NCBI GenBank assembly: GCA_029572815.1
Contig: JAKPUQ010000209.1
Coordinates: forward strand, 1-64,000
Length of the DNA: 64,000 bases
Reading direction: 5' to 3'
Origin: Bacillota bacterium
Lineage (GTDB): Bacteria; Bacillota; Clostridia; Oscillospirales; Ruminococcaceae
Numbering within the stretch: the first letter of the stretch is position 1; each line of letters begins with the position of its first letter. This document shows, piece by piece, positions 1 through 64,000 of the stretch. Below the pieces are notes generated by a model. That model had not been told where the DNA came from, did not search any database, and saw nothing but the letters and a program-made list of their open reading frames with translations. Position numbers and translations under genes: made by a program.

Positions 1-78
1 TGTTTTTTTAAAGTCTTTTCTTGACTTCCCTTTATTCTCATAAAGGAATCTCAAGGGTCGTTACTTTTTTATTCGCAT

Positions 79-125
79 TGTTCAATTTTCAAGATGCTGT
101 CTTCGCTATCTCTCTTCGAGACAGC
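79..125 (-). other. Probable rRNA operon leader (antitermination-type region)
   Basis: Read on the minus strand this stretch holds a hairpin (7-bp arms at 96-102 and 119-125) followed by CTTGAAAATTGAACA (79-93), a motif commonly found in the 16S leader and spacer of Firmicutes rRNA operons. It lies just downstream of two strong promoters. The rRNA itself would start beyond the left edge, so the assignment is inference. Confidence 0.5.
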
Positions 126-131
126 TTAACT

Positions 132-257
132 ATTATATCACTTTCCTTCAGGTTTGTCAAGCTCTTTTTTCAAATTTCTTTGAACTTTTCTCTCGACTGC
201 TTTCGCTTTCCTGTCGGACAGTGATTATATTATACCACCTGTTTGCCGATTTGTCAA
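132..257 (-). promoter_or_regulatory. Tandem strong promoters, probably for an rRNA operon to the left
   Basis: Two perfect sigma-A promoters point left. The outer one has TTGACA at 252-257 and TATAAT at 229-234, and the inner one has TTGACA at 155-160 and TATAAT at 132-137. Both have 17-bp spacers. Two consensus promoters in a row followed by a hairpin leader is the usual arrangement upstream of rrn operons. The short open frame across this region (21-224, plus strand) has no ribosome binding site and is not a gene. Confidence 0.7.
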
Positions 258-391
258 ACCAAAGATTGGAAGCATTTTCATCATTTTTTTGTACGAATTA
301 ACCGATGGAGGCAAAAATCCCGCTTATTCCACTATAAACAGGACTTTTCTGTCTCCTCCCCATTTTATTTCAGCACTGTTCCGGTTTTCAC

Positions 392-420
392 TTGCACTTT
401 TCCCCGCCATGTGATATAAT
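392..420 (+). promoter_or_regulatory. Promoter of the pnuC-like gene
   Basis: TTGCAC at 392-397 and TATAAT at 415-420 with a 17-bp spacer. It places the transcript start near 427, just before the structured leader. Confidence 0.7.
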
Positions 421-429
421 ATAGTTACT

Positions 430-510
430 GCCACCGGGTAGAAATGCAGAGCATTTGTTAAGTACATCGTTAGGTCTTTGAAGATGTACTGAGCAAGTGC
501 TGTTTTTTTT
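430..510 (+). promoter_or_regulatory. Structured 5' leader of pnuC ending in a terminator-like stem
   Basis: Two nested stems are visible: AGCATTTG (450-457) pairs with CAAGTGCT (494-501), and AGTACATC (461-468) pairs with GATGTACT (483-490), with asymmetric internal loops between. The outer stem is followed at once by eight T (503-510), and the ribosome site GGAGG (511-515) comes next. This looks like an attenuator or small riboswitch controlling a vitamin transporter. I could not match it to a known class: the NAD+-II (pnuC) and TPP classes are candidates by gene context only. Confidence 0.5.
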
Positions 511-521
511 GGAGGTCAATC

Positions 522-1241
522 ATGAAACTAAAGCAGCTTTTCAGTTCACTCACAATTATTGACTACACAATATGGGGCGCGGCAATGCTTTTCATCACCG
601 TTTCCTTTCTTATATTTGACAGGACGAATTTTCTCACTCTTGCTGCTTCAGTTATCGGAGTGACCTCTATTATCATAAATGCAAAGGGACACCCTCTCGG
701 GCAGCTCCTCATGCTGTTCTTTGCCGCTGTTTACGGCTATATTTCCTTTTCCTTCCACTATTACGGGGAAATGATTACTTATCTCGGAATGACTGCTCCT
801 ATGGCACTTTTTGCACTTATATCCTGGCTTCGCAATCCTTTTAAAGAGGGTAATGCAGAGGTCAGAGTCAATCACCTCAGCAGACTTGAAATAGCCTTTA
901 TGTCACTGCTTACCGTGATAGTCACCGTTATTTTTTACTTTATTTTAAGGTACTTCAATACTGTCAATCTTATCCCGAGTACTGTTTCCGTCACCACAAG
1001 CTTTGCCGCAGTTTACCTGACATTCAGAAGAAGCGCATTCTTTTCCCTGCTTTACGCCGCAAACGATGTTGTGTTAATAGTTCTCTGGGCTCTTGCCTCA
1101 ATGACCGACAGCTCATACATCTCCGTGCTTATATGCTTTGTGATGTTCCTTGTCAGTGACATCTACGGCTTTGTCAGCTGGCTGAAAATGAAAAAGCGTC
1201 AGGAAGCTGCTGATCCCTTCCACGGAACTTTTTCTTCCTGA
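522..1241 (+). CDS. pnuC: PnuC-family vitamin/nucleoside transporter
   Basis: A 239-residue integral membrane protein with about seven hydrophobic helices. The pattern of an early Asn-Ala-Lys-Gly segment followed by a Tyr-rich helix is typical of the PnuC family, which imports nicotinamide riboside; close relatives (PnuT) import thiamine. The substrate cannot be decided here. The start has GGAGG six bases upstream. The gene is a single transcription unit with its own promoter and a structured leader, which suggests control by the imported vitamin or its coenzyme. The hydrophilic C-terminal tail (after about residue 222) is presumably cytoplasmic. Confidence 0.8.
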   Translation: MKLKQLFSSLTIIDYTIWGAAMLFITVSFLIFDRTNFLTLAASVIGVTSIIINAKGHPLGQLLMLFFAAVYGYISFSFHYYGEMITYLGMTAPMALFALISWLRNPFKEGNAEVRVNHLSRLEIAFMSLLTVIVTVIFYFILRYFNTVNLIPSTVSVTTSFAAVYLTFRRSAFFSLLYAANDVVLIVLWALASMTDSSYISVLICFVMFLVSDIYGFVSWLKMKKRQEAADPFHGTFSS

Positions 1242-1256
1242 TTTTCCCGCAATATC

Positions 1257-1285
1257 TTGAATTATAAAATATGGTGTGCTATAAT
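1257..1285 (+). promoter_or_regulatory. Promoter of the HD-GYP gene
   Basis: TTGAAT (1257-1262), 17-bp spacer, TATAAT (1280-1285), upstream of the HD-GYP gene that starts at 1334. Confidence 0.6.
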
Positions 1286-1333
1286 TATATTATAGTAATG
1301 TAAATTCGGACGCGTCAGAGGGGAGGCTGCGGT

Positions 1334-2276
1334 TTGAAATTTCTGATATACTCTATGCTCGCCGTCGGAATAATCCAGATGGTGGTAAATATATGGAAAT
1401 ATACTCAGTTCCTGCGTTCACTCCGCGATGTACTTTCGGCGGGCAGAGGAAGAGTAAGGATATGGAAATATGTGGCACTTGTACTGCTCATATTCTTCCT
1501 GCTGGGCTATCTTCTTGTCACTTTCAAGGGCAAGCCTGACATCGTCATTGCAGGCATACTGTTCGGCGGCAGTATTTTTGTCGCTATAATGCTGACTATC
1601 ACCTTTATGCTCATGAGCAGAACAAAGGAGCGAAGCATCGACATCGCTGAGGTCCTCATCGGTGTCATTGACGCAAGGGACCCCAACCTCAACGGTCACA
1701 GCCGCCATGTCCAGAACCTGACCATGCTCCTCTATGAGTATATCCCATCACCCAAGAAAAGGCTTATCAATCCTGTCAGTCTTGAGTATGCCGCACTTAT
1801 GCACGATGTGGGAAAGCTTGGAGTTCCCGAGGTCATACTCAACAAGCCTGCAAAGCTCACCGACGAGGAATGGCAGGTAATGAAAAAAACATCCCGACAT
1901 CGGCGTAAAGATACTTGAGCCACTAAAATCCTTCCGTCATGTTTTCCCGTGGATACTCTACCACCACGAGCATATCGACGGCACAGGCTATCATGGCATG
2001 AAGGGCTGGCGTATTCCCTATGCCTCCCGTATAATCGCCGTAGCCGATACATATTCCGCAATTACCATGAAGCGTTCTTACAAGGAGCCCCGTACATATG
2101 AGGAAGCCCTTGAGATAATGAACAATGTTGCAGGTACTCAGCTTGACAGAGACCTGGTGGAGATATTCTGCAATATCCCTAAAAATAAGGTACTCGCCTG
2201 CAAGCCCGAAAAGGTGGACTTTGACATTGACGACATTCCCGATAATATAGAAGAAAACAACACCCCCGAAGCCTGA
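1334..2276 (+). pseudogene. Membrane HD-GYP domain protein, frame broken by one base
   Basis: Probable cyclic-di-nucleotide phosphodiesterase. The TTG start at 1334 follows GGGAGG. Three N-terminal membrane helices (about 1-20, 44-63, 70-93) precede an HD domain with H122 and the metal-binding pair H157-D158. The frame ends early at 1918, but frame +1 from 1890 to 2276 continues the same domain: HPDIG, then HHEHIDGTGYHG and RIIAVADTYSAIT. The Pro of the GYP motif is His here. The break is in a run of seven A (1883-1889); with six A the gene reads 313 residues without interruption. It may be a sequencing error rather than a true pseudogene. Confidence 0.8.
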
Positions 2277-2295
2277 AATGCTTCGGGGATTTTTT
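2264..2295 (+). terminator. Terminator of the HD-GYP gene
   Basis: Nine-base-pair stem CCCCGAAGC/GCTTCGGGG (2264-2272 and 2280-2288) followed by T6. It overlaps the last codons of the gene. Confidence 0.85.
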
Positions 2296-2322
2296 CATCA
2301 TATCTGAGTTCCTTTATGTAAG

Positions 2323-2356
2323 AAAAACAGGAGCCGCAGTACTGAAACTGCGGCTC
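2323..2356 (-). terminator. Terminator of the glg operon
   Basis: Stem GAGCCGCAG/CTGCGGCTC (2331-2339 and 2348-2356). On the minus strand it is followed by a T tract (2323-2327), placing it just after the glgA stop. Confidence 0.85.
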
Positions 2357-2381
2357 TGTATCTTTATTCTGTATGTGCAGC

Positions 2382-3803
2382 TCAGTCAGCTGCAAGCACC
2401 TTCTTATAGGTCTCGATGTAGAGATCGGCAGACGCCGACCAGCTATGGTCGCACTCCATCATGCGAACGATCAGCTCGTTCCACCTCTCCTTATCGTTAT
2501 AATCATTCCACGCACGCTTTACTGCGTCAAGCATATCGTTTGCGTTGTAGGTCTTGAAGGTGAAGCCATTGCCATTTTCGCCGCCGTTATCGCGGACAGA
2601 GTCCCTGAGACCGCCTGTCTCGCGGACAATGGGAGCTGTTCCGTATCTCATTGCGATCATCTGTGCAAGTCCGCAGGGCTCGCTCTGTGAGGGCATAAGG
2701 AACATATCAGCGCCCGCATATATCCTTCTGGACAGCTCGGGGATAAATCCGATAGTAACGGACACCCTCTCGGGATATCTTGCAGCCATCTCAAGGAAGA
2801 AATCCTCGTAGATCTTCTCGCCGCTTCCCAGTACAGCAAACTTTATGCCGTCGTGGACCATTTCCTCAAAGACACAGCGTATCAGGTCTATGCCCTTGTG
2901 GCGGACAAAACGGGTGACTATGCCGATAACAGGCTCATCGCCCTCTGCAAGTCTCAGCTCAGAAAGAAGAGCTGCCTTGCACTTCGCCTTCCCCTCCGGC
3001 TTCTTTGAAGAATAGTTCGCCGCTATAGCCTTATCCTTTGCAGGATCGTAAAGCTTTGTATCTATGCCGTTCATGATTCCGCGAAGCTTATACTGCTTGG
3101 TGACAAGTATCCTGTCAAGGCCGTGAGCGTACCACGGGTCAAGTATCTCCCAGGCATAACTGGGACTGACCGTAGTTATCACGTCACAGGTCTCGATAGC
3201 TCCCTTCATCATATTGACGTAGCCGTCATAATCAAGGAGTCCCGCATTATACATGGGAATGCCCATGGGTTCGCCGAGAACTTCCTTTCCGTATTTGCCC
3301 TGATATTCGATATTATGGATGGTGTACACCGTTTTGATACCGTCATAGCCCTGCTGGTACTTATAATAGACATTATAGTAAACAGGGATCAGAGCAGTCT
3401 GCCAGTCGTTGCAGTTGATGATATCGGGCGTGAACTTGATATACCTGAGCATTTCAAGCACTGCTCTGTCGAAGAATACAAATCTCTCACAGTCATCATA
3501 GAAGCCGTAGAGACCGTCCCTTGCAAAATAATACTCATTGTCGATGAAGTAATAGGTTATGCCGTCCCTGACAGCCATAAATATCCCGCAGTACTGCTTG
3601 CGCCATGAGACATCTACGGTTATATTGGTCAGAAAGACCATTTTCTCCCGAAGCTCCGAGCTTACCGACTTGTAAAGTGGTATGACCACCCTGCAGTCAT
3701 GCCTCTTGTTTTTTATTGCCTTCGGAAGGGAACCTATAACATCTGCAAGACCGCCTGAAGCTGCAAATGGCACAGCCTCGCTGGCAGCAAATAGTATTTT
3801 CAT
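2382..3803 (-). CDS. glgA: Glycogen synthase (ADP-glucose), GT5
   Basis: Transfers glucose from ADP-glucose to the growing alpha-1,4-glucan. The 473-residue length is normal for bacterial GlgA. The N-terminus MKILFAASEAVPFAASGGL matches the glucan/ADP-glucose-binding start of GT5 enzymes (Ser replaces Lys in the usual KTGGL), and the C-terminal PSQSEPCGLAQMIAMRYG block is the nucleotide-sugar site. It is the last gene of glgB-glgC-glgD-glgA, 15 bases after glgD, and ends at a clear terminator. Cytoplasmic. Confidence 0.96.
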   Translation of the reverse strand: MKILFAASEAVPFAASGGLADVIGSLPKAIKNKRHDCRVVIPLYKSVSSELREKMVFLTNITVDVSWRKQYCGIFMAVRDGITYYFIDNEYYFARDGLYGFYDDCERFVFFDRAVLEMLRYIKFTPDIINCNDWQTALIPVYYNVYYKYQQGYDGIKTVYTIHNIEYQGKYGKEVLGEPMGIPMYNAGLLDYDGYVNMMKGAIETCDVITTVSPSYAWEILDPWYAHGLDRILVTKQYKLRGIMNGIDTKLYDPAKDKAIAANYSSKKPEGKAKCKAALLSELRLAEGDEPVIGIVTRFVRHKGIDLIRCVFEEMVHDGIKFAVLGSGEKIYEDFFLEMAARYPERVSVTIGFIPELSRRIYAGADMFLMPSQSEPCGLAQMIAMRYGTAPIVRETGGLRDSVRDNGGENGNGFTFKTYNANDMLDAVKRAWNDYNDKERWNELIVRMMECDHSWSASADLYIETYKKVLAAD

Positions 3804-3818
3804 ATTTGATCACCGCCG

Positions 3819-4940
3819 TCAGATCTTACCGCCTTTTCCAATATACAGCGGATATGTCTCGGAGCCCGTAAGCACCTTTTCATTGCTTATCTCCACATTC
3901 TTATCGGCAATTACCGATGAGATACTGCAATTCTCGCCCACCTTAGTGCCCTGAAGGAGAACGCAGTCCTTGACCACCGAATCCTTTCCTACCTTTACGG
4001 CTCTGAAAAGTATTGAATTTATGACAGTTCCTTCAATGATACAGCCGTCAGCAATAAGGGAATCCTTTATGTTTGATTCCAGTCCGTACTTAACAGGACC
4101 ATTGTCGCCGATCTTTGTCAGAACAGGCATATCCTTGCGGAAGAGGGCATTCTTCTTCTCGGGATCGAGCAGCATCCTGTTTGCCAGATAGTAGTCCTGT
4201 ATGCTGTCGATCTTTGTGAAGAAGCCGTCATGCTTATAGCCCATTATCTTGAAATCGTCTCTCCTGCCCTGAAGGATCTCACGGGTGAAGCTGAACTGAT
4301 TTCTGCTTGCAGCATCGGAGACTATCTTCTTCAGGAAGTCCTTGGTGATGATGCACATCTCCAGCCAGATATTGCACTCGCCTGAGAACTGAGGATCCAC
4401 CAGAACGTCCTTCAGTCTGTTGTCCCCGTCGAACTCAAGAACAGTTGTGCACTTGTTCTTCTCATAGTCGTAAACGCCTCTGCTGTAAACAAAGGTTATA
4501 TCAGCCTCGTTCTCCATATGCTGCTTCAGCACGGGATTGAAGTTTATGGTAGTTACCACGTCGCAGTTTGACATGATGACATACTTAGCGTTTGAATGCT
4601 CAACAAATCCCCAGATATTATTGAGAGCGTCCAGTCTTCCCTTATAGATACCGCCTGTCTGGCTGTATGGAGGAAGAAGGTGGAGTCCGCCCTTTTTACG
4701 GGCAAGATCCCAGTCACGTCCCGAACCCAGGTGATCCAGGAGTGAGCCGTAGTTGGACTTTGTGATGACACCCACCTCGGAAACTCCCGAATGAACGAAG
4801 TTTGAAAGTGGGAAATCTATAAGGCGGTAGCGTCCGCCGAAGGGTATTGAACCCATAGTTCTCTGCTTGGTCAGCTCACTGACATAAGCGTCGTGCATAC
4901 TTGCGAAGACAAGTCCCAAAACATTATAATTAACACTCAT
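3819..4940 (-). CDS. glgD: Glucose-1-phosphate adenylyltransferase, GlgD subunit
   Basis: A 373-residue paralogue of GlgC with a nucleotidyltransferase fold at the N-terminus and a left-handed beta-helix (hexapeptide-like) C-terminus. In Firmicutes GlgD forms a hetero-oligomer with GlgC and mainly raises its activity. The N-terminal catalytic loop is degenerate: where GlgC has [11 protein letters not shown], this protein has ASMHDAYVSELT and lacks the GG and the Arg. This fits a non-catalytic or regulatory subunit. It lies 15 bases after glgC in the same operon. Confidence 0.94.
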   Translation of the reverse strand: MSVNYNVLGLVFASMHDAYVSELTKQRTMGSIPFGGRYRLIDFPLSNFVHSGVSEVGVITKSNYGSLLDHLGSGRDWDLARKKGGLHLLPPYSQTGGIYKGRLDALNNIWGFVEHSNAKYVIMSNCDVVTTINFNPVLKQHMENEADITFVYSRGVYDYEKNKCTTVLEFDGDNRLKDVLVDPQFSGECNIWLEMCIITKDFLKKIVSDAASRNQFSFTREILQGRRDDFKIMGYKHDGFFTKIDSIQDYYLANRMLLDPEKKNALFRKDMPVLTKIGDNGPVKYGLESNIKDSLIADGCIIEGTVINSILFRAVKVGKDSVVKDCVLLQGTKVGENCSISSVIADKNVEISNEKVLTGSETYPLYIGKGGKI

Positions 4941-4955
4941 AGCAACATTCCTCCG

Positions 4956-6182
4956 TCAGATATTTTCACCTATGATCTGCTTTGGCTCTACTACCTTATC
5001 AGCAGATACAGTAACGTTATGTCCGACAACGGCAATGCCCCAGTCGTCTCTGTTTTCGATCATTTCAGGACTTGAGCCCACACGGGCATGGGATTCGATA
5101 ACGCTGTCGCTTCCCACTATGGCATACTCCACCACAGCTCCGGATTTGATAACGGTGCCGGGCATGATGATGCTGTAATTGACGGTAGCGCCTGCCTCGA
5201 TGGTAACTCCGGAGAACAGGATGGAGAAGTCAACGGTACCGTCGATAGTGCTTCCCTCTGAGATCATGGAGTTCTCGATGTTGGCGTTGTCGCCCACATA
5301 CTGAGGAGGCATATTGCTGTTGCGTGAATATATCTTCCAGCTGGGATCATAGAGGTCCAGGGGCACACTGGGGCTGAGGAGATCCATATTAGCCTCCCAG
5401 AGAGAATCCAGAGTTCCCACGTCCTTCCAGTAGCCCTCGAACTCGTATGCGAAGAGTCTCTGCTTGTCGCGGAGCATTGAGGTGATGATGTCCTTGCCGA
5501 AGTCCTTAGACCAGGGCTCGCCCTTATCGCGCTTCGCGTTTGCCTCATTCTCGTTCTCGATGAGGTACTTGCGGAGCTTCTCCCATGTGAATACATAGAT
5601 ACCCATAGAAGCCAGTGTAGACTTGGGCTCCTTGGGCTTCTCCACGAAGTCCGTTACCTGATTCTGGTCATCGCAGATCATGATACCGAAGCGTGAAGCC
5701 TCAGCCTTGGGAACGTCTATAACGGAGATAGTACAGTCCGCGTCATTTGCAACGTGGAAGTCCACCATCTTTGAGTAATCCATCTTGTAGATGTGGTCGC
5801 CGCCCAGAACTACCACATACTCGGGATCATAGCGCTCGATGAAGCGCATATTCTGATAGATAGCGTTCGCAGTGCCCTCGTACCACGAAGCGCCTGCCTG
5901 AGTCTCATAGGGAGGGAGCACATGAACTCCTCCGTTCATTTTATCAAGGTCCCACGGCTGACCGTTTCCGATGTACTCGTTGAGCACAAGGGGCTGGTAC
6001 TGAGTGAGAACACCTACTGTGTCAATACCTGAGTTGGTGCAGTTTGAGAGAGGGAAATCGATAAGACGATACTTTCCGCCGTAAGGTACTGCGGGCTTTG
6101 CCACGTTTTTGGTCAGTGCATATAATCTGCTGCCCTGACCGCCTGCAAGGAGCATTGCAACGACTCTTTTCTTAGTATACAT
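4956..6182 (-). CDS. glgC: Glucose-1-phosphate adenylyltransferase, catalytic subunit
   Basis: Makes ADP-glucose from glucose-1-phosphate and ATP, the committed step of glycogen synthesis. The 408 residues begin with [14 protein letters not shown] (catalytic GGxGxRL loop) and include [15 protein letters not shown] and a C-terminal beta-helix with repeated Ile/Val-Gly hexapeptides. It sits 35 bases after glgB and 15 before glgD. Confidence 0.96.
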
Positions 6183-6217
6183 ATTTTTCCTCCTGGATCG
6201 CTTATGCGTTATGGAAT

Positions 6218-8365
6218 TTATTTATCCTTGGCAGAGGGTGTTTTCTTTGCCGAGGTCTTTGTCTTTTTAGCAGCGGCTGAGGTCTTTGCCGCAGGCTTTT
6301 TCGCAGCTGTTTTCTTGGCAGCGGGCTTTGACTTGGAAGCCTCGTCAGCCTTTGCAGCCGCCTTCTTGGCTGTAGTTTTAGCCTTTGGAGCTGCCTCAGT
6401 CTTTGCAGCTGTCTTCTTAGCAGCAGGCTTCTTTTCAGCCTTGGTCTCGCCCTTGTCAGCAGCAGTTCTTCTCTTTACTGGAGCGAACTTGAGGTAGATG
6501 ACTGACAGAGGCGCCAGTGTCATTGAGATACTGTTGTCATGACCGTGCATAGGCACGCTGTCGGACTTGAATGAGCTCTCCGTAATGCCCGAACCGCCGA
6601 ACTCGACAGCGTCGGTGTTGAAGATGAGCTTGTATCTGCCCTTCTGCGGGACGCCTATCCTGTAATCACGGCGCTCAACTGGAACGAAGTTGCAGACTGC
6701 GATTATCTCCTCGCCGTTATCGTCGATACGTCTGAAGGAGATTATGCTCTGCTTATAGTCATCGTTGGATATCCAGCTGAATCCGTTCCATGAGTCGTCA
6801 TTCTGCCAGAGCGGCGGATTTTCAACGTAGAACTTGTTCAGCTTTTCCGAGAACTTCAACAGGTCTCTGTGAGAGTCGAAGTCCATGAGATTCCAGTCCA
6901 GCTGAGACTTGTAGTCCCACTCCTTCATCTGACCGAACTCCTGTCCCATAAAGAGCAGCTTCTTGCCGGGGTGAGCCATCATGTATGCGAGGAAAGCACG
7001 GTATGAAGCGAACTTCTGCTCATACTCACCGGGCATTTTATTTATCATGGAGCACTTTCCGTGGACTACCTCGTCATGTGAGATAGGCAGGATATAGTTC
7101 TCCGAGAATGCGTAGAAGAATGAGAATGTGAGCTTATCATGGTTGAAAGCTCTGTAAATGGGATCAAGGGACATATAGCTGAGCATATCGTTCATCCAGC
7201 CCATGTTCCACTTGAAGTTAAAGCCAAGTCCGCCTATATCGGTGGGCTTTGTGACCAGCGGCCATGCTGTGGACTCCTCGGCTATCATAAGAGCGTCGGG
7301 ATGCTTGAGGAAAACAGCCTCGTTGAGATGCTTGAGAAACTCAACTGCCTCAAGGTTCTCGTTGCCGCCGTAGATATTTGCAGCCCATTCGCCCTCCTGC
7401 CTGTCATAGTCAAGATAGAGCATGGACGCAACAGCGTCAACTCTGAGGCCGTCCACATGGAACTGGTCGAACCAGTAATTAGCACTGGAAATAAGGAAAG
7501 AGCATACCTCAGCCTTACCGTAATCGAAAACTCTGGTGCCCCATGCCTTATGCTCCTTTTTGCGGTCGTCCGTATATTCATAGCAGCAGCTGCCGTCGAA
7601 CTCATAGAGACCAGCCTCGTCCTTGGGGAAGTGTGCAGGCACCCAGTCAAGGATGACACCTATCCCTGCGGCGTGGAACATATCTATCATCTTTCTCATA
7701 TCGTCGGGAGTTCCATAGCGTGAGGTGGGGGCGAAATAACCCGTTACCTGATAGCCCCAGGAGCCGTCGAAGGGGTACTCTGTCAGGGGCATGAACTCCA
7801 CATGAGTGTAGGACATCTTCTTGAGATACGGTATGATCTCTTTAGCAAACGTGACATAATCAAGGAAAACGTCCCCGCCGTAGTTCTTCCACGAGCTGAG
7901 GTGTACCTCATACACGTTCACAGGGCTTTTGTATATGCTCTTGTTGTTCTTTTCATCGAACCACTTGTCATCGCTCCACTGGAAGCTGCTCTCAAAGATC
8001 TTTGAAGCAGTTCCCGGTCTTGTCTCATAATGCGCCGCATAGGGGTCAGCCTTCATCAGTATCCTTCCGTCCTGCGCCTCGATACTGAATTTATAAGCGT
8101 CGAACTGTTTAAGCTTTGAGATCTCAGACTCCCAGATACCGTCCGCGATGAGGTACATAGGATTTGCAGATCTGTCCCAGCCGTTGAAATCGCCGACAAC
8201 AGATACGCTTACAGCATTAGGAGCCCAAACTCTGAAAGTGAAAACCTTGCCTCTTCCCTTTTTCTTGGAATGAACGCCAAAAAACTTGTATGCTTCGTAG
8301 TTTTTACCCTGGTAAAAAAGGTACAGCGGAAAATCATTTGGATTGTTATTTTTATTAACAGACAT
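6218..8365 (-). CDS. glgB: 1,4-alpha-glucan branching enzyme with Lys/Ala tail
   Basis: Introduces alpha-1,6 branches in glycogen. It has an N-terminal CBM48-type domain (about 35-125), a GH13 catalytic barrel with [13 protein letters not shown] (nucleophile Asp) and a following EES acid motif, and a C-terminal beta domain ending near residue 629. Unusually, the last 86 residues (630-715, bases 6221-6478) are a low-complexity Lys/Ala/Pro/Thr tail with repeats such as PAAKKTAAK, like the tails of bacterial histone-H1-like proteins. The start has AGGAGG upstream. It is the first gene of the operon, behind its own promoter. Confidence 0.95.
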
Positions 8366-8390
8366 AATTCAGCCTCCTTTGCTATAATAC

Positions 8391-8419
8391 ATTTTATCAG
8401 AATAAGCATAATTATTCAA
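8391..8419 (-). promoter_or_regulatory. Promoter of the glg operon
   Basis: On the minus strand, TTGAAT (8414-8419), 17-bp spacer and TAAAAT (8391-8396), about 25 bases before the glgB start. The rest of the AT-rich gap to spoIIE (8420-8604) shows only a weak hairpin (ATTTTGT/ACAAAAT) and nothing else I can name. Confidence 0.55.
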
Positions 8420-8604
8420 GCATTTTTGCAAATCACGAGAAAATTTCAGATGTTATGCTAATATTACCACTTCTAATTAGTGCATTTTGACATATTTATT
8501 CTGGCAATTCCTCGTTAGCCTTTGTTAAAATGCACAGCAATTGAATGTATTTAGCGTGAACTGTATGTCATTTAAGTTAATATTTTGTGAACAAAATGTG
8601 ACTT

Positions 8605-10839
8605 TCAGGCAGTTACCCTCACTCCTATGACCGTAACATCATCAGCGTGTATAGTTGGATTGAACACCGACGCCTTTCTGCATATCTCGCTGACCATATA
8701 CCGCAGATCATCGCCCCCAAGAAGAAGCTCCTTGATGAATGGATAGGCGCTCTCGGAGATACCGTCGGAGAACATGATGACTATATCCCCCTCCTCAAAG
8801 CCGCAGTCCCTTGTGAAGACCTCTGACTGCTCATATATGCCTATAGGGAAAGTGGGAGCCGTTACCTTCAGCACACTGCCGCGGTGGCGTATAAGAGTGG
8901 CAGCAGCTCCCGACTTTATCACCGTGAGACCGCAGTCATCAAGGTCTATACGCAGGGCATCAAGAGTGGCGAAATTTTCCTCCCCTGACTTTGTGACCAT
9001 GACAGAATTGATAAGCTTTATGGCGGAGCGGAAGTCAACGCCGCTGCTGACCAGTCTGCGGAAAAGGCTCACCACCATGGCGGACTCCGCAGAGGCGCTT
9101 CTGCCTGTACCCATGCCGTCTGAGAGCACCACATATCCCGCCTCCGCCCCGTCGGTAAAAACCGTATGAGTATCTCCGTTTGAGTCTGAGCCGTCAGCAG
9201 TTGATGAGGAAGCGCAGACCTCCATGGTACACCGCGGCTTCTCGAACACTCTTATGCGAACCTCCCTCCCCGTGCGTACAGGCTCGGTGCAGCCCATTTT
9301 CAGTCTCAGCTCATCGGCTATGAGGTCGCACACCCTTCTCCCCTCCTCGGGAGCGCAGTCCGCAGGAAAGTATATTTCAGTCAGGAGCCTGTTCCTGATG
9401 TTGTAATAGGCAATGACCTGAGTGGGAGCAAGCCCGAACTTTTCAAGCTTTCCGCGAATGCTCCTGCTGACGCTTTCAGAGTAGCGCACGTCCAGTCTCT
9501 CCCCTGCGGAGTGTACAAGCTCCTCGGTTATCTTCATCTGCTCATGAAGCAGGTCCCGACTCTCGGAGAAGCGCATATCCATAAGCTTTGCCGCCGCCTT
9601 TTCACGGGAGCTCTCAGCAAATGCGTCAACGAGCTCCTTCTTTCTCAGGCAGTCCGCCAGCTCCTCCGGAAAGGTCTCAGCGGCGAACTCCGTCATCTCC
9701 GCAAGCCTGCGAAAACCGCGGTAGGTATTGCCCCTGTCGGACTTCCAGCAGAAGGGGCGACGGTAGCAGCCCGAGCACACTGCCTGAGAATTTTCCTCTA
9801 TCTCATAGCTCTCATTCCTGCGCTGAGAAAGCATATCCGAGATACGCTCCGACTCCCTGCGAAGCTCCAGCACAGTGTCCGAAAGAAAGCCCATTCTCGC
9901 GTTTATTACATCGGGGAGCATTTTCTCGCCCTCGCTGCCCGTCCTTATCCACTTGTCGGAAAAATTTCCGGCTATAGGAATAAAAAGCAGAGCGCCGCAT
10001 ATAATATCTATCATGCTCTCCGCCCTTGCGAAGGTTACTCCCGTCAGCACAGTCATTACAAAGCTGACACCTGTGAAGAACAGCGCAGCAGTCTGAGGCT
10101 TGCGGTCATGCATATAGCCTGTCAGCATACCTGCCGCAGGAAGCAGAACTATGCTGAGCCCCGCCGCCGGAGAAGCGAGAAAGGCTCCGCAGACCGAAAG
10201 AGCTCCGCAGAGCACTCCCCCCGTCTGTCTGTAGAAATATGCTCCCGTGAGGGTCACAGCAGCGCAGAGTATCACTCCTATGTTTACCGCAGGCAGCTCC
10301 ACAGAGCAGAAAGAAGCCGCCGCCATGATATATACCACTGAACAGGAAAGCCCACCTGCTCCCGAAAGGTCAACTGAGCGCTCCCTGCGCAGTCCCGTCA
10401 CGAGCCTTGCCGCTGCGAATGCGGTGTAGCCTGCAATACTGCCATAGAAGCCGTAAAACAGCAGCTTCTTCACGAGCTCACCTATCACCGCCGACACCGC
10501 CGCCCCTGAGACAAAAATGCTTACGGCGGTATTTATACCGCTGAGCTTCGGGTCGCTTTTCGGTTCAAGAAACATCTTGATAATGACTATCAGCGCCAGA
10601 GATGAAAGCTTCACGATATTATGCCCCACCGAGCCGCCTATGATACTGCGGACAAGGCTCCCGGTGAAAACCGCCGCCGACCAGGGCAGTCCCACTGCAC
10701 CTGCTGCGGATATATCCGCAAAGGAGGCAACTCCTCCCACCTTAGCACCTGTCAGCAGAAAGCCTGCTCCGAAGCAGGCTGCAAATGCGGCAGCCGCCCC
10801 TGCATACCGCCATTCCCTTATGGTCTTTACTATCTGCAT
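8605..10839 (-). CDS. spoIIE: Stage II sporulation protein E (SpoIIE phosphatase)
   Basis: Membrane PP2C-type serine phosphatase that dephosphorylates SpoIIAA and so activates sigma-F in the forespore. The N-terminal about 290 residues are a string of roughly ten hydrophobic helices. A central region follows, and the C-terminal about 200 residues are the PP2C domain with VLSDGMGTGRSA and MFSDGISE metal-binding motifs. The 744-residue length is near the family norm. The central Cys-x2-Cys-x4-Cys (residues around 350) is a clostridial feature. It is transcribed alone. Confidence 0.93.
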   Translation of the reverse strand: MQIVKTIREWRYAGAAAAFAACFGAGFLLTGAKVGGVASFADISAAGAVGLPWSAAVFTGSLVRSIIGGSVGHNIVKLSSLALIVIIKMFLEPKSDPKLSGINTAVSIFVSGAAVSAVIGELVKKLLFYGFYGSIAGYTAFAAARLVTGLRRERSVDLSGAGGLSCSVVYIMAAASFCSVELPAVNIGVILCAAVTLTGAYFYRQTGGVLCGALSVCGAFLASPAAGLSIVLLPAAGMLTGYMHDRKPQTAALFFTGVSFVMTVLTGVTFARAESMIDIICGALLFIPIAGNFSDKWIRTGSEGEKMLPDVINARMGFLSDTVLELRRESERISDMLSQRRNESYEIEENSQAVCSGCYRRPFCWKSDRGNTYRGFRRLAEMTEFAAETFPEELADCLRKKELVDAFAESSREKAAAKLMDMRFSESRDLLHEQMKITEELVHSAGERLDVRYSESVSRSIRGKLEKFGLAPTQVIAYYNIRNRLLTEIYFPADCAPEEGRRVCDLIADELRLKMGCTEPVRTGREVRIRVFEKPRCTMEVCASSSTADGSDSNGDTHTVFTDGAEAGYVVLSDGMGTGRSASAESAMVVSLFRRLVSSGVDFRSAIKLINSVMVTKSGEENFATLDALRIDLDDCGLTVIKSGAAATLIRHRGSVLKVTAPTFPIGIYEQSEVFTRDCGFEEGDIVIMFSDGISESAYPFIKELLLGGDDLRYMVSEICRKASVFNPTIHADDVTVIGVRVTA

Positions 10840-10869
10840 CGTTCATCACCTCACAAAAATATACGATAC

Positions 10870-10916
10870 ATTATACCACGGAAAAGCCGCAGCTGCTGTC
10901 GGTATCCGCCGTCGAA
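10870..10916 (-). promoter_or_regulatory. Candidate spoIIE promoter with Spo0A-like box
   Basis: A perfect TATAAT (10870-10875, minus strand) has no recognisable -35 at normal spacing. CGTCGAA at 10910-10916 matches six of seven bases of the Spo0A box TGTCGAA. In Bacillus, spoIIE is a Spo0A-activated sigma-A promoter with poor -35, so the layout fits, but one short match is weak evidence. Confidence 0.3.
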
Positions 10917-10951
10917 GCAGAAAAGTGCCGGCGATTTTATGGTGCAAAAAG

Positions 10952-10974
10952 AAAAAAGCCGTGCAAAGCACAGC
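10952..10974 (-). terminator. Terminator of the cobalamin operon
   Basis: Seven-base-pair stem GCCGTGC/GCACAGC (10958-10964 and 10968-10974, one G-U pair) with a tri-nucleotide loop. On the minus strand six T (10952-10957) follow. It lies eight bases after the cbiC stop and separates the cobalamin run from spoIIE. Confidence 0.85.
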
Positions 10975-10982
10975 CTTTCCTG

Positions 10983-11618
10983 TCATTTTCTGCCGTCAGC
11001 CATATAGAGCAGGGCATTGCATATCGCCGCCGCCACATTGCTTCCGCCCTTGCGTCCCCTTGCAACGATACAGGGTATACCGCTTTCAATAATGAGTTCC
11101 TTTGACTGGACCACGTTCACAAAGCCCACGGGGACGCCAATAACCAGCTCCGGCACGAAGCTGCCTGACTTTATGTGGTCACAGAGCCTTATGAGTGCAG
11201 TGGGAGCATTTCCAACTGCGTATATCACGGGACGTCCAAGCTCCGCAGCCTTGTCCACTGAGGCAGCCGCCCTTGTAGTGCCCTCTGCCGCAGCCTTCTC
11301 CGCCACATCGGGGTCAGCCATGAAGCACTCCACCGAGCAGCGGTGACGAGTAAGGGCAGCCTTGTTTACTCCCGACCTTGCCATGTTTGTATCGGTGACG
11401 AAGACCGCTCCCGACTTAATGGCACTGAGCGCCTTTTCCACCGCTCCCTCGGAGAAGTACATATTGTCGTAGTAATCAAAATCCGCCGTGGTGTGAATGG
11501 CTCTCATAACTATGGGACGTATGTCATCGGGAAGCTTCCTGTTCCCCAGCTCCGCTTCTATGAGCTCAAAGCTGCGCCTTTCTATATCCTTGGGCAGAAC
11601 GTATTCAAGCTCCATCAT
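10983..11618 (-). CDS. cbiC: Precorrin-8X/cobalt-precorrin-8 methylmutase
   Basis: Moves the methyl group from C11 to C12 to form (cobalt-)cobyrinic acid. The 211 residues are typical of CbiC/CobH. The catalytic His lies in RAIHTTADFDY (H42), and GRPVIYAVGNAPTAL and GVPVGFVNVVQSKE are conserved family blocks. ATGATG at 11618-11613 gives two possible starts; the second is better spaced from AGGAGG. It overlaps the end of cbiP by a few bases and is the last gene of the cobalamin run. Confidence 0.95.
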   Translation of the reverse strand: MMELEYVLPKDIERRSFELIEAELGNRKLPDDIRPIVMRAIHTTADFDYYDNMYFSEGAVEKALSAIKSGAVFVTDTNMARSGVNKAALTRHRCSVECFMADPDVAEKAAAEGTTRAAASVDKAAELGRPVIYAVGNAPTALIRLCDHIKSGSFVPELVIGVPVGFVNVVQSKELIIESGIPCIVARGRKGGSNVAAAICNALLYMADGRK

Positions 11619-13081
11619 ATCCCCTCCTCGATAATTCTGTAGAGAAGCTCTGTGTCGATACTGCTCCTTACACCCTCAGCCAGCAGGTCGAACTGAGCTT
11701 CCTTGTAGGCGTGTCTGTCGGCAGTGCCGCCGCTGAAGGCAAGCCCCTTGCTGCTGAAAAGCTGTTTCACTATCCGCTCCGACACCTGAGGCGAATCGAA
11801 TATTCCGTGTATATAGCAGCCGTAAACGCTGCCCTCATAAGCGCCGCCGCAGTCAAGGAGCTGCGGACTGCTGCTGTCCGTGGTACCCATGTGTATCTCA
11901 TATCCGCTGAACTCCGCGCCGCTGAGACAGCTGAAAAAGCCGCCTGTATCAAGAAATTTCCCGCGAGTCTGAACCTGCTTTTTCTCCGCGCCGAAAACAG
12001 TGCTGCATCTGAGCAGACCCACGCCCCTTATGCTGCCGCCGCCCTCGCTGCCGAAAGGGTCAGAGATATTCTCGCCAAGCATCTGATAGCCGCCGCAAAT
12101 ACCAAATACAGGAACGCCTTTTGCTGCAAGCCTGCCGACAGCTATCTCAAAGCCACTCTCGCGGAGCCATTTCATGTCGGCAATGGTGCTTTTAGTTCCG
12201 GGGATAACGACCATGTCGGGAGTCTCAAGCTCCTCATATCTGCTGACGTATCTCACCTTCACCCCGTCATACTGAGCGAAGACGTCGAAGTCGGTAAAGT
12301 TAGAGATACGGGGCAGCCTTATGACCGCAATGTCGATAAGCCCCTTCTCTCTTGATGACAGCTTATCGGACAGGCTGTCCTCGTCCTCAATGTCGCAGCG
12401 GAGGTATGGTACAACTCCCAGAACAGGCTTGCCGCCGCGCTCCTCAAGTATATGTCTGCCGCTGTCGAAAAGCCCTATATCGCCGCGGAACCTGTTGACA
12501 ATGAGTCCCTTCACCATTGAGAGCTCATCAGGCTCAAGAAGGCCGAGAGTACCGAGAAGCTGAGCAAAAACGCCGCCCCTGTCAATGTCTCCCACAAGGA
12601 GGACAGGAGCCTTTGCCAGCTTTGCCATGCCCATGTTTACAATATCGTCGCTTTTCAGGTTCAGCTCAACGGGACTTCCCGCACCCTCGATGACGATAAT
12701 ATCATGCTGAGCGGACAGCTTTTCATAGCACTCCATTATCTGTGGTATCAGCTCACGCTTTCTGCGGAAGTACTCTGCGGCAGTCATGTTGCCAACGGCT
12801 TTGCCGCCCACTATGACCTGAGACCCAACGTCGGTAGTGGGCTTCAGCAGCACGGGATTCATCAGCACAGACGGCTCAATGCCTGCCGCCTCTGCCTGCA
12901 TAGCCTGGGCTCTGCCTATCTCGCAGCCGTCAGCAGTTATGCAGGAATTCAGTGCCATGTTCTGGGACTTAAAGGGTGCGCAGGAATAGCCGTCCTGGCG
13001 GAATATCCTGCACAGCGCCGCCGCGATGAAGCTCTTTCCCGCGTTGGACATAGTGCCCTGTATCATTATCGCCTTAGCCAT
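11615..13081 (-). CDS. cbiP: Adenosylcobyric acid synthase (glutamine-hydrolysing)
   Basis: Amidates four side chains of adenosylcobyrinic acid a,c-diamide. The N-terminal dethiobiotin-synthetase-like ATP domain starts IQGTMSNAGKS, and the C-terminal class I glutamine amidotransferase domain has the nucleophile in GICGGYQMLG and the His in YIHGIF. I chose the ATG at 13081 over the TTG at 13084 because AGGAGGT sits six bases upstream. It overlaps the end of cobD. Confidence 0.95.
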   Translation of the reverse strand: MAKAIMIQGTMSNAGKSFIAAALCRIFRQDGYSCAPFKSQNMALNSCITADGCEIGRAQAMQAEAAGIEPSVLMNPVLLKPTTDVGSQVIVGGKAVGNMTAAEYFRRKRELIPQIMECYEKLSAQHDIIVIEGAGSPVELNLKSDDIVNMGMAKLAKAPVLLVGDIDRGGVFAQLLGTLGLLEPDELSMVKGLIVNRFRGDIGLFDSGRHILEERGGKPVLGVVPYLRCDIEDEDSLSDKLSSREKGLIDIAVIRLPRISNFTDFDVFAQYDGVKVRYVSRYEELETPDMVVIPGTKSTIADMKWLRESGFEIAVGRLAAKGVPVFGICGGYQMLGENISDPFGSEGGGSIRGVGLLRCSTVFGAEKKQVQTRGKFLDTGGFFSCLSGAEFSGYEIHMGTTDSSSPQLLDCGGAYEGSVYGCYIHGIFDSPQVSERIVKQLFSSKGLAFSGGTADRHAYKEAQFDLLAEGVRSSIDTELLYRIIEEGI

Positions 13082-14108
13082 CAATGCACCTCCTTACCGC
13101 GCAGATAAGCGCTTCGTTATCACCATGCAGCCCAACAGCCGTGCGGAAGAAGCTTCCGTCAAGACCGCTGTAATCACCGCAGCTCCGTATAAGTATGCCC
13201 TCGCCAAGAAGTCTCTCTCCAAGCTGCGGGATACTGCGGAACAGAATATAGTCAGCCTCCGAGGGATATACCTTGCAGCCGAGGGAGCTGAGCTCACATG
13301 AGAGATATTTTCTCTCCTCAGCGATAAGCTCAGCCGTTTTTCTGACATAGTCCTCCTCATCAAGGGCAGCGATGCCTGCCGCCTGAGCAGGGGCGGAAAC
13401 GCTCCAGTACTGACCTGCGGCGGCTATTTTTCCGGCAGTATCGGCGCTGCCGCAGACTGCGTATCCAAGCCGCAGACCTGCCATTGCGAAAATCTTCGTG
13501 AACGAGCGGAGCACTATCACATGACTGCCCATGAAGTTAAGGGCGGTAAGCTCCCTCTCCCTCCCAGTAAAGCCAATGAAGCTCTCGTCCACCAGAAGGT
13601 AAGTTCTGTTTTTTTCACACTCCGCTGTTATTTCTGCCATAAGCTCTGGAGAAACGGTCATACCCGTGGGGTTGTTGGGAGTACAGATCACCGCCATATC
13701 CACACCCGACAGCTCCCCGAGGATCCGTTCTGTCAGAGCAAAGTTCTCACTCTCGCGGAGAATATGCTCCCTGACATTGCAGCCGTTTTCGCGCAGAGCC
13801 TTGCCATACTCCCCGAAGGTTGGAGCGCAGATAAGAGCCGAATGCGGCTTCAGTGCGGAAGCTGTGCGGTAGATAAGGTCGTCGGCACCGTTTCCGCAGA
13901 CGATTTTTTCCATATCCGCACCTGTTTTCTCCGAAAGCTTTTTGCGGAGCTCCCTGCACAGCGGATCGGGATAGCGCTCCCAGTCGTCTGCCGAAGCAAC
14001 AGCGGCTGCCCTGACACTTTCTGACATACCCATAGGATTGAGATTGGCGGAAAGATCCAGCCTTACATCAAGTCCGAGATCGTTTCCGCCGTGTGCTGCG
14101 TTTATCAT
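13074..14108 (-). CDS. cobD: L-threonine-O-3-phosphate decarboxylase (CobD)
   Basis: PLP-dependent aminotransferase-fold enzyme making (R)-1-amino-2-propanol phosphate for the nucleotide loop. The 344 residues include ICTPNNPTG and the Schiff-base lysine in RSFTKIFAMAGLRLGY. The histidinol-phosphate aminotransferase family is the closest alternative, but the place between cbiB and cbiP decides for CobD. It overlaps cbiB by four bases. Confidence 0.9.
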   Translation of the reverse strand: MINAAHGGNDLGLDVRLDLSANLNPMGMSESVRAAAVASADDWERYPDPLCRELRKKLSEKTGADMEKIVCGNGADDLIYRTASALKPHSALICAPTFGEYGKALRENGCNVREHILRESENFALTERILGELSGVDMAVICTPNNPTGMTVSPELMAEITAECEKNRTYLLVDESFIGFTGRERELTALNFMGSHVIVLRSFTKIFAMAGLRLGYAVCGSADTAGKIAAAGQYWSVSAPAQAAGIAALDEEDYVRKTAELIAEERKYLSCELSSLGCKVYPSEADYILFRSIPQLGERLLGEGILIRSCGDYSGLDGSFFRTAVGLHGDNEALICAVRRCIDG

Positions 14109-15073
14109 AAAATTCCTCCGACTATTACCGCCCTGACAGCCGCCGACACGATGAACACCAGTGCCGATGCCGCATACATGAGCCTGTTTGCCCGCGGTAT
14201 ATCCTCATTTTCAATATCCCTGACAGGGGCGCCGATGAACTCCTTTTTGTGGAGCTCTCCGAAATAGTAAGCGTCACCTGCAAGCTGAACTCCGAGAGCA
14301 CCTGCACAGGCAGACTCGGTCTGTGCAGAATTTGGACTTGCGTGCTTTCTGCGATCACGCTTCCAGATACGGTATGCTCTTCTGCCGTCCAGTCCGATAA
14401 TGGGAGCACAGACTATCATGGCAAGAGCAGTAAGACGGGAGGGTATAAAGTTGAGCACATCGTCAAGCTTCGCCGCAAACCGTCCTATATCAGCGTATTT
14501 CTCGTTTTTGTAGCCTATCATGGAGTCCATGGTGTTGGCTGCCTTGTAGAATGAACCGAGAACCGCTCCCCCCAGCGACATATACATTATGGGAGCCGTT
14601 ACCCCGTCGGAGGTATTCTCCGCCACGGTCTCCACAGCCGCCTTGATAATGCCCTTGCTGTCAAGGACAGCCGTATCACGTCCCACTATCATGGATACTG
14701 CCTTTCGTGCGCCCTCGGTGTCCCCTTTGGAAGCGGCACGGTATACCTTCATGCTCTCGTCCCTAAGGCACTTTGCTGCCATGAGATAATAGCACATAAC
14801 GCCCTCCGCAGCGGCTCCCAGCCATATATTCACACTGTAGCACAGGATAATTATCCCCAGGGGCACTGCTGCCGAGGCAATGAGAACTATCAACGCCAGC
14901 ATGACTCCTCCTGCCCGAAGATGACCGCCCATTCGGCTGCGGACAAAGCTCTCCAGCCGTGAGATAAGCCTTCCCACAAGTCTGACGGGGTGCGGAAGGC
15001 TGTAGGGGTCCCCGAGAATGCTGTCCAGCACCGCTCCTATGAGAAGGGGCAGGACTGCTGCAAAGTAATTCAT
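14105..15073 (-). CDS. cbiB: Adenosylcobinamide-phosphate synthase
   Basis: Membrane enzyme that attaches the aminopropanol arm to adenosylcobyric acid. The 322 residues have about five hydrophobic helices and family blocks DSILGDPYSLPHPVRLVG and AVETVAENTSDGVTAP. The ATG overlaps the stop codon of cobC. Its product feeds CobU and CobS in the same operon. Confidence 0.94.
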   Translation of the reverse strand: MNYFAAVLPLLIGAVLDSILGDPYSLPHPVRLVGRLISRLESFVRSRMGGHLRAGGVMLALIVLIASAAVPLGIIILCYSVNIWLGAAAEGVMCYYLMAAKCLRDESMKVYRAASKGDTEGARKAVSMIVGRDTAVLDSKGIIKAAVETVAENTSDGVTAPIMYMSLGGAVLGSFYKAANTMDSMIGYKNEKYADIGRFAAKLDDVLNFIPSRLTALAMIVCAPIIGLDGRRAYRIWKRDRRKHASPNSAQTESACAGALGVQLAGDAYYFGELHKKEFIGAPVRDIENEDIPRANRLMYAASALVFIVSAAVRAVIVGGIL

Positions 15074-15631
15074 ATTTTCTCCGTAACTGTTATCTTTTCG
15101 CCATCGAACTCGGTAATGAAGCCGTGTCCGTTTGTGACCTGCCAGTGGTAGTAGTCCTGATGGGGCTGCGCAAAGCGCTCAAGTATCGCCATAATAGTGC
15201 CGCCGTGGACTACGAATGTGGCACTGCTCCCCTCGGGCACCTTTGCTATTGACGCAAGAAAGCCTGCAACGCAGCGCTCCTTGAAATCCGCAGGGTCCTC
15301 CCCCCTCGGGAAAGGCGCTCACGCCGCCGCTGTCTATCCATTTCTGATACCTGCTGTCCGTGGAAAGCTCGATGTAGTTCCTGCCCTCAAAGGCACCGAA
15401 ATCACACTCTCTCAGCTCCTCGCAGATGATGGGAGCCTTGCCTGGATATATGAGCTCCGCCGTCTGTATGCACCGCTTCATGGGACTGGTTATGAGCACT
15501 CCGCAGGGAGGGTAGTCAGTCTTCATCAGCTCGGCGATACCCGAGAAGGAAAGGGGCTCGTCAGTCCTGCCCACATAGCGCATTTCCAGGTTGCCCTCGG
15601 TCTTTCCGTGGCGTATGAAGTCAACCCTCAC
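15070..15631 (-). pseudogene. cobC: Alpha-ribazole phosphatase CobC (histidine phosphatase), frame broken
   Basis: Removes the 5'-phosphate of alpha-ribazole-phosphate or adenosylcobalamin phosphate. The N-terminus VDFIRHGKTEGN is the phosphohistidine RHG motif, and EELRECDFGAFEG is a family block. The likely start is GTG at 15631 with GGAG upstream. The frame derails in a six-C run at 15300-15305 (G6 on the coding strand). With one base fewer it reads FPEGEDPADFKERC and then FVVHGGTIMAIL, including the second catalytic His, and stops at 15070 in a TGA that overlaps the cbiB ATG (186 residues). Probably intact in the organism. Confidence 0.82.
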
Positions 15632-16019
15632 GGAGAGCTCCCTTGATGTAGGTGGGGATACCGCAGATAACACGTATCACCGTATCGCTCTCACTTGCTA
15701 TCATGCAGCCGCATCTGCCCGTCGCCTCACGGCGGACACGCTCAGCCTTGACCAGTGGGACTATGCCGCAGCCTATCTCGTCCATGATGACCAGAACGTC
15801 CTTGTTAGTCTCGCAGAGACGCTTAGTGAACTGCACAGGGTCAACACCCTCCGCCAGCAGCTTTGCTATGAGCTTATGATAGCTCTTTATGCAGACTGCG
15901 GAGAAGACCTCCTCAAAATCACAGGTGTTGCCGTTGACCATATCTGCCTCATCTATGCCGAAAAGCTCAGTGGCACAGCCTATCTTGCCCTGATATGCTC
16001 CTCCGATTATCATTTTCAT
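15621..16019 (-). CDS. Short CobU-like P-loop protein of unknown role
   Basis: A 132-residue protein beginning MKMIIGGAYQGKIG, which resembles the GGxxSGKS P-loop of CobU, with a central IMDEIGCGIVP segment like the CobU Walker B region. It is about 40 residues shorter than CobU and has Ile-Gly where kinases need Ser/Thr after the P-loop Lys. A full CobU is encoded at 16782-17303, so this is a divergent paralogue, perhaps non-catalytic. It sits between cobS and cobC in the operon. The function is unknown. Confidence 0.6.
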   Translation of the reverse strand: MKMIIGGAYQGKIGCATELFGIDEADMVNGNTCDFEEVFSAVCIKSYHKLIAKLLAEGVDPVQFTKRLCETNKDVLVIMDEIGCGIVPLVKAERVRREATGRCGCMIASESDTVIRVICGIPTYIKGALREG

Positions 16020-16020
16020 A

Positions 16021-16788
16021 TCACATGACCTCCATTATTCTGTATGTAAGCGCAGCAGAAGCTGCAATGACCAGTTCGCACACCTGCAGGAACCAGCCTG
16101 CAAGGTCTCCTGTAATACCGCCGAACTCCTTGTATGCCATACAGCGGTAGTATAAAAGAGTCAGCAGAGCCGCCGCCGAAGCCGCTGCACCTGCTCCGGG
16201 ACTTATCACAACCATAGATGCCACGGAAACTGCGGACACGATGACAAGAGCTGTTATGGTAGCCCGTTTATGAGCAGGAGCGGTAAAGCTTTGCAGGCTC
16301 CCTTCCTTTTTTGCAGCGCGGAATGTTACAGCTGCCAGTCCGCTGAGAGACCGTGAAAGCACATATCCTACGCAGACCACCGCCGCTGCGGAGAGAGCTC
16401 TCAGCTCAGTGAAAAACGCAGTATAAAGCACAAGATAAAGCCCCAGCTTTATTGCCGCAAATGCACCTATATGTGAGTCGCTGAGTATCTTCAGCTTTTT
16501 CTCCCTGTCTCCCCATGAAGCCCTGGCGTCGCAGGTATCGCAGAAGCCGTCAAGGTGAATCCCGCCTGTGACCATGACAGTGATGCCCACAGCACCTGCG
16601 GCATAGAGGATACTGCCGATGTGAAGCACTCCGCACAGGTACCGCCACCCAAGCACCAGTCCGCCGATGACTGCTCCCACAAGTGGGAAAAAGCACAGGG
16701 AAAACCGTCTGTTCTTCTCGTTCCATTCGGGTCTCGGAACGGGGATACGGGAGTACATGAGCAGTGCCGAAAGCAATGAATTCAGCAT
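16021..16788 (-). CDS. cobS: Adenosylcobinamide-GDP ribazoletransferase
   Basis: Membrane enzyme joining adenosylcobinamide-GDP with alpha-ribazole (phosphate) to complete the cobamide. It has six to seven hydrophobic helices and the metal-binding GGIHLDGFCDTCDA motif characteristic of CobS. I use the ATG at 16788, which overlaps the cobU stop, because the longer frame adds a non-family N-terminus. It ends one base before the next gene starts. Confidence 0.93.
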   Translation of the reverse strand: MLNSLLSALLMYSRIPVPRPEWNEKNRRFSLCFFPLVGAVIGGLVLGWRYLCGVLHIGSILYAAGAVGITVMVTGGIHLDGFCDTCDARASWGDREKKLKILSDSHIGAFAAIKLGLYLVLYTAFFTELRALSAAAVVCVGYVLSRSLSGLAAVTFRAAKKEGSLQSFTAPAHKRATITALVIVSAVSVASMVVISPGAGAAASAAALLTLLYYRCMAYKEFGGITGDLAGWFLQVCELVIAASAALTYRIMEVM

Positions 16789-17303
16789 ATAAGACGTCCC
16801 TTGCGGACTATCGGTATACCGTAAACGCACTCCACCACATTGTCGGCAAGCTCAGCGATACGGCGGTTTATTATCGCCATCTGCTTTATGTATGCCATAG
16901 TGTCGGGAGAGTAATCGTTGCCGTCGCTGCCCACCTCGTTGGTGACGATGACCAGCTCCTCTGTCTTTTCTGAGAGCCGCTTTATGCCCTCAACGATCTT
17001 TTTCGCAGGGTCAAGCACCTCAGTGCCCACAAACATCTCATTCGCACAGAGATTACCCACGCACTCCAGCAGCACGCCGCTGCCCTCGGGTATCTCCGTA
17101 TCGCCTATATCACGCAGTCTTTCAACGGTAACATAGTTCTTGCCGCAGCGCATCTCAACATGACGGGCGATTATCTCCTCAGCATCGTCCCCCACGGGAT
17201 TCATGGTGGCGATATAGTATTTCTGCCCCTCAAAGCGATCCAGCACCCTCTCAGCGTAACCCGATTTACCGCATTTAGTTCCTCCTGTTACCAGTGTGAT
17301 CAT
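16782..17303 (-). CDS. cobU: Adenosylcobinamide kinase / phosphate guanylyltransferase
   Basis: Bifunctional enzyme that phosphorylates adenosylcobinamide and adds GMP. The P-loop TGGTKCGKSGYAE is at the N-terminus. RHVEMR carries the His usually guanylylated, and TNEVGSD is the Walker B-like motif. 173 residues is the normal size. The ATG overlaps the cobT stop by four bases. Confidence 0.94.
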   Translation of the reverse strand: MITLVTGGTKCGKSGYAERVLDRFEGQKYYIATMNPVGDDAEEIIARHVEMRCGKNYVTVERLRDIGDTEIPEGSGVLLECVGNLCANEMFVGTEVLDPAKKIVEGIKRLSEKTEELVIVTNEVGSDGNDYSPDTMAYIKQMAIINRRIAELADNVVECVYGIPIVRKGRLIC

Positions 17304-18349
17304 TTCAGTTCCACATACCTTTCTATCCCCGCGCTCTCAAAGCGGTGGGAATTATAGTAAAGCGCCGACGCTCCGTCAAGAAGCGGCAGCAGCAATATTC
17401 CTCCTGTGCCCTCGCCAAGCCTGAGACTGCCGTCGATAACGGCTCTGAGCCCCAGCCTTTCGAGAAGCATTCTTCCCGCAGGCTCCGCAGAAACATGGCC
17501 TGCAAGCATATAGTCCTTGCAGTCGGGGGCGAGCATTGAAGCAAGCACCGCCGAAACTGCTGATATAACACCGTCTATGATGACAGTTACGCCGTAAACG
17601 GCTCCCCCCAGGAAAAGTCCCGTCATGCCTGCTATCTCGAAGCTTCCGAGCTTTGCCATGAGCCGGACTGCATCGCCGTCACAGGGAGAGTTAACAGCAA
17701 TGGCGCGCTTGACAGCGTTTATCTTGCGGCGGAGCCCCTCGGTGGTGAGTCCGGCTCCCCTGCCTGTGACTGCCTCGGGAGGGAGCCCCAGTATCACCGA
17801 CGAAAGGGCAGCTGTGGGAGTTGTGTTGCCAATGCCCATCTCTCCCGTAACAATGAGCTTTACGCCCTTTTCTGCCAGTTCCTTCACAATGTCCATACCC
17901 ACAGCAATAGCGGTTTCAGCCTGACTTACCGTCATGGCAGGACCTGCTGCGATATTTCCCGTACCGTGGGCGATCTTCCTGGTGATGGTATTCTCACAGG
18001 AGGAGTCACCCTTCATGCCGATGTCAACAGACAGCACCTCTGCTCCGTAGACAGCCGCAAGAGCGTTTATGTTGGACCTTCCGCAGGCGATAGCCTCAGC
18101 GCAGGCAAGGGTCACGGAGCTGTCGGTCTGGGTAACGCCCTCTGCGGTCACGCCGTTGTCGCCGCACATGACTACCACCGCACGCCGCGAAATATCGGGG
18201 CTGTCGGTTTTCTGCACCGCAGCTATCCTGTCCCACATTTTCTCCAGGACACCGAAGCTGCCGAGGGGCTTAGCCACGCCGTCCCAGTGCTCCTGAGCCT
18301 TTGCAGCGAATGACCTGTCCGCAGGTCGGATAAGCTTCAACCTTTCCAT
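17300..18349 (-). CDS. cobT: Nicotinate-nucleotide-dimethylbenzimidazole phosphoribosyltransferase
   Basis: Activates the lower-ligand base to its alpha-ribotide. The 349 residues carry family blocks MCGDNGVTAEGV, GEMGIGNTTPTAAL, TGRGAGL and, near the C-terminus, LRLGEGTGG with the catalytic Glu. No 5,6-dimethylbenzimidazole synthesis genes (bza, bluB) are visible here, so the natural base cannot be inferred. It overlaps cbiA by 13 bases. Confidence 0.95.
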   Translation of the reverse strand: MERLKLIRPADRSFAAKAQEHWDGVAKPLGSFGVLEKMWDRIAAVQKTDSPDISRRAVVVMCGDNGVTAEGVTQTDSSVTLACAEAIACGRSNINALAAVYGAEVLSVDIGMKGDSSCENTITRKIAHGTGNIAAGPAMTVSQAETAIAVGMDIVKELAEKGVKLIVTGEMGIGNTTPTAALSSVILGLPPEAVTGRGAGLTTEGLRRKINAVKRAIAVNSPCDGDAVRLMAKLGSFEIAGMTGLFLGGAVYGVTVIIDGVISAVSAVLASMLAPDCKDYMLAGHVSAEPAGRMLLERLGLRAVIDGSLRLGEGTGGILLLPLLDGASALYYNSHRFESAGIERYVELK

Positions 18350-19689
18350 TTGACACCTCCGTAGGCGGCGCAGGAAGCAGCAAAGCGCTCAGCCAGTCTG
18401 ACGTCCGAATAAAAGTAGAGATGTGGAAATCCCGCGTACATTTCGGAAGTCGCGTGAACACACTTCCAGCTTCTTCCGTCGGACTTGGCAGCGGTGAAGT
18501 CTGCTCCGCAGTCCGTGCTGTCCCAGTAGTGGAATTCGTGGGCAGGAAAGCTGTCCCCCTTGCGACAGAGAAGACAATCCTTTTCGGCAGTCAAAGTGAC
18601 ATAGCCGAAACGCTGAAGCCTGCCGGTCTCAAAGGCGGTGCCCTTTATTACACCGACCATTGGGAATTCCGCACCGTCAGCAGTTCTTATACTGTCATGG
18701 AGATACATGAAGCCGCCGCACTCGGCAATAGTTGGAAGTCCGCTTTCGACCGCCGTCTTTATGCACTCTCTCATGGAGCCGTTTGCCGCCAGTTCCTCCC
18801 CGTGAAGCTCGGGATAGCCGCCGCTGAGGATGAGTCCGCAGCAGTTTTCGGGCAGCTTTTCGTCCTCAATGGGTGAAAAGTATTCAACGGTGCAGCCAAG
18901 CTTCTTCAGCAGGCTGATATTCTCGGAGTAGGTAAAGCAGAAAGCACGGTCCGCCGCTACAGCTACCTTTGGCGAGAAATCCGTACATACTCTGTGCAAT
19001 TCTTGCGCTGTAAACTGCGGAAAGCTTTTTTCGGACACTTCTATGAGCCTGTCAAGGCGAATATGCTGCTCCGCAAGCCTTCCAAGCTCCGCAGTTTTCT
19101 CCCTGAGGTCAGCTATCTCCGCAGCGGTGACAAGTCCCAGTCTGCGACTCTCTATACCCGGACTTTTCGGCGGCATACAGCCGAAATACTCAGTCTCCAG
19201 CTCACTGCACAGCCTCTCCGCCATGGGAATGAGTCTTTCAGGGAGCCTGTTAAAAACGAAGCCAGCTATATTATTGGGGACCTTGTATGCGAGAAAGCCC
19301 TTCATGACAGCGCCGATAGACTCCCCCGAGCCCTTGCAGTCCAGGACTACAACAGCAGGAGTGTCGGTAATGTCAGCCACAGAGTGTGCCGAGCCCCTTC
19401 CGTCAGCGCCGTCATAGTAGCCCATAACGCCCTCTATCACGGATATATCGGAATTCTGACCGTTCTCCCACAGAAGCTTCCTTATGCAGTCATCGCCACA
19501 GAAAAAGCTGTCCAGATTATGAGCGTCCGTGCCGATGATACTGCTGTGGAACATGGGATCGATATAATCGGGTCCGCATTTGAAGGAGGCGACCGTCAGC
19601 CCCCGCGCCTTCAGTGCCGCAAGAACTGCACAGGTGACCGTGGTCTTTCCGCAGCCACTGTGAGTTCCGCCAATGAGTATTCTTTTCAT
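18337..19689 (-). CDS. cbiA: Cobyrinic acid a,c-diamide synthase
   Basis: ATP- and glutamine-dependent amidation of cobyrinic acid side chains a and c. The N-terminal P-loop is GGTHSGCGKTTV, and the C-terminal amidotransferase domain has the nucleophile in IAECGGFMYL and a catalytic His near HEFHYW. The 450 residues match the family. It overlaps the upstream cbiE-T by four bases. Confidence 0.95.
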   Translation of the reverse strand: MKRILIGGTHSGCGKTTVTCAVLAALKARGLTVASFKCGPDYIDPMFHSSIIGTDAHNLDSFFCGDDCIRKLLWENGQNSDISVIEGVMGYYDGADGRGSAHSVADITDTPAVVVLDCKGSGESIGAVMKGFLAYKVPNNIAGFVFNRLPERLIPMAERLCSELETEYFGCMPPKSPGIESRRLGLVTAAEIADLREKTAELGRLAEQHIRLDRLIEVSEKSFPQFTAQELHRVCTDFSPKVAVAADRAFCFTYSENISLLKKLGCTVEYFSPIEDEKLPENCCGLILSGGYPELHGEELAANGSMRECIKTAVESGLPTIAECGGFMYLHDSIRTADGAEFPMVGVIKGTAFETGRLQRFGYVTLTAEKDCLLCRKGDSFPAHEFHYWDSTDCGADFTAAKSDGRSWKCVHATSEMYAGFPHLYFYSDVRLAERFAASCAAYGGVKWKG

Positions 19690-20876
19690 ACAAGCTTCCT
19701 TTTTATAATAAATACAGGGTTAAGTGCAGACATCATCGTATGCGAGCCAACTTTATTAGTCCTTGCGACTGCTATCTGGGCAATTTCGGCTTCAAATCCG
19801 AGCTCATCAAATACTGCTGTACACTCTGCAAGAGTTTCCAGTGAGACCGCAGTAACGGTCAGTCTGATATTGCTGTTTTTTTCATAGGCTGCCTGAACTA
19901 TCTGCCTCAGCTCTCCCCCCGAACCGCCAATGAAAATGCAGTCGGGACGGGGCAGGTCTCCGACGATCTCCGCCGCTCTGCCAGTATGTATGACAATGTT
20001 ATCGCAGCCGAATTTACGCCTGTTGCGGTCAATGAGCTCCGCAGCCTCGGGCGACTTCTCAACGGAGTGGACAGTTCCCCGCTCACAGCGCACAGCCATC
20101 TCCACGGACACAGAGCCCGTTCCGCCGCCGATGTCCCAGCATACGTCCGTCCTGCCGATGTCAAGTCCGGAAACGGCAATTGCGCGTACCTCCGCCTTAG
20201 TCATGGGTACCTTTCCCCTGTCGAACCTTTCATCGGGGATACAGCCCGGTACACTGCGCTCATAGTCAGGATTTTCCGCCAGCAGCACACACAGCTCCGC
20301 GGTAGTTATATCTGAAAGCTCTGAAGCTGTTCCGCTCCTTATCCTCTCGTCGGCATATCCAAGTCTTTCGCCGATATGCACCATAACTCCGCCCATGCCG
20401 TAGTCACAGAGCCGCCTGCACACCTCAGCCGCCGTTATATCTCCGCCAAGGAGAAAAAATGTCAGCCTGTGGGCTCTGACCGCCCTGACAATGTTGCCGC
20501 TTTTGCCGTGAAGGCTGACAAAATTGCAGTCCGACCAATCCATTTTCAGCTTTGAGAAAAGGTAAACAGGTGAAGCTATACCGCAGATGAACTCCACATC
20601 ATGGTCAGCAAGCGCCTCCGCAAGCTGCGCTGCACCGCTGAAAAAGCCGCAGTCTCCCGACATCAGAACCGCCGCTGTAGAAAAGCTGTTCTCTTCAAGA
20701 TATCGAGCTATTTCGGCGCTCCTGTACTCCTCAAGGACAGGCTTTCCGCAGGAGCGGTAGTCCTCCACCATTCGTTTTGCACCGATAATGACCTCGGCGG
20801 CTTCAATTGCAGCTCTCCCTTCGGCAGTCAGCGTCCTGCTGCCGTCGGCTCCCGTACCTACTATGTATACCTTCAT
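19686..20876 (-). CDS. cbiET: Precorrin-6Y C5,15-methyltransferase (CbiE-CbiT fusion)
   Basis: The first half (about 1-200) is CbiE, a tetrapyrrole methylase starting VYIVGTGADGSRTLT. The second half (about 205-396) is CbiT, a Rossmann methyltransferase with VCWDIGGGTGSVSVEMA. Together they methylate C5 and C15 and decarboxylate the acetate side chain. The fused form is the same arrangement as CobL. Confidence 0.94.
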   Translation of the reverse strand: MKVYIVGTGADGSRTLTAEGRAAIEAAEVIIGAKRMVEDYRSCGKPVLEEYRSAEIARYLEENSFSTAAVLMSGDCGFFSGAAQLAEALADHDVEFICGIASPVYLFSKLKMDWSDCNFVSLHGKSGNIVRAVRAHRLTFFLLGGDITAAEVCRRLCDYGMGGVMVHIGERLGYADERIRSGTASELSDITTAELCVLLAENPDYERSVPGCIPDERFDRGKVPMTKAEVRAIAVSGLDIGRTDVCWDIGGGTGSVSVEMAVRCERGTVHSVEKSPEAAELIDRNRRKFGCDNIVIHTGRAAEIVGDLPRPDCIFIGGSGGELRQIVQAAYEKNSNIRLTVTAVSLETLAECTAVFDELGFEAEIAQIAVARTNKVGSHTMMSALNPVFIIKRKLV

Positions 20877-20880
20877 ATTG

Positions 20881-21630
20881 TCACCTCCTCATGGCGTAAA
20901 TCAGGGACTTTATCTCCTCAATGGTGCTGCCCTTTTCCTCGGGACGGGCAAGCACTATCGCCTTTATACCGCACTTTTCCGCAGCCTCCAGCTTCTCGGG
21001 AAAGCCACCCGCAGCACCGCTCTCCTTTGTCACCAGAAGCGCCGAACTGCTCCGTTTTATATGAGCCATGTTCTGCTCAACGCTAAAGGGTCCCTTTTCC
21101 AGGATAAGGTGCTCATCAGGATAGCCCATTTCACTGCACAGCGCCCTTACGCTGTCCGTGGGAAGTGCTCTCACCCAGACCCTTTCGGCGTAGTTTTCAA
21201 CTTCCGTAAGCTTCGGCAGTTCCTTGCTGCCGAGAGTGCTGAGCACACTTCCGCTGCTGCTGTTTATGAGCTTCACCAGCTCGTCCATGTCCCTGACGGC
21301 AACGCAGTCCCCAAGCTCCGATGAGCTGCGCAGGAGTCTGTGATAGGGCAGTTCCGCAGCCTTGCAGGCGGCGATAATATTAGCTGTGACCTCAGTGGCG
21401 TATGGGTGGGTGGCGTCAATGACCGCCCTGCACTCCAGCTCTCTCATGAGGTCTGCCATTTCACCGCTGTCAAGCCTTCCCACAAGGATACGAATTCCAT
21501 TTTCGTGAGGTAGCAGCTTTCCCCCGTATTCCGTAGCCACGGAAATCGCCGCAGTAACTCCGCAGGAACAGCAATACTGAGCAAGCTCTCTGCCCTCGGT
21601 AGTTCCGCCGAATATAAGCAGCTCACACAT
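20881..21630 (-). CDS. cbiJ: Precorrin-6A / cobalt-precorrin-6A reductase
   Basis: NAD(P)H-dependent reduction of the macrocycle. The 249 residues begin LLIFGGTTEGRELAQ (nucleotide-binding start of CobK/CbiJ) and contain VIDATHPYATEVT and LVTKESGAAGG, both family signatures. It overlaps cbiH by eight bases. Confidence 0.94.
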   Translation of the reverse strand: MCELLIFGGTTEGRELAQYCCSCGVTAAISVATEYGGKLLPHENGIRILVGRLDSGEMADLMRELECRAVIDATHPYATEVTANIIAACKAAELPYHRLLRSSSELGDCVAVRDMDELVKLINSSSGSVLSTLGSKELPKLTEVENYAERVWVRALPTDSVRALCSEMGYPDEHLILEKGPFSVEQNMAHIKRSSSALLVTKESGAAGGFPEKLEAAEKCGIKAIVLARPEEKGSTIEEIKSLIYAMRR

Positions 21631-22351
21631 TTCTGTAGCCCCTTGGCGTCACCATTTTTCCGTCTATTACTCTGGTCTCTGAGTTGCCGATGAACACGGT
21701 GGTGAACATATCAACGTCAGTCCCGCGGAGCTCCCCGAGAGTGAGGACTTTGCTCTCCTGCCCCTCTCTGCCGATATTCCGCACATATCCGCAGACCGTA
21801 TCCGAATGGCGGTACTGAAGGATAATATCGCAGGCTCGCATAAGGTAGTCCGCACGTTTTTTCGATGAGGGATTGTACAGGGCGATGACGAAGTCCCCCT
21901 CCGCCGCACAGCGAAGCCGCTTCTCTATCTTCTCCATGGGGGTAAGCAGGTCGGAAAGGCTGATGATGGCAAGGTCGTGGGTCATTGGCGAGCCAAGGAC
22001 AGCTCCGCCGCTGAAGGCTGCCGAAACACCAGCCACCACCTCAATATCCGCGTCGGGATAGTCCGCAGAAAGCTCATAGGCAAGCCCAGCCATACCGTAT
22101 AGCTGACTGTCGCCGCTGCAAACCAGAGACACGGTCTTTCCGCTCTGTGCAAGGTCAAGTGCAAGGGCAACGCGGTCACGCTCCTGTCTCATGCCTGTGG
22201 AAAGGCACTCCTTTTCGGGAAAGAAGCCCTTTATCTGCTCCGCATAGACGGTGTAGCCAACCACAACATCGCTGTTCATCACAGCCTGCTGAGCTTCCAG
22301 AGTCATGCCCTGACGGCTGCCGCAGCCAATGCCCACAACGTAAAGCTTCAT
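21623..22351 (-). CDS. cbiH: Precorrin-3B / cobalt-precorrin-3 C17-methyltransferase
   Basis: SAM-dependent methylation of C17 with ring contraction. The 242 residues start LYVVGIGCGSRQGMTLEA and contain VSLVCSGDSQLYGMAG and VVAGVSAAFSGGAVLG, the tetrapyrrole methylase blocks. It has no extra C-terminal iron-sulfur domain. It overlaps cbiF-G by four bases. Confidence 0.94.
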   Translation of the reverse strand: MKLYVVGIGCGSRQGMTLEAQQAVMNSDVVVGYTVYAEQIKGFFPEKECLSTGMRQERDRVALALDLAQSGKTVSLVCSGDSQLYGMAGLAYELSADYPDADIEVVAGVSAAFSGGAVLGSPMTHDLAIISLSDLLTPMEKIEKRLRCAAEGDFVIALYNPSSKKRADYLMRACDIILQYRHSDTVCGYVRNIGREGQESKVLTLGELRGTDVDMFTTVFIGNSETRVIDGKMVTPRGYRNV

Positions 22352-24141
22352 AGCACGTTCCTCTCAAAATCCAGATATACGGGAGCCTCAGCCGCCGCCA
22401 CGGTAACTCCGTCAAAGGCAGTCTTATGAAGCACCAGCCTGCCGCCGCTGCGCAGCACCGCACTGCGCTCGCAGACATTGTCCGCACCTGTGGTCTCGCG
22501 GACAAAGTCAGAGGAGGCAAAATCGCCGCTCACCGCCATAAGCTCATCGGCGGTATAGGTCCGCAGCTCAATATCCCTGCGCTCACAGAATTTGAGAAGC
22601 CCCTCCTCCCGCGCTTTCAGGTCAATGGAAGCCACACCGCAAACTCTCTCAGGGTCTATCCCCGCCTGACTGAGAGCTGAATTCACTGCACTTTCGATTG
22701 CTTCGGCAGAGGTATCCTTTTTACAGCCTATACCCAGAACTATATTCCTCGGGACAAGCCTGAGAGTAACGTCAAAGGGTTTCACACCGGGCTCTGTACC
22801 AACATAGATACCGGTTCTGCACACGCCGAACTCTGTCAGCTCGTCGGGCAGTCCGCCGTGTCTGTACTCCGTGGAAAAGCCCACCTTTTCATCGTCCAGC
22901 ACCTCCGCAGCTATCTCCTTTGCAGCAGCAAGGTCGGTGATGATAAGCCCGTTTGCCACTGCGAAGCTGTCAGGCGAGAACTGTCCGCCAACGTCCGTAG
23001 CCGTAGTTATTACGGGAGTATTTCCCAGAGCCTCCGCCAGCACCTCCGCCAGTCGGTTGGCACCGCCGATATGACCGGAAAGCACGGGGATAACGAAGCG
23101 TCCGCAGTCGTCCATGACTATGACCGCAGGGTCGTCAGCCTTTGTGCCCAGCAGAGGAGCCACCGCTCTCACCGCAATACCGCAGGCACAGACGAAAATA
23201 AAGGCGTCGGAGCGCTTGAAAAGCCGCCCCACCATGCTTCCCATATTCCAGAACACCGCAGAATTGTCATCGGTGTGCTTGTGAAAACAGTAGCGGCTGA
23301 CCTTATGCTCACCGCTGAGGACCTCCGCAGCCCTTTCCGAGAGCTGTCTGCCCTTCTCCGTGACGGAAAAAATCGCTATATTCATTTTGGCTTCTGCCTT
23401 TCTGAACTCAGTTTCAAAATTTTTGTCATAGAGCTTTGAAAGCTCGTAATCGTCTCCCAGGAAGTCTCCCACAGTTATGAGAGCAGTCTTGCTTATGCCG
23501 TTTTCACGGGCAGCCTTTGCAAGAGTTCCCACGGTACAGCGCACTACCTTCTCGTCCTGCCATGTAGCTTTGTAGACTATCGCCGCAGGAGTTTCGGTGC
23601 TGTAGCCGCCCTCAATAAGCTTTCCTGACAGCTCCTCTGTCATTGAGGCGCTGAGGAAAATGACCATAGTCGCATGGTGAGCGGCAAGGCTCTCAATGCT
23701 CTCCCTTTCGGGGACGGGAGTCCGTCCTGCCATTCGGGTGAGTATCACCGTCTGTGACACATCAGGCAGTGTGTATTCCGCCTTCAGAGCCGCAGCAGCT
23801 CCGCAGAAGGAGCTGACGCCGGGAGTGACATTGTATGATATACCCAGAGCGTCCAGTCTGTCCATCTGCTCCCTTATGGCGCCGTAAACCGAAGGGTCTC
23901 CCGTGTGGAGCCTTACGGTGTGAAGTCCCTCAGCCTCAGCCTTTTCCATGACCTCTATGACCTCATCAAGGTGCATGAGGGCGCTGTTGTATATCCTGCA
24001 CTCCTGCTTTGCATAGTCAAGGAGCTGAGGGTTCACAAGCGAGCCTGCGTAGATTATAACATCAGCCTGCTCCAGCAGCCGCTTTCCTCTGAGAGTTATA
24101 AGGTCAGCAGCACCGCAGCCTGCTCCCACAAAATCAACCAT
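22348..24141 (-). CDS. cbiFG: CbiF-CbiG fusion (C11-methyltransferase and lactone hydrolase)
   Basis: Residues 1 to about 250 are CbiF/CobM (FVGAGCGAADLITLRG, LHTGDPSVYGAI, NVTPGVSSFCGA), which methylates C11. Residue 253 starts a complete CbiG with its own Met (MNIAIFSVTEKG), its N-terminal region and GHIGGANRLAEVLAEALG. CbiG opens the delta-lactone of cobalt-precorrin-5A. The presence of CbiG together with CbiD shows the anaerobic (cobalt-early) route. The 597-residue fusion places two consecutive steps on one chain. Confidence 0.94.
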   Translation of the reverse strand: MVDFVGAGCGAADLITLRGKRLLEQADVIIYAGSLVNPQLLDYAKQECRIYNSALMHLDEVIEVMEKAEAEGLHTVRLHTGDPSVYGAIREQMDRLDALGISYNVTPGVSSFCGAAAALKAEYTLPDVSQTVILTRMAGRTPVPERESIESLAAHHATMVIFLSASMTEELSGKLIEGGYSTETPAAIVYKATWQDEKVVRCTVGTLAKAARENGISKTALITVGDFLGDDYELSKLYDKNFETEFRKAEAKMNIAIFSVTEKGRQLSERAAEVLSGEHKVSRYCFHKHTDDNSAVFWNMGSMVGRLFKRSDAFIFVCACGIAVRAVAPLLGTKADDPAVIVMDDCGRFVIPVLSGHIGGANRLAEVLAEALGNTPVITTATDVGGQFSPDSFAVANGLIITDLAAAKEIAAEVLDDEKVGFSTEYRHGGLPDELTEFGVCRTGIYVGTEPGVKPFDVTLRLVPRNIVLGIGCKKDTSAEAIESAVNSALSQAGIDPERVCGVASIDLKAREEGLLKFCERRDIELRTYTADELMAVSGDFASSDFVRETTGADNVCERSAVLRSGGRLVLHKTAFDGVTVAAAEAPVYLDFERNVL

Positions 24142-25276
24142 TTTCTTCCTCCGTGATAGCCTTTATGAGCTCCTCCGCAAGAGCCGTCCTCACTTGCAGC
24201 TGACGCTTATAGGAAAACGCCAGAGCCGCAATAGGAACAGAGTCCTTTACTCTCGCGCGGAGGTAGCTGTCCATGCGCTGAGAAAGTATCTCCGCAGTTT
24301 TTTCAAGGTATCCGCCTTTATCAAGTATATCCATGGCAGCGTCCGCAGTAGCACAGTCGGGCAGCCTTTTCAGGGTCTCCGTATCAGCTCCCGCAAGCAC
24401 ACCGCAGGTGACAAGGACGTCCATTCTGCCGTCCGCCCATGAGGAGTGGGTGTTCATAATACCTGCACCCAGCTTTACCAGCTTTCCGATGTGACCCACG
24501 ATAAGTATGGACTCAAAGCCCAACTCCATGCCTATGTCGATGGCATCGCCGATGAAGTTGCTGCAAGTGACGCTCCTCTCCAGTGAAAAGGGCAGCTCTC
24601 TCTGAACGAAGTCCTCGCTGTAATTGCCGATAGTAAGCAGCATATTCCGCTGACCTGCGGCACGGCGGATATTAGCCTCCGTGCGTATAGTTTCTATAAC
24701 TGCGGTATTGCTCATGGGCTCCACGATACCGCTGGTACCAATGACGGAGATACCGTCCTCTATCCCCATGCGAGGGTTGAAGGTCTTTTTCGCCAGCTCC
24801 ACCCCCTGAGGTATGGAGACCGTAACCTCAAAACCTCCCGAGTAGCCGTATTTCTCGGCAATTTCCGCAACAGCCCCACTTATCATGCGCCTCGGCACCG
24901 TATTTATGGCAGCGTCCCCCACGGGACGGTCAAGCCCTGCCTTTGTGACAACTCCCACGCCCTCGCCGCCGAGTATAACAGTTCCTTCGGGGATAAGTCT
25001 CACACGGGAGTAAACTCTTATGCCATTGGTGATGTCGGGGTCGTCGCCGCTGTCCTTTACTATGGCGCAGGAAGCGCTTCCCTCATTCAGCTCAGCATCC
25101 ACCACATCAAGGTCAAGCAATATGCCCTTGGGAGTCATGAGCTTCACCCCCGTGACCTCATGCCCCGTGAATATCATCTCAGCCGCAGCCTTTGCAGCTG
25201 CTGCCGCGCAGGAGCCCGTGGTATATCCGCATCTGAGTTTCTCCGCGCCCCTGTAAACATATTCCTCAAGTCTCAT
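24134..25276 (-). CDS. cbiD: Cobalt-precorrin-5B C1-methyltransferase
   Basis: Methylates C1 in the anaerobic pathway. The family signature LRCGYTTGSCAAAAAKAA is near the N-terminus, followed by GGEGVGVVTKAGL and LLTIGNYSEDF. I use the ATG at 25276, which overlaps the end of cbiL; the longer open frame adds 29 residues with no family match. Confidence 0.94.
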   Translation of the reverse strand: MRLEEYVYRGAEKLRCGYTTGSCAAAAAKAAAEMIFTGHEVTGVKLMTPKGILLDLDVVDAELNEGSASCAIVKDSGDDPDITNGIRVYSRVRLIPEGTVILGGEGVGVVTKAGLDRPVGDAAINTVPRRMISGAVAEIAEKYGYSGGFEVTVSIPQGVELAKKTFNPRMGIEDGISVIGTSGIVEPMSNTAVIETIRTEANIRRAAGQRNMLLTIGNYSEDFVQRELPFSLERSVTCSNFIGDAIDIGMELGFESILIVGHIGKLVKLGAGIMNTHSSWADGRMDVLVTCGVLAGADTETLKRLPDCATADAAMDILDKGGYLEKTAEILSQRMDSYLRARVKDSVPIAALAFSYKRQLQVRTALAEELIKAITEEENG

Positions 25277-25961
25277 CTCTGCACTCCCCGACAATGAACA
25301 CCGTAAAATAGCCAAGGTCATCGGGTACCTGGTCAAGGCTTCCGAATATCCTCTCGTTATCAAGTCCGCAGTTCTCTATTACAGAAGTACGCAGGGCAAG
25401 TCCCTTTTTTCGCAGTAATGCAATAAGCTCACCGCTTTTGCTGCCTGTTTTCATGATGACCTTTGTGCCCCTGAGGTCGAGGAGTTTCTCAAAGTCCTCA
25501 CAGCCATAGGGCAGTATGTGCAAAGGCTCGCTGCCCAGACACAGTGGCTTTCCGAGAGAGGCAGCAGCAGCGCTGAAACTTGTGACTCCTGCGCATATCT
25601 CTGCTTTGAAGCCTCGTTCCTCCACGCGCTGCGCAATACGGCTGAATGTGGAATACACGGAAATATCCCCAAGTGTAGGAACTGCAACGTCATCACTTTT
25701 CAGAAGTCCGCAGAGTATTTCCGCAATCTCGTCGTAGTTTCTGTCAAGGGCTTCCCTGTCCCTGCACATAGGAAAGTCCAGATACACCTTACGCTTGCCC
25801 GACATGTCCGCAGCCTGCTCCGCAATCGACAGAGCCAGACTGTTCTCCCCGTGAGTACGTGGAACCGCGATAACGCCGCAGCTCTCCAGTATGCGTACAG
25901 CCTTCACCGTCATGAGCTCAGGATCACCTGAGCCCACGCTTACGCCGTATAGAGTTCCCAT
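25266..25961 (-). CDS. cbiL: Precorrin-2 / cobalt-factor II C20-methyltransferase
   Basis: First dedicated corrin methyltransferase of the run. The 231 residues start LYGVSVGSGDPELMTVKA and contain PTLGDISVYSTFSRIA and EICAGVTSFSAAAASLG. It is the first cobalamin gene in the operon, and its ATG overlaps the stop of rsmA by one base, so it has no promoter or riboswitch of its own. Confidence 0.94.
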   Translation of the reverse strand: MGTLYGVSVGSGDPELMTVKAVRILESCGVIAVPRTHGENSLALSIAEQAADMSGKRKVYLDFPMCRDREALDRNYDEIAEILCGLLKSDDVAVPTLGDISVYSTFSRIAQRVEERGFKAEICAGVTSFSAAAASLGKPLCLGSEPLHILPYGCEDFEKLLDLRGTKVIMKTGSKSGELIALLRKKGLALRTSVIENCGLDNERIFGSLDQVPDDLGYFTVFIVGECRDET

Positions 25962-26815
25962 CAGCCCTTCATCAGCTCAGCCGAGAGCGCAATGAGCTGC
26001 TCCATATCCAGCTGCTCTATCCTTGCAGCCTCAGGAAGCCCCATACCCATAAGTGCAGAGTAAACTCTGTCCTTGGGTATACCCATAACGGAAGCAAGGG
26101 AGTTTGCAAGGGTCTTGCGGCGCTGTGAGAAGCCTGCCTTTACCACGCGGAAGAAGAACCTCTCACTCTCCTCGTCAAGACGGTGCTCACGGTTAAGGTC
26201 TATCCTTATGACAGCGGAGTCCACATTTGGCGCAGGCATGAAGCTTCCCCGTGAGACGCCGAAAAGATTCTTCACGGTGCCGTAGTAGTTTACTCCCACG
26301 GTGATAGCTCCCGACTCTCTTGTGCCCACCTTTGCGCAGAGGCGCTGTGCAGCTTCCTTCTGAACCATAACGGTAATAGACTCAATGGGAAGCCTGCTCT
26401 CCAGAAGCATCATTATGATGGGCGATGTTATGTAGTAGGGCAGATTTGCGCAGACAGCCACTTTCAGTCCGTCAAACTCCTCCTCTATGAGCTTGTGGAG
26501 GTCGCATTTCATTACGTCCTCGTTGATTATCTTCACGTTGTCAAAGTCCGCCAGTGTCTCCTCAAGAATGGGGAGCAGACGGGTGTCTATCTCAACTGCC
26601 GTGACCTTGTCTGCTCTTTTGGCGAGTTCTGCCGTAAGAACGCCTATACCCGTGCCTATCTCCAGCACTCCGAAGCCCTTGCAGGCATTGCCGTTTTCGG
26701 CTATTTTCGGGCAGATGTCGGGATTGATGATGAAGTTCTGTCCCAGCCCCTTTGAGAAGCTGAAACCGTGTCGGGAAAGTATATCCTTAACGGTGCCGAT
26801 GTTTGTAAGATTCAT
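25961..26815 (-). CDS. rsmA: 16S rRNA A1518/A1519 dimethyltransferase
   Basis: Also known as KsgA. It dimethylates two adjacent adenines in the 3' hairpin of 16S rRNA during ribosome assembly. The 284 residues contain GQNFIINPDICPKI, the SAM motif VLEIGTGIGVLT, CANLPYYITSPI (catalytic NLPY) and the C-terminal RRKTLANSL. It is directly joined to cbiL, an unusual link between a ribosome gene and cobalamin synthesis. Confidence 0.96.
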   Translation of the reverse strand: MNLTNIGTVKDILSRHGFSFSKGLGQNFIINPDICPKIAENGNACKGFGVLEIGTGIGVLTAELAKRADKVTAVEIDTRLLPILEETLADFDNVKIINEDVMKCDLHKLIEEEFDGLKVAVCANLPYYITSPIIMMLLESRLPIESITVMVQKEAAQRLCAKVGTRESGAITVGVNYYGTVKNLFGVSRGSFMPAPNVDSAVIRIDLNREHRLDEESERFFFRVVKAGFSQRRKTLANSLASVMGIPKDRVYSALMGMGLPEAARIEQLDMEQLIALSAELMKG

Positions 26816-26825
26816 TCAGTACTCC

Positions 26826-27089
26826 TTAGACCTTATGCCTTTCTTTTTCGGAAAACTCCTTTTGCTTTGCGTCATTGAGCTTTTCCATATTGTTTACAAG
26901 ATAGTCTGCCGAACGGTAGGCTCTCTGAAAATCCATGTCCTTGAAGTGGACCTTCAGGTCTACGAATTCGCCGTCAATGACTATGTCAAGCTCGCCAATC
27001 TGACGCCCTCTGTACTTCTGTCCCGCATACTTTATGTACTCGTCTATCTCAGCTCTGTCCATTTCTCCGCCGATAACATTAATTTTCAT
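26826..27089 (-). CDS. Small conserved-looking protein of unknown function
   Basis: About 87 residues, rich in charged residues, with an alpha/beta look (MKINVIGGEMDRAEIDEYI, then a predicted amphipathic C-terminal helix). The ATG at 27089 is preferred because AGGAGG lies seven bases upstream. No signal peptide or membrane helix. It lies ten bases before rsmA in the same operon. I do not recognise a family. Confidence 0.6.
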   Translation of the reverse strand: MKINVIGGEMDRAEIDEYIKYAGQKYRGRQIGELDIVIDGEFVDLKVHFKDMDFQRAYRSADYLVNNMEKLNDAKQKEFSEKERHKV

Positions 27090-27118
27090 TTCCAAGCCTC
27101 CTGTTCAGTATAAAAATA

Positions 27119-28276
27119 TCACTCCGACTTCTTACTGTCGGTGTCAGTGTTTTCGTTTATGACGCTGAGCTTTTCTGCCAGCTCAGCCTTTGCGATGACC
27201 TGTTCGCTGCCGTCGCTGCCGATGAGAAGTATCTCCTTGCCGTTGGAGCAGATAACGCCCTCACTGCACAGAGTATAGTCCATGACACCCTTGCGCACCA
27301 CGGTCTCGGTACCGTCGGGACTTATCCTTACCAACACGCGGCTCCTGGGAAAAATACCGGGATTTGCGTCCCCTGCCGCAGCGTTCTCCTTCTCATTCTT
27401 CTCAGCCTCAAGAAGTCTCTGCTCGAAGAATATCTCCCTGGGCGACTTGTTTCTGGTCTTGACATCGCCCTTTTTCTGAGACTTCCTCAGAGGCTCGCCG
27501 CCGAAGATGACACTGAAAGCGTTGATGAAGCCGAATATGGCTTTTATCAGTCTCACAGGGAAAAGCAGAACCGACTTCAAGATAGGCTTCTTTTCCACTT
27601 TTGGCTGCTTATAGGGCTGGCGTATGAACCAGAAATTGCCCTCTGCGTCATTTTTCGGCTTCAGCAGGTCGTTTGCCTCGTCCTCATAGAGGGTATCGAT
27701 AGTACCTGCCTCCTCGTCCACAGCCAGTATAGAGCCTGCGGAAAAGACTCCCGGGTCCTCAACGGAGCGTCCCTTGGTGGTGCAGAATATCCTGCCGTCG
27801 GTAGCTGACCATGAGGGGCTTTCCTCCACGGACTGCCCGTCCGTGAGCTCATTGTAGTCGCCACGCTCGTCGAATATGGCAAGGTGGCCGTCAAGAACAG
27901 CAGCTATCCTGCCCTCCTTGTAGGAGATATCACCGATGCTCCTGTCCATACCCGTATAGATATGTCCCTCGGGAGCCTTTGGCGAATCGGCACTCTTTCT
28001 GTACACAGCCCCCATTTCACCCAGTCTTGCAGAGTAAATGAAGCCCTCCTCCGCAGCGGAGATACCGTTTATACTTATCATCTTTCCGGGGTCTGCCTCG
28101 CCCGGCTGGATATCCTCACGGAAGAACGCTCCTGCGCCCTGGTGCTTCCACTCCTTGTTCCTGTTTATCTCATTTACGGCGGTGGTGTACTTCTCCGCCC
28201 TTTCACAGGGAAGCTCCGAGACCTTGCCGTTATTGCAGACATACATCTTGTTCCTTGAAACGTAAACTATCTTCAT
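27119..28276 (-). CDS. Uncharacterised protein with beta-propeller-like N-terminus
   Basis: 385 residues. The N-terminal half has repeated short beta-strand patterns of the type GxIxxVLDGxLAIFDERG and RIFCTTKG, like a beta-propeller or reporter-strand fold. A moderately hydrophobic segment around residues 240-265 (LLFPVRLIKAIFGFINAF) is followed by a basic linker and a C-terminal beta domain. It starts with an ATGA overlap with the upstream FAD enzyme, so translation is probably coupled. No catalytic motif is visible and the function is unknown. Confidence 0.6.
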   Translation of the reverse strand: MKIVYVSRNKMYVCNNGKVSELPCERAEKYTTAVNEINRNKEWKHQGAGAFFREDIQPGEADPGKMISINGISAAEEGFIYSARLGEMGAVYRKSADSPKAPEGHIYTGMDRSIGDISYKEGRIAAVLDGHLAIFDERGDYNELTDGQSVEESPSWSATDGRIFCTTKGRSVEDPGVFSAGSILAVDEEAGTIDTLYEDEANDLLKPKNDAEGNFWFIRQPYKQPKVEKKPILKSVLLFPVRLIKAIFGFINAFSVIFGGEPLRKSQKKGDVKTRNKSPREIFFEQRLLEAEKNEKENAAAGDANPGIFPRSRVLVRISPDGTETVVRKGVMDYTLCSEGVICSNGKEILLIGSDGSEQVIAKAELAEKLSVINENTDTDSKKSE

Positions 28277-29874
28277 TGTCTCTCCGCTCCCTCCATTTCT
28301 CTGCAAACTGCCTCCGCGCACTTCATTCCGTCAACTGCTGCGGAGACTATACCGCCTGCATAGCCCGCTCCCTCGCCGCAGGGAAAAAGTCCCCTGAGGG
28401 AAAGAGACTGCATATTCTCTCCCCTGTTTATCCTTACGGGAGAGCTGCTCCTGCTCTCAATGCCTGTGAGCAGGGTGTCCCTGTCATCAAAGCCCTTTAT
28501 CTTCCTTCCCATTTCCTGAATACCAAGCTTCAGGGACTCACAGACGAAATCGGGAAGATACTCCTCTGGAGCGGCAAAGCGTACCCCGGGACGGTACGAG
28601 GGCTTTACCCTGCCGTAATCCGTGCTGACACGACCTTCCAGGAAGTCCCCGAGAACAGCCGCAGGAGCGCGGTAATCGCTGCCCCCTGCCCTGAAAGCCT
28701 TCTCCTCAAGGTCACGCTGGAACCACATACCTGCCAGAGGGTGTTCGCTGCCGTAGTCCCCCGGCCCCACGTTCACAAGGAGAGCGCTGTTGGAGTTCTC
28801 GGCGTCACGGGCAAAACAGCTCATGCCATTGACCGCAAGCCTGCCCTCCTCTGAGGAAGCCGCGACCACATATCCCCCGGGACGCATACAGAAGGTGTAG
28901 AGCGTGCGTCCGTTGGGAAGGTGCACCGCCAGCTTATAGTCGGCAGCCTTGAGGGCAGGATGTCCTGCGAAATCGCCGTACATCGCCCTGTCTATATCTG
29001 TGCGGAGGTGCTCCGCTCTGACTCCCACGGAAAAATTCTTCTGTGAGAGGTCGATTTTTTCATTATAAAGCAGCTCAAAGACGTCCCTTGCGCTGTGGCC
29101 TGTTGCCAGAATGAGACTCTTTGTCTCAATGCGCTGCACTTCGCCGCCGCAGCTGTATGAAACTGCCGCAAGCCTGCCGTTTTCCGCCTCAAATCCGCAG
29201 AAACGGGAATTGAACCTGACCTCGCCGCCCAGGGCGATGACTCTCTCCCTCAGGGCTTTTACTGCGCCGCGGAGCTTGTCCGTACCGATGTGTGGCTTGG
29301 CAAGATACAGTATCTCTTCGGGAGCGCCGAACTCCACCAGCCGCTCAAATACCCAGCCTATGCGCCTGTCCTTTATGCCCGTGGTCAGCTTGCCGTCGGA
29401 AAAGGCGCCTGCACCGCCCTCACCGAACTGTACATTGCATTCGGTGTCCAGTCTGCCGCCGCTCTGAAACTCCTCAACAGCCTTGACTCTGCTGTCAACG
29501 TCGCCGCCTCTTTCGAGGACTATGGGCTTTGCGCCTGCCATAGCCAGCACCAGTGCCGCAAACATACCCGCGGGGCCAAATCCCACTATGACGGGGCGGT
29601 AGTCCACATTGCCTACTGTGGGCACATCGTAGTGCACAGGCTCATGCTTTGACGCATTTTTCAGCGTGCGGAGCAGCTTCTCCTCCCCCTTTGCCTCAAT
29701 GTCAAGGGAGATGAGGAAATGAACATCGGACTTCTTTCTTGCGTCCACCGACTTCTTTCCCAGCTTCACGCTGATTATCCTTTCACGGCTCAGCTTCAGC
29801 TTTTTCTCGCAGAGAGAAACAAGGTTGGAAAGATCGGTGTCCAGCGGTACTCTTATGCCGCCGACTCTTATCAT
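28273..29874 (-). CDS. NAD(P)/FAD-dependent oxidoreductase (COG2509 type)
   Basis: Soluble flavoprotein of about 533 residues. An N-terminal domain of about 90 residues precedes the FAD-binding GxGxxG fold VIVGFGPAGMFAALVLA with ERGGDVDSR at the end of the second strand, and LATGHSARDVFELL is typical of this uncharacterised dehydrogenase group. The ATG at 29874 overlaps the stop of the upstream gene; the longer frame adds a non-family extension. Substrate unknown. Confidence 0.85.
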   Translation of the reverse strand: MIRVGGIRVPLDTDLSNLVSLCEKKLKLSRERIISVKLGKKSVDARKKSDVHFLISLDIEAKGEEKLLRTLKNASKHEPVHYDVPTVGNVDYRPVIVGFGPAGMFAALVLAMAGAKPIVLERGGDVDSRVKAVEEFQSGGRLDTECNVQFGEGGAGAFSDGKLTTGIKDRRIGWVFERLVEFGAPEEILYLAKPHIGTDKLRGAVKALRERVIALGGEVRFNSRFCGFEAENGRLAAVSYSCGGEVQRIETKSLILATGHSARDVFELLYNEKIDLSQKNFSVGVRAEHLRTDIDRAMYGDFAGHPALKAADYKLAVHLPNGRTLYTFCMRPGGYVVAASSEEGRLAVNGMSCFARDAENSNSALLVNVGPGDYGSEHPLAGMWFQRDLEEKAFRAGGSDYRAPAAVLGDFLEGRVSTDYGRVKPSYRPGVRFAAPEEYLPDFVCESLKLGIQEMGRKIKGFDDRDTLLTGIESRSSSPVRINRGENMQSLSLRGLFPCGEGAGYAGGIVSAAVDGMKCAEAVCREMEGAERQ

Positions 29875-31118
29875 GAGAGCCCTCCTCTCAGTGAGTCGGC
29901 GCAGCTCCTGCCTGCCAGTATTCCCGAGGACCATGCCCACTGGAGATTATAGCCTCCGCAGTCGCCGTCCACGTCAAGTATCTCACCGCAGAGGAAGATG
30001 CCCTTCTCGCTTCTCAGCTGGAGCCTTTCGTCAACACACTCGCCGCTGATACCGCCCGATGTTACCTGAGCGTCCTTCCAGGGAGCTGTTCCCGTAACGT
30101 CAAATTCAAGGCACTTTATGAGCTGCACCACCTGTCTCAGGTCTGAGTCGCGGAGCTCCGAGATAAGCACTGTCAGGGGCTTGCCGAGAGCCCTTTTGGT
30201 TATGTATGATGAGAGGTTCCTGGGGAAGATACCCGTCAGGAGCTCCTCTGTGGTCTGTCTGCTGCGCTGGTACTGTATAACGCGGAGGTAGCCCTCGAGC
30301 TGTTCCGCGTCCATATCGGCAGCCAGATCAAGTCTGAGCTTCAGCTTGCCCTCGTACTGTGAGAACAGGTGAGCCATGTTGAAAACGCAGATACCCGACA
30401 GAGCATTATCGGTGAACTGTATCTCGCCCACCTCCTCCTTGAGGAGCCTGCCTGCGGAATAAGCCATTACCCTGCCCTTTGCGCGGACGCCCTTGAGTCC
30501 CTTGAGGAGCTCGGGACGAACTCTCAGGGGCGCAACTGCGGGGCATATTTTCGTAGTGTGGCAGCCCTTGCTGCGGAGAAGTCTTATGACGCTTCCGTCG
30601 GTGCCGAACTGAGGGGCTGCATAGCCTCCGGCGGCAACGATGACTCTCCTGCACGGATACTTCTCACCCGATGCGGAGTGTATCCTGAAACCATCATTGG
30701 TGCTTTCGATAAATGTGGCTTCAAAGTTGCAGCGCTCGCTGATACACAGCTCCTCTGCGCGAAGCCTCAGTGCGGACAGAACAGTAGCCGCGCTGTTGCT
30801 CTTAGGGTAGATACGCCCCTTCGTATCTGCCGTGCATATCACTCCGATGCTTCCGAAAAATTCCTTTGCTGAGGGAGTTGCACCGATAATGCGCATGACG
30901 TTCTTCACGCTTCCATGGTAGTGGTCGGCGCTGAGATTGATGTTGCTGAGATTGCATCTGCCGTTGCCTGTGGCGAGTATCTTCCTGCCCACGCGGTCAA
31001 GCTTTTCCAGAATGACCACCTTTGCCTTGGGCAGAGCGGTCTTTGCCTCTATTGCAGCTGCAAAGCCGGAAGCTCCACCGCCGATAACAGCGATATCAGT
31101 GATATTGTCCTTACTCAT
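29871..31118 (-). CDS. FAD-dependent oxidoreductase, HI0933/BaiN family
   Basis: 415 residues with the dinucleotide fold IAVIGGGASGFAAAIEA, the family signature ILATGNGRCNLSN, and a C-terminal FLCGEILDVDGDCGGYNLQWAWSS-type FAD block. Members include BaiN-like reductases, and the physiological substrate is usually unknown. Two different flavoprotein families are adjacent in this operon. The gene starts four bases after the metallophosphoesterase stop. Confidence 0.9.
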   Translation of the reverse strand: MSKDNITDIAVIGGGASGFAAAIEAKTALPKAKVVILEKLDRVGRKILATGNGRCNLSNINLSADHYHGSVKNVMRIIGATPSAKEFFGSIGVICTADTKGRIYPKSNSAATVLSALRLRAEELCISERCNFEATFIESTNDGFRIHSASGEKYPCRRVIVAAGGYAAPQFGTDGSVIRLLRSKGCHTTKICPAVAPLRVRPELLKGLKGVRAKGRVMAYSAGRLLKEEVGEIQFTDNALSGICVFNMAHLFSQYEGKLKLRLDLAADMDAEQLEGYLRVIQYQRSRQTTEELLTGIFPRNLSSYITKRALGKPLTVLISELRDSDLRQVVQLIKCLEFDVTGTAPWKDAQVTSGGISGECVDERLQLRSEKGIFLCGEILDVDGDCGGYNLQWAWSSGILAGRSCADSLRGGLS

Positions 31119-31122
31119 ATTT

Positions 31123-32001
31123 TCACCCCTTTGGCTTTACTTCGATAACGGCTATCTCGGGACGGTTGCACAATCTCACAGGTGCGGGATAAACTCCTAT
31201 ACCCGAGGTTATGAACATCCTTCCGCCGTCATAGCTGAAGCAGCCTTTGTCATATATCTCAAGCTCCTTGTGCAGAAGCTTTGGAAACCATACCTTTTTC
31301 TCGGAGCAGTAAACGGGTCCGAGACCGAAAGGCAGCCTTGCCATTTCTCCGTGGGTATCGCCGCAGAGAGTCAGCTCAGCGCCGAATTCGGCAAACTTCT
31401 CGTAATTCGGAATGTGCGCCAGCAGTATATCGAAGCTGTTTTCGTCAAGAGCGAAGGCATTGTTAAGGTCGAATGTGGGACTGTAGTAAACATTGTCTAT
31501 ACCCATGATATGGAGCCTGCTGCCCCTGACCTCAATGGTGTCCTCATCATAGGAGAGAACTCTTGCTCCCGCTTTTTTCAGTTCCTCCACGTACCTGTCG
31601 TCGTAGTCATGCTCACCTGTTACGCAGTACAGCGGATAGCCTGCCGAGACCAGCATATCCGCCAGGTCAACGGGCTTCTGTATCAGCTCCCACTCGCTCT
31701 GTCTGGTGTACATATCTCCCAGGAAGAACACCACATCGGGGTGCTCCTTGTCAACGGCTTCAAAGATGGTCTTGTTCTTTATGCCGTGCTTTGTGGCGTG
31801 GAGATCGCTGATGACCGCCAGCTTCACAGTGCTGTGAACGCTGCTGCTGGCTATTTCCGTGTCATTAGTCCTGAGAGTGTAGTTATTGAACCACCACACC
31901 AGCAGGATAACTATGACCCAGAGCCAGAAATGTGATTTTTTCTTTGTTTTGCTGTCGGACTTCTTCTGAGAAGCCTCTTTCTTCTGTTTTGTCTCTGCCA
32001 T
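31123..32001 (-). CDS. Membrane-anchored metallophosphoesterase
   Basis: 292 residues: a Lys-rich cytoplasmic start, one membrane helix (about 27-42, FWLWVIVILLVWWF), then a calcineurin-like phosphoesterase domain outside the membrane. Metal ligands are seen in ISDLHATKHG, FFLGDMYTR, TGEHDY and LCGDTHGE. This layout resembles YkuE/UDP-diacylglucosamine pyrophosphohydrolase-like enzymes, but the substrate is not known. It overlaps mscS by one base. Confidence 0.88.
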   Translation of the reverse strand: MAETKQKKEASQKKSDSKTKKKSHFWLWVIVILLVWWFNNYTLRTNDTEIASSSVHSTVKLAVISDLHATKHGIKNKTIFEAVDKEHPDVVFFLGDMYTRQSEWELIQKPVDLADMLVSAGYPLYCVTGEHDYDDRYVEELKKAGARVLSYDEDTIEVRGSRLHIMGIDNVYYSPTFDLNNAFALDENSFDILLAHIPNYEKFAEFGAELTLCGDTHGEMARLPFGLGPVYCSEKKVWFPKLLHKELEIYDKGCFSYDGGRMFITSGIGVYPAPVRLCNRPEIAVIEVKPKG

Positions 32002-32933
32002 TATATTTTGTCCTTTACATGAATATCCAGCTGGTCAAAGGGTATCTCGATACCGTTCTGCTCAAAGGCAGCCTTCACCTTTTCCGTCATATCGTATTTC
32101 ACGGTGAGGAAGTCCTCATTCTTCACCCATACCAGAACATCTATGGATACCGAGCTGTTATTGTGTGAGCTCATGCGCACGATAGGTGCAGGGTCGCCAA
32201 GTATCTGCTTCTCCTCGTTGATGACCCCCAGCACAGCGGACTGTGCCTGCTCAAAGTCAGAGCCGTAGCTTATATCAAAGCTGAGGTCCACCCTTCGCAG
32301 GGGCGTCTCGGTGTAGTTGACTATCTTTGCATCTGTGACCTTGCCGTTTGGAAGGAGCACCGTCTTGCCATCGAAGGTGGCTATCTTGGTGTAAAAGATA
32401 CCGATGTCCCTGACAGTTCCCACGGAGCCGTCCACCTCGATGATGTCACCCGTAGTGAAGGGCTTGGTGAACAGGATTATGAAGCTGCCGCTGAGATTTG
32501 ACAGGCAGCTCTGGAGGGCAAGGCTTATGGCAAGTCCTGCTGCACCCAGAATGGTGATTATGGAGGACATGGGCACATTCAGCACCGACAGCGCCATTAT
32601 CACCACGGCGATATAGAGGATTATCTTTATCAGCGACACCAGGAAGCTCTTTGCAGCCCCGTTCACATTTGACTTTGAGACAGCCTTCCCTACTATCTTG
32701 GCGATCAGCTTTGAAATGAGAAAGCCCACCACCAGAATGATGAGTGCGATAATGAGCAGCGGGAGCCCCTTTTGCAGGTACCCCAGGGCATCGGAAAACA
32801 GTCCCGAGGTCTTTTCAACAGAATCCTGTATATTTCCCAGTATCTGCTTATCCTCGGTCACAGCCTCCTCGGCGGGCAGTAATATATGGAACAATGAGAT
32901 CATCTCCGCATATGGTAAATTCTTGCAGTACAC
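32001..32933 (-). CDS. mscS: Small-conductance mechanosensitive channel, MscS family
   Basis: Osmotic safety valve in the cytoplasmic membrane. Three hydrophobic segments are followed by the pore-lining Gly/Ala helix (GAAGLAISLALQSCLSNLSG), a beta domain (FTTGDIIEVDGSVGTVRDIG) and the C-terminal alpha/beta domain. The start is uncertain: GTG at 32933 or ATG at 32903, neither with a strong ribosome site. It is the first gene of the long operon that ends in the cobalamin genes. Confidence 0.92.
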   Translation of the reverse strand: MYCKNLPYAEMISLFHILLPAEEAVTEDKQILGNIQDSVEKTSGLFSDALGYLQKGLPLLIIALIILVVGFLISKLIAKIVGKAVSKSNVNGAAKSFLVSLIKIILYIAVVIMALSVLNVPMSSIITILGAAGLAISLALQSCLSNLSGSFIILFTKPFTTGDIIEVDGSVGTVRDIGIFYTKIATFDGKTVLLPNGKVTDAKIVNYTETPLRRVDLSFDISYGSDFEQAQSAVLGVINEEKQILGDPAPIVRMSSHNNSSVSIDVLVWVKNEDFLTVKYDMTEKVKAAFEQNGIEIPFDQLDIHVKDKI

Positions 32934-32969
32934 AGCAGTACTGCTATTAAAAAAGTATACTTATAATTT

Positions 32970-32998
32970 ATTATAACAGATTTGAGCAGAAAGGTCAA
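32970..32998 (-). promoter_or_regulatory. Promoter of the mscS-to-cbiC operon
   Basis: On the minus strand: TTGACC (32993-32998), 17-bp spacer, TATAAT (32970-32975). It lies just after the terminator of the upstream gene pair and before mscS. All gaps between genes from here to cbiC are under 25 bases, so this may be the main promoter for about 22 kb. Confidence 0.75.
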
Positions 32999-33016
32999 TA
33001 TGTAAACCAAATAAAC

Positions 33017-33053
33017 AAAAAACTGCACCGCAGCCAAAACGCCGCAGTGCAGT
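33017..33053 (-). terminator. Terminator of the dehydratase gene
   Basis: A 13-base-pair stem (33022-33034 with 33041-33053, two G-U pairs) with a six-base loop, followed on the minus strand by a T run (33017-33022). It lies just after the stop at 33059. Confidence 0.88.
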
Positions 33054-33058
33054 AGGAT

Positions 33059-34642
33059 TTACTTATTTTCAGGAGCTCCGCCGATAGTCTGAAGCTGCTT
33101 CTTGTTGAAGTCATTGGGGTTTATGAATGTGGGCACCATCTCATGAAGGGCGTTTATAGCCACTTCCTCGTCATTTTCCAGAGCCGCATCACGGAGAGCT
33201 CTCAGTCTTTCCGCAAAAACGTCCTCCTCTATCTCGATCTGCCTGCCGATGAAGATGAGCTTGTTTGAGGTCTTCTTCAGACCCTCCTCATTCATAAGGA
33301 GCTCCTCCTTGATCTTCTCGCCGGGACGGAGACCTGTGAACACGATGGGGACGTCTTTATATGGCACCTTTCCGTACATACGGATAAGGTTCTCGGCAAG
33401 TGTGACTATCTTGACGGGCTGTCCCATATCAAGGACGAAGATCTCGCCGCCGTGAGCGATGGCAGCAGCCTCCATAACAAGACTTACAGCCTCGGGGATA
33501 GTCATGAAGTATCTGATGATATCCTCATGGGTAACGGTAACGGGCTTGCCCTGCTCTATCTGCTTCTTGAAAAGCGGGATAACAGAGCCGTTTGAGCCGA
33601 GGACGTTGCCGAATCTTGTGGTGACGAACTCAGTCCTGCCCTCATGCTGCTGAGAGAGGTATTGCACGATCATTTCGCAGCAGCGCTTTGAAGCTCCCAT
33701 AGCATTTGTGGGGTTTACAGCCTTATCGGTGGATATCATGACGAACTTCTCTGCGTCATGGAACTGAGCCAGAGTAGCCACATTGAAGGTACCCACAACG
33801 TTGTTCTTGATAGCCTCCATGGGGGAATCCTCCATGAGGGGAACGTGCTTGTGGGCAGCCGCATGGAACACGATCTGAGGCTTGTACTTCTCAAAGATCT
33901 GGTTCATACGGTAATAGTCGCGGACAGAGGCGATTAGAGTTACAAGGTCCAGCTTTTCGCCGTACTCCATCACCAGCTCCTGCTGTATCTCATAAGCATT
34001 ATTCTCGTATATATCAACGATTATGACTCTCTCGGGATTATACTTTGCGATCTGGCGGACCAGCTCTGAGCCGATGCTTCCGCCGCCGCCTGTTACCATG
34101 CAGACCTTGCCGCTGATAAAGTCCCTGATGTCCTTATTGTCAAACTTTATGGGGTCACGTCCCAGGAGTTCCTCGACCTTGATGTCACGGACCTGTCCGA
34201 GAAGGGTAGATTTATCGTCGAGGATAAGGGTACCGATAAAGGGCACGATCTTCAGCGGGAGCTTAGTATCGTTGCATAAGTCGATTATACCTTTACGCTC
34301 GTCTGATGTAAGTGACGGGATAGCCAGTATGAGCTGCTCGATGTCGTATTCCCTGGCGTACTTCACGATATCGTCAGATTTGCCCACTACCTTTACTCCC
34401 AGCACGTCCTTGCCGATCTTTTCGGGATCATTGTCGATAATACACACAGGGTTGAACTGTGCGGAATACTTATCGTCCTTATAGGGTGACTTCTGAGCGT
34501 TGAATATCTCCGTAAGGAGCATTTTACAGGCTCCGCCGCCTCCTATTATCATGGCCCTTCTTGCATTGATAGGGTATTTTATCTCCGATTCCACAATAAA
34601 CCTCCCAAACTCCGCTTCCATAGGCGGAAAAATTATAAACAA
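33059..34642 (-). CDS. CapD/PglF-type nucleotide-sugar 4,6-dehydratase without membrane part
   Basis: Extended short-chain dehydrogenase that makes 4-keto-6-deoxy sugars, probably from UDP-GlcNAc, for surface polysaccharide. The first Rossmann-like region (about 28-150, RAMIIGGGGACKMLL) is followed by the NAD site VTGGGGSIGSELVRQI and the STDKAVNPTNAMGASKR active site with Met in place of the usual Tyr, as in the large bacterial dehydratases. At 527 residues it lacks the roughly 100-residue N-terminal four-helix membrane domain that most CapD proteins have. The frame opens with a weak TTG at 34642, and an ATG at 34621 is the alternative; neither has a good ribosome site. Confidence 0.88.
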   Translation of the reverse strand: MFIIFPPMEAEFGRFIVESEIKYPINARRAMIIGGGGACKMLLTEIFNAQKSPYKDDKYSAQFNPVCIIDNDPEKIGKDVLGVKVVGKSDDIVKYAREYDIEQLILAIPSLTSDERKGIIDLCNDTKLPLKIVPFIGTLILDDKSTLLGQVRDIKVEELLGRDPIKFDNKDIRDFISGKVCMVTGGGGSIGSELVRQIAKYNPERVIIVDIYENNAYEIQQELVMEYGEKLDLVTLIASVRDYYRMNQIFEKYKPQIVFHAAAHKHVPLMEDSPMEAIKNNVVGTFNVATLAQFHDAEKFVMISTDKAVNPTNAMGASKRCCEMIVQYLSQQHEGRTEFVTTRFGNVLGSNGSVIPLFKKQIEQGKPVTVTHEDIIRYFMTIPEAVSLVMEAAAIAHGGEIFVLDMGQPVKIVTLAENLIRMYGKVPYKDVPIVFTGLRPGEKIKEELLMNEEGLKKTSNKLIFIGRQIEIEEDVFAERLRALRDAALENDEEVAINALHEMVPTFINPNDFNKKQLQTIGGAPENK

Positions 34643-34645
34643 GCC

Positions 34646-35227
34646 TTATTTTATCTCTGATATGTATCTTTTTATGCGCTCGGCGCACTCCTCGGGAGAA
34701 CCGTTATTCCCGAACCTTACCGATATGCCTGCCTCTGCCAGCTTTTCCACGGAAAAATCGGCGCTGTCAGCAACGAAGCGCCTGCATAGTTCAAGGTATT
34801 TCGGTTTTTTCTGGGACTTCTCCCTCTCCACCGCACGGAGGAACCTTATATCGTCGTCCACCTCTATATAGACCGGCACAACAACGCCCTCCCCGAAATA
34901 ATCCCTTATCTTCAGATAGGACTCCAGAGTACCGATGCCGATGCAGCTGCCCTCACTGAGGGGAATGCTGTCGGCGGCGGTGAAGTATATCCAGTCGCCG
35001 TAAACGGTATGGTAAACGCGGTATTCGATTATGCTGCCGCTCTCCTGCATCTCGCGGAAGCGGTCCTCATCGACGAAATGATATTCTATCCCGTCCTGCT
35101 CGCCCTCCCTGACGGGGCGTGTAGTATACAGTATGACTGGTATAAGCTCAGTTTCAGCCAGGATACGCCTGTAAACGGTGTCCTTTCCCGACGAACTTTT
35201 TCCCATCAGATAAAAGATATGGTTCAT
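34646..35227 (-). CDS. Guanylate kinase-like protein
   Basis: 193 residues with the P-loop LMGKSSSGKDTVYR and the GMP-binding YTTRPVREGEQDGIEYHFV block of guanylate kinases, followed by a lid with Arg residues. Asp after the P-loop Lys (GKDT) and a divergent C-terminus suggest a second, specialised copy rather than the housekeeping Gmk. It is upstream of the dehydratase with four bases between them. Confidence 0.8.
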   Translation of the reverse strand: MNHIFYLMGKSSSGKDTVYRRILAETELIPVILYTTRPVREGEQDGIEYHFVDEDRFREMQESGSIIEYRVYHTVYGDWIYFTAADSIPLSEGSCIGIGTLESYLKIRDYFGEGVVVPVYIEVDDDIRFLRAVEREKSQKKPKYLELCRRFVADSADFSVEKLAEAGISVRFGNNGSPEECAERIKRYISEIK

Positions 35228-35284
35228 ATCAAAGCTCCGCAGATAAAAAATCTTGATGAAAGCAGATTACTCCACTTTATGACC

Positions 35285-35313
35285 ATTATAACACACCCGA
35301 GCAAATAAATCAA
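35285..35313 (-). promoter_or_regulatory. Promoter of the kinase-dehydratase pair
   Basis: On the minus strand: TTGATT (35308-35313), 17-bp spacer, TATAAT (35285-35290). The rest of the 300-base divergent gap up to the GH9 gene is AT-rich at its right end and I found no convincing plus-strand promoter in it. Confidence 0.7.
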
Positions 35314-35528
35314 GTATAACCGACCAGATTTTACGCATTTCCGCTCATTTCGGGCACAAATAGTCCAAATCACCGAAATCTCGGCTCCGGGACTGTTTTT
35401 TTGAGCAAAAATGCCGTTTTGCCGGCGCAATTTGTAAATTTTCTTTTGCTTCACTTTACAACTTTGAAAAAAAGTATTAAAGTAGTATGGGGATAAAACA
35501 ACATTTTACCAAACGGAGGTCTTTTTTT

Positions 35529-38129
35529 ATGAGAATGAAAGACAGACTCATACACAGGACGCTGTCGGCACTGGCAGCAGCCGCTGTGACTTTCGGAGCT
35601 CTCATACCCGCGGGAGCACAGTTCACACCCATTTATACATACGCAGGTCAGCAGCTTGGTCAGACAGATTTCGACGAGGGAGTAGGTCTCCCCTGGCATA
35701 TCGTCGAGTCAGACCCGGGAAAGATGGAATTCGACATCGATGACGGCGTTTACTCCATCAAGATAGTCAACACAGGCGGCGCCTCTGAGGGCGGCGAGGA
35801 CCGCTGGGACTGCCAGTTCCGCCACAGAGGACTTACCATAGTCTCGGGTCACCAGTACAAGGTATCCTACGAGATAACGGCTTCCGAGAGCGGAAAGTAC
35901 TACACCAAGATAGGTAATCTGGACGGCGATGTGGAGATATGGCACAACAACATGGATGACAACGGCGCAAACCTTGACTCCACCTGGGAGCGCCTCCAGA
36001 TAAACAAGGGCGAGACCAAGAAGGAGGAGCACACCTTCACTGCAAACCAGACCCTGGAGGTAGCTGAATGGGCATTCCACCTGGGCGGCGACGGACAGTA
36101 CACCCCCGACAAGTGCTTCCCTGCCGGAACAGTCATCACCTTTGACAATATGTCCCTCATCGACCTTACAAGCGATGAGAACGACTACCCCGAGGCAGAG
36201 CCCTACGAGCGCGCGGATATCCTCACCAATCAGGTAGGCTACTTCACAGACAGAGCCAAGAGAGCTACCCTCCTCTCAGACTCAAAGAAGGCTGTTGAAT
36301 TCTCCCTTATGGACGAGAACGGCAAGGCTGTATATGAGGGCGAGAGCATTCCCTTCGGCGAGGACAAGGACTCGGGTGACAATGTCCATATCCTTGACTT
36401 CAGCGACTTCGACAAGGCAGGCACCTACTACCTTGAGGACGAGGACGGCAATGTTAGCCGCGAATTCGATATTGACGGCTCTGAGAAGTACTCCGCCCTG
36501 CTCTATGACTCACTGAATTACTTCTACCAGAACCGCAGCGGCATCGAGATAGAGGAGAACTTCATCTCCTCGGGCGATGCAAAGTCACTTGCCCGTGCGG
36601 CAGGCCACACCAAGGACTCCGCAGAAATAGAACAGACCTGGAGCTACAGCGGAAGCAGCGGAACCATAGATGTCACAGGCGGCTGGTATGACGCAGGCGA
36701 CCACGGAAAATACGTTGTAAACGGCGGACTCTCACTGTGGCTCATGCAGAACCAGTACGAGACTGCCCTGAAATACGGCTTTGAGGACGCCTATGCCGAT
36801 GGCACCATGCTCCTTCCCGAAAACGTCAACGGCTCCCCCGACCTTCTGGACGAGGCTCGCTGGGAGATGGAGTGGATGCTGAAAATGATGGTGGACAGCG
36901 GCAAGTACGAGGGCATGGTCTACCACAAGGCACATGACGAGAAATGGACGGCTCTGGGAATAGCCCCTGCGGACGATGATATGAAGCGTATCGTAAAGCC
37001 TCCCACAACAGCTGCTACCCTTAACCTTGCAGCCTGCGGCGCTCAGGCAGCCCGTCTCTGGAAGGACTATGACAGCGATTTCGCCGATGAGTGTCTTGAG
37101 GCTGCCGAGAAGGCTTTCGCAGCCGCAAAGGAGCACCCCGATATGTTCGCTCCCCTTGACGAGTCCATAGGCGGCGGAGCCTACGGCGATACCGATGTTG
37201 AGGACGAATTCTGCTGGGCAGCCCTTGAGCTGTTCATCACCACAGGCAACGAGGACTACTACGATGAAGCCACCGAGAACAAGTTCTTCCTGGACATACC
37301 AAAGAGCCTGAGCGGCGGCGAGAGCGTTGATACCGTGGGAAGCTTTGACTGGGGCAACACAGGCGCTCTCGGAACTCTCAGTGCAGCCCTCAATCCCGAT
37401 AAGTTCGACAAGGGCGACGTTGAGATAATCAACGAGGCAATAGTATCCGCCTCCGACAGCTATATCTCCCTTGAGGAAAATCAGGGCTACGGACTCCCCT
37501 ACGGTCCCAGCACCCTCAGCTACAATGACGATGACGAGGGCTATCTCTGGGGCTCAAACTCCTTTGTAACAGACAACTCAATCATCATGGCTTACGCATA
37601 CCTCCTCACCGAGGACGAACAGTACCTTGACGGCGCTATCGGCGGTATGGACTACATACTGGGCAGAAACCCCATGGACTACTCCTATGTCACAGGCTAC
37701 GGCACCCACGCTATCGAGTACCCCCACCACCGCTTCTGGGCATATCAGATAGACCAGACCTTCCCCATGGCTCCCAGCGGAGTAATGTCGGGCGGACCCA
37801 ATTCGGGTATGCAGGACCCCTGGGTAAGAGGCTCGGGCTGGAAGAAGGGCGAGATAGCTCCCCAGAAGTGCTACCTTGACAATATCGAGGCATGGTCGGT
37901 AAACGAGTGTACCATCAACTGGAACGGCTCGCTGGCATGGCTCACAGGCTTCATCGCCCAGGAGGCAAGCGACGAGGGAATAATCGTAACTCCTCACACC
38001 AACGGAAAGAAGTCCGACAAGGACGATGACGAGGAGAAGCCCCACCACCACAAAGAAGAAGAACAACAAGGCGGAGGAAACCACCGCCAAGGAAGAAAAG
38101 TCCGACAAGGACACAGACACAAAGGATAA
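35529..38129 (+). CDS. Secreted GH9 glycoside hydrolase with N-terminal CBM and Ig-like domain
   Basis: Beta-1,4-glucanase-type enzyme acting outside the cell. The ATG at 35529 has GGAGGT eight bases upstream; an earlier in-frame ATG at 35487 has none. A signal peptide ends near residue 30. A CBM4/9-like domain (about 35-215), an Ig-like GH9-linked domain (about 225-310) and a GH9 catalytic domain (about 320-800) follow. Catalytic residues are visible: D388 and D391 in WYDAGDHGKYV, HHRFW, and the acid E793 in NECTINWN. The sequence is read as 866 residues, but the last 32 or so are out of frame (see 38044-38244). No dockerin is seen. Confidence 0.92.
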   Translation: MRMKDRLIHRTLSALAAAAVTFGALIPAGAQFTPIYTYAGQQLGQTDFDEGVGLPWHIVESDPGKMEFDIDDGVYSIKIVNTGGASEGGEDRWDCQFRHRGLTIVSGHQYKVSYEITASESGKYYTKIGNLDGDVEIWHNNMDDNGANLDSTWERLQINKGETKKEEHTFTANQTLEVAEWAFHLGGDGQYTPDKCFPAGTVITFDNMSLIDLTSDENDYPEAEPYERADILTNQVGYFTDRAKRATLLSDSKKAVEFSLMDENGKAVYEGESIPFGEDKDSGDNVHILDFSDFDKAGTYYLEDEDGNVSREFDIDGSEKYSALLYDSLNYFYQNRSGIEIEENFISSGDAKSLARAAGHTKDSAEIEQTWSYSGSSGTIDVTGGWYDAGDHGKYVVNGGLSLWLMQNQYETALKYGFEDAYADGTMLLPENVNGSPDLLDEARWEMEWMLKMMVDSGKYEGMVYHKAHDEKWTALGIAPADDDMKRIVKPPTTAATLNLAACGAQAARLWKDYDSDFADECLEAAEKAFAAAKEHPDMFAPLDESIGGGAYGDTDVEDEFCWAALELFITTGNEDYYDEATENKFFLDIPKSLSGGESVDTVGSFDWGNTGALGTLSAALNPDKFDKGDVEIINEAIVSASDSYISLEENQGYGLPYGPSTLSYNDDDEGYLWGSNSFVTDNSIIMAYAYLLTEDEQYLDGAIGGMDYILGRNPMDYSYVTGYGTHAIEYPHHRFWAYQIDQTFPMAPSGVMSGGPNSGMQDPWVRGSGWKKGEIAPQKCYLDNIEAWSVNECTINWNGSLAWLTGFIAQEASDEGIIVTPHTNGKKSDKDDDEEKPHHHKEEEQQGGGNHRQGRKVRQGHRHKG

Positions 38130-38244
38130 GGACAACAGCGGACTGTGGAAGATAGGTCTCATATCAGGCGCCGCAGTCATCGGTCTTATCTCTCTGGAGC
38201 TTTTCATCTACAAAATGGCAAAGCTGAAAAAGGGCAGTAAATAA
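38044..38244 (+). other. Out-of-frame C-terminal linker and membrane anchor of the GH9 enzyme
   Basis: After a C4 run at 38040-38043 the other frame encodes a Thr/Lys/Asp linker, a membrane helix (WKIGLISGAAVIGLISLELF) and a short basic tail (KMAKLKKGSK), with a stop at 38244. Removing one C joins it to the enzyme and gives 904 residues ending in a classic C-terminal membrane anchor. The frame as given instead yields a His/Gln-rich nonsense tail. Confidence 0.75.
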
Positions 38245-38252
38245 ACAAAAAG

Positions 38253-38294
38253 CAGGATACCCTCCCATTTCGGAGCGGTATCCTGTTCTTTTTT
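38253..38294 (+). terminator. Terminator of the GH9 gene
   Basis: Nine-base-pair stem CAGGATACC/GGTATCCTG (38253-38261, 38277-38285) followed by a T-rich run. Confidence 0.88.
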
Positions 38295-38346
38295 GTACTA
38301 AATGTAATTTTCATTCTTCTATCACAGAGAAATGCTGTCTTTTGGC

Positions 38347-38375
38347 TTGACTTTTTGAACAGATAGTAGTATAAT
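38347..38375 (+). promoter_or_regulatory. Promoter of the Gly-rich membrane protein gene
   Basis: TTGACT (38347-38352), 17-bp spacer, TATAAT (38370-38375). Confidence 0.78.
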
Positions 38376-38411
38376 ATCTTATATCTATTCTTATAGGAGT
38401 GTGTTTTTTTA

Positions 38412-39080
38412 ATGAGTAAAGGAAACGGCTTTTTCAGCAACCTGAAAAGATCCACAAAGATAACCCTCGTCTCGTGCGGCTGTTTCATTGCACTTACGGC
38501 TTTAATACTTCTCTTCTTTGTAATGTCCCCCATCACCCCCTCTGAAAAGGTGATCTCCAGCTTCGGACGCGAGAGCATCTACAAGCAGGACACTACCGGT
38601 ACGGCTGTAACCACAGCAGTTACCACCACAATGAACGATGACATCGTTGTGGCTAAGGGAACAAAGGCCACTACTGCATCAAGAACAACAGCAAAGAAAT
38701 ATACCACCCACAGGCTCACATCGGGCTCGGGCTTCTATATGGACCAGCGAATCCCCACAGGAGTATTCCCCAATGAGTATTACGTCCCCACCACCACTAC
38801 ATCAGCCGAGGGCGGCTTTGCAGGTGAAGGCGGCTTCCAGGGCGAAGGCAGTCAGGGCGGACTCCAGGGCGGAACGGGTACAGAGATACCCGGCGGCGGC
38901 ACAGGTACAGAGATACCCGGCGGCGGTACTGGCGCAGAGATACCCGGCGGCGGCACAGGTACAGAAAATCCCGGCGGCGGCACAGGCGAAGAACCTGCCG
39001 GCGGCGGCACACCCGCTCCCGTAGAGGGCGGCGGCACACCTGCTCCCGCAGACAGCGGCGCAGCTCCCCTGGTGAACTGA
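38412..39080 (+). CDS. Membrane-anchored Thr/Gly-rich repeat protein, unknown function
   Basis: 222 residues. A basic N-terminus and one membrane helix (about 16-40) are followed by a Thr-rich extracellular stretch. The last 80 residues are almost all low complexity: four near-identical copies of GTEIPGGGT with small changes, then APVEGGGTPAP-type repeats. No enzyme domain is visible. It may be a surface or wall-spanning spacer protein. It lies behind its own promoter and before a terminator. I do not recognise a family. Confidence 0.7.
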   Translation: MSKGNGFFSNLKRSTKITLVSCGCFIALTALILLFFVMSPITPSEKVISSFGRESIYKQDTTGTAVTTAVTTTMNDDIVVAKGTKATTASRTTAKKYTTHRLTSGSGFYMDQRIPTGVFPNEYYVPTTTTSAEGGFAGEGGFQGEGSQGGLQGGTGTEIPGGGTGTEIPGGGTGAEIPGGGTGTENPGGGTGEEPAGGGTPAPVEGGGTPAPADSGAAPLVN

Positions 39081-39109
39081 GCAGCAGGGACACTGAACGA
39101 AACAATAAA

Positions 39110-39138
39110 GGCTTCCGAATTATCGGAAGCCCTTTTTT
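39110..39138. terminator. Terminator between convergent genes
   Basis: Nine-base-pair stem GGCTTCCGA/TCGGAAGCC (39110-39118, 39123-39131) with a T6 run on the plus strand. It ends the Gly-rich protein gene; the Nudix gene ends at 39140 from the other side. Confidence 0.85.
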
Positions 39139-39139
39139 A

Positions 39140-39931
39140 TCAGAATACCGCTTTCTTTATCATGTTAAGCTCCTCAATGGAGATGCAGTTGGGTATATCC
39201 TCATATTTCATTATGGAGAGAAGCTCGTCTATCTCTGCCCAGCACACCTCTGCCACTTCGGAGGACTGGAGAGTGAGATCCTCGATGTTTATCTTCTCGC
39301 GGCAGATATAAACGGCTGCCAGCTCGTTGTCCTTTATATTGCCCTTGGAGTAGCAGGCTCTCCTGAGACCGATGAACTCCAGCTGACTGCGGTCGATGTC
39401 AAGTCCCAGCTCTTCACGTACCTCCTTTAGGGCGGTGTGGCGGAACTCCTCACCCTGAGTAACGTGACCTGCTGCGGAAACGTCATAGCAGTCGGGATTG
39501 ATGTCCTTCTCATGGGCACGCTTCTGCAGAAGCACGAAAACTCCCATATCGCGGCGCTTTATCATCCATATATGGACAGTTGGGTGAAGGTCGCCGTCCC
39601 TGTGGACAGCAGTCCTGGGCTTGCTCTCGGCAGTTATCCTTGCCTTGTCGTCGATGAGGTTGAGGAACTCATCAGATATGAACTCCACCTTTATATCCGG
39701 CTCTGCCTCGGCAGCCTCGGTAAAGACCGCCTTTATCTCGTCGATGGTGCTGTTTTCGATCTCCTCATCGGAGATATACAGCTTATATGAAGCAGGTGTG
39801 CCTGTTTCGGCAACAGCTCCTGCCAGTGTGAACCTGTCGGTTATTTCCGTTTTTCCAAGCTTTTTCGCAGTCTCGGCATAGAGCTTATCAGCTGCCGAAA
39901 GTCTGCTAAGATAGATCTCAACGTCTTCCAT
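39140..39931 (-). CDS. Nudix hydrolase
   Basis: About 263 residues. The C-terminal half is a Nudix domain with the box GHVTQGEEFRHTALKEVREE and continuing LGLD, similar to IPP isomerase/NUDT-type diphosphatases. The N-terminal about 100 residues are an acidic helical extension with no domain I recognise. The ATG at 39931 is preferred because GGAG lies seven bases upstream. The substrate cannot be predicted. Confidence 0.85.
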   Translation of the reverse strand: MEDVEIYLSRLSAADKLYAETAKKLGKTEITDRFTLAGAVAETGTPASYKLYISDEEIENSTIDEIKAVFTEAAEAEPDIKVEFISDEFLNLIDDKARITAESKPRTAVHRDGDLHPTVHIWMIKRRDMGVFVLLQKRAHEKDINPDCYDVSAAGHVTQGEEFRHTALKEVREELGLDIDRSQLEFIGLRRACYSKGNIKDNELAAVYICREKINIEDLTLQSSEVAEVCWAEIDELLSIMKYEDIPNCISIEELNMIKKAVF

Positions 39932-40102
39932 AATACACTCCATAAATCTCATTTTACCCGTAAAAATGCTGTTTTTTCACATCACAGTGCTATACATTAT
40001 ATACCCACAGCGCGAAAAAGTCAAGTACTTTTTATGTACAAGGCAAAATTTGGGAAGGAATGAGAATTTATTGAATAATAACGAAATAAAAGTATACAGA
40101 CG

Positions 40103-40133
40103 AAAACAAGCCCCGGGGATAACCACGGGGCTT
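40103..40133 (-). terminator. Terminator after the LRR gene and small peptide gene
   Basis: Eight-base-pair stem AAGCCCCG/CGGGGCTT (40108-40115, 40126-40133). On the minus strand it is followed by a short T run. Confidence 0.6.
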
Positions 40134-40149
40134 TGTCTGTTTATTCGGT

Positions 40150-40242
40150 TTACTGGGGCTCAAGCTCGGGATCGCTTGTTGTGATAACGTCCTCGTTCTC
40201 AAACTCGATAAGCTCCATCTCGGGAGCGGTGTACTTTTCCAT
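40150..40242 (-). CDS. 30-residue acidic peptide, possible RiPP-like or signal peptide
   Basis: An ATG at 40242 follows a perfect AGGAGGT (40251-40257) by eight bases and encodes a 30-residue peptide: it starts MEKYTAPEMELIEFENED and ends VITTSDPELEPQ. The ribosome site overlaps the stop of the LRR gene, so translation is probably coupled. The pattern K-Y-x-x-P-E-M-E-x-I-x-F-E-x-E-D-V-I-T-T-S recalls many short, poorly described clostridial peptides. No modification enzyme is nearby. The perfect start signals, the position between stop codon and terminator, and non-random composition argue for a real gene. Confidence 0.6.
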   Translation of the reverse strand: MEKYTAPEMELIEFENEDVITTSDPELEPQ

Positions 40243-40256
40243 TATCTGTTACCTCC

Positions 40257-42212
40257 TCAGGAATTGTAGGCGTTTGCAGCCTGTGCGTAGACATAAATTG
40301 CCTTTGCGACTTCTTTGAGCTTATCGGAAGCGGCACTGTTGTTCAGCACTCTGTATACATACGCCATGGGAGTAACCATGTATTCATTGCCGCCGACAGT
40401 GAGCTTGTGAGGCTTCAGGAGCTCATGTGCGGGGATATTCTTTATCTCGTAATATCTGCCGAACTGACCTGTCTTTGCAGTTGCCTTTGCGTCATCAAGC
40501 CTTACATTATCGACGTCGGTATAGAACCTGAGAGAAGTCTCTGAGCCCAGTACAAGTGATACAGCAGGATCGGTGCCGAATGCGGGCTTGTAATCCTCAA
40601 CATCGCTCTTTCCGACGCCGTCTACGCCGCTGACTGTGAAGCCTTTGTCAAAGAAGTAATTCTCGGCAGCATAGCCGTAATTGTTAAGAGCCTCGACCAG
40701 TGCGGTGAGTTTTGTATCAGACAGATACTTGCCCGAATCAGCAACATAGCTCCTTACGCTGTAATCTCCCTTTGCATAGGAAGCAGGTTTGCCGCTGCTC
40801 TTGAGGATAATGTGCTGTTTTCCGTCGTCACTGTATATTTTCAGAGTGACCTCATCGCTCATCTGTACAGCGTTAACGGGATAGCTGAACTTGTATGAGC
40901 CGTTTTCGCGCTTGCAGGAAGCAAGGTCGTCTATGAGGACAGCGCCCTTGGGACCGATGAGGACTGCCTTTGAAGCAGAGCTTCCGAGGGTCACATAGTA
41001 GTTCACGCTGATGTCGCCGTCAAGGCTGATGCTTGCGCCGTTGATGGTGGAGATATAGGGAGCAAGAGTATCGCAATCCTTAAACATAAAATCGCCAGAG
41101 TTCACATGGTTGAAATTGAAGTTACTGAAGTCAATGTATTTCAGGTTCTTATCACCATAGAACATTAACTGAACATGCTCTGCCTTTGAAGTGTCAAAAT
41201 TGCTTATATCAAGATCTTCCAGGGCTGTACAATAAGCAAACATAGATCCCATTACTTCGATTTCAGGTGTGCGGAAAGTGCTGATATCCAGTTCTTTAAT
41301 CTTTGAGCAGCCTTCGAACATTGAAGACATAACTTTCACCTTTGAGGTATCAAGACCGCTCAGATCAATATTTTCAAGACCGGAACAGTTTGCAAACATA
41401 TATTCCGCATTTTCCAGCTTCGGAGTACTGAAGCCGGAAAGATCAAGGGTACTCAGATTTTTACAGCCATTGAACATGGAACGTGCACTTATCAGCTCAG
41501 GAGCTGTAAGGCCTGAAAGATCGAGGGATTCAAGAGAGCTGCATCCTCTGAACATATAGTCCGTATTCTGAACTCTGGTAAAATCCCAGGACGAAAGGTC
41601 AAGGGTTTTCAGAACGCTGCAGTTTGAAAACATATTATCACAGTTAATTCCGGACGATGTGCTCAGGCAGGAAGCATCAAGCTCTTTAAGTGATGTACAG
41701 TCCTCAAACATACAGTTGAATTTCTGAGTATATGAAGTATCCAGCTTACTCAGATCGAGGCTCTCAAGAGAACTGCATTTATAGAACATATAAGAAACAT
41801 CTGCGAGCTTGCCGGCATCGAAATTACAGAGTCTCAGCTCCTTCAGAGAACTGCATTTATAAAACATACCATTGGCATATTTTACAAGGGAGCCGTCTGC
41901 GTTTGAAAGATCTATCTTCTCTACGTTACCAAAATCACTGAACAGATAATATACATATTCCTTAAGAACAGTGCCTTTCTCTGCCACAATAGTCTTTACG
42001 TCTTCTTTTTTGTAATCATCAAGAGTATTATTTTCAATTTCTCCTCCGATGGTGAGCACATGGGTGTCCTCATCGTATGTGACAGTTGCATTATCGACTG
42101 CCGAAGCCACAACGGGTCTGAAAACGTCTGCTCTGCCAAGTACGGGAGCTGTTCCGCCGATGATGAGCAGCGAAAGCAGTGCTGCCGCTATCTTTTTGTG
42201 AGTGTAGTTCAT
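40257..42212 (-). CDS. BspA-like leucine-rich repeat surface protein
   Basis: 651 residues with a signal peptide (about 1-28). Residues about 100-390 hold eleven repeats of roughly 24 residues of the type MFxxCSSLxxLDLSxFDTS (DUF285/BspA-like LRR). The C-terminal about 250 residues are a beta-rich domain with no sortase motif, dockerin or membrane helix. Such proteins usually bind host or other-cell proteins. Followed by the 30-residue peptide gene. Confidence 0.85.
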   Translation of the reverse strand: MNYTHKKIAAALLSLLIIGGTAPVLGRADVFRPVVASAVDNATVTYDEDTHVLTIGGEIENNTLDDYKKEDVKTIVAEKGTVLKEYVYYLFSDFGNVEKIDLSNADGSLVKYANGMFYKCSSLKELRLCNFDAGKLADVSYMFYKCSSLESLDLSKLDTSYTQKFNCMFEDCTSLKELDASCLSTSSGINCDNMFSNCSVLKTLDLSSWDFTRVQNTDYMFRGCSSLESLDLSGLTAPELISARSMFNGCKNLSTLDLSGFSTPKLENAEYMFANCSGLENIDLSGLDTSKVKVMSSMFEGCSKIKELDISTFRTPEIEVMGSMFAYCTALEDLDISNFDTSKAEHVQLMFYGDKNLKYIDFSNFNFNHVNSGDFMFKDCDTLAPYISTINGASISLDGDISVNYYVTLGSSASKAVLIGPKGAVLIDDLASCKRENGSYKFSYPVNAVQMSDEVTLKIYSDDGKQHIILKSSGKPASYAKGDYSVRSYVADSGKYLSDTKLTALVEALNNYGYAAENYFFDKGFTVSGVDGVGKSDVEDYKPAFGTDPAVSLVLGSETSLRFYTDVDNVRLDDAKATAKTGQFGRYYEIKNIPAHELLKPHKLTVGGNEYMVTPMAYVYRVLNNSAASDKLKEVAKAIYVYAQAANAYNS

Positions 42213-42275
42213 TAAAGTTCCTCCTTTGCAGTAGGTATCTGAGGGACATTGCTACCCACATCAAATACATATAGT

Positions 42276-42304
42276 ATTATATCACTTTGATATTATGCTG
42301 TCAA
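42276..42304 (-). promoter_or_regulatory. Promoter of the LRR gene
   Basis: Perfect consensus on the minus strand: TTGACA (42299-42304), 17-bp spacer, TATAAT (42276-42281). Confidence 0.8.
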
Positions 42305-42350
42305 ACCAATTATTGCTATATGAGAGGCAGTCTCCTTTCCGTCTGCCGCA

Positions 42351-42387
42351 ATAAATAAAAACTGACGCCCCACAGTAAAGCGTCAGT
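42351..42387 (-). terminator. Terminator downstream of tRNA-Arg(CCT) and its repeats
   Basis: Eight-base-pair stem ACTGACGC/GCGTCAGT (42361-42368, 42380-42387). On the minus strand it is followed by a T-rich tract (42351-42360). It places the repeats at 42410-42611 inside the presumed tRNA transcript. Confidence 0.8.
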
Positions 42388-42409
42388 CATTTGTTATATG
42401 TACTTATCA

Positions 42410-42496
42410 CAGAGCCGTAAGCGATGTACGACTATGCCCCCTGATAAAAGAAAGCGAGCCTGAGAGTGACAACATGGTCGGGGGGCACAGGCTCTG
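42410..42496 (-). repeat. tRNA-downstream repeat, copy A
   Basis: An 87-base element closed by 7-base inverted ends (CAGAGCC at 42410, GGCTCTG at 42490) with a second inner inverted pair (CCCCC and GGGGGG). It shares the core CCGTAAGCGATGTACGACTA and AAAAGAAAGCGAGCCTG with copy B. Confidence 0.75.
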
Positions 42497-42527
42497 CAAA
42501 AACGAACTGTTACCGTAAACGTAATGT

Positions 42528-42611
42528 GCCGTAAGCGATGTACGACTATGCCCCCCTCATAAAAGAAAGCGAGCCTGCGAGCGACAACGGGGGGTCGGGA
42601 CACAGGCTCTG
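42528..42611 (-). repeat. tRNA-downstream repeat, copy B
   Basis: A second copy of the same element directly behind the tRNA, with the same CCGTAAGCGATGTACGACTA start and GGCTCTG end but a changed outer left arm. Between A and B is a decayed fragment (ACCGTAAACGTAATG). Confidence 0.75.
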
Positions 42612-42613
42612 TG

Positions 42614-42690
42614 TGGCGTCCCAAAGAGGAGTCGAACCTCCGGCCTACTGCTTAGGAGGCAGTCGCTCTATCCTACTGAGCTATTGGGAC
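42614..42690 (-). tRNA. tRNA-Arg (anticodon CCT)
   Basis: Full cloverleaf on the minus strand: acceptor GTCCCAA/TTGGGAC, D arm GCTC...GAGC, anticodon loop CTCCTAA in stem ACTGC/GCAGT, T loop TTCGACT, discriminator G and an encoded CCA (42614-42616). It reads AGG codons. Confidence 0.95.
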
Positions 42691-42704
42691 ACATTACAAG
42701 TTAT

Positions 42705-42733
42705 ATTTTACCACATATTTCTCCCCATTGCAA
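42705..42733 (-). promoter_or_regulatory. Promoter of tRNA-Arg(CCT)
   Basis: On the minus strand: TTGCAA (42728-42733), 17-bp spacer, TAAAAT (42705-42710), 14 bases before the tRNA. Confidence 0.65.
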
Positions 42734-42809
42734 GCCCTGAGATATAATTTTATTATTTTACATAATACCCGCAAAGTTCTCAACAGCCTTTTATGGGACA
42801 TTTTACGTC

Positions 42810-42838
42810 TTGAAACTCTCCCCTTTCTGCGACATAAT
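42810..42838 (+). promoter_or_regulatory. Promoter of the cupin gene
   Basis: TTGAAA (42810-42815), 17-bp spacer, CATAAT (42833-42838). Confidence 0.6.
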
Positions 42839-42871
42839 TGTATTATTATATTAAAGACAGGAGGATATTAT

Positions 42872-43237
42872 ATGGAATTCATAAGCGCTCACGAAATAAA
42901 GGAGCTCTCAAACCCGGGAGTTGTCTCCCGTCAGCTTCTCAATCCCGAGAACTCCGCCAGCACAAGAGTGACCATCACAGAGGTCCATCTTGAGGTGGGA
43001 GCAAGCCAGCCCAGGCATACCCATGAGGCTTCCGAGCAGATATGGTACGCCACCAAAGGCAGCGGCACTCTCCTTCTTGCGGACGATAAAACGAAGCCCT
43101 TCAGGGCAGGCGATGTGGTGCGTTTTGCGGACAGGGACGTCCACGGACTCCTCAATGACGGCGATGAGGAATTCATCTATGTCTCCGTGACAGCTCCTCC
43201 CATAAACTTCGGCTACGCATACGAGAAGAAATCATAA
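42872..43237 (+). CDS. Single-domain cupin protein
   Basis: 121 residues; the ATG at 42872 has AGGAGG upstream. Cupin motif 1 is visible as PRHTHEASEQIWYATKGSG (two His and a Glu as metal ligands) and motif 2 as FRAGDVVRFADRDVHG. Small cupins of this type bind a metal and may act as isomerases, oxygenases or sensors; the reaction cannot be told. The gene stands alone between a promoter and a terminator. Confidence 0.85.
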   Translation: MEFISAHEIKELSNPGVVSRQLLNPENSASTRVTITEVHLEVGASQPRHTHEASEQIWYATKGSGTLLLADDKTKPFRAGDVVRFADRDVHGLLNDGDEEFIYVSVTAPPINFGYAYEKKS

Positions 43238-43244
43238 GCACAGA

Positions 43245-43266
43245 GGGCGGTAACTCCGCCCTTTTT
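43245..43266 (+). terminator. Terminator of the cupin gene
   Basis: Stem GGGCGG/CCGCCC (43245-43250, 43256-43261) with loop TAACT and T5. Confidence 0.85.
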
Positions 43267-43290
43267 CATGCGCTGTAACCCTTTTTTAAC

Positions 43291-43319
43291 TTGACAGCGT
43301 ATTTGCCCTGTGTTATAAT
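43291..43319 (+). promoter_or_regulatory. Promoter of the corrinoid-uptake operon
   Basis: Perfect consensus TTGACA (43291-43296), 17-bp spacer, TATAAT (43314-43319). The transcript begins near 43326, at the 5' edge of the riboswitch. Confidence 0.88.
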
Positions 43320-43329
43320 GAACCTGTAA

Positions 43330-43456
43330 TATGGAGTCTGAAACTGAGGGAAGCACGGTGAAAATCCGTCGCAGCAGTCACTGCCGTACAGTCGGATCGC
43401 TCGTCAGGCTCAGAGCAGGTAATGAACGTTTTCGGGCAAGGGGAAACGTATGCCAA
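43330..43456 (+). promoter_or_regulatory. Cobalamin (B12) riboswitch
   Basis: The aptamer core GAGGGAAGCACGGTGAAAAT followed by CCGTCGCAGCAGTCACTGC matches the conserved GGGAA..GGTGAAAATCC..GC.GxC..CACTG signature of cobalamin riboswitches. GTCAG and an AGCAGGT element follow at the expected order. The peripheral part is compact. The genes behind it encode transcobalamin-like proteins and an ECF transporter, which agrees with the ligand. Confidence 0.9.
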
Positions 43457-43493
43457 AAACTTCGCAGTACCCCTGCGGAGCTGTTTTGCTGCG

Positions 43494-43522
43494 CTTTTCT
43501 GCACCGCGGAAAGGCCTTTTTT
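43494..43522 (+). terminator. Riboswitch-controlled terminator
   Basis: Nine-base-pair stem CTTTTCTGC/GCGGAAAGG (43494-43502, 43506-43514) with a three-base loop and T6 at 43517-43522, about 35 bases before the first start codon. An additional 8-bp hairpin (43460-43467 with 43473-43480) lies between aptamer and terminator. This points to transcriptional attenuation by bound cobalamin. Confidence 0.8.
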
Positions 43523-43556
43523 GTTGCCTGTAAATAAATTTTAAGGAGTAGGTATT

Positions 43557-44480
43557 ATGAAAAAATCATTCGCTATGGCAGCAGCTCTGGTAATGTCATT
43601 CTCAGCTGTAGCTATGAACGCCTCAGCAGAGGGCGAGACAAAGGTCTATGTCACTATCTCTGACAGCAACAGTGCACTGGTACTGACACAGGAGCCCGTA
43701 AATGTTACCGATATCGACGGCGACGGCAAGCTCACTGTCAACGATGCTCTCTACATCGCTCACGAGAACAACTACGAGGGCGGCGCAGCAGCAGGCTACA
43801 AGACATCTGTGGGACAGTACGGTCTGGGTCTTGACGTACTCTGGGGCAAGGAAAATCAGCAGTCCTTCGGCTACTATGTAAACTCAAAGATGGCTAATGG
43901 TCTTACCGACGAGGTCAAGGACGGCGACTACCTTGATGCTCTCACCTTCCCCGATCCCTCCGACCTTGACTATCACTACAGCTGGTTCGACGCAAGAGAG
44001 GGCGAGGGTGAAGCCGACAAGGAAGTAACTCTCCAGCTCAAGGCTCTCTCCTTCGACGCTTCATGGGCTCCTGTTGAGAACCCCGTGGAGGGCGCTAAGA
44101 TAACTATCAACGGCAATGATACAGACTTCGTTACCGATGCTGAGGGCAAGGTCACAGTAAAGTTCACAGAGGCAGGAAAGAACGTTGTAAGCGCTAAGGG
44201 CGGCAATACCAAGATAGCTCCTCCCTCTTATATAATGAACATCAGCGGCGAGTCTGCCGAGACTACAACTACAACAACTACTGCCACAACAACTTCTTCC
44301 ACAACCACCACTACTACAACTACCGCAAAGGCTACTTCAAAGTCACAGGCTGCAAAGACCACTACCGCAAGCAAGAGCAACTCCCCCAAAACAGGAGACT
44401 CAGGCGCAGCTATGGCTGTAGCTGTACTGGGCGCAGCAGCCGCAGCAGCATTCACTCTCAGACGCAGAAATGAAAAGTAA
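43557..44480 (+). CDS. Wall-anchored DUF4430/transcobalamin-like corrinoid-binding protein
   Basis: 307 residues. A signal peptide (about 1-25) is followed by a DUF4430-like domain (about 28-150) with an inserted acidic loop DIDGDGKLTVNDAL that resembles a single EF-hand or dockerin loop, and the hallmark GYYVNSK...VKDGDYLDAL. Next come an Ig-like domain (about 170-225), a Thr-rich linker and a sorting signal: SPKTGD, a hydrophobic helix and RRRNEK. Family knowledge plus the B12 riboswitch suggest it presents or captures corrinoids at the wall. It overlaps the next gene by 11 bases. Binding is inferred, not shown. Confidence 0.78.
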   Translation: MKKSFAMAAALVMSFSAVAMNASAEGETKVYVTISDSNSALVLTQEPVNVTDIDGDGKLTVNDALYIAHENNYEGGAAAGYKTSVGQYGLGLDVLWGKENQQSFGYYVNSKMANGLTDEVKDGDYLDALTFPDPSDLDYHYSWFDAREGEGEADKEVTLQLKALSFDASWAPVENPVEGAKITINGNDTDFVTDAEGKVTVKFTEAGKNVVSAKGGNTKIAPPSYIMNISGESAETTTTTTTATTTSSTTTTTTTTAKATSKSQAAKTTTASKSNSPKTGDSGAAMAVAVLGAAAAAAFTLRRRNEK

Positions 44481-46331
44481 GATACTCACGGCTTGCCTGA
44501 GTACCGCACTGATATTTGCAGTATTGCCGAACGTTGTTCCCATACAGTCGGCATACTGTGAGCATACCGTCGGTGAGGTCGATGACCTTATCGGCGGTAT
44601 CGTTGATTATAAGCTTAATCAGACGGGCTCGGGAAGCGTTGAAGACTGGCTGTCGGGGGATATTGCCGCAGGTGCAGGGACCTCCACGGACTGGTATGCA
44701 CTCACCCTCAGCCAGAGCGGATACAGCGACCTCTCCGCATACAGGAGCGCCCTTGAGAGCTATCTCAGCAGCAACAATGTGTCCTCCGCAACCTCACGGG
44801 AGAAGTACGCACTGGGACTCTGTGCCTCTGGAAGCACAAGCAGCTACATCACCGATACCCTTGAAAGCTCCATAGGCAGGCAGGGTATCATGAGCTGGGT
44901 CTACGGGCTCCATATCCTCAATAACGGCTACACCTGCCCCTCCTACACGGCTGAGTCCGTGGCGGACTATATCCTGTCCCTGCAGCTTGATGACGGGGGT
45001 TGGGCGCTGTGGGGGAGACTACGGCGACATTGACGTTACCGCCATGACCATTCAGGCTCTTGCTCCTCAGTATGACAGCAGCGGCGCTGTTTCAGAGGCG
45101 GTGGACAGGGCTGTGGACTTCCTCTCGGAGCGTCAGAAGGAGGACGGCGGCTACGAGAGCTTCGGCAATCCCAATGCAGAGAGCACGGCGCAGGTGCTTA
45201 TGGCAGTATCGGCTCTGGGCATAGACTGCCGGTACGATGACCGCTTCATCAAGGAGGGCAACGACCTCATCGACGGCATAGCACAGTACCGTCTGCCCGA
45301 CGGAAGCTTCTGCCACACAAAGGACGGGGGCTTCAACGAGACCGCCACGGTGCAGGCATATTACTCCTTTGTGGCATTCAGGCGAATGACCGAGGGGAAG
45401 TCTCCCCTGCTGGTGCTTGACAACAAGCAGACGGCTCAGCCCTCACAGGGCGGCAGTAATGAGGGCGGCGGCAGCAGTAAGGTCAGCTCTCAGGGCGGCG
45501 GCTCCTCAGCAAATGAGGGGGGGAAGCGCAGGCACAACGGCTCCCACAACGGGAACAATCTCCACCACAGCAAATGCAGGCAAGTCCACGGGTACGACCT
45601 CCACGGGCACAGGGACTACCACTGCAAAGCAGACTGAAACGGTAACTTCCCTTTCTGCAACATCGGGGGCTTCACAGACCGGGACTGCCGTAACAGCAGC
45701 ACAGGAGCTTACCGAGAAGCAGTCACGGAGAAGCTACAAGCCCTTTGCCATACTTATTGTACTGGCAGCGGCGGCGGTCATCGCACTCATCATCTTCATC
45801 ATGGGCAAACGCAGCTACAAGAACTTCATCTTCCTGGGAGCAGCGGCGGCTGCGGCGATAGCGGTCATTCTCCTGACGGACATCCGCTCACCCGAGGAGT
45901 ATTACAGCGGCGAGAAGAAGGAGAAGGACAATGTCATCGGCTCTGTCACCATGGAGATACGCTGCGACACTATCGCAGGCAGGTCCGACTCTGAGCATAT
46001 CCCTGCGGACGGCGTGATACTAGCTCCCACAGCCTTCGACATTGAGAGCGGCGACACGGTCTTCGACATACTCACCGAGGCTGCACAGACCTACGGCATA
46101 CAGGTGGAGAACAAGGGCAGCGCAGGCAGCTCTCACGGCATGGTCTACATCTCGGGCATAAACTACATCTACGAATTCGATTTCGGCGACCTTTCGGGCT
46201 GGGTCTATCATGTCAACGGCATCACTCCCTCGCGTAACTGCGGAGAGTATGTCCTCAGCGACGGAGACCGCATAGAATGGCTCTACACCTGCGAGGTGGG
46301 TCACGACCTTAACGAGGTATACGAGGAATGA
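44470..46331 (+). pseudogene. Intrinsic-factor/transcobalamin-like membrane protein (two one-base frame breaks)
   Basis: After correction, 619 residues. A signal peptide (about 1-29) precedes an alpha-alpha-barrel domain (about 30-325) of prenyltransferase/terpene-cyclase-like repeats (SLQLDDGGWALWGDYGDID, RQKEDGGYESFG, YRLPDGSF). A long Ser/Gly/Thr linker, two membrane helices joined by a tiny basic loop (MGKRSYK), and a C-terminal DUF4430 domain (GDTVFDILTEA, LSGWVYHVNG, LSDGDRIEWLY) follow. This is the domain content of animal cobalamin carriers. Breaks are in G5 (45011-45015) and G7 (45517-45523); one G less in each restores the frame. The stop overlaps the next ATG. Confidence 0.8.
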
Positions 46332-47206
46332 GAAGCTTTTCCGAATACAATCCCATAGCAGTGGCGGTGTGGTTTTTCAGCGTCACGGGGGTGGCAATGT
46401 TTTGCAGCTACCCTGTACTCATGGTAATATCACTGGCGGGAGGAGTGCTGTTCTTCCTAAAGCGCAACGGCTTCACCCACGGGAAGACTCACCTGTTTTT
46501 CTGGCTGCTTTTCGCAGTCCTTGCACTGGCAAACCCACTTATCTCACACAACGGCAAGACGGTGCTCTTCGTCATGAACCACAATCCCGTCACTCTGGAA
46601 GCGGCGCTTTACGGCGTAAATTCGGCAGTTATGATAATCGGCGTCCTGTACTGGTTCCGCTCCTTCACACAGATAATGACCTCAGAGAAGCTCCTCTACA
46701 TCACGGGAGCTCTCTCCCCCAAGCTTTCACTGGTGCTGTCAATGGCGCTGAGGTTCGTCCCACTGTTCAGCAGGCAGTCCGCAAAGATAAGCGCTGCACA
46801 GACTGCCATGGGACTATACAAAGAGGACAATATCGTGGACGACATAAGGGGCAAATCCCGTATCTTCTCCATTATGGTCACCTGGGCGCTGGAGAACGGC
46901 ATTATCACCGCCGACAGCATGGAGGCAAGGGGCTTCGGCACAGGCAGACGTACTCAGCTGCGGCGCTTCGGCTTCCGAACGGGAGATATACTGCTCCTGA
47001 CAGCGACGCTGCTGCTTCTTGGGGTGACAGCTGCCGCCATCGGTACGGGAGCCCTCAGCTTTGAGTTCTATCCGTCCATGGAGATGAAAGAGCTCACATT
47101 CCCCGGTATTTCGGGGATAATTTCCTACGCAGCACTGGTTATGCTGCCCATATTCATAGAAACGGAGGCGGAACTGAGATGGAAATACTTGCGGTCAGGG
47201 ATATGA
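46328..47206 (+). CDS. ecfT: ECF transporter T component
   Basis: Transmembrane coupling subunit of an energy-coupling-factor importer. 292 residues with about six hydrophobic helices. The Ala-Arg-Gly coupling motif appears as SMEARGFGTG, with a second, less clear coupling region upstream (ALRFVPLFSRQSAKI). ATGA overlap with the preceding gene and a 28-base overlap with the ATPase gene show tight coupling. Confidence 0.9.
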   Translation: MRSFSEYNPIAVAVWFFSVTGVAMFCSYPVLMVISLAGGVLFFLKRNGFTHGKTHLFFWLLFAVLALANPLISHNGKTVLFVMNHNPVTLEAALYGVNSAVMIIGVLYWFRSFTQIMTSEKLLYITGALSPKLSLVLSMALRFVPLFSRQSAKISAAQTAMGLYKEDNIVDDIRGKSRIFSIMVTWALENGIITADSMEARGFGTGRRTQLRRFGFRTGDILLLTATLLLLGVTAAAIGTGALSFEFYPSMEMKELTFPGISGIISYAALVMLPIFIETEAELRWKYLRSGI

Positions 47207-48810
47207 CCTTCACCTACCCCAATTGTAAAAAGCCTGCCATTGAGAATATCTCCCTCACCCTTGAACGTGGGGAGCTGGCTGTGCTCTGCGGGGCTACGGG
47301 AAGCGGCAAGTCCACTCTCCTGCGTATGCTGAAACGGGAGCTGTCTCCCATGGGACAGGTCTCGGGCAGTGTCATTTTCTGCGGAAAGGCTCTCGGGGAG
47401 CTCTCCGACAGGGAGTCCGCCTCGGAGATAGGCTTCGTCATGCAGAAGCCTGAGCAGCAGATAGTCACCGACAAGGTCTGGCACGAGCTTGCCTTCGGAC
47501 TGGAAAATCTGGGTACTCCCCCTGCTCATATATCACGCAGGATAGCGGAAATGGCAAGCTATTTCGGTATCGGTGACTGGTTCGGCAGGGACACTGCGGA
47601 GCTTTCGGGCGGTCAGAAGCAGCTCCTCAACCTGGCTTCCGTTCTTGTCATGCAGCCAAAGCTCCTCATTCTGGACGAGCCCACGGCTCAGCTTGACCCC
47701 ATTGCCGCCTCGGACTTCATTGCAACTCTGAGGCGTATCGCCAACGATTTCTCCATAACCATTCTCATGGCGGAGCACCGTCTGGAGGAGGTGGTCCCCC
47801 TGTGCGACAGGCTCCTTGTAATGGACGGCGGCAAGCTCATCGGAGAGGGCTCTCCCTCGGAGGTACTGGCAGGGCTGGGTGACAGGAAGGACATAATGTG
47901 CGGTATGCCTGCGGCATCACGGCTTTTCGCGGCTCTGGGAGAACAGGGCAAGGCTCCCCTTACAGTCCGTGAGGGCAGGAACTTCATAGAATCCACCTAC
48001 GCAAACTCCGTAAGAGCCCTTGAAAGTAAAACAGCTCCTCACGATGGAGAAGCTGCGCTGGAATATGAGGGAGTCTGCTTCCGCTACGCTAAAAACGGGG
48101 CGGACGTTCTGGACAGTCTCAGTCTCAGGGTGAACACGGGGGAGCTTTTCTGTATCCTCGGGGGCAACGGCTCGGGCAAGACCACGGCTCTCTCGGCGGC
48201 GGCAGGACTGCTGAAGCCGTACAGCGGCAAAATACGGGTTTTCGGCAAAAAGCTCAAAGACTACAAGAACCGCTCACTGTACCGTGAGTGCCTTGCCATG
48301 CTGCCACAGGACGTTCAGACTGTCTTTCTCAGGAACACCGTCAGGGAGGAGCTGGAGGATTGCAATGCGGAGCTGAAAGAGCTTCCCTACGACCTCTCTC
48401 CCCTGCTGGAGCAGCACCCCTACGACTTATCGGGAGGTCAGCAGCAGCTTGTCGCCCTTGCAAAGGTACTGGCTGCACATCCCCGTCTGCTGCTTCTGGA
48501 CGAGCCCACAAAGGGACTTGACGCGGCGGCAAAGGAGAGCTTCATAGAGCTGCTGAAAAGGCTCAAAGCCGACGGTCTCACCGTTGTCACCGTCACCCAC
48601 GATGTGGAGTTCGCAGCCCTCTGCGCCGACAGGTGCGCCATGTTCTTCGGGGGAAAGATAGTCTCTGAGGGAGCTCCCCGTGAGTTCTTCTCGGAAAACA
48701 GCTTCTATACCACCGCGGTGAGCCGCATGACAAGGGGCTATTTCGACGGAGCCGTCACCCTTTCCGACGCCGCAGAGCTTTGCCGCTTAAACGGCAGGAA
48801 GGAGAGCTGA
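47179..48810 (+). CDS. ecfA: ECF transporter ATPase, fused A-A' subunits
   Basis: 543 residues with two complete ABC ATPase domains. The first has the P-loop CGATGSGKST, Q-loop MQKPEQQIV, signature LSGGQKQ and Walker B LLILDEPTAQLD. The second has GGNGSGKTT, signature LSGGQQQ and LLLLDEPTKGLD. In most Firmicutes the two ATPases are separate genes; here they are fused. It powers the EcfT/S importer of this operon. Confidence 0.93.
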   Translation: MEILAVRDMTFTYPNCKKPAIENISLTLERGELAVLCGATGSGKSTLLRMLKRELSPMGQVSGSVIFCGKALGELSDRESASEIGFVMQKPEQQIVTDKVWHELAFGLENLGTPPAHISRRIAEMASYFGIGDWFGRDTAELSGGQKQLLNLASVLVMQPKLLILDEPTAQLDPIAASDFIATLRRIANDFSITILMAEHRLEEVVPLCDRLLVMDGGKLIGEGSPSEVLAGLGDRKDIMCGMPAASRLFAALGEQGKAPLTVREGRNFIESTYANSVRALESKTAPHDGEAALEYEGVCFRYAKNGADVLDSLSLRVNTGELFCILGGNGSGKTTALSAAAGLLKPYSGKIRVFGKKLKDYKNRSLYRECLAMLPQDVQTVFLRNTVREELEDCNAELKELPYDLSPLLEQHPYDLSGGQQQLVALAKVLAAHPRLLLLDEPTKGLDAAAKESFIELLKRLKADGLTVVTVTHDVEFAALCADRCAMFFGGKIVSEGAPREFFSENSFYTTAVSRMTRGYFDGAVTLSDAAELCRLNGRKES

Positions 48811-48811
48811 T

Positions 48812-49498
48812 ATGCTGCTGATAAAAAGCAAAAGGCTCCGCGACACTATCCGCGTGGTGGTGCCCTTCATAGCGGTTCCCCTCATTACAGTCATTGGAGC
48901 CCTCGCCTTCGACGAGAAAAAGCACATAATCATCGCCCTTGCAGTTGCGGTGTCGGCACTGCTGCTCTTTGCGGCAGGCTTCGAGAAGAAGTCCACGGGA
49001 ACGCGCCGCATGGTCATAGCAGCCGTTATGACAGCCCTGTGCTTCGCAGGAAGGTTCATACCCATACTCAAGCCCGTTGCAGCCCTCACCATAATCACTG
49101 CCCTCTATCTGGGCGGAGAAGCAGGCTTCCTTGTGGGAGCCATGTCCGCCATACTCTCAAACTTCTACTTCGGACAGGGTCCCTGGACTGCCTTTCAGAT
49201 GCTTGCCTGGGGACTTATCGGGCTCTTTGCGGGCATACTCTCGGATAAGCTGCTGAAAAGCCGTGCCCTGCTCCTCATCTACGGAGCCGCAACGGGTATC
49301 GCCTACTCATTTATAATGGACGTCTGGACAGTCCTCTGGTACAACCGGGGCTTTGACATAAAGCTCTATCTGGCGGCACTGGTGTCCGCTGTGCCCTATA
49401 CGATAAGCTATGCGGTGTCAAACGTTCTGTTCCTGTATCTCCTTGCAAAACCCTTCGGCGAGAAGCTATCCCGTATCAAGACCAAGTACGGGGTGTGA
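48812..49498 (+). CDS. ECF transporter S component, probably corrinoid-specific
   Basis: 228 residues with about six to seven membrane helices. GRFIPILKPVAALTIITAL and GAMSAILSNFYFGQGPWTAFQM are typical of ECF substrate-binding subunits. It is the last gene of a B12-riboswitch operon with transcobalamin-like surface proteins, so cobalamin or a precursor is the expected ligand (CblT/CbrT-like role). The substrate is inference from context. It begins one base after the ATPase stop. Confidence 0.8.
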   Translation: MLLIKSKRLRDTIRVVVPFIAVPLITVIGALAFDEKKHIIIALAVAVSALLLFAAGFEKKSTGTRRMVIAAVMTALCFAGRFIPILKPVAALTIITALYLGGEAGFLVGAMSAILSNFYFGQGPWTAFQMLAWGLIGLFAGILSDKLLKSRALLLIYGAATGIAYSFIMDVWTVLWYNRGFDIKLYLAALVSAVPYTISYAVSNVLFLYLLAKPFGEKLSRIKTKYGV

Positions 49499-49560
49499 AT
49501 ACAAGTGTCGGCAAGCCTTTCGGGTAAGGGACGGGCTGATTCGACGGCTGCATACTTTGA

Positions 49561-49710
49561 TCCATCGCCGAAGGTGATACTGTTGAGTTGTTAGTGGTTA
49601 GTGCTTAGTGCTTAGTTATGTGGGCGGCGACATAATCCGTTCCGTCACCAAAGGCGTCCCTGTAAGGCTGACGGCTCGGAACTATGCACTAAGCACTAAT
49701 CACTATGCAT
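49561..49710 (+). repeat. MITE-like intergenic repeat, copy 1
   Basis: The 285-base gap after the ECF operon holds no gene. It carries inverted TTAGTGCTTAGT-type ends (about 49591-49617 and 49681-49710) around a unique centre. A 17-base block (49671-49687) and a 14-base block (49561-49574) recur in reverse complement at 53189-53205 and 53237-53250. Mobility is inference. Confidence 0.65.
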
Positions 49711-49783
49711 TTAAAAGAAACCGGTCAGAAATTCTCGTGGCAATGCGAGTGTAATATATGAATGCATTCAAAGGAGTGAAACG

Positions 49784-50362
49784 ATGACAGACAAAGAGCT
49801 GAGCCGCATGATGGAGCAGTCCGCCGAGGAAGGCAGACGGGCTCTGTTTGATGAATACTGCGGCTACGTCTATGCAATATGCGCCAACAAGCTCAAAGGC
49901 TGCGGAAGTCCAGAGGACACGGACGAGTGTCTCAGCGATACATTTGCGGCGGTATTCCGCTATCTCGAAAGCCACAAGGCTGCCGACGGAGTCCTGAAAG
50001 CCCTGATAGGCACCATTGCAAAGCGTACTGCGGTAAGCTATTTCAGGCGGCTTTCCGCAAAAAAGGATACTACCGTATCTATGGAGTCGGAGACCCTCGG
50101 GGAGCTTTCTTCCAACATCAGAGTCGATGAGTCCGCGGAGCTTTCGGCTCTGCGCGAGACAGTTCTCGACTGCATAAAAAAACTCGGGGAGACCGATTCT
50201 TCCATCATCGTTTACTTCTATTACTACGGAATGAAAACCAGACAGATAGCCGCACTTGTGGGACTGAGCGACATTGCTGTGCAGAAAAGGCTCAGCAGGT
50301 CAAGGAAAAAGCTCAGGGAACTTCTCAGCGCGGCAGGTATCACAGAGGAGGGATCACAATGA
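49784..50362 (+). CDS. ECF-type RNA polymerase sigma factor
   Basis: 192 residues with sigma-70 region 2 (about 15-85, DTDECLSDTFAAVFRYLE) and region 4 helix-turn-helix (about 140-180, MKTRQIAALVGLSDIAVQKR). It has no extra domains. The start has AAAGGAG upstream. It overlaps the following membrane protein by four bases, the usual arrangement for a sigma factor with its membrane partner. Confidence 0.9.
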   Translation: MTDKELSRMMEQSAEEGRRALFDEYCGYVYAICANKLKGCGSPEDTDECLSDTFAAVFRYLESHKAADGVLKALIGTIAKRTAVSYFRRLSAKKDTTVSMESETLGELSSNIRVDESAELSALRETVLDCIKKLGETDSSIIVYFYYYGMKTRQIAALVGLSDIAVQKRLSRSRKKLRELLSAAGITEEGSQ

Positions 50363-51801
50363 GAACAGACGATGTATTCAATGACATCGACAGCAGAACA
50401 GCAGACAGGCTCGCAAAAGAGTATCCCGTCCTCAGAGACGAGCAGAAAGAGAGGCTGTACGCCATGAGTAAAAGAAAGTTTGATATAAAGATCGACAACA
50501 GCAGTATTGACGTATCGGGAGTTGAGAAATACCGCAGACCAAAGTGGTTCAAGGGCGTAAGTGTGGCAGCAGCGGCTTTGCTCCTTGTTACAGGCATAGG
50601 CGGCAGTATGTACTATATCAGCCGTAACGGTCAGGCTCCCGCAGCTGAGGTGGAGGAGAGCATTTCAGAGACCACCGAGATCACAACAGAAGCCCTTACC
50701 GAGGCGCAGACCGAAGCCGAGGAAGCCGACACAGAGACTGTTGCAAAGACTCTCATTGACAATTACAGAGAGTTTATGTGCGTCCTTTATGGAGGAGACC
50801 TTGAAGTTGACAAGTCTGATATTATCACAAGGGCAATAACAATTCCCGACAACGACGTTACCTTTGACAGAGAGTTCTATCGCGTTACCGACACGAGATT
50901 CCCTACATGGGCAGATATAGAAAAGCGCTGCTATGAGATACTCGATACCGAGCTTGCACAGAGAATACTCGAAATTAGTACCGAGAATACAGAAGATATT
51001 ATGGGCAATCCGTTTTTCTGTGTCACTGAGGACGGCTACTACGTCGAAACAGGTCTGCATGATAATGGCATAGACCCGTTATCGACCAGCGAATATGACA
51101 TGGACGTCCATACCGATTACAGCGGCAATATAATCGCAACAATTGTAGAGACAGAGCTCCGCGAAGTCCATGATTATCCGATCCCCGAGACCACATTCAC
51201 TATCGTGAACACCGAAAATGGCTGGCGCATAAGCGATGTCACGGAAAAGCTCCTTGATGAAGAAAACGAGGACAGCACCGACGCAGACGCTATAGCCAAG
51301 GAGCTTACAGATGATTGGATGGAGTGCTTATTTGATATTCACGGAAGAACTCTTGAGGTCGACAGGTCATCGGTTGTTACCAAGACAATTAAATTTGACG
51401 ATGGAAGTGAGTTCACGAGAGACTTTTATCGTGTTATTGATCCGAGATACCCAACATGGGAAGATCTGGAAAAAAGATGCTATGAGGTCTGCGATGCAGA
51501 ACTCGGAAAGATAGTCCTTGACGCTTGTGGCTGCGCAAGGGAAGAGGATATAGACTACACGACTCTGATATTTACAACAGATGACGGGTATTATGTTAAT
51601 ACAGAGACCTGCGACACAAGCGACAGGCTGTACAAGTGGTTAGATGACGAAGTAAAGGGCGAGTTCGACGAGAACGGAAATATAATTACGACACGAAGCC
51701 ATATTGATTTAGACATTGACCCCAATCGTACTTATAAGACAAAGTTTACTATCGTAAAGACCGAGAGCGGCTGGCGTATCAGCAAGGCTGAGGAAGAGTA
51801 A
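50359..51801 (+). CDS. Membrane partner of the sigma factor with duplicated outer domain
   Basis: 480 residues. A cytoplasmic N-terminus (about 1-68), one membrane helix (about 69-88, VSVAAAALLLVTGIGGSMYY) and a Glu/Thr-rich linker precede two related extracellular domains (about 130-300 and 308-478). Matching blocks are FDREFYRVTDTRFPTWADIE with EKRCYEILDTEL, and FTRDFYRVIDPRYPTWEDLE with EKRCYEVCDAEL. These recall IseA/DL-endopeptidase-inhibitor-like domains, but I am not sure. Probably the anti-sigma factor, sensing an envelope signal. Confidence 0.7.
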   Translation: MRTDDVFNDIDSRTADRLAKEYPVLRDEQKERLYAMSKRKFDIKIDNSSIDVSGVEKYRRPKWFKGVSVAAAALLLVTGIGGSMYYISRNGQAPAAEVEESISETTEITTEALTEAQTEAEEADTETVAKTLIDNYREFMCVLYGGDLEVDKSDIITRAITIPDNDVTFDREFYRVTDTRFPTWADIEKRCYEILDTELAQRILEISTENTEDIMGNPFFCVTEDGYYVETGLHDNGIDPLSTSEYDMDVHTDYSGNIIATIVETELREVHDYPIPETTFTIVNTENGWRISDVTEKLLDEENEDSTDADAIAKELTDDWMECLFDIHGRTLEVDRSSVVTKTIKFDDGSEFTRDFYRVIDPRYPTWEDLEKRCYEVCDAELGKIVLDACGCAREEDIDYTTLIFTTDDGYYVNTETCDTSDRLYKWLDDEVKGEFDENGNIITTRSHIDLDIDPNRTYKTKFTIVKTESGWRISKAEEE

Positions 51802-51863
51802 TGTAAACTCCATTCTCAGGACAGCACCGAAGCCGAATAAAACAAAACGGGACTGCATAATCA

Positions 51864-51893
51864 GCCGTTAGCCTTTAGCCATTAGCCATTAGC
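51864..51893. repeat. Short tandem intergenic repeat
   Basis: GCCGTTAGCC followed by TTTAGCCATTAGCCATTAGC, a 10-base-period simple repeat often scattered in intergenic DNA of gut Clostridia. Confidence 0.55.
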
Positions 51894-51901
51894 AAAAAAA
51901 C

Positions 51902-51930
51902 GGGACTGCAATAAACGCAGTCCCTTTTTT
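51902..51930. terminator. Bidirectional terminator
   Basis: Stem GGGACTGC/GCAGTCCC (51902-51909, 51917-51924) with A7 before it and T6 after it, so it can end both the sigma operon and, from the other side, pta. Confidence 0.8.
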
Positions 51931-51959
51931 CTGATTTAATATGATCTTACTGTTACTTA

Positions 51960-52073
51960 CGGGACGTCGAGGACGCCGTCCCCTACATATAATCCCGCTT
52001 TATTAAGATTTAGCTCAACCATAATTATGCATTATGCATTATGAATTATGCATTAAGCAATGCAAAGCATTGC
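51960..52073. repeat. Intergenic repeats downstream of pta
   Basis: This holds CGGGACGTCGAGGACGCC-type sequence with GGGACG/CGTCCC arms (51960-51982), a run of ATTATGCATTATGAATT-type units (52024-52055) and an inverted repeat GCAATGC-AAA-GCATTGC (52057-52073) that abuts the pta stop. No coding potential. Confidence 0.55.
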
Positions 52074-53090
52074 TTACGCCATGCCTGCTGTGATGATAGC
52101 CATCTTGTAAACTTCGTCAGCGTTGCAGCCTCTTGAAAGGTCGTTGATAGGAGCGTTAAGTCCCTGAAGGATAGGACCGTATGCCTCGTAGCCGCCAAGT
52201 CTCTGAGCTATCTTGTAGCCGATGTTTCCTGCCTCGATGAGGGGGAAGATGAATGTGTTAGCCTGTCCTGCAACCTTTGAGTCGGGGCACTTTGTCTTTG
52301 CAACTTCTGCTGAAACAGCAGCGTCGAACTGGAACTCACCGTCGATTACAAGGTTGGGGTCGATGTTTCTTGCCTCGATAACAGCGTCGTGGCTGAGCTG
52401 AACTGTGCCGCCCTTGCCTGAGCCGTATGTAGAGAAGCTGAGAACAGCTACCTTAGGATCAATGCCGAAGAAATCAGCTGTCTTTGCAGTCTCAACAGCA
52501 ACCTCTGCAAGCTTTCTTGCGCCTGAGAGAACAACATTGCCCTCCTTGTCAACTGTATCCTCATAGCTGAGGTTGATAGCGCAGTCACCCATAGCTATCT
52601 TTTCTTCCTTGCCGTCCTTCTCTCTGAAGAGAATGAATGAGGAGCTTACCAGATTTGAGCCCTTCTTGGTCTTGATTATCTGGAGAGCAGGTCTTACTGT
52701 ATCGGCTGTGGAGTATGTAGCGCCTCCGAGAAGAGCGTCAGCCTTTCCTGCCTTAACGAGCATTGTTCCGAAGTAGTTGGACTTAGCCAGAGCAGCACGG
52801 CACTCCTCCTCAGTCATCTTGCCCTTTCTGAGCTCTACCATCTGAGCAACGAGAGCGTCCATCTCGGGGTATGTAGCAGGGTCAAGGATCTCTGCGCTGT
52901 CGATATTGAAGCCGCCGTTCTTAGCAGCAGCCTTTACCTCGTCAACGTTGCCGCAGAGGATAACGCCCATAAGGTCTTCCTTGATAAGTCTGTCAGCAGC
53001 GGAGAGGATACGGGGATCGCTTCCCTCAGTGAAGACGATGGTTTTCTTGCTGGATTTAAGGTTTGCAATAAGCTTGTCAAACATTCCCAT
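52074..53090 (-). CDS. pta: Phosphate acetyltransferase
   Basis: Interconverts acetyl-CoA and acetyl phosphate in acetate fermentation. 338 residues is the short, single-domain form. Recognisable blocks are VFTEGSDPRILSAADRL, DALLGGATYSTADTVRPALQ, LSFSTYGSGKG and GEFQFDAAVS. The ackA partner is not in the window. GGAGG lies nine bases before the start, behind its own promoter. Confidence 0.95.
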   Translation of the reverse strand: MGMFDKLIANLKSSKKTIVFTEGSDPRILSAADRLIKEDLMGVILCGNVDEVKAAAKNGGFNIDSAEILDPATYPEMDALVAQMVELRKGKMTEEECRAALAKSNYFGTMLVKAGKADALLGGATYSTADTVRPALQIIKTKKGSNLVSSSFILFREKDGKEEKIAMGDCAINLSYEDTVDKEGNVVLSGARKLAEVAVETAKTADFFGIDPKVAVLSFSTYGSGKGGTVQLSHDAVIEARNIDPNLVIDGEFQFDAAVSAEVAKTKCPDSKVAGQANTFIFPLIEAGNIGYKIAQRLGGYEAYGPILQGLNAPINDLSRGCNADEVYKMAIITAGMA

Positions 53091-53126
53091 TTTGAGATAC
53101 CTCCATTGGATTTAAATTTTACCTTA

Positions 53127-53155
53127 CTATTATATCACAGTCCCGCCTTAAAGTC
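53127..53155 (-). promoter_or_regulatory. Promoter of pta
   Basis: On the minus strand: TTGACT (53150-53155), 17-bp spacer, TATAAT (53127-53132). Confidence 0.78.
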
Positions 53156-53162
53156 AATCTCT

Positions 53163-53289
53163 TTAGTGATTAGTTAATAGTGCTTAGTGCATAGTTCCGA
53201 GCCGTTAGCTTGTAGGGACGTCCTCTTGTTGAGCCGCCTTCGGCGATGGAGCGAAGTATGCTGCTGTCACTATAACTAAGCACTAATCT
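53163..53289 (-). repeat. MITE-like intergenic repeat, copy 2
   Basis: Ends TAGTGCTTAGTGCATAGTT and AACTAAGCACTAA are inverted. The inner blocks match the copy at 49561-49710 in reverse orientation. Its right end supplies the stop codon of the AlbA-domain gene. Confidence 0.65.
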
Positions 53290-53738
53290 CTCATCTCTCT
53301 TAGCATAGCTGCGACTTCCTCCACGCTGCAGCGGTAATCGCCGTCGCCGCTGCGCCTGTAGGTGCCTGTATAGAGGCTTCCTCCTATGTAGACGGGCTCC
53401 TCGCCTCTGGCAATTCTTGGTACGTTTATTACAATGATGTGCTTGCCCTCGGTCTCCACTATCCTGACGTCTTTTTCCGTGAGGATATTCCTGCTGACAC
53501 GCTTTTTGTCGCGGATAATGTCCCAGAAGTCGCTGATAAGCCACTGAGGGTCGGGCAGGTCAACGGGGTGCAGGGACTTGTCGGGGTACTCCTCAACTCC
53601 AAGCAGTATGATACCGCCGAGAGTATTTGCGAAGGCGGAATAGGTCTCCCACAGACTTATGGGAAGTCCGCCTGTAGCCTTCTTGGCTTCTATTCTGTTG
53701 TTTTCCTTGTACTTTTCAATGTTTTCAAGGTCTATCAT
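53283..53738 (-). CDS. AlbA_2/Schlafen-type DNA-binding domain protein, probably truncated
   Basis: About 151 residues; the ATG at 53738 follows GGAAGGGGAG. It holds only the N-terminal AlbA_2-like domain (NRIEAKKATGGLPISLWETY, SAFANTLGGIILLGV, RDKKRVSRNIL). Full-length relatives usually continue with a further 250 or more residues. The last codon and TAG stop come from the end of the repeat at 53163-53289, which suggests an insertion cut the gene. Function, if any remains, is unknown. Confidence 0.75.
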   Translation of the reverse strand: MIDLENIEKYKENNRIEAKKATGGLPISLWETYSAFANTLGGIILLGVEEYPDKSLHPVDLPDPQWLISDFWDIIRDKKRVSRNILTEKDVRIVETEGKHIIVINVPRIARGEEPVYIGGSLYTGTYRRSGDGDYRCSVEEVAAMLREMRD

Positions 53739-53844
53739 GCGACTCTCCCCTTCCTGTAAGCGCTTAGTATATAACGAAAAGTGAACAGCAAACAGCACAG
53801 CTATGCACTATTCACTATTCACTGATGACTTTGCCGAAAAACAG

Positions 53845-54062
53845 CTCTGCTCTGATTTGCTGTACCTGCTGTCAAAAAAGTACCGTAAGCGATGTACAAC
53901 TATCATTTCCGATAAAAGTGAGCGAGCTTGCGAGCGACAACGTGGTCGCGGTCAAGCTGGCTCAGCTCTCATTTACTGTACCTGCTGTCAAAAAAGTACC
54001 GTAAGCGATGTCACAATATGTCATTTGAAAAATGGGAGCGAGCTCGCGAGCGACAACGTGGT
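53845..54062 (-). repeat. tRNA-downstream repeat, copies C and D, as a 116-bp tandem
   Basis: The 345 bases between the AlbA-domain gene and tRNA-Arg(CCG) contain no gene. They hold two direct repeats of 116-bp period. Each has CTGTACCTGCTGTCAAAAAA, then ACCGTAAGCGATGT (53882 and 53998) and GCGAGCGACAACGTGGT (ending 53946 and 54062). The core matches copies A and B behind the other tRNA-Arg. Confidence 0.75.
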
Positions 54063-54083
54063 TTGCCCGCGGGGGCTCCCCGC

Positions 54084-54158
54084 TGGTACGCCTGACTGGA
54101 ATCGAACCAGCGCACACGGCGTCGGAGGCCGATGCTCTATCCTCTGAGCTACAGGCGC
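54084..54158 (-). tRNA. tRNA-Arg (anticodon CCG)
   Basis: Cloverleaf on the minus strand: acceptor GCGCCTG/CAGGCGT (terminal G-U), D arm GCTC...GAGC, anticodon loop CTCCGAC, T loop TTCGATT, discriminator A and an encoded CCA (54084-54086). It reads CGG codons. Confidence 0.93.
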
Positions 54159-54190
54159 ATATTGCATATAAAAAATCATGCGACTATATA

Positions 54191-54235
54191 ATTATAGCAA
54201 AAAGTCTTGAAATTTGCAAGTGTTTATGATATAAT
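54191..54235. promoter_or_regulatory. Divergent overlapping promoters (tRNA-Arg and YiiX-like gene)
   Basis: Minus strand: TTGCAA (54214-54219), 17-bp spacer, TATAAT (54191-54196), toward the tRNA. Plus strand: TTGAAA (54207-54212), 17-bp spacer, TATAAT (54230-54235), toward the peptidase gene. The two share bases 54207-54219, so polymerases would compete. Confidence 0.65.
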
Positions 54236-54262
54236 TATAAAAATAAATTAGGAGGGAACGTT

Positions 54263-54814
54263 TTGGGGGACTACATTTATCTGGTAGTCGCACAGACAGG
54301 TACAAGACCCGCACGATTCTTCAAATTTCTAACAAAAAAGCCATATAATCATGTTTCTCTTTCAGGAGATATACAGCTTTCGGAGATGTACAGCTTCTGC
54401 CGTACATACCGTCCCTTTCCATTGCCTGCCACCTTCAACAAGGAAATAGTGGGACAGGGCACACTGGGACAGTTTCACAATATCCCCTGTGAGATATACC
54501 GCATCAGTGTAACTCATGAGCAGAAGGAAGCCTATAATAAAATAATCAGCCACTTCTCACAGCACAGGAAGATATATTCATATAACCTTCTCGGACTCCT
54601 CGCCGTTTACTTCAATATCGAGTGGAAGCGCGAGAGGAGCTTCGTCTGTTCACAGTTCGTCGCTTACACTATGGACAAGATAGGCATACCGCTGGACAAG
54701 GCATTCTCACTGTATAAGCCCGACGATTTCCGCAGCTTCCCCGGTGCAGACCTTATCTACACGGGCGAGCTGAACACATTTTACTACGCAAAGCAGTCCA
54801 AGCTATATACATAA
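54263..54814 (+). CDS. YiiX-like permuted NlpC/P60 peptidase
   Basis: 183 residues with a TTG start at 54263 behind GGAGGG. The permuted papain-like order is visible: catalytic His first (H30 in KKPYNHVSLS), Cys later (C129 in SFVCSQFVAYTM). Members act on peptidoglycan stem peptides or acyl/amide bonds. There is no signal peptide, so it may be cytoplasmic. The last 12 bases overlap the convergent gene 54803-55102. Confidence 0.75.
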   Translation: MGDYIYLVVAQTGTRPARFFKFLTKKPYNHVSLSGDIQLSEMYSFCRTYRPFPLPATFNKEIVGQGTLGQFHNIPCEIYRISVTHEQKEAYNKIISHFSQHRKIYSYNLLGLLAVYFNIEWKRERSFVCSQFVAYTMDKIGIPLDKAFSLYKPDDFRSFPGADLIYTGELNTFYYAKQSKLYT

Positions 54815-55102
54815 TGACACCACATAAGCCGCCAGCCTCAGCTCATCAGGGGAAAGCAGATAGGCTCCGCAGTAGAGCTTGCTGTGGGCAGCTATACCCG
54901 ACAGGCTGAACTCAGCACTGTGACCGAGAATGTCGATGGAGGCTTTTTCCTCCTCCACCACCATCTGAGCAGGAACGATATATTCGCCGCTCAGCCGGCT
55001 GCTGGTATTGGCATAGGAATAAATGAACATCCATGAGCCGCCGCTCAGGAGCAGATACATCAAAACTGCTCTGAGTGCGGCTTTTTTTCTTTTTCTGCGC
55101 AT
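54803..55102 (-). CDS. Small membrane-anchored protein next to spoIIP, unknown function
   Basis: 99 residues: a strongly basic start (MRRKRKKAALR), one membrane helix (about 12-30), then a short extracytoplasmic domain. It begins one base after the spoIIP stop, so it is probably expressed in the mother cell with it. I do not recognise a family. Confidence 0.6.
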   Translation of the reverse strand: MRRKRKKAALRAVLMYLLLSGGSWMFIYSYANTSSRLSGEYIVPAQMVVEEEKASIDILGHSAEFSLSGIAAHSKLYCGAYLLSPDELRLAAYVVSLCI

Positions 55103-55103
55103 A

Positions 55104-56270
55104 TTATCTCCTTTTCATGGAATTGAGCAGCTCTCCCAGGGACCTGCCGAAAAGCTGCCCTGCGTACTGGACCTGCTCAAGTGTATTGCCGTGGGAGCCT
55201 ACCTCGATGAGGAGACTTCCGTTGGTAAGGTCCTGGTTATAGTGGCGGTAATCGAACAGAATGGGACGGGTAAAGCCCTCGTGGTCCCTCTCAAGCTTCT
55301 GCTGAAGGGCACAGGCAAAGTGAAAATTCTGCATACAGTCAGGCATACCCAGAGTCCCGTCATCACAGCCCGATATTATCATTATCTGAGCCGCCTCTCT
55401 GCCGTCCACCTCCACAAAGGGCTGATAGGCGTAGCCCTCACCCGAAATGGCGTCCCTGTGAATGTCAAGGACCACCTTTATGCTTGGGTACTTCTCCAGA
55501 ATGGGAGTGATAGTCTCGCGGCTGCGCCCGTATGAGCCGTTATAGCTTGGATAATCGTGGATCTCCTCAGCGTGTATGACGCCTATACCCTGAGCCTCAA
55601 GTTCCGCCTGAATGGCGTCCCCGACCATTACCACGTTTTTGGTATCGTCGGTGGTACGGTAGTTGAAGCTGCTGTCATAGTGCTCCCTGACGTAGGGCTC
55701 GAAGCTCTCGGTGGTGTGGGTATGGTAGAGGAGCACCAGAGGCTCGTCGGAGTCCTCCACGGTAAAATTAGGCAGATAGCCGCTCTCACGGATAAGCTCA
55801 TCGTTGGGGATATCGGTCTTGTTGTTCACCTGTCCCCCTCCCTCAAGGTCGAAGAAGGCATTGCCGCTGTACCGCCCGTAGGTTGTGCGTATTATCTCCC
55901 CGTCACCCATGTCCCAGTGTGAGGGATAGGGCTTATCTCCTGCATTATCAGCCCTCATGTCCAGGGGCGAGGGAAGCCGCAGCAGTTCACCGTTGCCGCC
56001 GCTCTCGTCCTCTATGCCATAGCCCTGTGAAAGCATTATGCTCTCGTCGGGGAGCTCCGGAAAGGTGACGCGGCTCACCTCCTGCCTGTCCTCCTTAGGG
56101 GGAGCCTCCGCACTGCCCGTGCTGTCCATAATCAGGGCTTCACCCTTCACAGCCCTGCCTGCAAATTTTGCCCCCCTTGCACCTGCCGCCACTATCAGGG
56201 GCAGTATCACCGCTGCGGTGCATTTCAATATTCCTCTCAGCTTTCTGCGTCTGCGGCGCGTCATAAGCAC
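55104..56270 (-). CDS. spoIIP: Stage II sporulation protein P (peptidoglycan hydrolase)
   Basis: Amidase/endopeptidase working with SpoIID and SpoIIM in engulfment. 388 residues: a basic start, one membrane helix (about 14-30), a stalk, and the SpoIIP domain with LLYHTHTTESFEPY, DDTKNVVMVGD and LDIHRDAI. These give the His/Glu zinc-site residues, and the C-terminal LLIEVGSHGNTLEQ holds the catalytic Glu. The start lacks a strong recognisable promoter nearby; sigma-E control is expected from the family. Confidence 0.93.
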   Translation of the reverse strand: MLMTRRRRRKLRGILKCTAAVILPLIVAAGARGAKFAGRAVKGEALIMDSTGSAEAPPKEDRQEVSRVTFPELPDESIMLSQGYGIEDESGGNGELLRLPSPLDMRADNAGDKPYPSHWDMGDGEIIRTTYGRYSGNAFFDLEGGGQVNNKTDIPNDELIRESGYLPNFTVEDSDEPLVLLYHTHTTESFEPYVREHYDSSFNYRTTDDTKNVVMVGDAIQAELEAQGIGVIHAEEIHDYPSYNGSYGRSRETITPILEKYPSIKVVLDIHRDAISGEGYAYQPFVEVDGREAAQIMIISGCDDGTLGMPDCMQNFHFACALQQKLERDHEGFTRPILFDYRHYNQDLTNGSLLIEVGSHGNTLEQVQYAGQLFGRSLGELLNSMKRR

Positions 56271-56385
56271 TCACCTCACAAGTAATTCCTTTGAGATAAG
56301 TATATTCGTCGTCTGACGGAACTATGTCCCCGTTTTATCGTCATTCTTCCGCATTTTTCCGCATATGATACTGTGAGGTGATACC

Positions 56386-57237
56386 ATGTACAGTTGTTTC
56401 CGCCTGAAAAGGCTTCTTTCGGCAGTCTCCGCCCTCCTTGTGCTTATAGGTGCAGGCTTTGCACTTATCCCGGTCTTTGCGGAGAACTCTCCCGAGCCTC
56501 CCGTGTCTCTGCCCGTCATAATGTACCACAGCGTGTGTGAGAAGGAGCCCTCCGCTTACACGGTGACTCCCGCACAGCTTGAAAGCGACCTTGCCTGGCT
56601 GAGAGACCACGGCTGCAAGACCGTCACCGCAGAGCAGCTCATAGACTACACAAGTGGTATCGGACAGCTCCCCGAAAAGCCCGTGCTCATAACCTTTGAT
56701 GACGGCTTCTACAATAACCTCTCCCTTGCCCTGCCCCTGCTGGAGAAATACGATATGACCGCCCTTGTGTCTATTGTTGGCAGGTACACCGACGATTATG
56801 CAGCCGCCGACCCTCATGCCGACAGCTACTCCTACCTCATCTGGGAGGACGTTTCCGCACTTCTCGCCTCGGGACGCATTGAGATAGGCAGCCACACCTA
56901 CGACCTTCACTCCGACACTGTCCGCAAGGGCTGTGCAAGACTTCCCGATGAGACTGTGGAGGACTACTCCGCCATGCTTGCCGCTGATGTGGGACTTCTC
57001 AGCACAGAGCTGCACCTTAACTGCGGAGTCTCCCCCGTAGTCTTTGCCTATCCCTTCGGCTCGCTCTGTCCCGAGAGCCTTCCCGTCCTCCGTGACAGCG
57101 GCATACTCATGACCCTTACCTGCCGCGAGGGCATGAATCTCATCACCCGTGACCCTGACTGTCTCTACGGCATTTTCCGATATAACCGCAGCGGACTTCT
57201 TACCACTGAGGAGTACATGGAGCAGCTGACACAATAA
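56386..57237 (+). CDS. Secreted polysaccharide deacetylase (NodB homology)
   Basis: 283 residues with a signal peptide or anchor (about 8-32) and a NodB domain. The first metal motif is seen as LITFDDGFYNN (catalytic base Asp and metal Asp) and the second as IGSHTYDLHS (His ligands), with FAYPFG downstream. It is likely to act on peptidoglycan or another N-acetylated surface glycan. It is divergent from spoIIP. Confidence 0.9.
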   Translation: MYSCFRLKRLLSAVSALLVLIGAGFALIPVFAENSPEPPVSLPVIMYHSVCEKEPSAYTVTPAQLESDLAWLRDHGCKTVTAEQLIDYTSGIGQLPEKPVLITFDDGFYNNLSLALPLLEKYDMTALVSIVGRYTDDYAAADPHADSYSYLIWEDVSALLASGRIEIGSHTYDLHSDTVRKGCARLPDETVEDYSAMLAADVGLLSTELHLNCGVSPVVFAYPFGSLCPESLPVLRDSGILMTLTCREGMNLITRDPDCLYGIFRYNRSGLLTTEEYMEQLTQ

Positions 57238-57241
57238 GCAA

Positions 57242-57271
57242 AGCCCCCGGACGCAGCTGCGCTCAGGGGCT
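57242..57271. terminator. Weak bidirectional terminator between convergent genes
   Basis: Stem AGCCCC/GGGGCT (57242-57247, 57266-57271) enclosing an inner GCAGCTGC palindrome. The T tracts on either side are short. Confidence 0.45.
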
Positions 57272-57283
57272 CGTGTTGTTCAG

Positions 57284-58009
57284 TTATACTAAAAGTGCAG
57301 GCTGAAAGCCAAGTGCAAGGTCAGAGGAGTCCTCGTCATAGGTGTAGGTATAGGTGCGGCTGGTGCTGTTATTCTCCTCCTTGCGGCGCTTTACGAACTC
57401 ATCGAAGAAGTCGTCGAAGGTCTTGCCCTCGCCCCATACATCGTCGTACTTGCTGTCCCTGTACTTGTCAAATCTGTGAGGTATAGTGCCGTCTCTGTCG
57501 TAGTCCTCAATGATCTGCTCCTCATGCTCTGCGAAGTATACCATATCCTTTGACACATCGTAAAAGGTCTTGCCGTAGACGATCAGCGCAACTGCTGCCA
57601 GAAGTGAGAATATGATACCGAATATAGCCAGTACAGTTCCCTTTCTCTTTTTAACAAGAGAAACGATAGAGAAAATGATACAGAGAGGCGCAGTGATGAA
57701 GCTCAGCAGAGTACAGCAGAGGGTCAGGTTGACAAGGGATATAACGAATGAAGCAATTGCGAGACCTGCTCCGCCCTTTTCCTCGGGCTGATAGCCGTTG
57801 TTATAGCCGAAATTCTGTCCGTTGTTATAACCGCCGTAGCCGTTATTATTGTAGCCGCTGTTGTAGCCGCTGCTGCCGTAGCCATTGTTATAGCCGTTAT
57901 TGTAGCCGTTATTGTAGCCGCCGCTGTTATAACCGTTATTGTTATAACTATTGTTGTAACCGCCGTTGTTGTTGTAACCGCCATTGTTGTTTCCGTAGAA
58001 ATCATCCAT
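57284..58009 (-). CDS. DUF4190-like membrane protein with Tyr/Asn/Gly repeat head
   Basis: 241 residues. The first 75 residues are a prion-like low-complexity head built of GYNNG-type units. Two membrane helices (about 82-108 and 121-147) follow, in the DUF4190 style (LAIASFVISLVNLTLC, then a small basic loop). A charged C-terminal region follows. The head is very likely cytoplasmic and may drive self-association. It is the last gene of the run that includes metA. Confidence 0.75.
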   Translation of the reverse strand: MDDFYGNNNGGYNNNGGYNNSYNNNGYNSGGYNNGYNNGYNNGYGSSGYNSGYNNNGYGGYNNGQNFGYNNGYQPEEKGGAGLAIASFVISLVNLTLCCTLLSFITAPLCIIFSIVSLVKKRKGTVLAIFGIIFSLLAAVALIVYGKTFYDVSKDMVYFAEHEEQIIEDYDRDGTIPHRFDKYRDSKYDDVWGEGKTFDDFFDEFVKRRKEENNSTSRTYTYTYDEDSSDLALGFQPALLV

Positions 58010-58028
58010 TGCTTTTCAGCTCCTTTTC

Positions 58029-58976
58029 TTACAGACTTGTCTGCCAGTTCCAGTTACGGACCTCCAGCTCGTCCAGATTATATGGTGTCTTCTGATATAC
58101 GCAGTAATTCAGCCAGTTTGAGAACATGAGGTTAGCCGTGCATCTCCATGAGAAAACAGGCATATTGTCGGGATTGTCTCCCGGGAAATAATTGTATGGC
58201 AGCTGTATATCGATGCCCTTTTCCAGGTCTCTCCTGTACTCGTTGGCGATGGTGTCCCTGTCGTACTCGGAATGTCCTGTGATGAAGTACTGCCTTCCGT
58301 TTTTGTTTGCGACGATGTGTACTCCCGAGATATCCGAGGAGGTAAGTATCTCCAGCTGAGGAATACGCTCTATATCCTCTCTGCGTACCTCTGTATTTCT
58401 TGAATGGGGCACATAGAAAACATCGTCGAAGCCCCTGAGGAGCTGACAGTTGCTCACCTCAGCCCTGTGGGGGAAGATGCCGAACATCTTATGGTCAAGG
58501 GTATACTTGGGTATACCGTAGTGATAGTAGAGACCTGCCTGTGCAGCCCAGCAAATATAGATAGTGGAAAAGACGTGGGTCTTTGACCACTCCATGATAC
58601 TGCATATCTCCTTCCAGTAATCCACCTGCTCGAAGTCAAGAAGCTCAACGGGGGCGCCTGTGATTATCATGCCGTCATAGCGGTAATCGGCTATCTCGTC
58701 GAAGGTCTTGTAGAATGAGGCAAGGTGGCTTGAGGAGGTATTCTTTGACACATGGGAAGCCATCTGGAGCAGCTCCACATCCACCTGTAATGGCGTATTA
58801 CTGAGGAGCCTCATGAGCTGACTCTCGGTCTCTATTTTTTTAGGCATTATATTGAGAATAATCACCTTCAGCGGACGGATGTCCTGATGCTCCGCTCTCT
58901 CCTTTGACATAACGAAGATATTCTCCTCGCCGAGAGTCTTGAATGCAGGGAGCTCTGAAGAAATCCTGATGGGCAC
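58029..58976 (-). CDS. metA: Homoserine O-acetyltransferase (MetA type)
   Basis: Activates homoserine for methionine synthesis. 315 residues with catalytic Cys142 in [16 protein letters not shown] and His235/Glu237 in FITGHSEYD. Residue 111 is Glu (in TGAPVELL). In this family Glu111 marks acetyl-CoA use and Gly111 succinyl-CoA use, so the product is probably O-acetylhomoserine. It lies six bases after the upstream small gene. Confidence 0.93.
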
Positions 58977-58982
58977 TCAAAT

Positions 58983-59375
58983 CTATCCTTTCTTTTCATC
59001 TTTCTTGCTCTTGCAGCTCTGACAGCCGTTCATGAAGCTTTCAAGATCGCCGCACTGTCTGCTGTCGCCGCTTAAAAACCTGAGTTTTTTCAGGGTATCA
59101 AACTTTTTATCGTCCTCCAGCTGAAAGAGTATATGGTTTATGCCCTTCAGCACGCTCTTGAGCATGACTGAGCGTACAAGCCCGTCACAGAGCATCATAT
59201 CCCCGCAGTCCTCATAGTCATAGACCACGGTCCTCTCGCTGCCGTAGGAATAGGCGATAAATCCGATAGTCTCGCCCCTGTCAAGAGCTTCCGTGATATG
59301 GAGCTGACTGCTCCCCGCAGCCTCGACAAGTCTCTCATACCCATTGGTATCGAACCTTTCCTGTATCTCCAGCAT
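58983..59375 (-). CDS. Small protein of unknown function between rluB and metA
   Basis: 130 residues. The N-terminal half (TIGFIAYSYGSERTVVYDYE) and the helix SVMLKSVLKGINHILFQ have a GNAT-like look, and the C-terminus has a CQSC pair with a Lys-rich end. No CoA-binding motif is clear, so no function is assigned. It starts one base after rluB ends. Confidence 0.6.
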   Translation of the reverse strand: MLEIQERFDTNGYERLVEAAGSSQLHITEALDRGETIGFIAYSYGSERTVVYDYEDCGDMMLCDGLVRSVMLKSVLKGINHILFQLEDDKKFDTLKKLRFLSGDSRQCGDLESFMNGCQSCKSKKDEKKG

Positions 59376-59376
59376 A

Positions 59377-60108
59377 TCACTCCTCCTTGCCTATGGCATT
59401 TCTGATGGCGCGGAGCTCCTCGGCGGTCAGGTCGCGGTAAGCACCGGGCTTCAGCATACCCAGCTTCAGGGGACCTATGCTTATACGGCGGAGCCTTGCC
59501 ACTTCCAGTCCCACAGCCTCGCACATCTTTCTTATCTGGCGGTTCCTGCCCTCCTTGATGGTCATGAGGAGGACCACTCTGCCCTCAGCTTTTTCCTTTA
59601 CTACTACGGTAGCAGGGAGAGTTTTCCTGCCGTCTATCTCAACGCCCTCTGAGAGCCTTACCAGCTGCTCGTCGGTGATGTCGGGACGGACCGTAACGCG
59701 GTAGGTCTTGGAGATATGGCGGCTGGGGTGCATTATGCTGTTGGCGAACTCGCCGTCATTGGTAAAGAGAAGAAGTCCCTCTGAGTTCCTGTCAAGGCGT
59801 CCCACGGGATATACTCTCTCCTCCACATCGGTAAGGAGGTCCATGACACATCGCCTGTCCAGCTCGTCGGAAACGGTGGTCACATAGCCTCTGGGCTTGT
59901 TCATCATCAGGTAGACAAAGCTGCGCTTCTTAGGCATATATATCCTCTCACCGTCAACGGTGATGATATCCTTGAAGCCGCACTTGTCGCCCAGCTTGAC
60001 AGGGTGGCCGTTGACCTTTACCCTGCCCTTGGTAATGAGCTCCTCAGCCTTTCGGCGGGAGCATACGCCGCAGTCGGCGATCATTTTCTGAATTCTTATT
60101 TTTTCCAA
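59377..60108 (-). CDS. rluB: Pseudouridine synthase RluB-like (S4-domain)
   Basis: 243 residues. An S4 RNA-binding domain (about 2-50, CGVCSRRKAEELITKGRVKV) precedes an RsuA/RluB catalytic domain with Asp106 in VGRLDRNSEGLLLFTNDG and IKEGRNRQIRKM. It modifies 23S rRNA near the peptidyl-transferase centre. It is 13 bases after the carboxypeptidase gene; this order is common in Clostridia. Confidence 0.92.
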   Translation of the reverse strand: MEKIRIQKMIADCGVCSRRKAEELITKGRVKVNGHPVKLGDKCGFKDIITVDGERIYMPKKRSFVYLMMNKPRGYVTTVSDELDRRCVMDLLTDVEERVYPVGRLDRNSEGLLLFTNDGEFANSIMHPSRHISKTYRVTVRPDITDEQLVRLSEGVEIDGRKTLPATVVVKEKAEGRVVLLMTIKEGRNRQIRKMCEAVGLEVARLRRISIGPLKLGMLKPGAYRDLTAEELRAIRNAIGKEE

Positions 60109-60121
60109 AGTTATCCTATCC

Positions 60122-61276
60122 TTAATGGGAGAAAAAGCTCCCGATCTTATCCATTATTTTCTGAAAGAGACTTTTGCTGCCCTTATCTCCGTGAGATGCG
60201 TCCACAGTCTCCCCGGCGAGAAGGTCAACTCTTTCCACTTCCCGCCCCAGGTATCTGACAGATAGGCTTCCCACCTTCTCCCCTTCCCTTACGGGAGCGT
60301 ACATAAATGGGCGGCTCAGCACCGTAAAGGTGAAGTCCTCCTCATTTGCCGAGAGAGCAGTCACGGATACCGTGTCCTTTTCGGGGACTATCCGCAGTTT
60401 ATCAGCATTTCCGCCTACTATATCCGCAGTCATATCCCGCGGCAGACCTATCTCCGCCAGTCTCACATTTTCAAAGCAGCTGTCATACAGCGCCATATGG
60501 TCGTTCCAGTCATTTCTGTCATTGAGGGTAACGCAGATGAGATCCTTGCCCTCTCTTTCGCAGGCAGACACCAGACACCGTCCCGCCTCGTCGGTAAAGC
60601 CGGTCTTAACGCCGTAAACTCCGTCGAACATACCCAGGAGCTTATTGGTGTTCCTCAGCCACCTGTCATAGGGCGGCGAGCCGAACTTCACCTTCATGCT
60701 GCTCTGTGAGCAGATACTGCGGAAAACATCGTTCCTCAGCGCCTCACGGGCAAGGAGAGCCATATCAGCCGCCGATGAGCCGTGTCCCTCACCCTCAAGA
60801 CCAGAGGGCGTGACGAAATAGGTCCTTGAAAGTCCCATTTCACGGGCGCGGTCGTTCATCATCTCCGCGAAAGCCTCCATGCTGCCTGCTATCCTTACGG
60901 CAGCAGCATTGGCAGCGTCATTCCCAGATGGAAGCAGCATACCGCAGCACAGCGCGTACTTTGTGACAATGTCCCCCTCCTGCAAGCCCATAGACGAGCC
61001 CTCCACCTTAATGGCATCACTGTCCACGGTGAACTCCTCATAGAGCCCTCCGCTTTCGAGACAGAGCAGAGTGGTCATTATCTTGGTGGTGCTTGCCATG
61101 GGAAGCTTCATAGATGCGTTGAGGGCATAGACCACCTCGCCTGTATCGGCGGATATCACCGCCGCAGCCTTAGCCTGTACCTGAGGGTATTCGGCTCCGA
61201 GAGAGCCTAACGGACACACCGCAGCAGCAGCCATCACCGCCGCCGCAGATATAGAAACGAGCCATTTCATGGGCAC
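60122..61276 (-). CDS. dacF: D-alanyl-D-alanine carboxypeptidase (PBP5/DacF type)
   Basis: 384 residues with a signal peptide (about 1-28). Penicillin-binding motifs are SxxK at S62-K65 (ASTTKIM), SGN at 117-119, and KTG in GVKTGFTDEAG. A C-terminal PBP5-like beta domain and a basic amphipathic end (KIMDKIGSFFSH) that may lie on the membrane follow. It trims stem peptides of peptidoglycan; being next to ytfJ it may be a sporulation-related copy. Confidence 0.92.
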   Translation of the reverse strand: MPMKWLVSISAAAVMAAAAVCPLGSLGAEYPQVQAKAAAVISADTGEVVYALNASMKLPMASTTKIMTTLLCLESGGLYEEFTVDSDAIKVEGSSMGLQEGDIVTKYALCCGMLLPSGNDAANAAAVRIAGSMEAFAEMMNDRAREMGLSRTYFVTPSGLEGEGHGSSAADMALLAREALRNDVFRSICSQSSMKVKFGSPPYDRWLRNTNKLLGMFDGVYGVKTGFTDEAGRCLVSACEREGKDLICVTLNDRNDWNDHMALYDSCFENVRLAEIGLPRDMTADIVGGNADKLRIVPEKDTVSVTALSANEEDFTFTVLSRPFMYAPVREGEKVGSLSVRYLGREVERVDLLAGETVDASHGDKGSKSLFQKIMDKIGSFFSH

Positions 61277-61328
61277 ACCTCCGTATGATCATATACTAAA
61301 GGTTATGCCCGGGGCTGTATATTTATTC

Positions 61329-61763
61329 TCAGTTAAGGGGCACTGACTCGTCTGTGATACCGCCTGTTGCAGTATCGTCGGAGCCGCCCTTTCTCTTGTT
61401 GATGAAGCCGCTTACCTTGTCGATGATGCCGGGCATCTTCTCGATAGCAGCGCTGATGGGATCGCTTGAGCCCTCCATAGTTACCATCTTTGCGGAACCG
61501 TCGGGAGAGATAACGAGGAAGCCCTCAGGCTTTATGGAAACGCCTGCACCTGCTCCGCCTCCGAAAAGGTCCTTGTCGTACTTTGAAGGCAGGTCGGAGC
61601 CGCCCGAAGCGAAGCCGTAGCTCACCTTTGATACGGGGATAATGGTAGTACCGTCGGGAAGCTTTATAGGCTCACCGATAATGGCGTTTACGTCAGCCAT
61701 TTCCTTGATCTTTTCGATGGAAATTCCTAAGAGATCACTTACTGGTGTATTGTTTGCACTCAT
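61329..61763 (-). CDS. ytfJ: Sporulation protein YtfJ/GerW
   Basis: 144 residues with the family start MSANNTPVSDLLGISIEKIK, IIPVSKVSYGFASGGSD and a Gly-rich loop GGGAGAGVSIKPEGFLVI. GerW is needed for normal spore germination in Bacillus. It sits next to the DUF2953 gene, as in other Firmicutes. Confidence 0.92.
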   Translation of the reverse strand: MSANNTPVSDLLGISIEKIKEMADVNAIIGEPIKLPDGTTIIPVSKVSYGFASGGSDLPSKYDKDLFGGGAGAGVSIKPEGFLVISPDGSAKMVTMEGSSDPISAAIEKMPGIIDKVSGFINKRKGGSDDTATGGITDESVPLN

Positions 61764-61773
61764 GATTTATACC

Positions 61774-62745
61774 TCACTTCTGCCTTGCGGCGGATTTTTT
61801 CAATTTGCGTTTTCTCAGCTTTCCGGGAATGAAAGTCCTGAAAATATATGTCATCAGGAACCATGCTCCTGCGATGACCACTGTACCGAGACGGAAGGAA
61901 AGCTTTCCTGCTGCGTCCCAGCGTCCTTTGGATACGCCGAACTGCGGGTGGACGTCAATGGTTTTCAGCCTTACGGTAAAGAGCTGGCTGAAAAATGCTA
62001 TGCCGTTGTAGACCAGAGCCGAGTACCTTCCGTACTTCATGGCGCAGTCATAGGCGTCCTCGTCAGCGATGATGAAGTCGATATACAGATCCCTGAGCTT
62101 GAAGCCCTTGAATATCTTCAGCAGGGGGCGCTGAGCGCTCTCCCATATCCCGACTATGAATTCTATCTTGTCGCTGAGTGACTTCTTGTCCTCGTCCTGC
62201 GGCTTATCGGGGAAGTCCTCATCATCTTCATCAAAGAGGTCCTCGTCAAAGTCCTCGTCCTTCTTCTTTTTCTTCTTTTTGGCCTTTTTCTTCTTTTCGG
62301 GAGCTTCCTCCCCGGTCATCTCCTCTGTGAAGCTGTCGGTATCGGGAGCCTCCTCCGCTGCGGACTCAGTGCTTTCCTGTGAAGCCGTCTGCGCAGGGAG
62401 CATATCTGCCTCAGGATCATTTACGGGAATGTCCTCCAGCTCCTTCTCCCACTCATACTGTTCCCTCTGTTTTTTCTTTTTTGCCTTTTTCTCCTTGACA
62501 GGCTTGTCTTTTTTGGTTTTCTCAGGCTTTGAGGGCTTGTCCTTTTTGTTTGCCTTCCGCTTTTTCCACCAGTTGTAAAGACCTCCGCCGTCTGAGTCCA
62601 TAAGGTTGATTATCCAAAGCTTGACTTTATAGCTTAATTTGCCGTCTATATAGCTGAACTCTCCTCCCGCAGGAGTAATGAGCACCAGCAGTATGATGCC
62701 TAAAACGGCAAGAAGTATATACAGCAGTATTTTTAGTACGATCAA
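61774..62745 (-). CDS. DUF2953 membrane protein with Lys/Glu-rich insert
   Basis: 323 residues. One N-terminal membrane helix (about 4-26), then a long acidic/basic low-complexity stretch (about 60-190), and the C-terminal DUF2953-like part (DLYIDFIIADEDAYDCAMKYGR, RLKTIDVHPQFG). In Bacillus the neighbour of ytfJ (ytfI) is of this type. The function is unknown, probably sporulation-linked. Confidence 0.85.
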   Translation of the reverse strand: MIVLKILLYILLAVLGIILLVLITPAGGEFSYIDGKLSYKVKLWIINLMDSDGGGLYNWWKKRKANKKDKPSKPEKTKKDKPVKEKKAKKKKQREQYEWEKELEDIPVNDPEADMLPAQTASQESTESAAEEAPDTDSFTEEMTGEEAPEKKKKAKKKKKKKDEDFDEDLFDEDDEDFPDKPQDEDKKSLSDKIEFIVGIWESAQRPLLKIFKGFKLRDLYIDFIIADEDAYDCAMKYGRYSALVYNGIAFFSQLFTVRLKTIDVHPQFGVSKGRWDAAGKLSFRLGTVVIAGAWFLMTYIFRTFIPGKLRKRKLKKSAARQK

Positions 62746-62766
62746 TCCTGCCGCTCCTTTCCTTGA

Positions 62767-63348
62767 TTATTCGGTCTGCTGAGCCTCAGCAAGCTCTCTG
62801 TCCACGAACTCCTCCTCGGTCTCAAGGACGAGATCGCTCTGTCCCGGGAGAGGGGGAAGATCCGCCACGGAGCTGAGTCCGAAGCTTCTCAGGAACACCG
62901 CCGTGGTCCTGTACACTATGGGCTTTCCGGGAACGTCAAGGCGTCCTGCCTCCTCAACAAGTCCCTTTTCCACCAGGTTATTGATGACAGAGGAGCTGTC
63001 GATACCGCGGACATTTTCCACGAAGCCCTTTGAAACAGGCTGATTATAGGCGATTATTGTAAGAGCCTCCATAGCCGCATTTGAGAGAGGCGCCGTTCTC
63101 TTGGTCTCAAGAGCCGCCCTCACCTGAGGAGCGAACTCCTCACGGGTACACATCTGAAAGCTGCTGTCCAGCTTTTTTATGCAGATACCGCTGCCGCAGT
63201 CCTCATAGCGCTCATTGAGCAGCCTTATCATAGAGGGCAGTGTGCCTGCGTCAACTCCGCTTGCCTCCGAGAGGCGGTATATCTCAATAGGCTCGCCGCT
63301 CGCAAAGAGGATAGCCTCTATTGCTCCGAGCTTGTCTTTGATCTCCAA
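62767..63348 (-). CDS. scpB: Segregation and condensation protein B
   Basis: Kleisin-associated partner of the SMC complex in chromosome organisation. 193 residues with two winged-helix units. EAILFASGEPIE, ALTIIAYNQPVSK, VRGIDSS and LVEEAGRLDVPGKP are family blocks. It overlaps scpA by 31 bases. Confidence 0.94.
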   Translation of the reverse strand: MEIKDKLGAIEAILFASGEPIEIYRLSEASGVDAGTLPSMIRLLNERYEDCGSGICIKKLDSSFQMCTREEFAPQVRAALETKRTAPLSNAAMEALTIIAYNQPVSKGFVENVRGIDSSSVINNLVEKGLVEEAGRLDVPGKPIVYRTTAVFLRSFGLSSVADLPPLPGQSDLVLETEEEFVDRELAEAQQTE

Positions 63349-64000
63349 GATCTATCCACTCCGTTCTTTCTTCCCTTGAAGAATATCATGGTATTATCGT
63401 CGCTAATGGTAATACGTCCGTGTCTGGTGAGCTCCAGCACCGCCAGGAATGTAGCCACTCTTGCCGAGCGGTCCGTGACGCCCTCATAGAGCCTGTCCAT
63501 GTAGACCTCCCCCGAGTCATAGAGCTGGCGGAGGATATGCACCACCTTGGTCATAACAGAAACTATGCGCCGCTTGACCACTGAGTTTATCTTGTTCTCA
63601 ACGTGGAGCTTTGCGTGTTCCGACTTTATATTTTTCATTGATATAGCGCTGTAAGCGATAGCCAGTCTCTCGGGCTCATGGACAAGGGTATAGGTCATGT
63701 CCGCCTTTATCTTCATGGGGTTTCTCACGAAGATATTGCCGCCCACAAAGGCGTCCGCCAGAGTTTTTGCCGCTATCTTGCAGAGAGAGTACTCAATGAG
63801 GGCTCCCTCCAGCTCGCGCTTCATCTGTTCAGCCTCCTCGGGCTGTGGCAGAAGTGAAGCGGTCTTTATATAAATGAGTCTTGCAGCCATTTCGAGGAAT
63901 TCCCCTGCAAGCTCCAGATTCTGCTCATGAGCCTGATCTATGTAGAGCAGGTACTGCTCCAGCAGCTTTGAGATCTCAATATCGCAGATATTCAGCTTGT
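63318..64000 (-). CDS. scpA: Segregation and condensation protein A, 5' end outside window
   Basis: Kleisin subunit bridging SMC heads. The frame continues from an internal Met at 63890 up to the right edge (EQNLELAGEFLEMAARLIYI and upstream EISKLLEQYL), so the true start lies beyond 64000. About 25 N-terminal residues are missing by comparison with the family. The C-terminal winged helix is complete. Confidence 0.92.
   Translation of the reverse strand, partial: KLNICDIEISKLLEQYLLYIDQAHEQNLELAGEFLEMAARLIYIKTASLLPQPEEAEQMKRELEGALIEYSLCKIAAKTLADAFVGGNIFVRNPMKIKADMTYTLVHEPERLAIAYSAISMKNIKSEHAKLHVENKINSVVKRRIVSVMTKVVHILRQLYDSGEVYMDRLYEGVTDRSARVATFLAVLELTRHGRITISDDNTMIFFKGRKNGVDRSWRSKTSSEQ

What the first reader, a model, noticed from the sequence alone, without database searches (positions are those of the whole stretch)
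43291..49498. B12-riboswitch operon combining transcobalamin-like surface proteins with an ECF importer
A perfect promoter, cobalamin riboswitch and terminator control five overlapping genes: a wall-anchored DUF4430-like protein, an intrinsic-factor-like protein, EcfT, fused EcfA-A' and an S component. Known bacterial B12 uptake is mostly BtuBFCD with BtuG-type lipoproteins, or ECF-CbrT. A dedicated Gram-positive surface capture stage made of transcobalamin-like domains, feeding an ECF importer, would be a distinct system. The domain reading and gene order are seen in the sequence; the corrinoid function is inferred from the riboswitch and from family knowledge.
Basis: partly seen in the sequence, partly recalled or inferred. 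Interest (0 to 1): 0.88.

Follow-up and report, generated by a model that had tools for sequence, protein, structure and literature searches.

The report
Bacterial intrinsic-factor-like vitamin B12 uptake operon
A Ruminococcus operon with a vitamin B12 riboswitch encodes surface proteins folded like the human B12 carriers (intrinsic factor, transcobalamin) next to a membrane importer; it is a conserved but, as far as we found, untested version of a system whose outline was predicted in 2007.

The parts
43291..43319 (+). sigma-70-type promoter, TTGACA-17-TATAAT
   Evidence: 12 of 12 matches, TG before second hexamer
43335..43410 (+). AdoCbl-II cobalamin riboswitch aptamer (RF01689)
   Evidence: 40.7 bits, gathering 36.5, E 2.8e-6; 9 of 19 pairs with two-sided changes in 18 aligned leaders
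43493..43522 (+). terminator-like hairpin (43493-43515) and T-run; presumed expression platform
   Evidence: sequence
43557..44480 (+). surfA: signal peptide, transcobalamin-like beta domain (res. 26-138) with EF-hand-like loop, Ig-like domain (about 139-232), Thr-rich stalk, NPKTG wall anchor
44470..46331 (+). intrinsic-factor-like gene: toroid, linker, two TM-like helices, DUF4430 beta domain; two frame changes in this assembly
   Evidence: (PF14478 56.2 bits); intact relatives; structure of an intact relative
46328..47206 (+). EcfT
   Evidence: PF02361 34.1 bits, cut-off 25
47179..48810 (+). fused EcfA-EcfA' (two ABC domains, 543 aa)
   Evidence: PF00005 in two stretches; TIGR04520 342.2 bits, cut-off 315
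48812..49498 (+). S component, CbrT-like
   Evidence: PF07155 43.8 bits, cut-off 26.7; best solved match 6fnp_A, E 1e-8 (single), 3.8e-12 (profile)
10983..25961 (-). context, not part of the operon: B12 biosynthesis cluster of 15 ORFs

Best explanation
This is a corrinoid (vitamin B12 or precursor) capture-and-import operon. When adenosylcobalamin is scarce the riboswitch lets transcription pass the terminator. SurfA, sortase-anchored in the wall, presents a transcobalamin-type beta domain; the second protein, held in the membrane by a TM hairpin, carries an alpha/alpha toroid and a second beta domain on the outside. Together they bind corrinoid and pass it to a CbrT-like S component that EcfT and fused EcfA-A' drive with ATP. 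Shown: parts, order, conservation, predicted folds, riboswitch class, linkage across the phylum. Inferred: corrinoid binding, hand-over, direction of transport, switching direction, and the outside location of both domains of gene 2 (from the N-terminal signal-like helix and a basic loop between the two TM-like helices). In this assembly gene 2 is interrupted, so activity in this very strain is open.
Confidence: 0.85

Rival explanations
1. It is a cobalt importer of the CbiMNQO type under a cobalamin riboswitch, as common in B12 producers (recall).
For: EcfT matches PF02361, named cobalt transport protein; the window encodes B12 synthesis, which needs cobalt.
Against: No CbiM match in the genome as held, 98.29% complete (PF01891); the S component resembles CbrT; surface proteins have B12-carrier folds.
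Confidence: 0.06
2. The ligand is another tetrapyrrole or vitamin (heme, cobinamide only, riboflavin), with the riboswitch sensing B12 status indirectly.
For: PF07155 is named for riboflavin; an ECF-type transporter for heme has been reported (PMC7299338, title and start of abstract seen).
Against: Phylum-wide cobalamin riboswitch linkage; CbrT similarity; adenosyltransferase neighbour in L049.
Confidence: 0.08
3. In this strain gene 2 is a true pseudogene and the operon works without it or is decaying. (This can hold together with the best explanation for the family.)
For: Two frame changes.
Against: Both lie at G-runs (five and seven bases), where sequencing errors are common (recall); the pieces are 88.7-97.8% identical to the intact protein of R. 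flavefaciens ND2009 and the other four genes are open.
Confidence: 0.2

Closest known systems
SLBB/transcobalamin-like clade operons with CbiO and CbiQ (Burroughs et al. 2007, PMC1796856)
   Same: transcobalamin C-terminal domain, toroid fusion, wall anchors, second paralogue, ABC ATPase and CbiQ-like gene, predicted B12 scavenging (passages)
   Different: its main text has no occurrence of 'riboswitch' and says such bacteria usually lack key B12 synthesis enzymes; here synthesis genes are in the same window, the S component is identified as CbrT-like, and the toroid sits in the membrane protein, not with the wall anchor
ECF-CbrT of Lactobacillus delbrueckii (PMC5997447, PDB 6FNP)
   Same: S component related by sequence; ECF module
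   Different: L. delbrueckii shares one ECF module among S components (passage); here EcfT and fused EcfA-A' are in the operon together with two surface proteins
Animal transcobalamin, haptocorrin, intrinsic factor
   Same: toroid plus beta domain; the beta domain of surfA aligns over 91-99 residues
   Different: no PF01122 match; in the gene-2 model a low-confidence linker of about 90 residues and two TM-like helices separate the domains; anchored, not secreted
BtuG/BtuH surface B12-binding proteins of Bacteroidetes (PMC8941943, two passages)
   Same: surface capture before an importer (general knowledge); [quoted passage not shown]
   Different: mainly Bacteroidetes; homology to the proteins here not tested

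Membership tests
AdoCbl-II riboswitch RF01689 | covariance model over gathering score | tested here: met
   40.7 bits against 36.5
AdoCbl-II riboswitch RF01689 | binds adenosylcobalamin and switches expression | not testable with these tools
   needs in-line probing or a reporter assay
ECF transporter with dedicated module | EcfT, two EcfA ATPase domains and an S component in one operon | tested here: met
CbrT-type S component | sequence relation to CbrT | tested here: met
   6fnp_A is the only solved chain at E below 0.001; that chain A is the CbrT subunit is inferred from its size and its S-component match
CbrT-type S component | cobalamin/cobinamide binding | not testable with these tools
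   needs purified protein
DUF4430 PF14478 (gene 2) | Pfam score over cut-off | tested here: met
   56.2 bits, cut-off 23.8
DUF4430 PF14478 (surfA) | Pfam score over cut-off | tested here: not met
   a DUF4430 profile built from the surveyed loci also found nothing in 10 surfA proteins
Transcobalamin-type beta domain fold (surfA) | structural match to transcobalamin/haptocorrin beta domains | tested here: met
Eukaryotic cobalamin-binding protein PF01122 | Pfam match | tested here: not met
   none at E up to 10 in three intact gene-2 relatives
CbiMNQO cobalt ECF transporter | CbiM substrate subunit | tested here: not met
   no PF01891 match in the genome as held

The most novel reading that the evidence does not exclude
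A split, wall-to-membrane transcobalamin: surfA's wall-anchored beta domain and gene 2's membrane-tethered toroid act as two halves of one B12 clamp that closes between molecules and relays cargo inward to the S component, and B12 producers use it to recapture or exchange cobamides rather than to meet auxotrophy.
Probability: 0.2. Interest if true: 0.75.

Novelty: new variant of a known kind. Interest (0 to 1): 0.5.

Why it matters
How Gram-positive gut and rumen bacteria take up B12 is poorly known; [quoted passage not shown] About a third of the genomes sampled from the window's phylum carry DUF4430 (80 of 249), and the same folds carry B12 in animals. The operon gives a testable bacterial counterpart of intrinsic factor, and bears on the 2007 proposal that animals obtained theirs from low-GC Gram-positives.

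Tried and rejected
Tried: (1) Foldseek on whole surfA gave no match at E 0.001 or better; the domain signal came from the VIA second look. (2) A DUF4430 profile from the surveyed loci did not find surfA. (3) Idea that the system marks B12 auxotrophs: not borne out. CbiC is present in 39 of 80 DUF4430 genomes and 69 of 169 others (Fisher p 0.27); 26 of 44 full loci lie in genomes with CbiC (this takes the 249 genomes to be the same draw, as their handles suggest). (4) The 50 VIA rows of the gene-2 model list toroid enzymes only; this does not exclude transcobalamin, which Foldseek ranks first. (5) Programmed frameshift in gene 2: not supported, since it is a single ORF in 68 of 69 named loci with the gene (the exception, L145, is in two pieces, the first at the contig start). 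(6) Cupin gene upstream as an operon member: no match among ORFs of the 18 regions searched, 17 from relatives and one from the own genome.
Literature: ten searches (PMC open licences only) listed no experimental test of a bacterial DUF4430/transcobalamin-like protein as such; I saw listings and starts of abstracts, and several papers that name DUF4430 once were not opened. Rodionov 2009 is not held; CbrT background is from passages of PMC5997447.

Full report
Observation. The window is the first 64 kb of contig C192 of a 3.39 Mb genome in 210 contigs. Among 80 named loci its S component is closest to Ruminococcus flavefaciens ND2009 (98% identical). The leader holds a 12-of-12 promoter at 43291-43319, an AdoCbl-II riboswitch at 43335-43410 and a terminator-like hairpin at 43493-43515. 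Folded alone the leader is only a little more stable than shuffles (z -1.81). Five genes follow on the + strand to 49498. The upstream cupin gene had no match in the 18 regions searched (17 relatives, one own).

Gene 2 is interrupted. Its three pieces lie in three frames; the changes fall at G-runs 45011-45015 and 45517-45523. In 9 of 9 same-genus regions that cover it and in 52 of 52 named loci labelled with all five genes it is one open frame. Homopolymer error is the likelier cause; a real lesion is possible.

Importer. EcfT (PF02361), fused EcfA-A' (TIGR04520) and S (PF07155) pass their cut-offs. The S profile finds one solved chain below E 0.001, 6fnp_A at 3.8e-12; 6FNP is ECF-CbrT, shown to transport cobalamin and cobinamide (PMC5997447, passages). 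The genome as held has no CbiM match. The S component is found in 18 of 40 relatives, 12 of 23 of the same genus (two of those distant), so the operon is patchy.

Regulation across relatives. RF01689 exceeds its cut-off in 3 of 10 same-genus regions; RF00174 occurs in two of seven more distant relative regions. In 50 genomes behind named loci, RF01689 appears at E below 1e-4 in 19, of which 18 lie at this operon by coordinates and 12 exceed the cut-off; 24 of 50 had nothing at E up to 1. At that loose limit 7 of 14 control genomes also ring, one over the cut-off. A model from 18 leaders (9 of 19 pairs with two-sided changes) finds the leader in 45 of 61 sources at E below 1e-6, 27 of these not used to build it, in two more weakly and in 14 not at all. 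Of the 55 named loci searched, 39 are among the 45; their leaders end 824-1646 nt before gene 2.

Phylum survey. DUF4430 is in 80 of 249 genomes drawn from the window's phylum (Bacillota by inference; the tool names none) and in 2 of 14 controls. One region per genome was taken for 78 of the 80 (G285, with no place listed, and G000 left out). A listed RF00174 lies upstream on the same strand in 57 of 78, within 8.7 kb, against 0.52 expected by uniform placement (matches picked by hand, limit set after the fact). Of the 21 without, seven are in genomes whose lists were cut, eight in genomes with no RF00174, six have it on other contigs only. EcfT is found in 55 of 78, an S-like protein in 57; 44 have all three and 10 have none. 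These labels come from profiles built here, so distant members may be missed. Ten first genes in + orientation were scanned: DUF4430 in 9 of 10, SLH in 8, a Gram-positive anchor in 1, a toroid-type match at E up to 1e-4 in 7, over the cut-off in 4. So elsewhere toroid and wall or S-layer anchoring tend to share one protein, with a small DUF4430 protein next; in Ruminococcus the anchored protein has the beta domain without a toroid, and the toroid is in the membrane protein. That partition is the variant reported here.

Producers too. The same window encodes CbiL, CbiD, CbiF-G, CbiH, CbiJ, CbiE-T, CbiA, CobT, CobU, CobS, CobC, CbiB, CobD, CbiP and CbiC on the - strand at 10983-25961. CobD, CobC, CobS, CobU and the CbiG part stay below their NCBIfam cut-offs and are named by best match; CbiC passes in Pfam (257.4 bits). 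Early steps and cobalt insertion were not checked. The genome has two B12-binding domains over the cut-off; the methionine synthase activation domain is marginal (25.0 bits, cut-off 25). CbiC is in 26 of 44 genomes with the full locus, and DUF4430 and CbiC are not associated either way (39 of 80 against 69 of 169, p 0.27). This differs from the 2007 statement that such bacteria usually lack key enzymes.

Known or new. Burroughs et al. 2007 (PMC1796856; passages seen, not the whole text) predicted the kind. Ten searches of the held open library listed no experimental work on a bacterial DUF4430 protein as such; that is not the whole literature, and papers naming DUF4430 in passing were not opened. 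I file it as a new variant of a known, predicted kind: strong conservation and regulation evidence, no biochemistry.

Noticed in passing
window 10983-25961, - strand: B12 biosynthesis cluster of 15 ORFs with CbiF-CbiG and CbiE-CbiT fusions; the window's only Rfam riboswitch over the gathering score is the one at 43335-43410.
   Followed up: partly
L037 (G000:C80) 7362-12935: Class-I cobalamin riboswitch followed by a lipoprotein-like protein with a CbiK (cobalt chelatase) domain, a protein with a NEAT match just below cut-off (30.5 bits, cut-off 32.8), a periplasmic-type binding protein, FecCD and an ABC ATPase. A secreted CbiK plus NEAT under B12 control is odd and may be a second corrinoid system.
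   Followed up: partly
   Followed up: no
L068 (G188) and L072 (G133): Small DUF4430 protein plus S-like protein in genomes with no cobalamin riboswitch match, among genes that look (recall) like lactate racemase, SDR and a biotin-dependent decarboxylase; possibly another ligand.
   Followed up: no
surfA residues 52-60 (window 43710-43736): Invariant EF-hand or dockerin-like residues inside the beta-grasp domain in 66 of 66 aligned family members.
   Followed up: partly
window 40257-42212, - strand: Large secreted-looking protein with regularly repeated segments (leucine-rich, BspA-like by recall) beside the operon.
   Followed up: no
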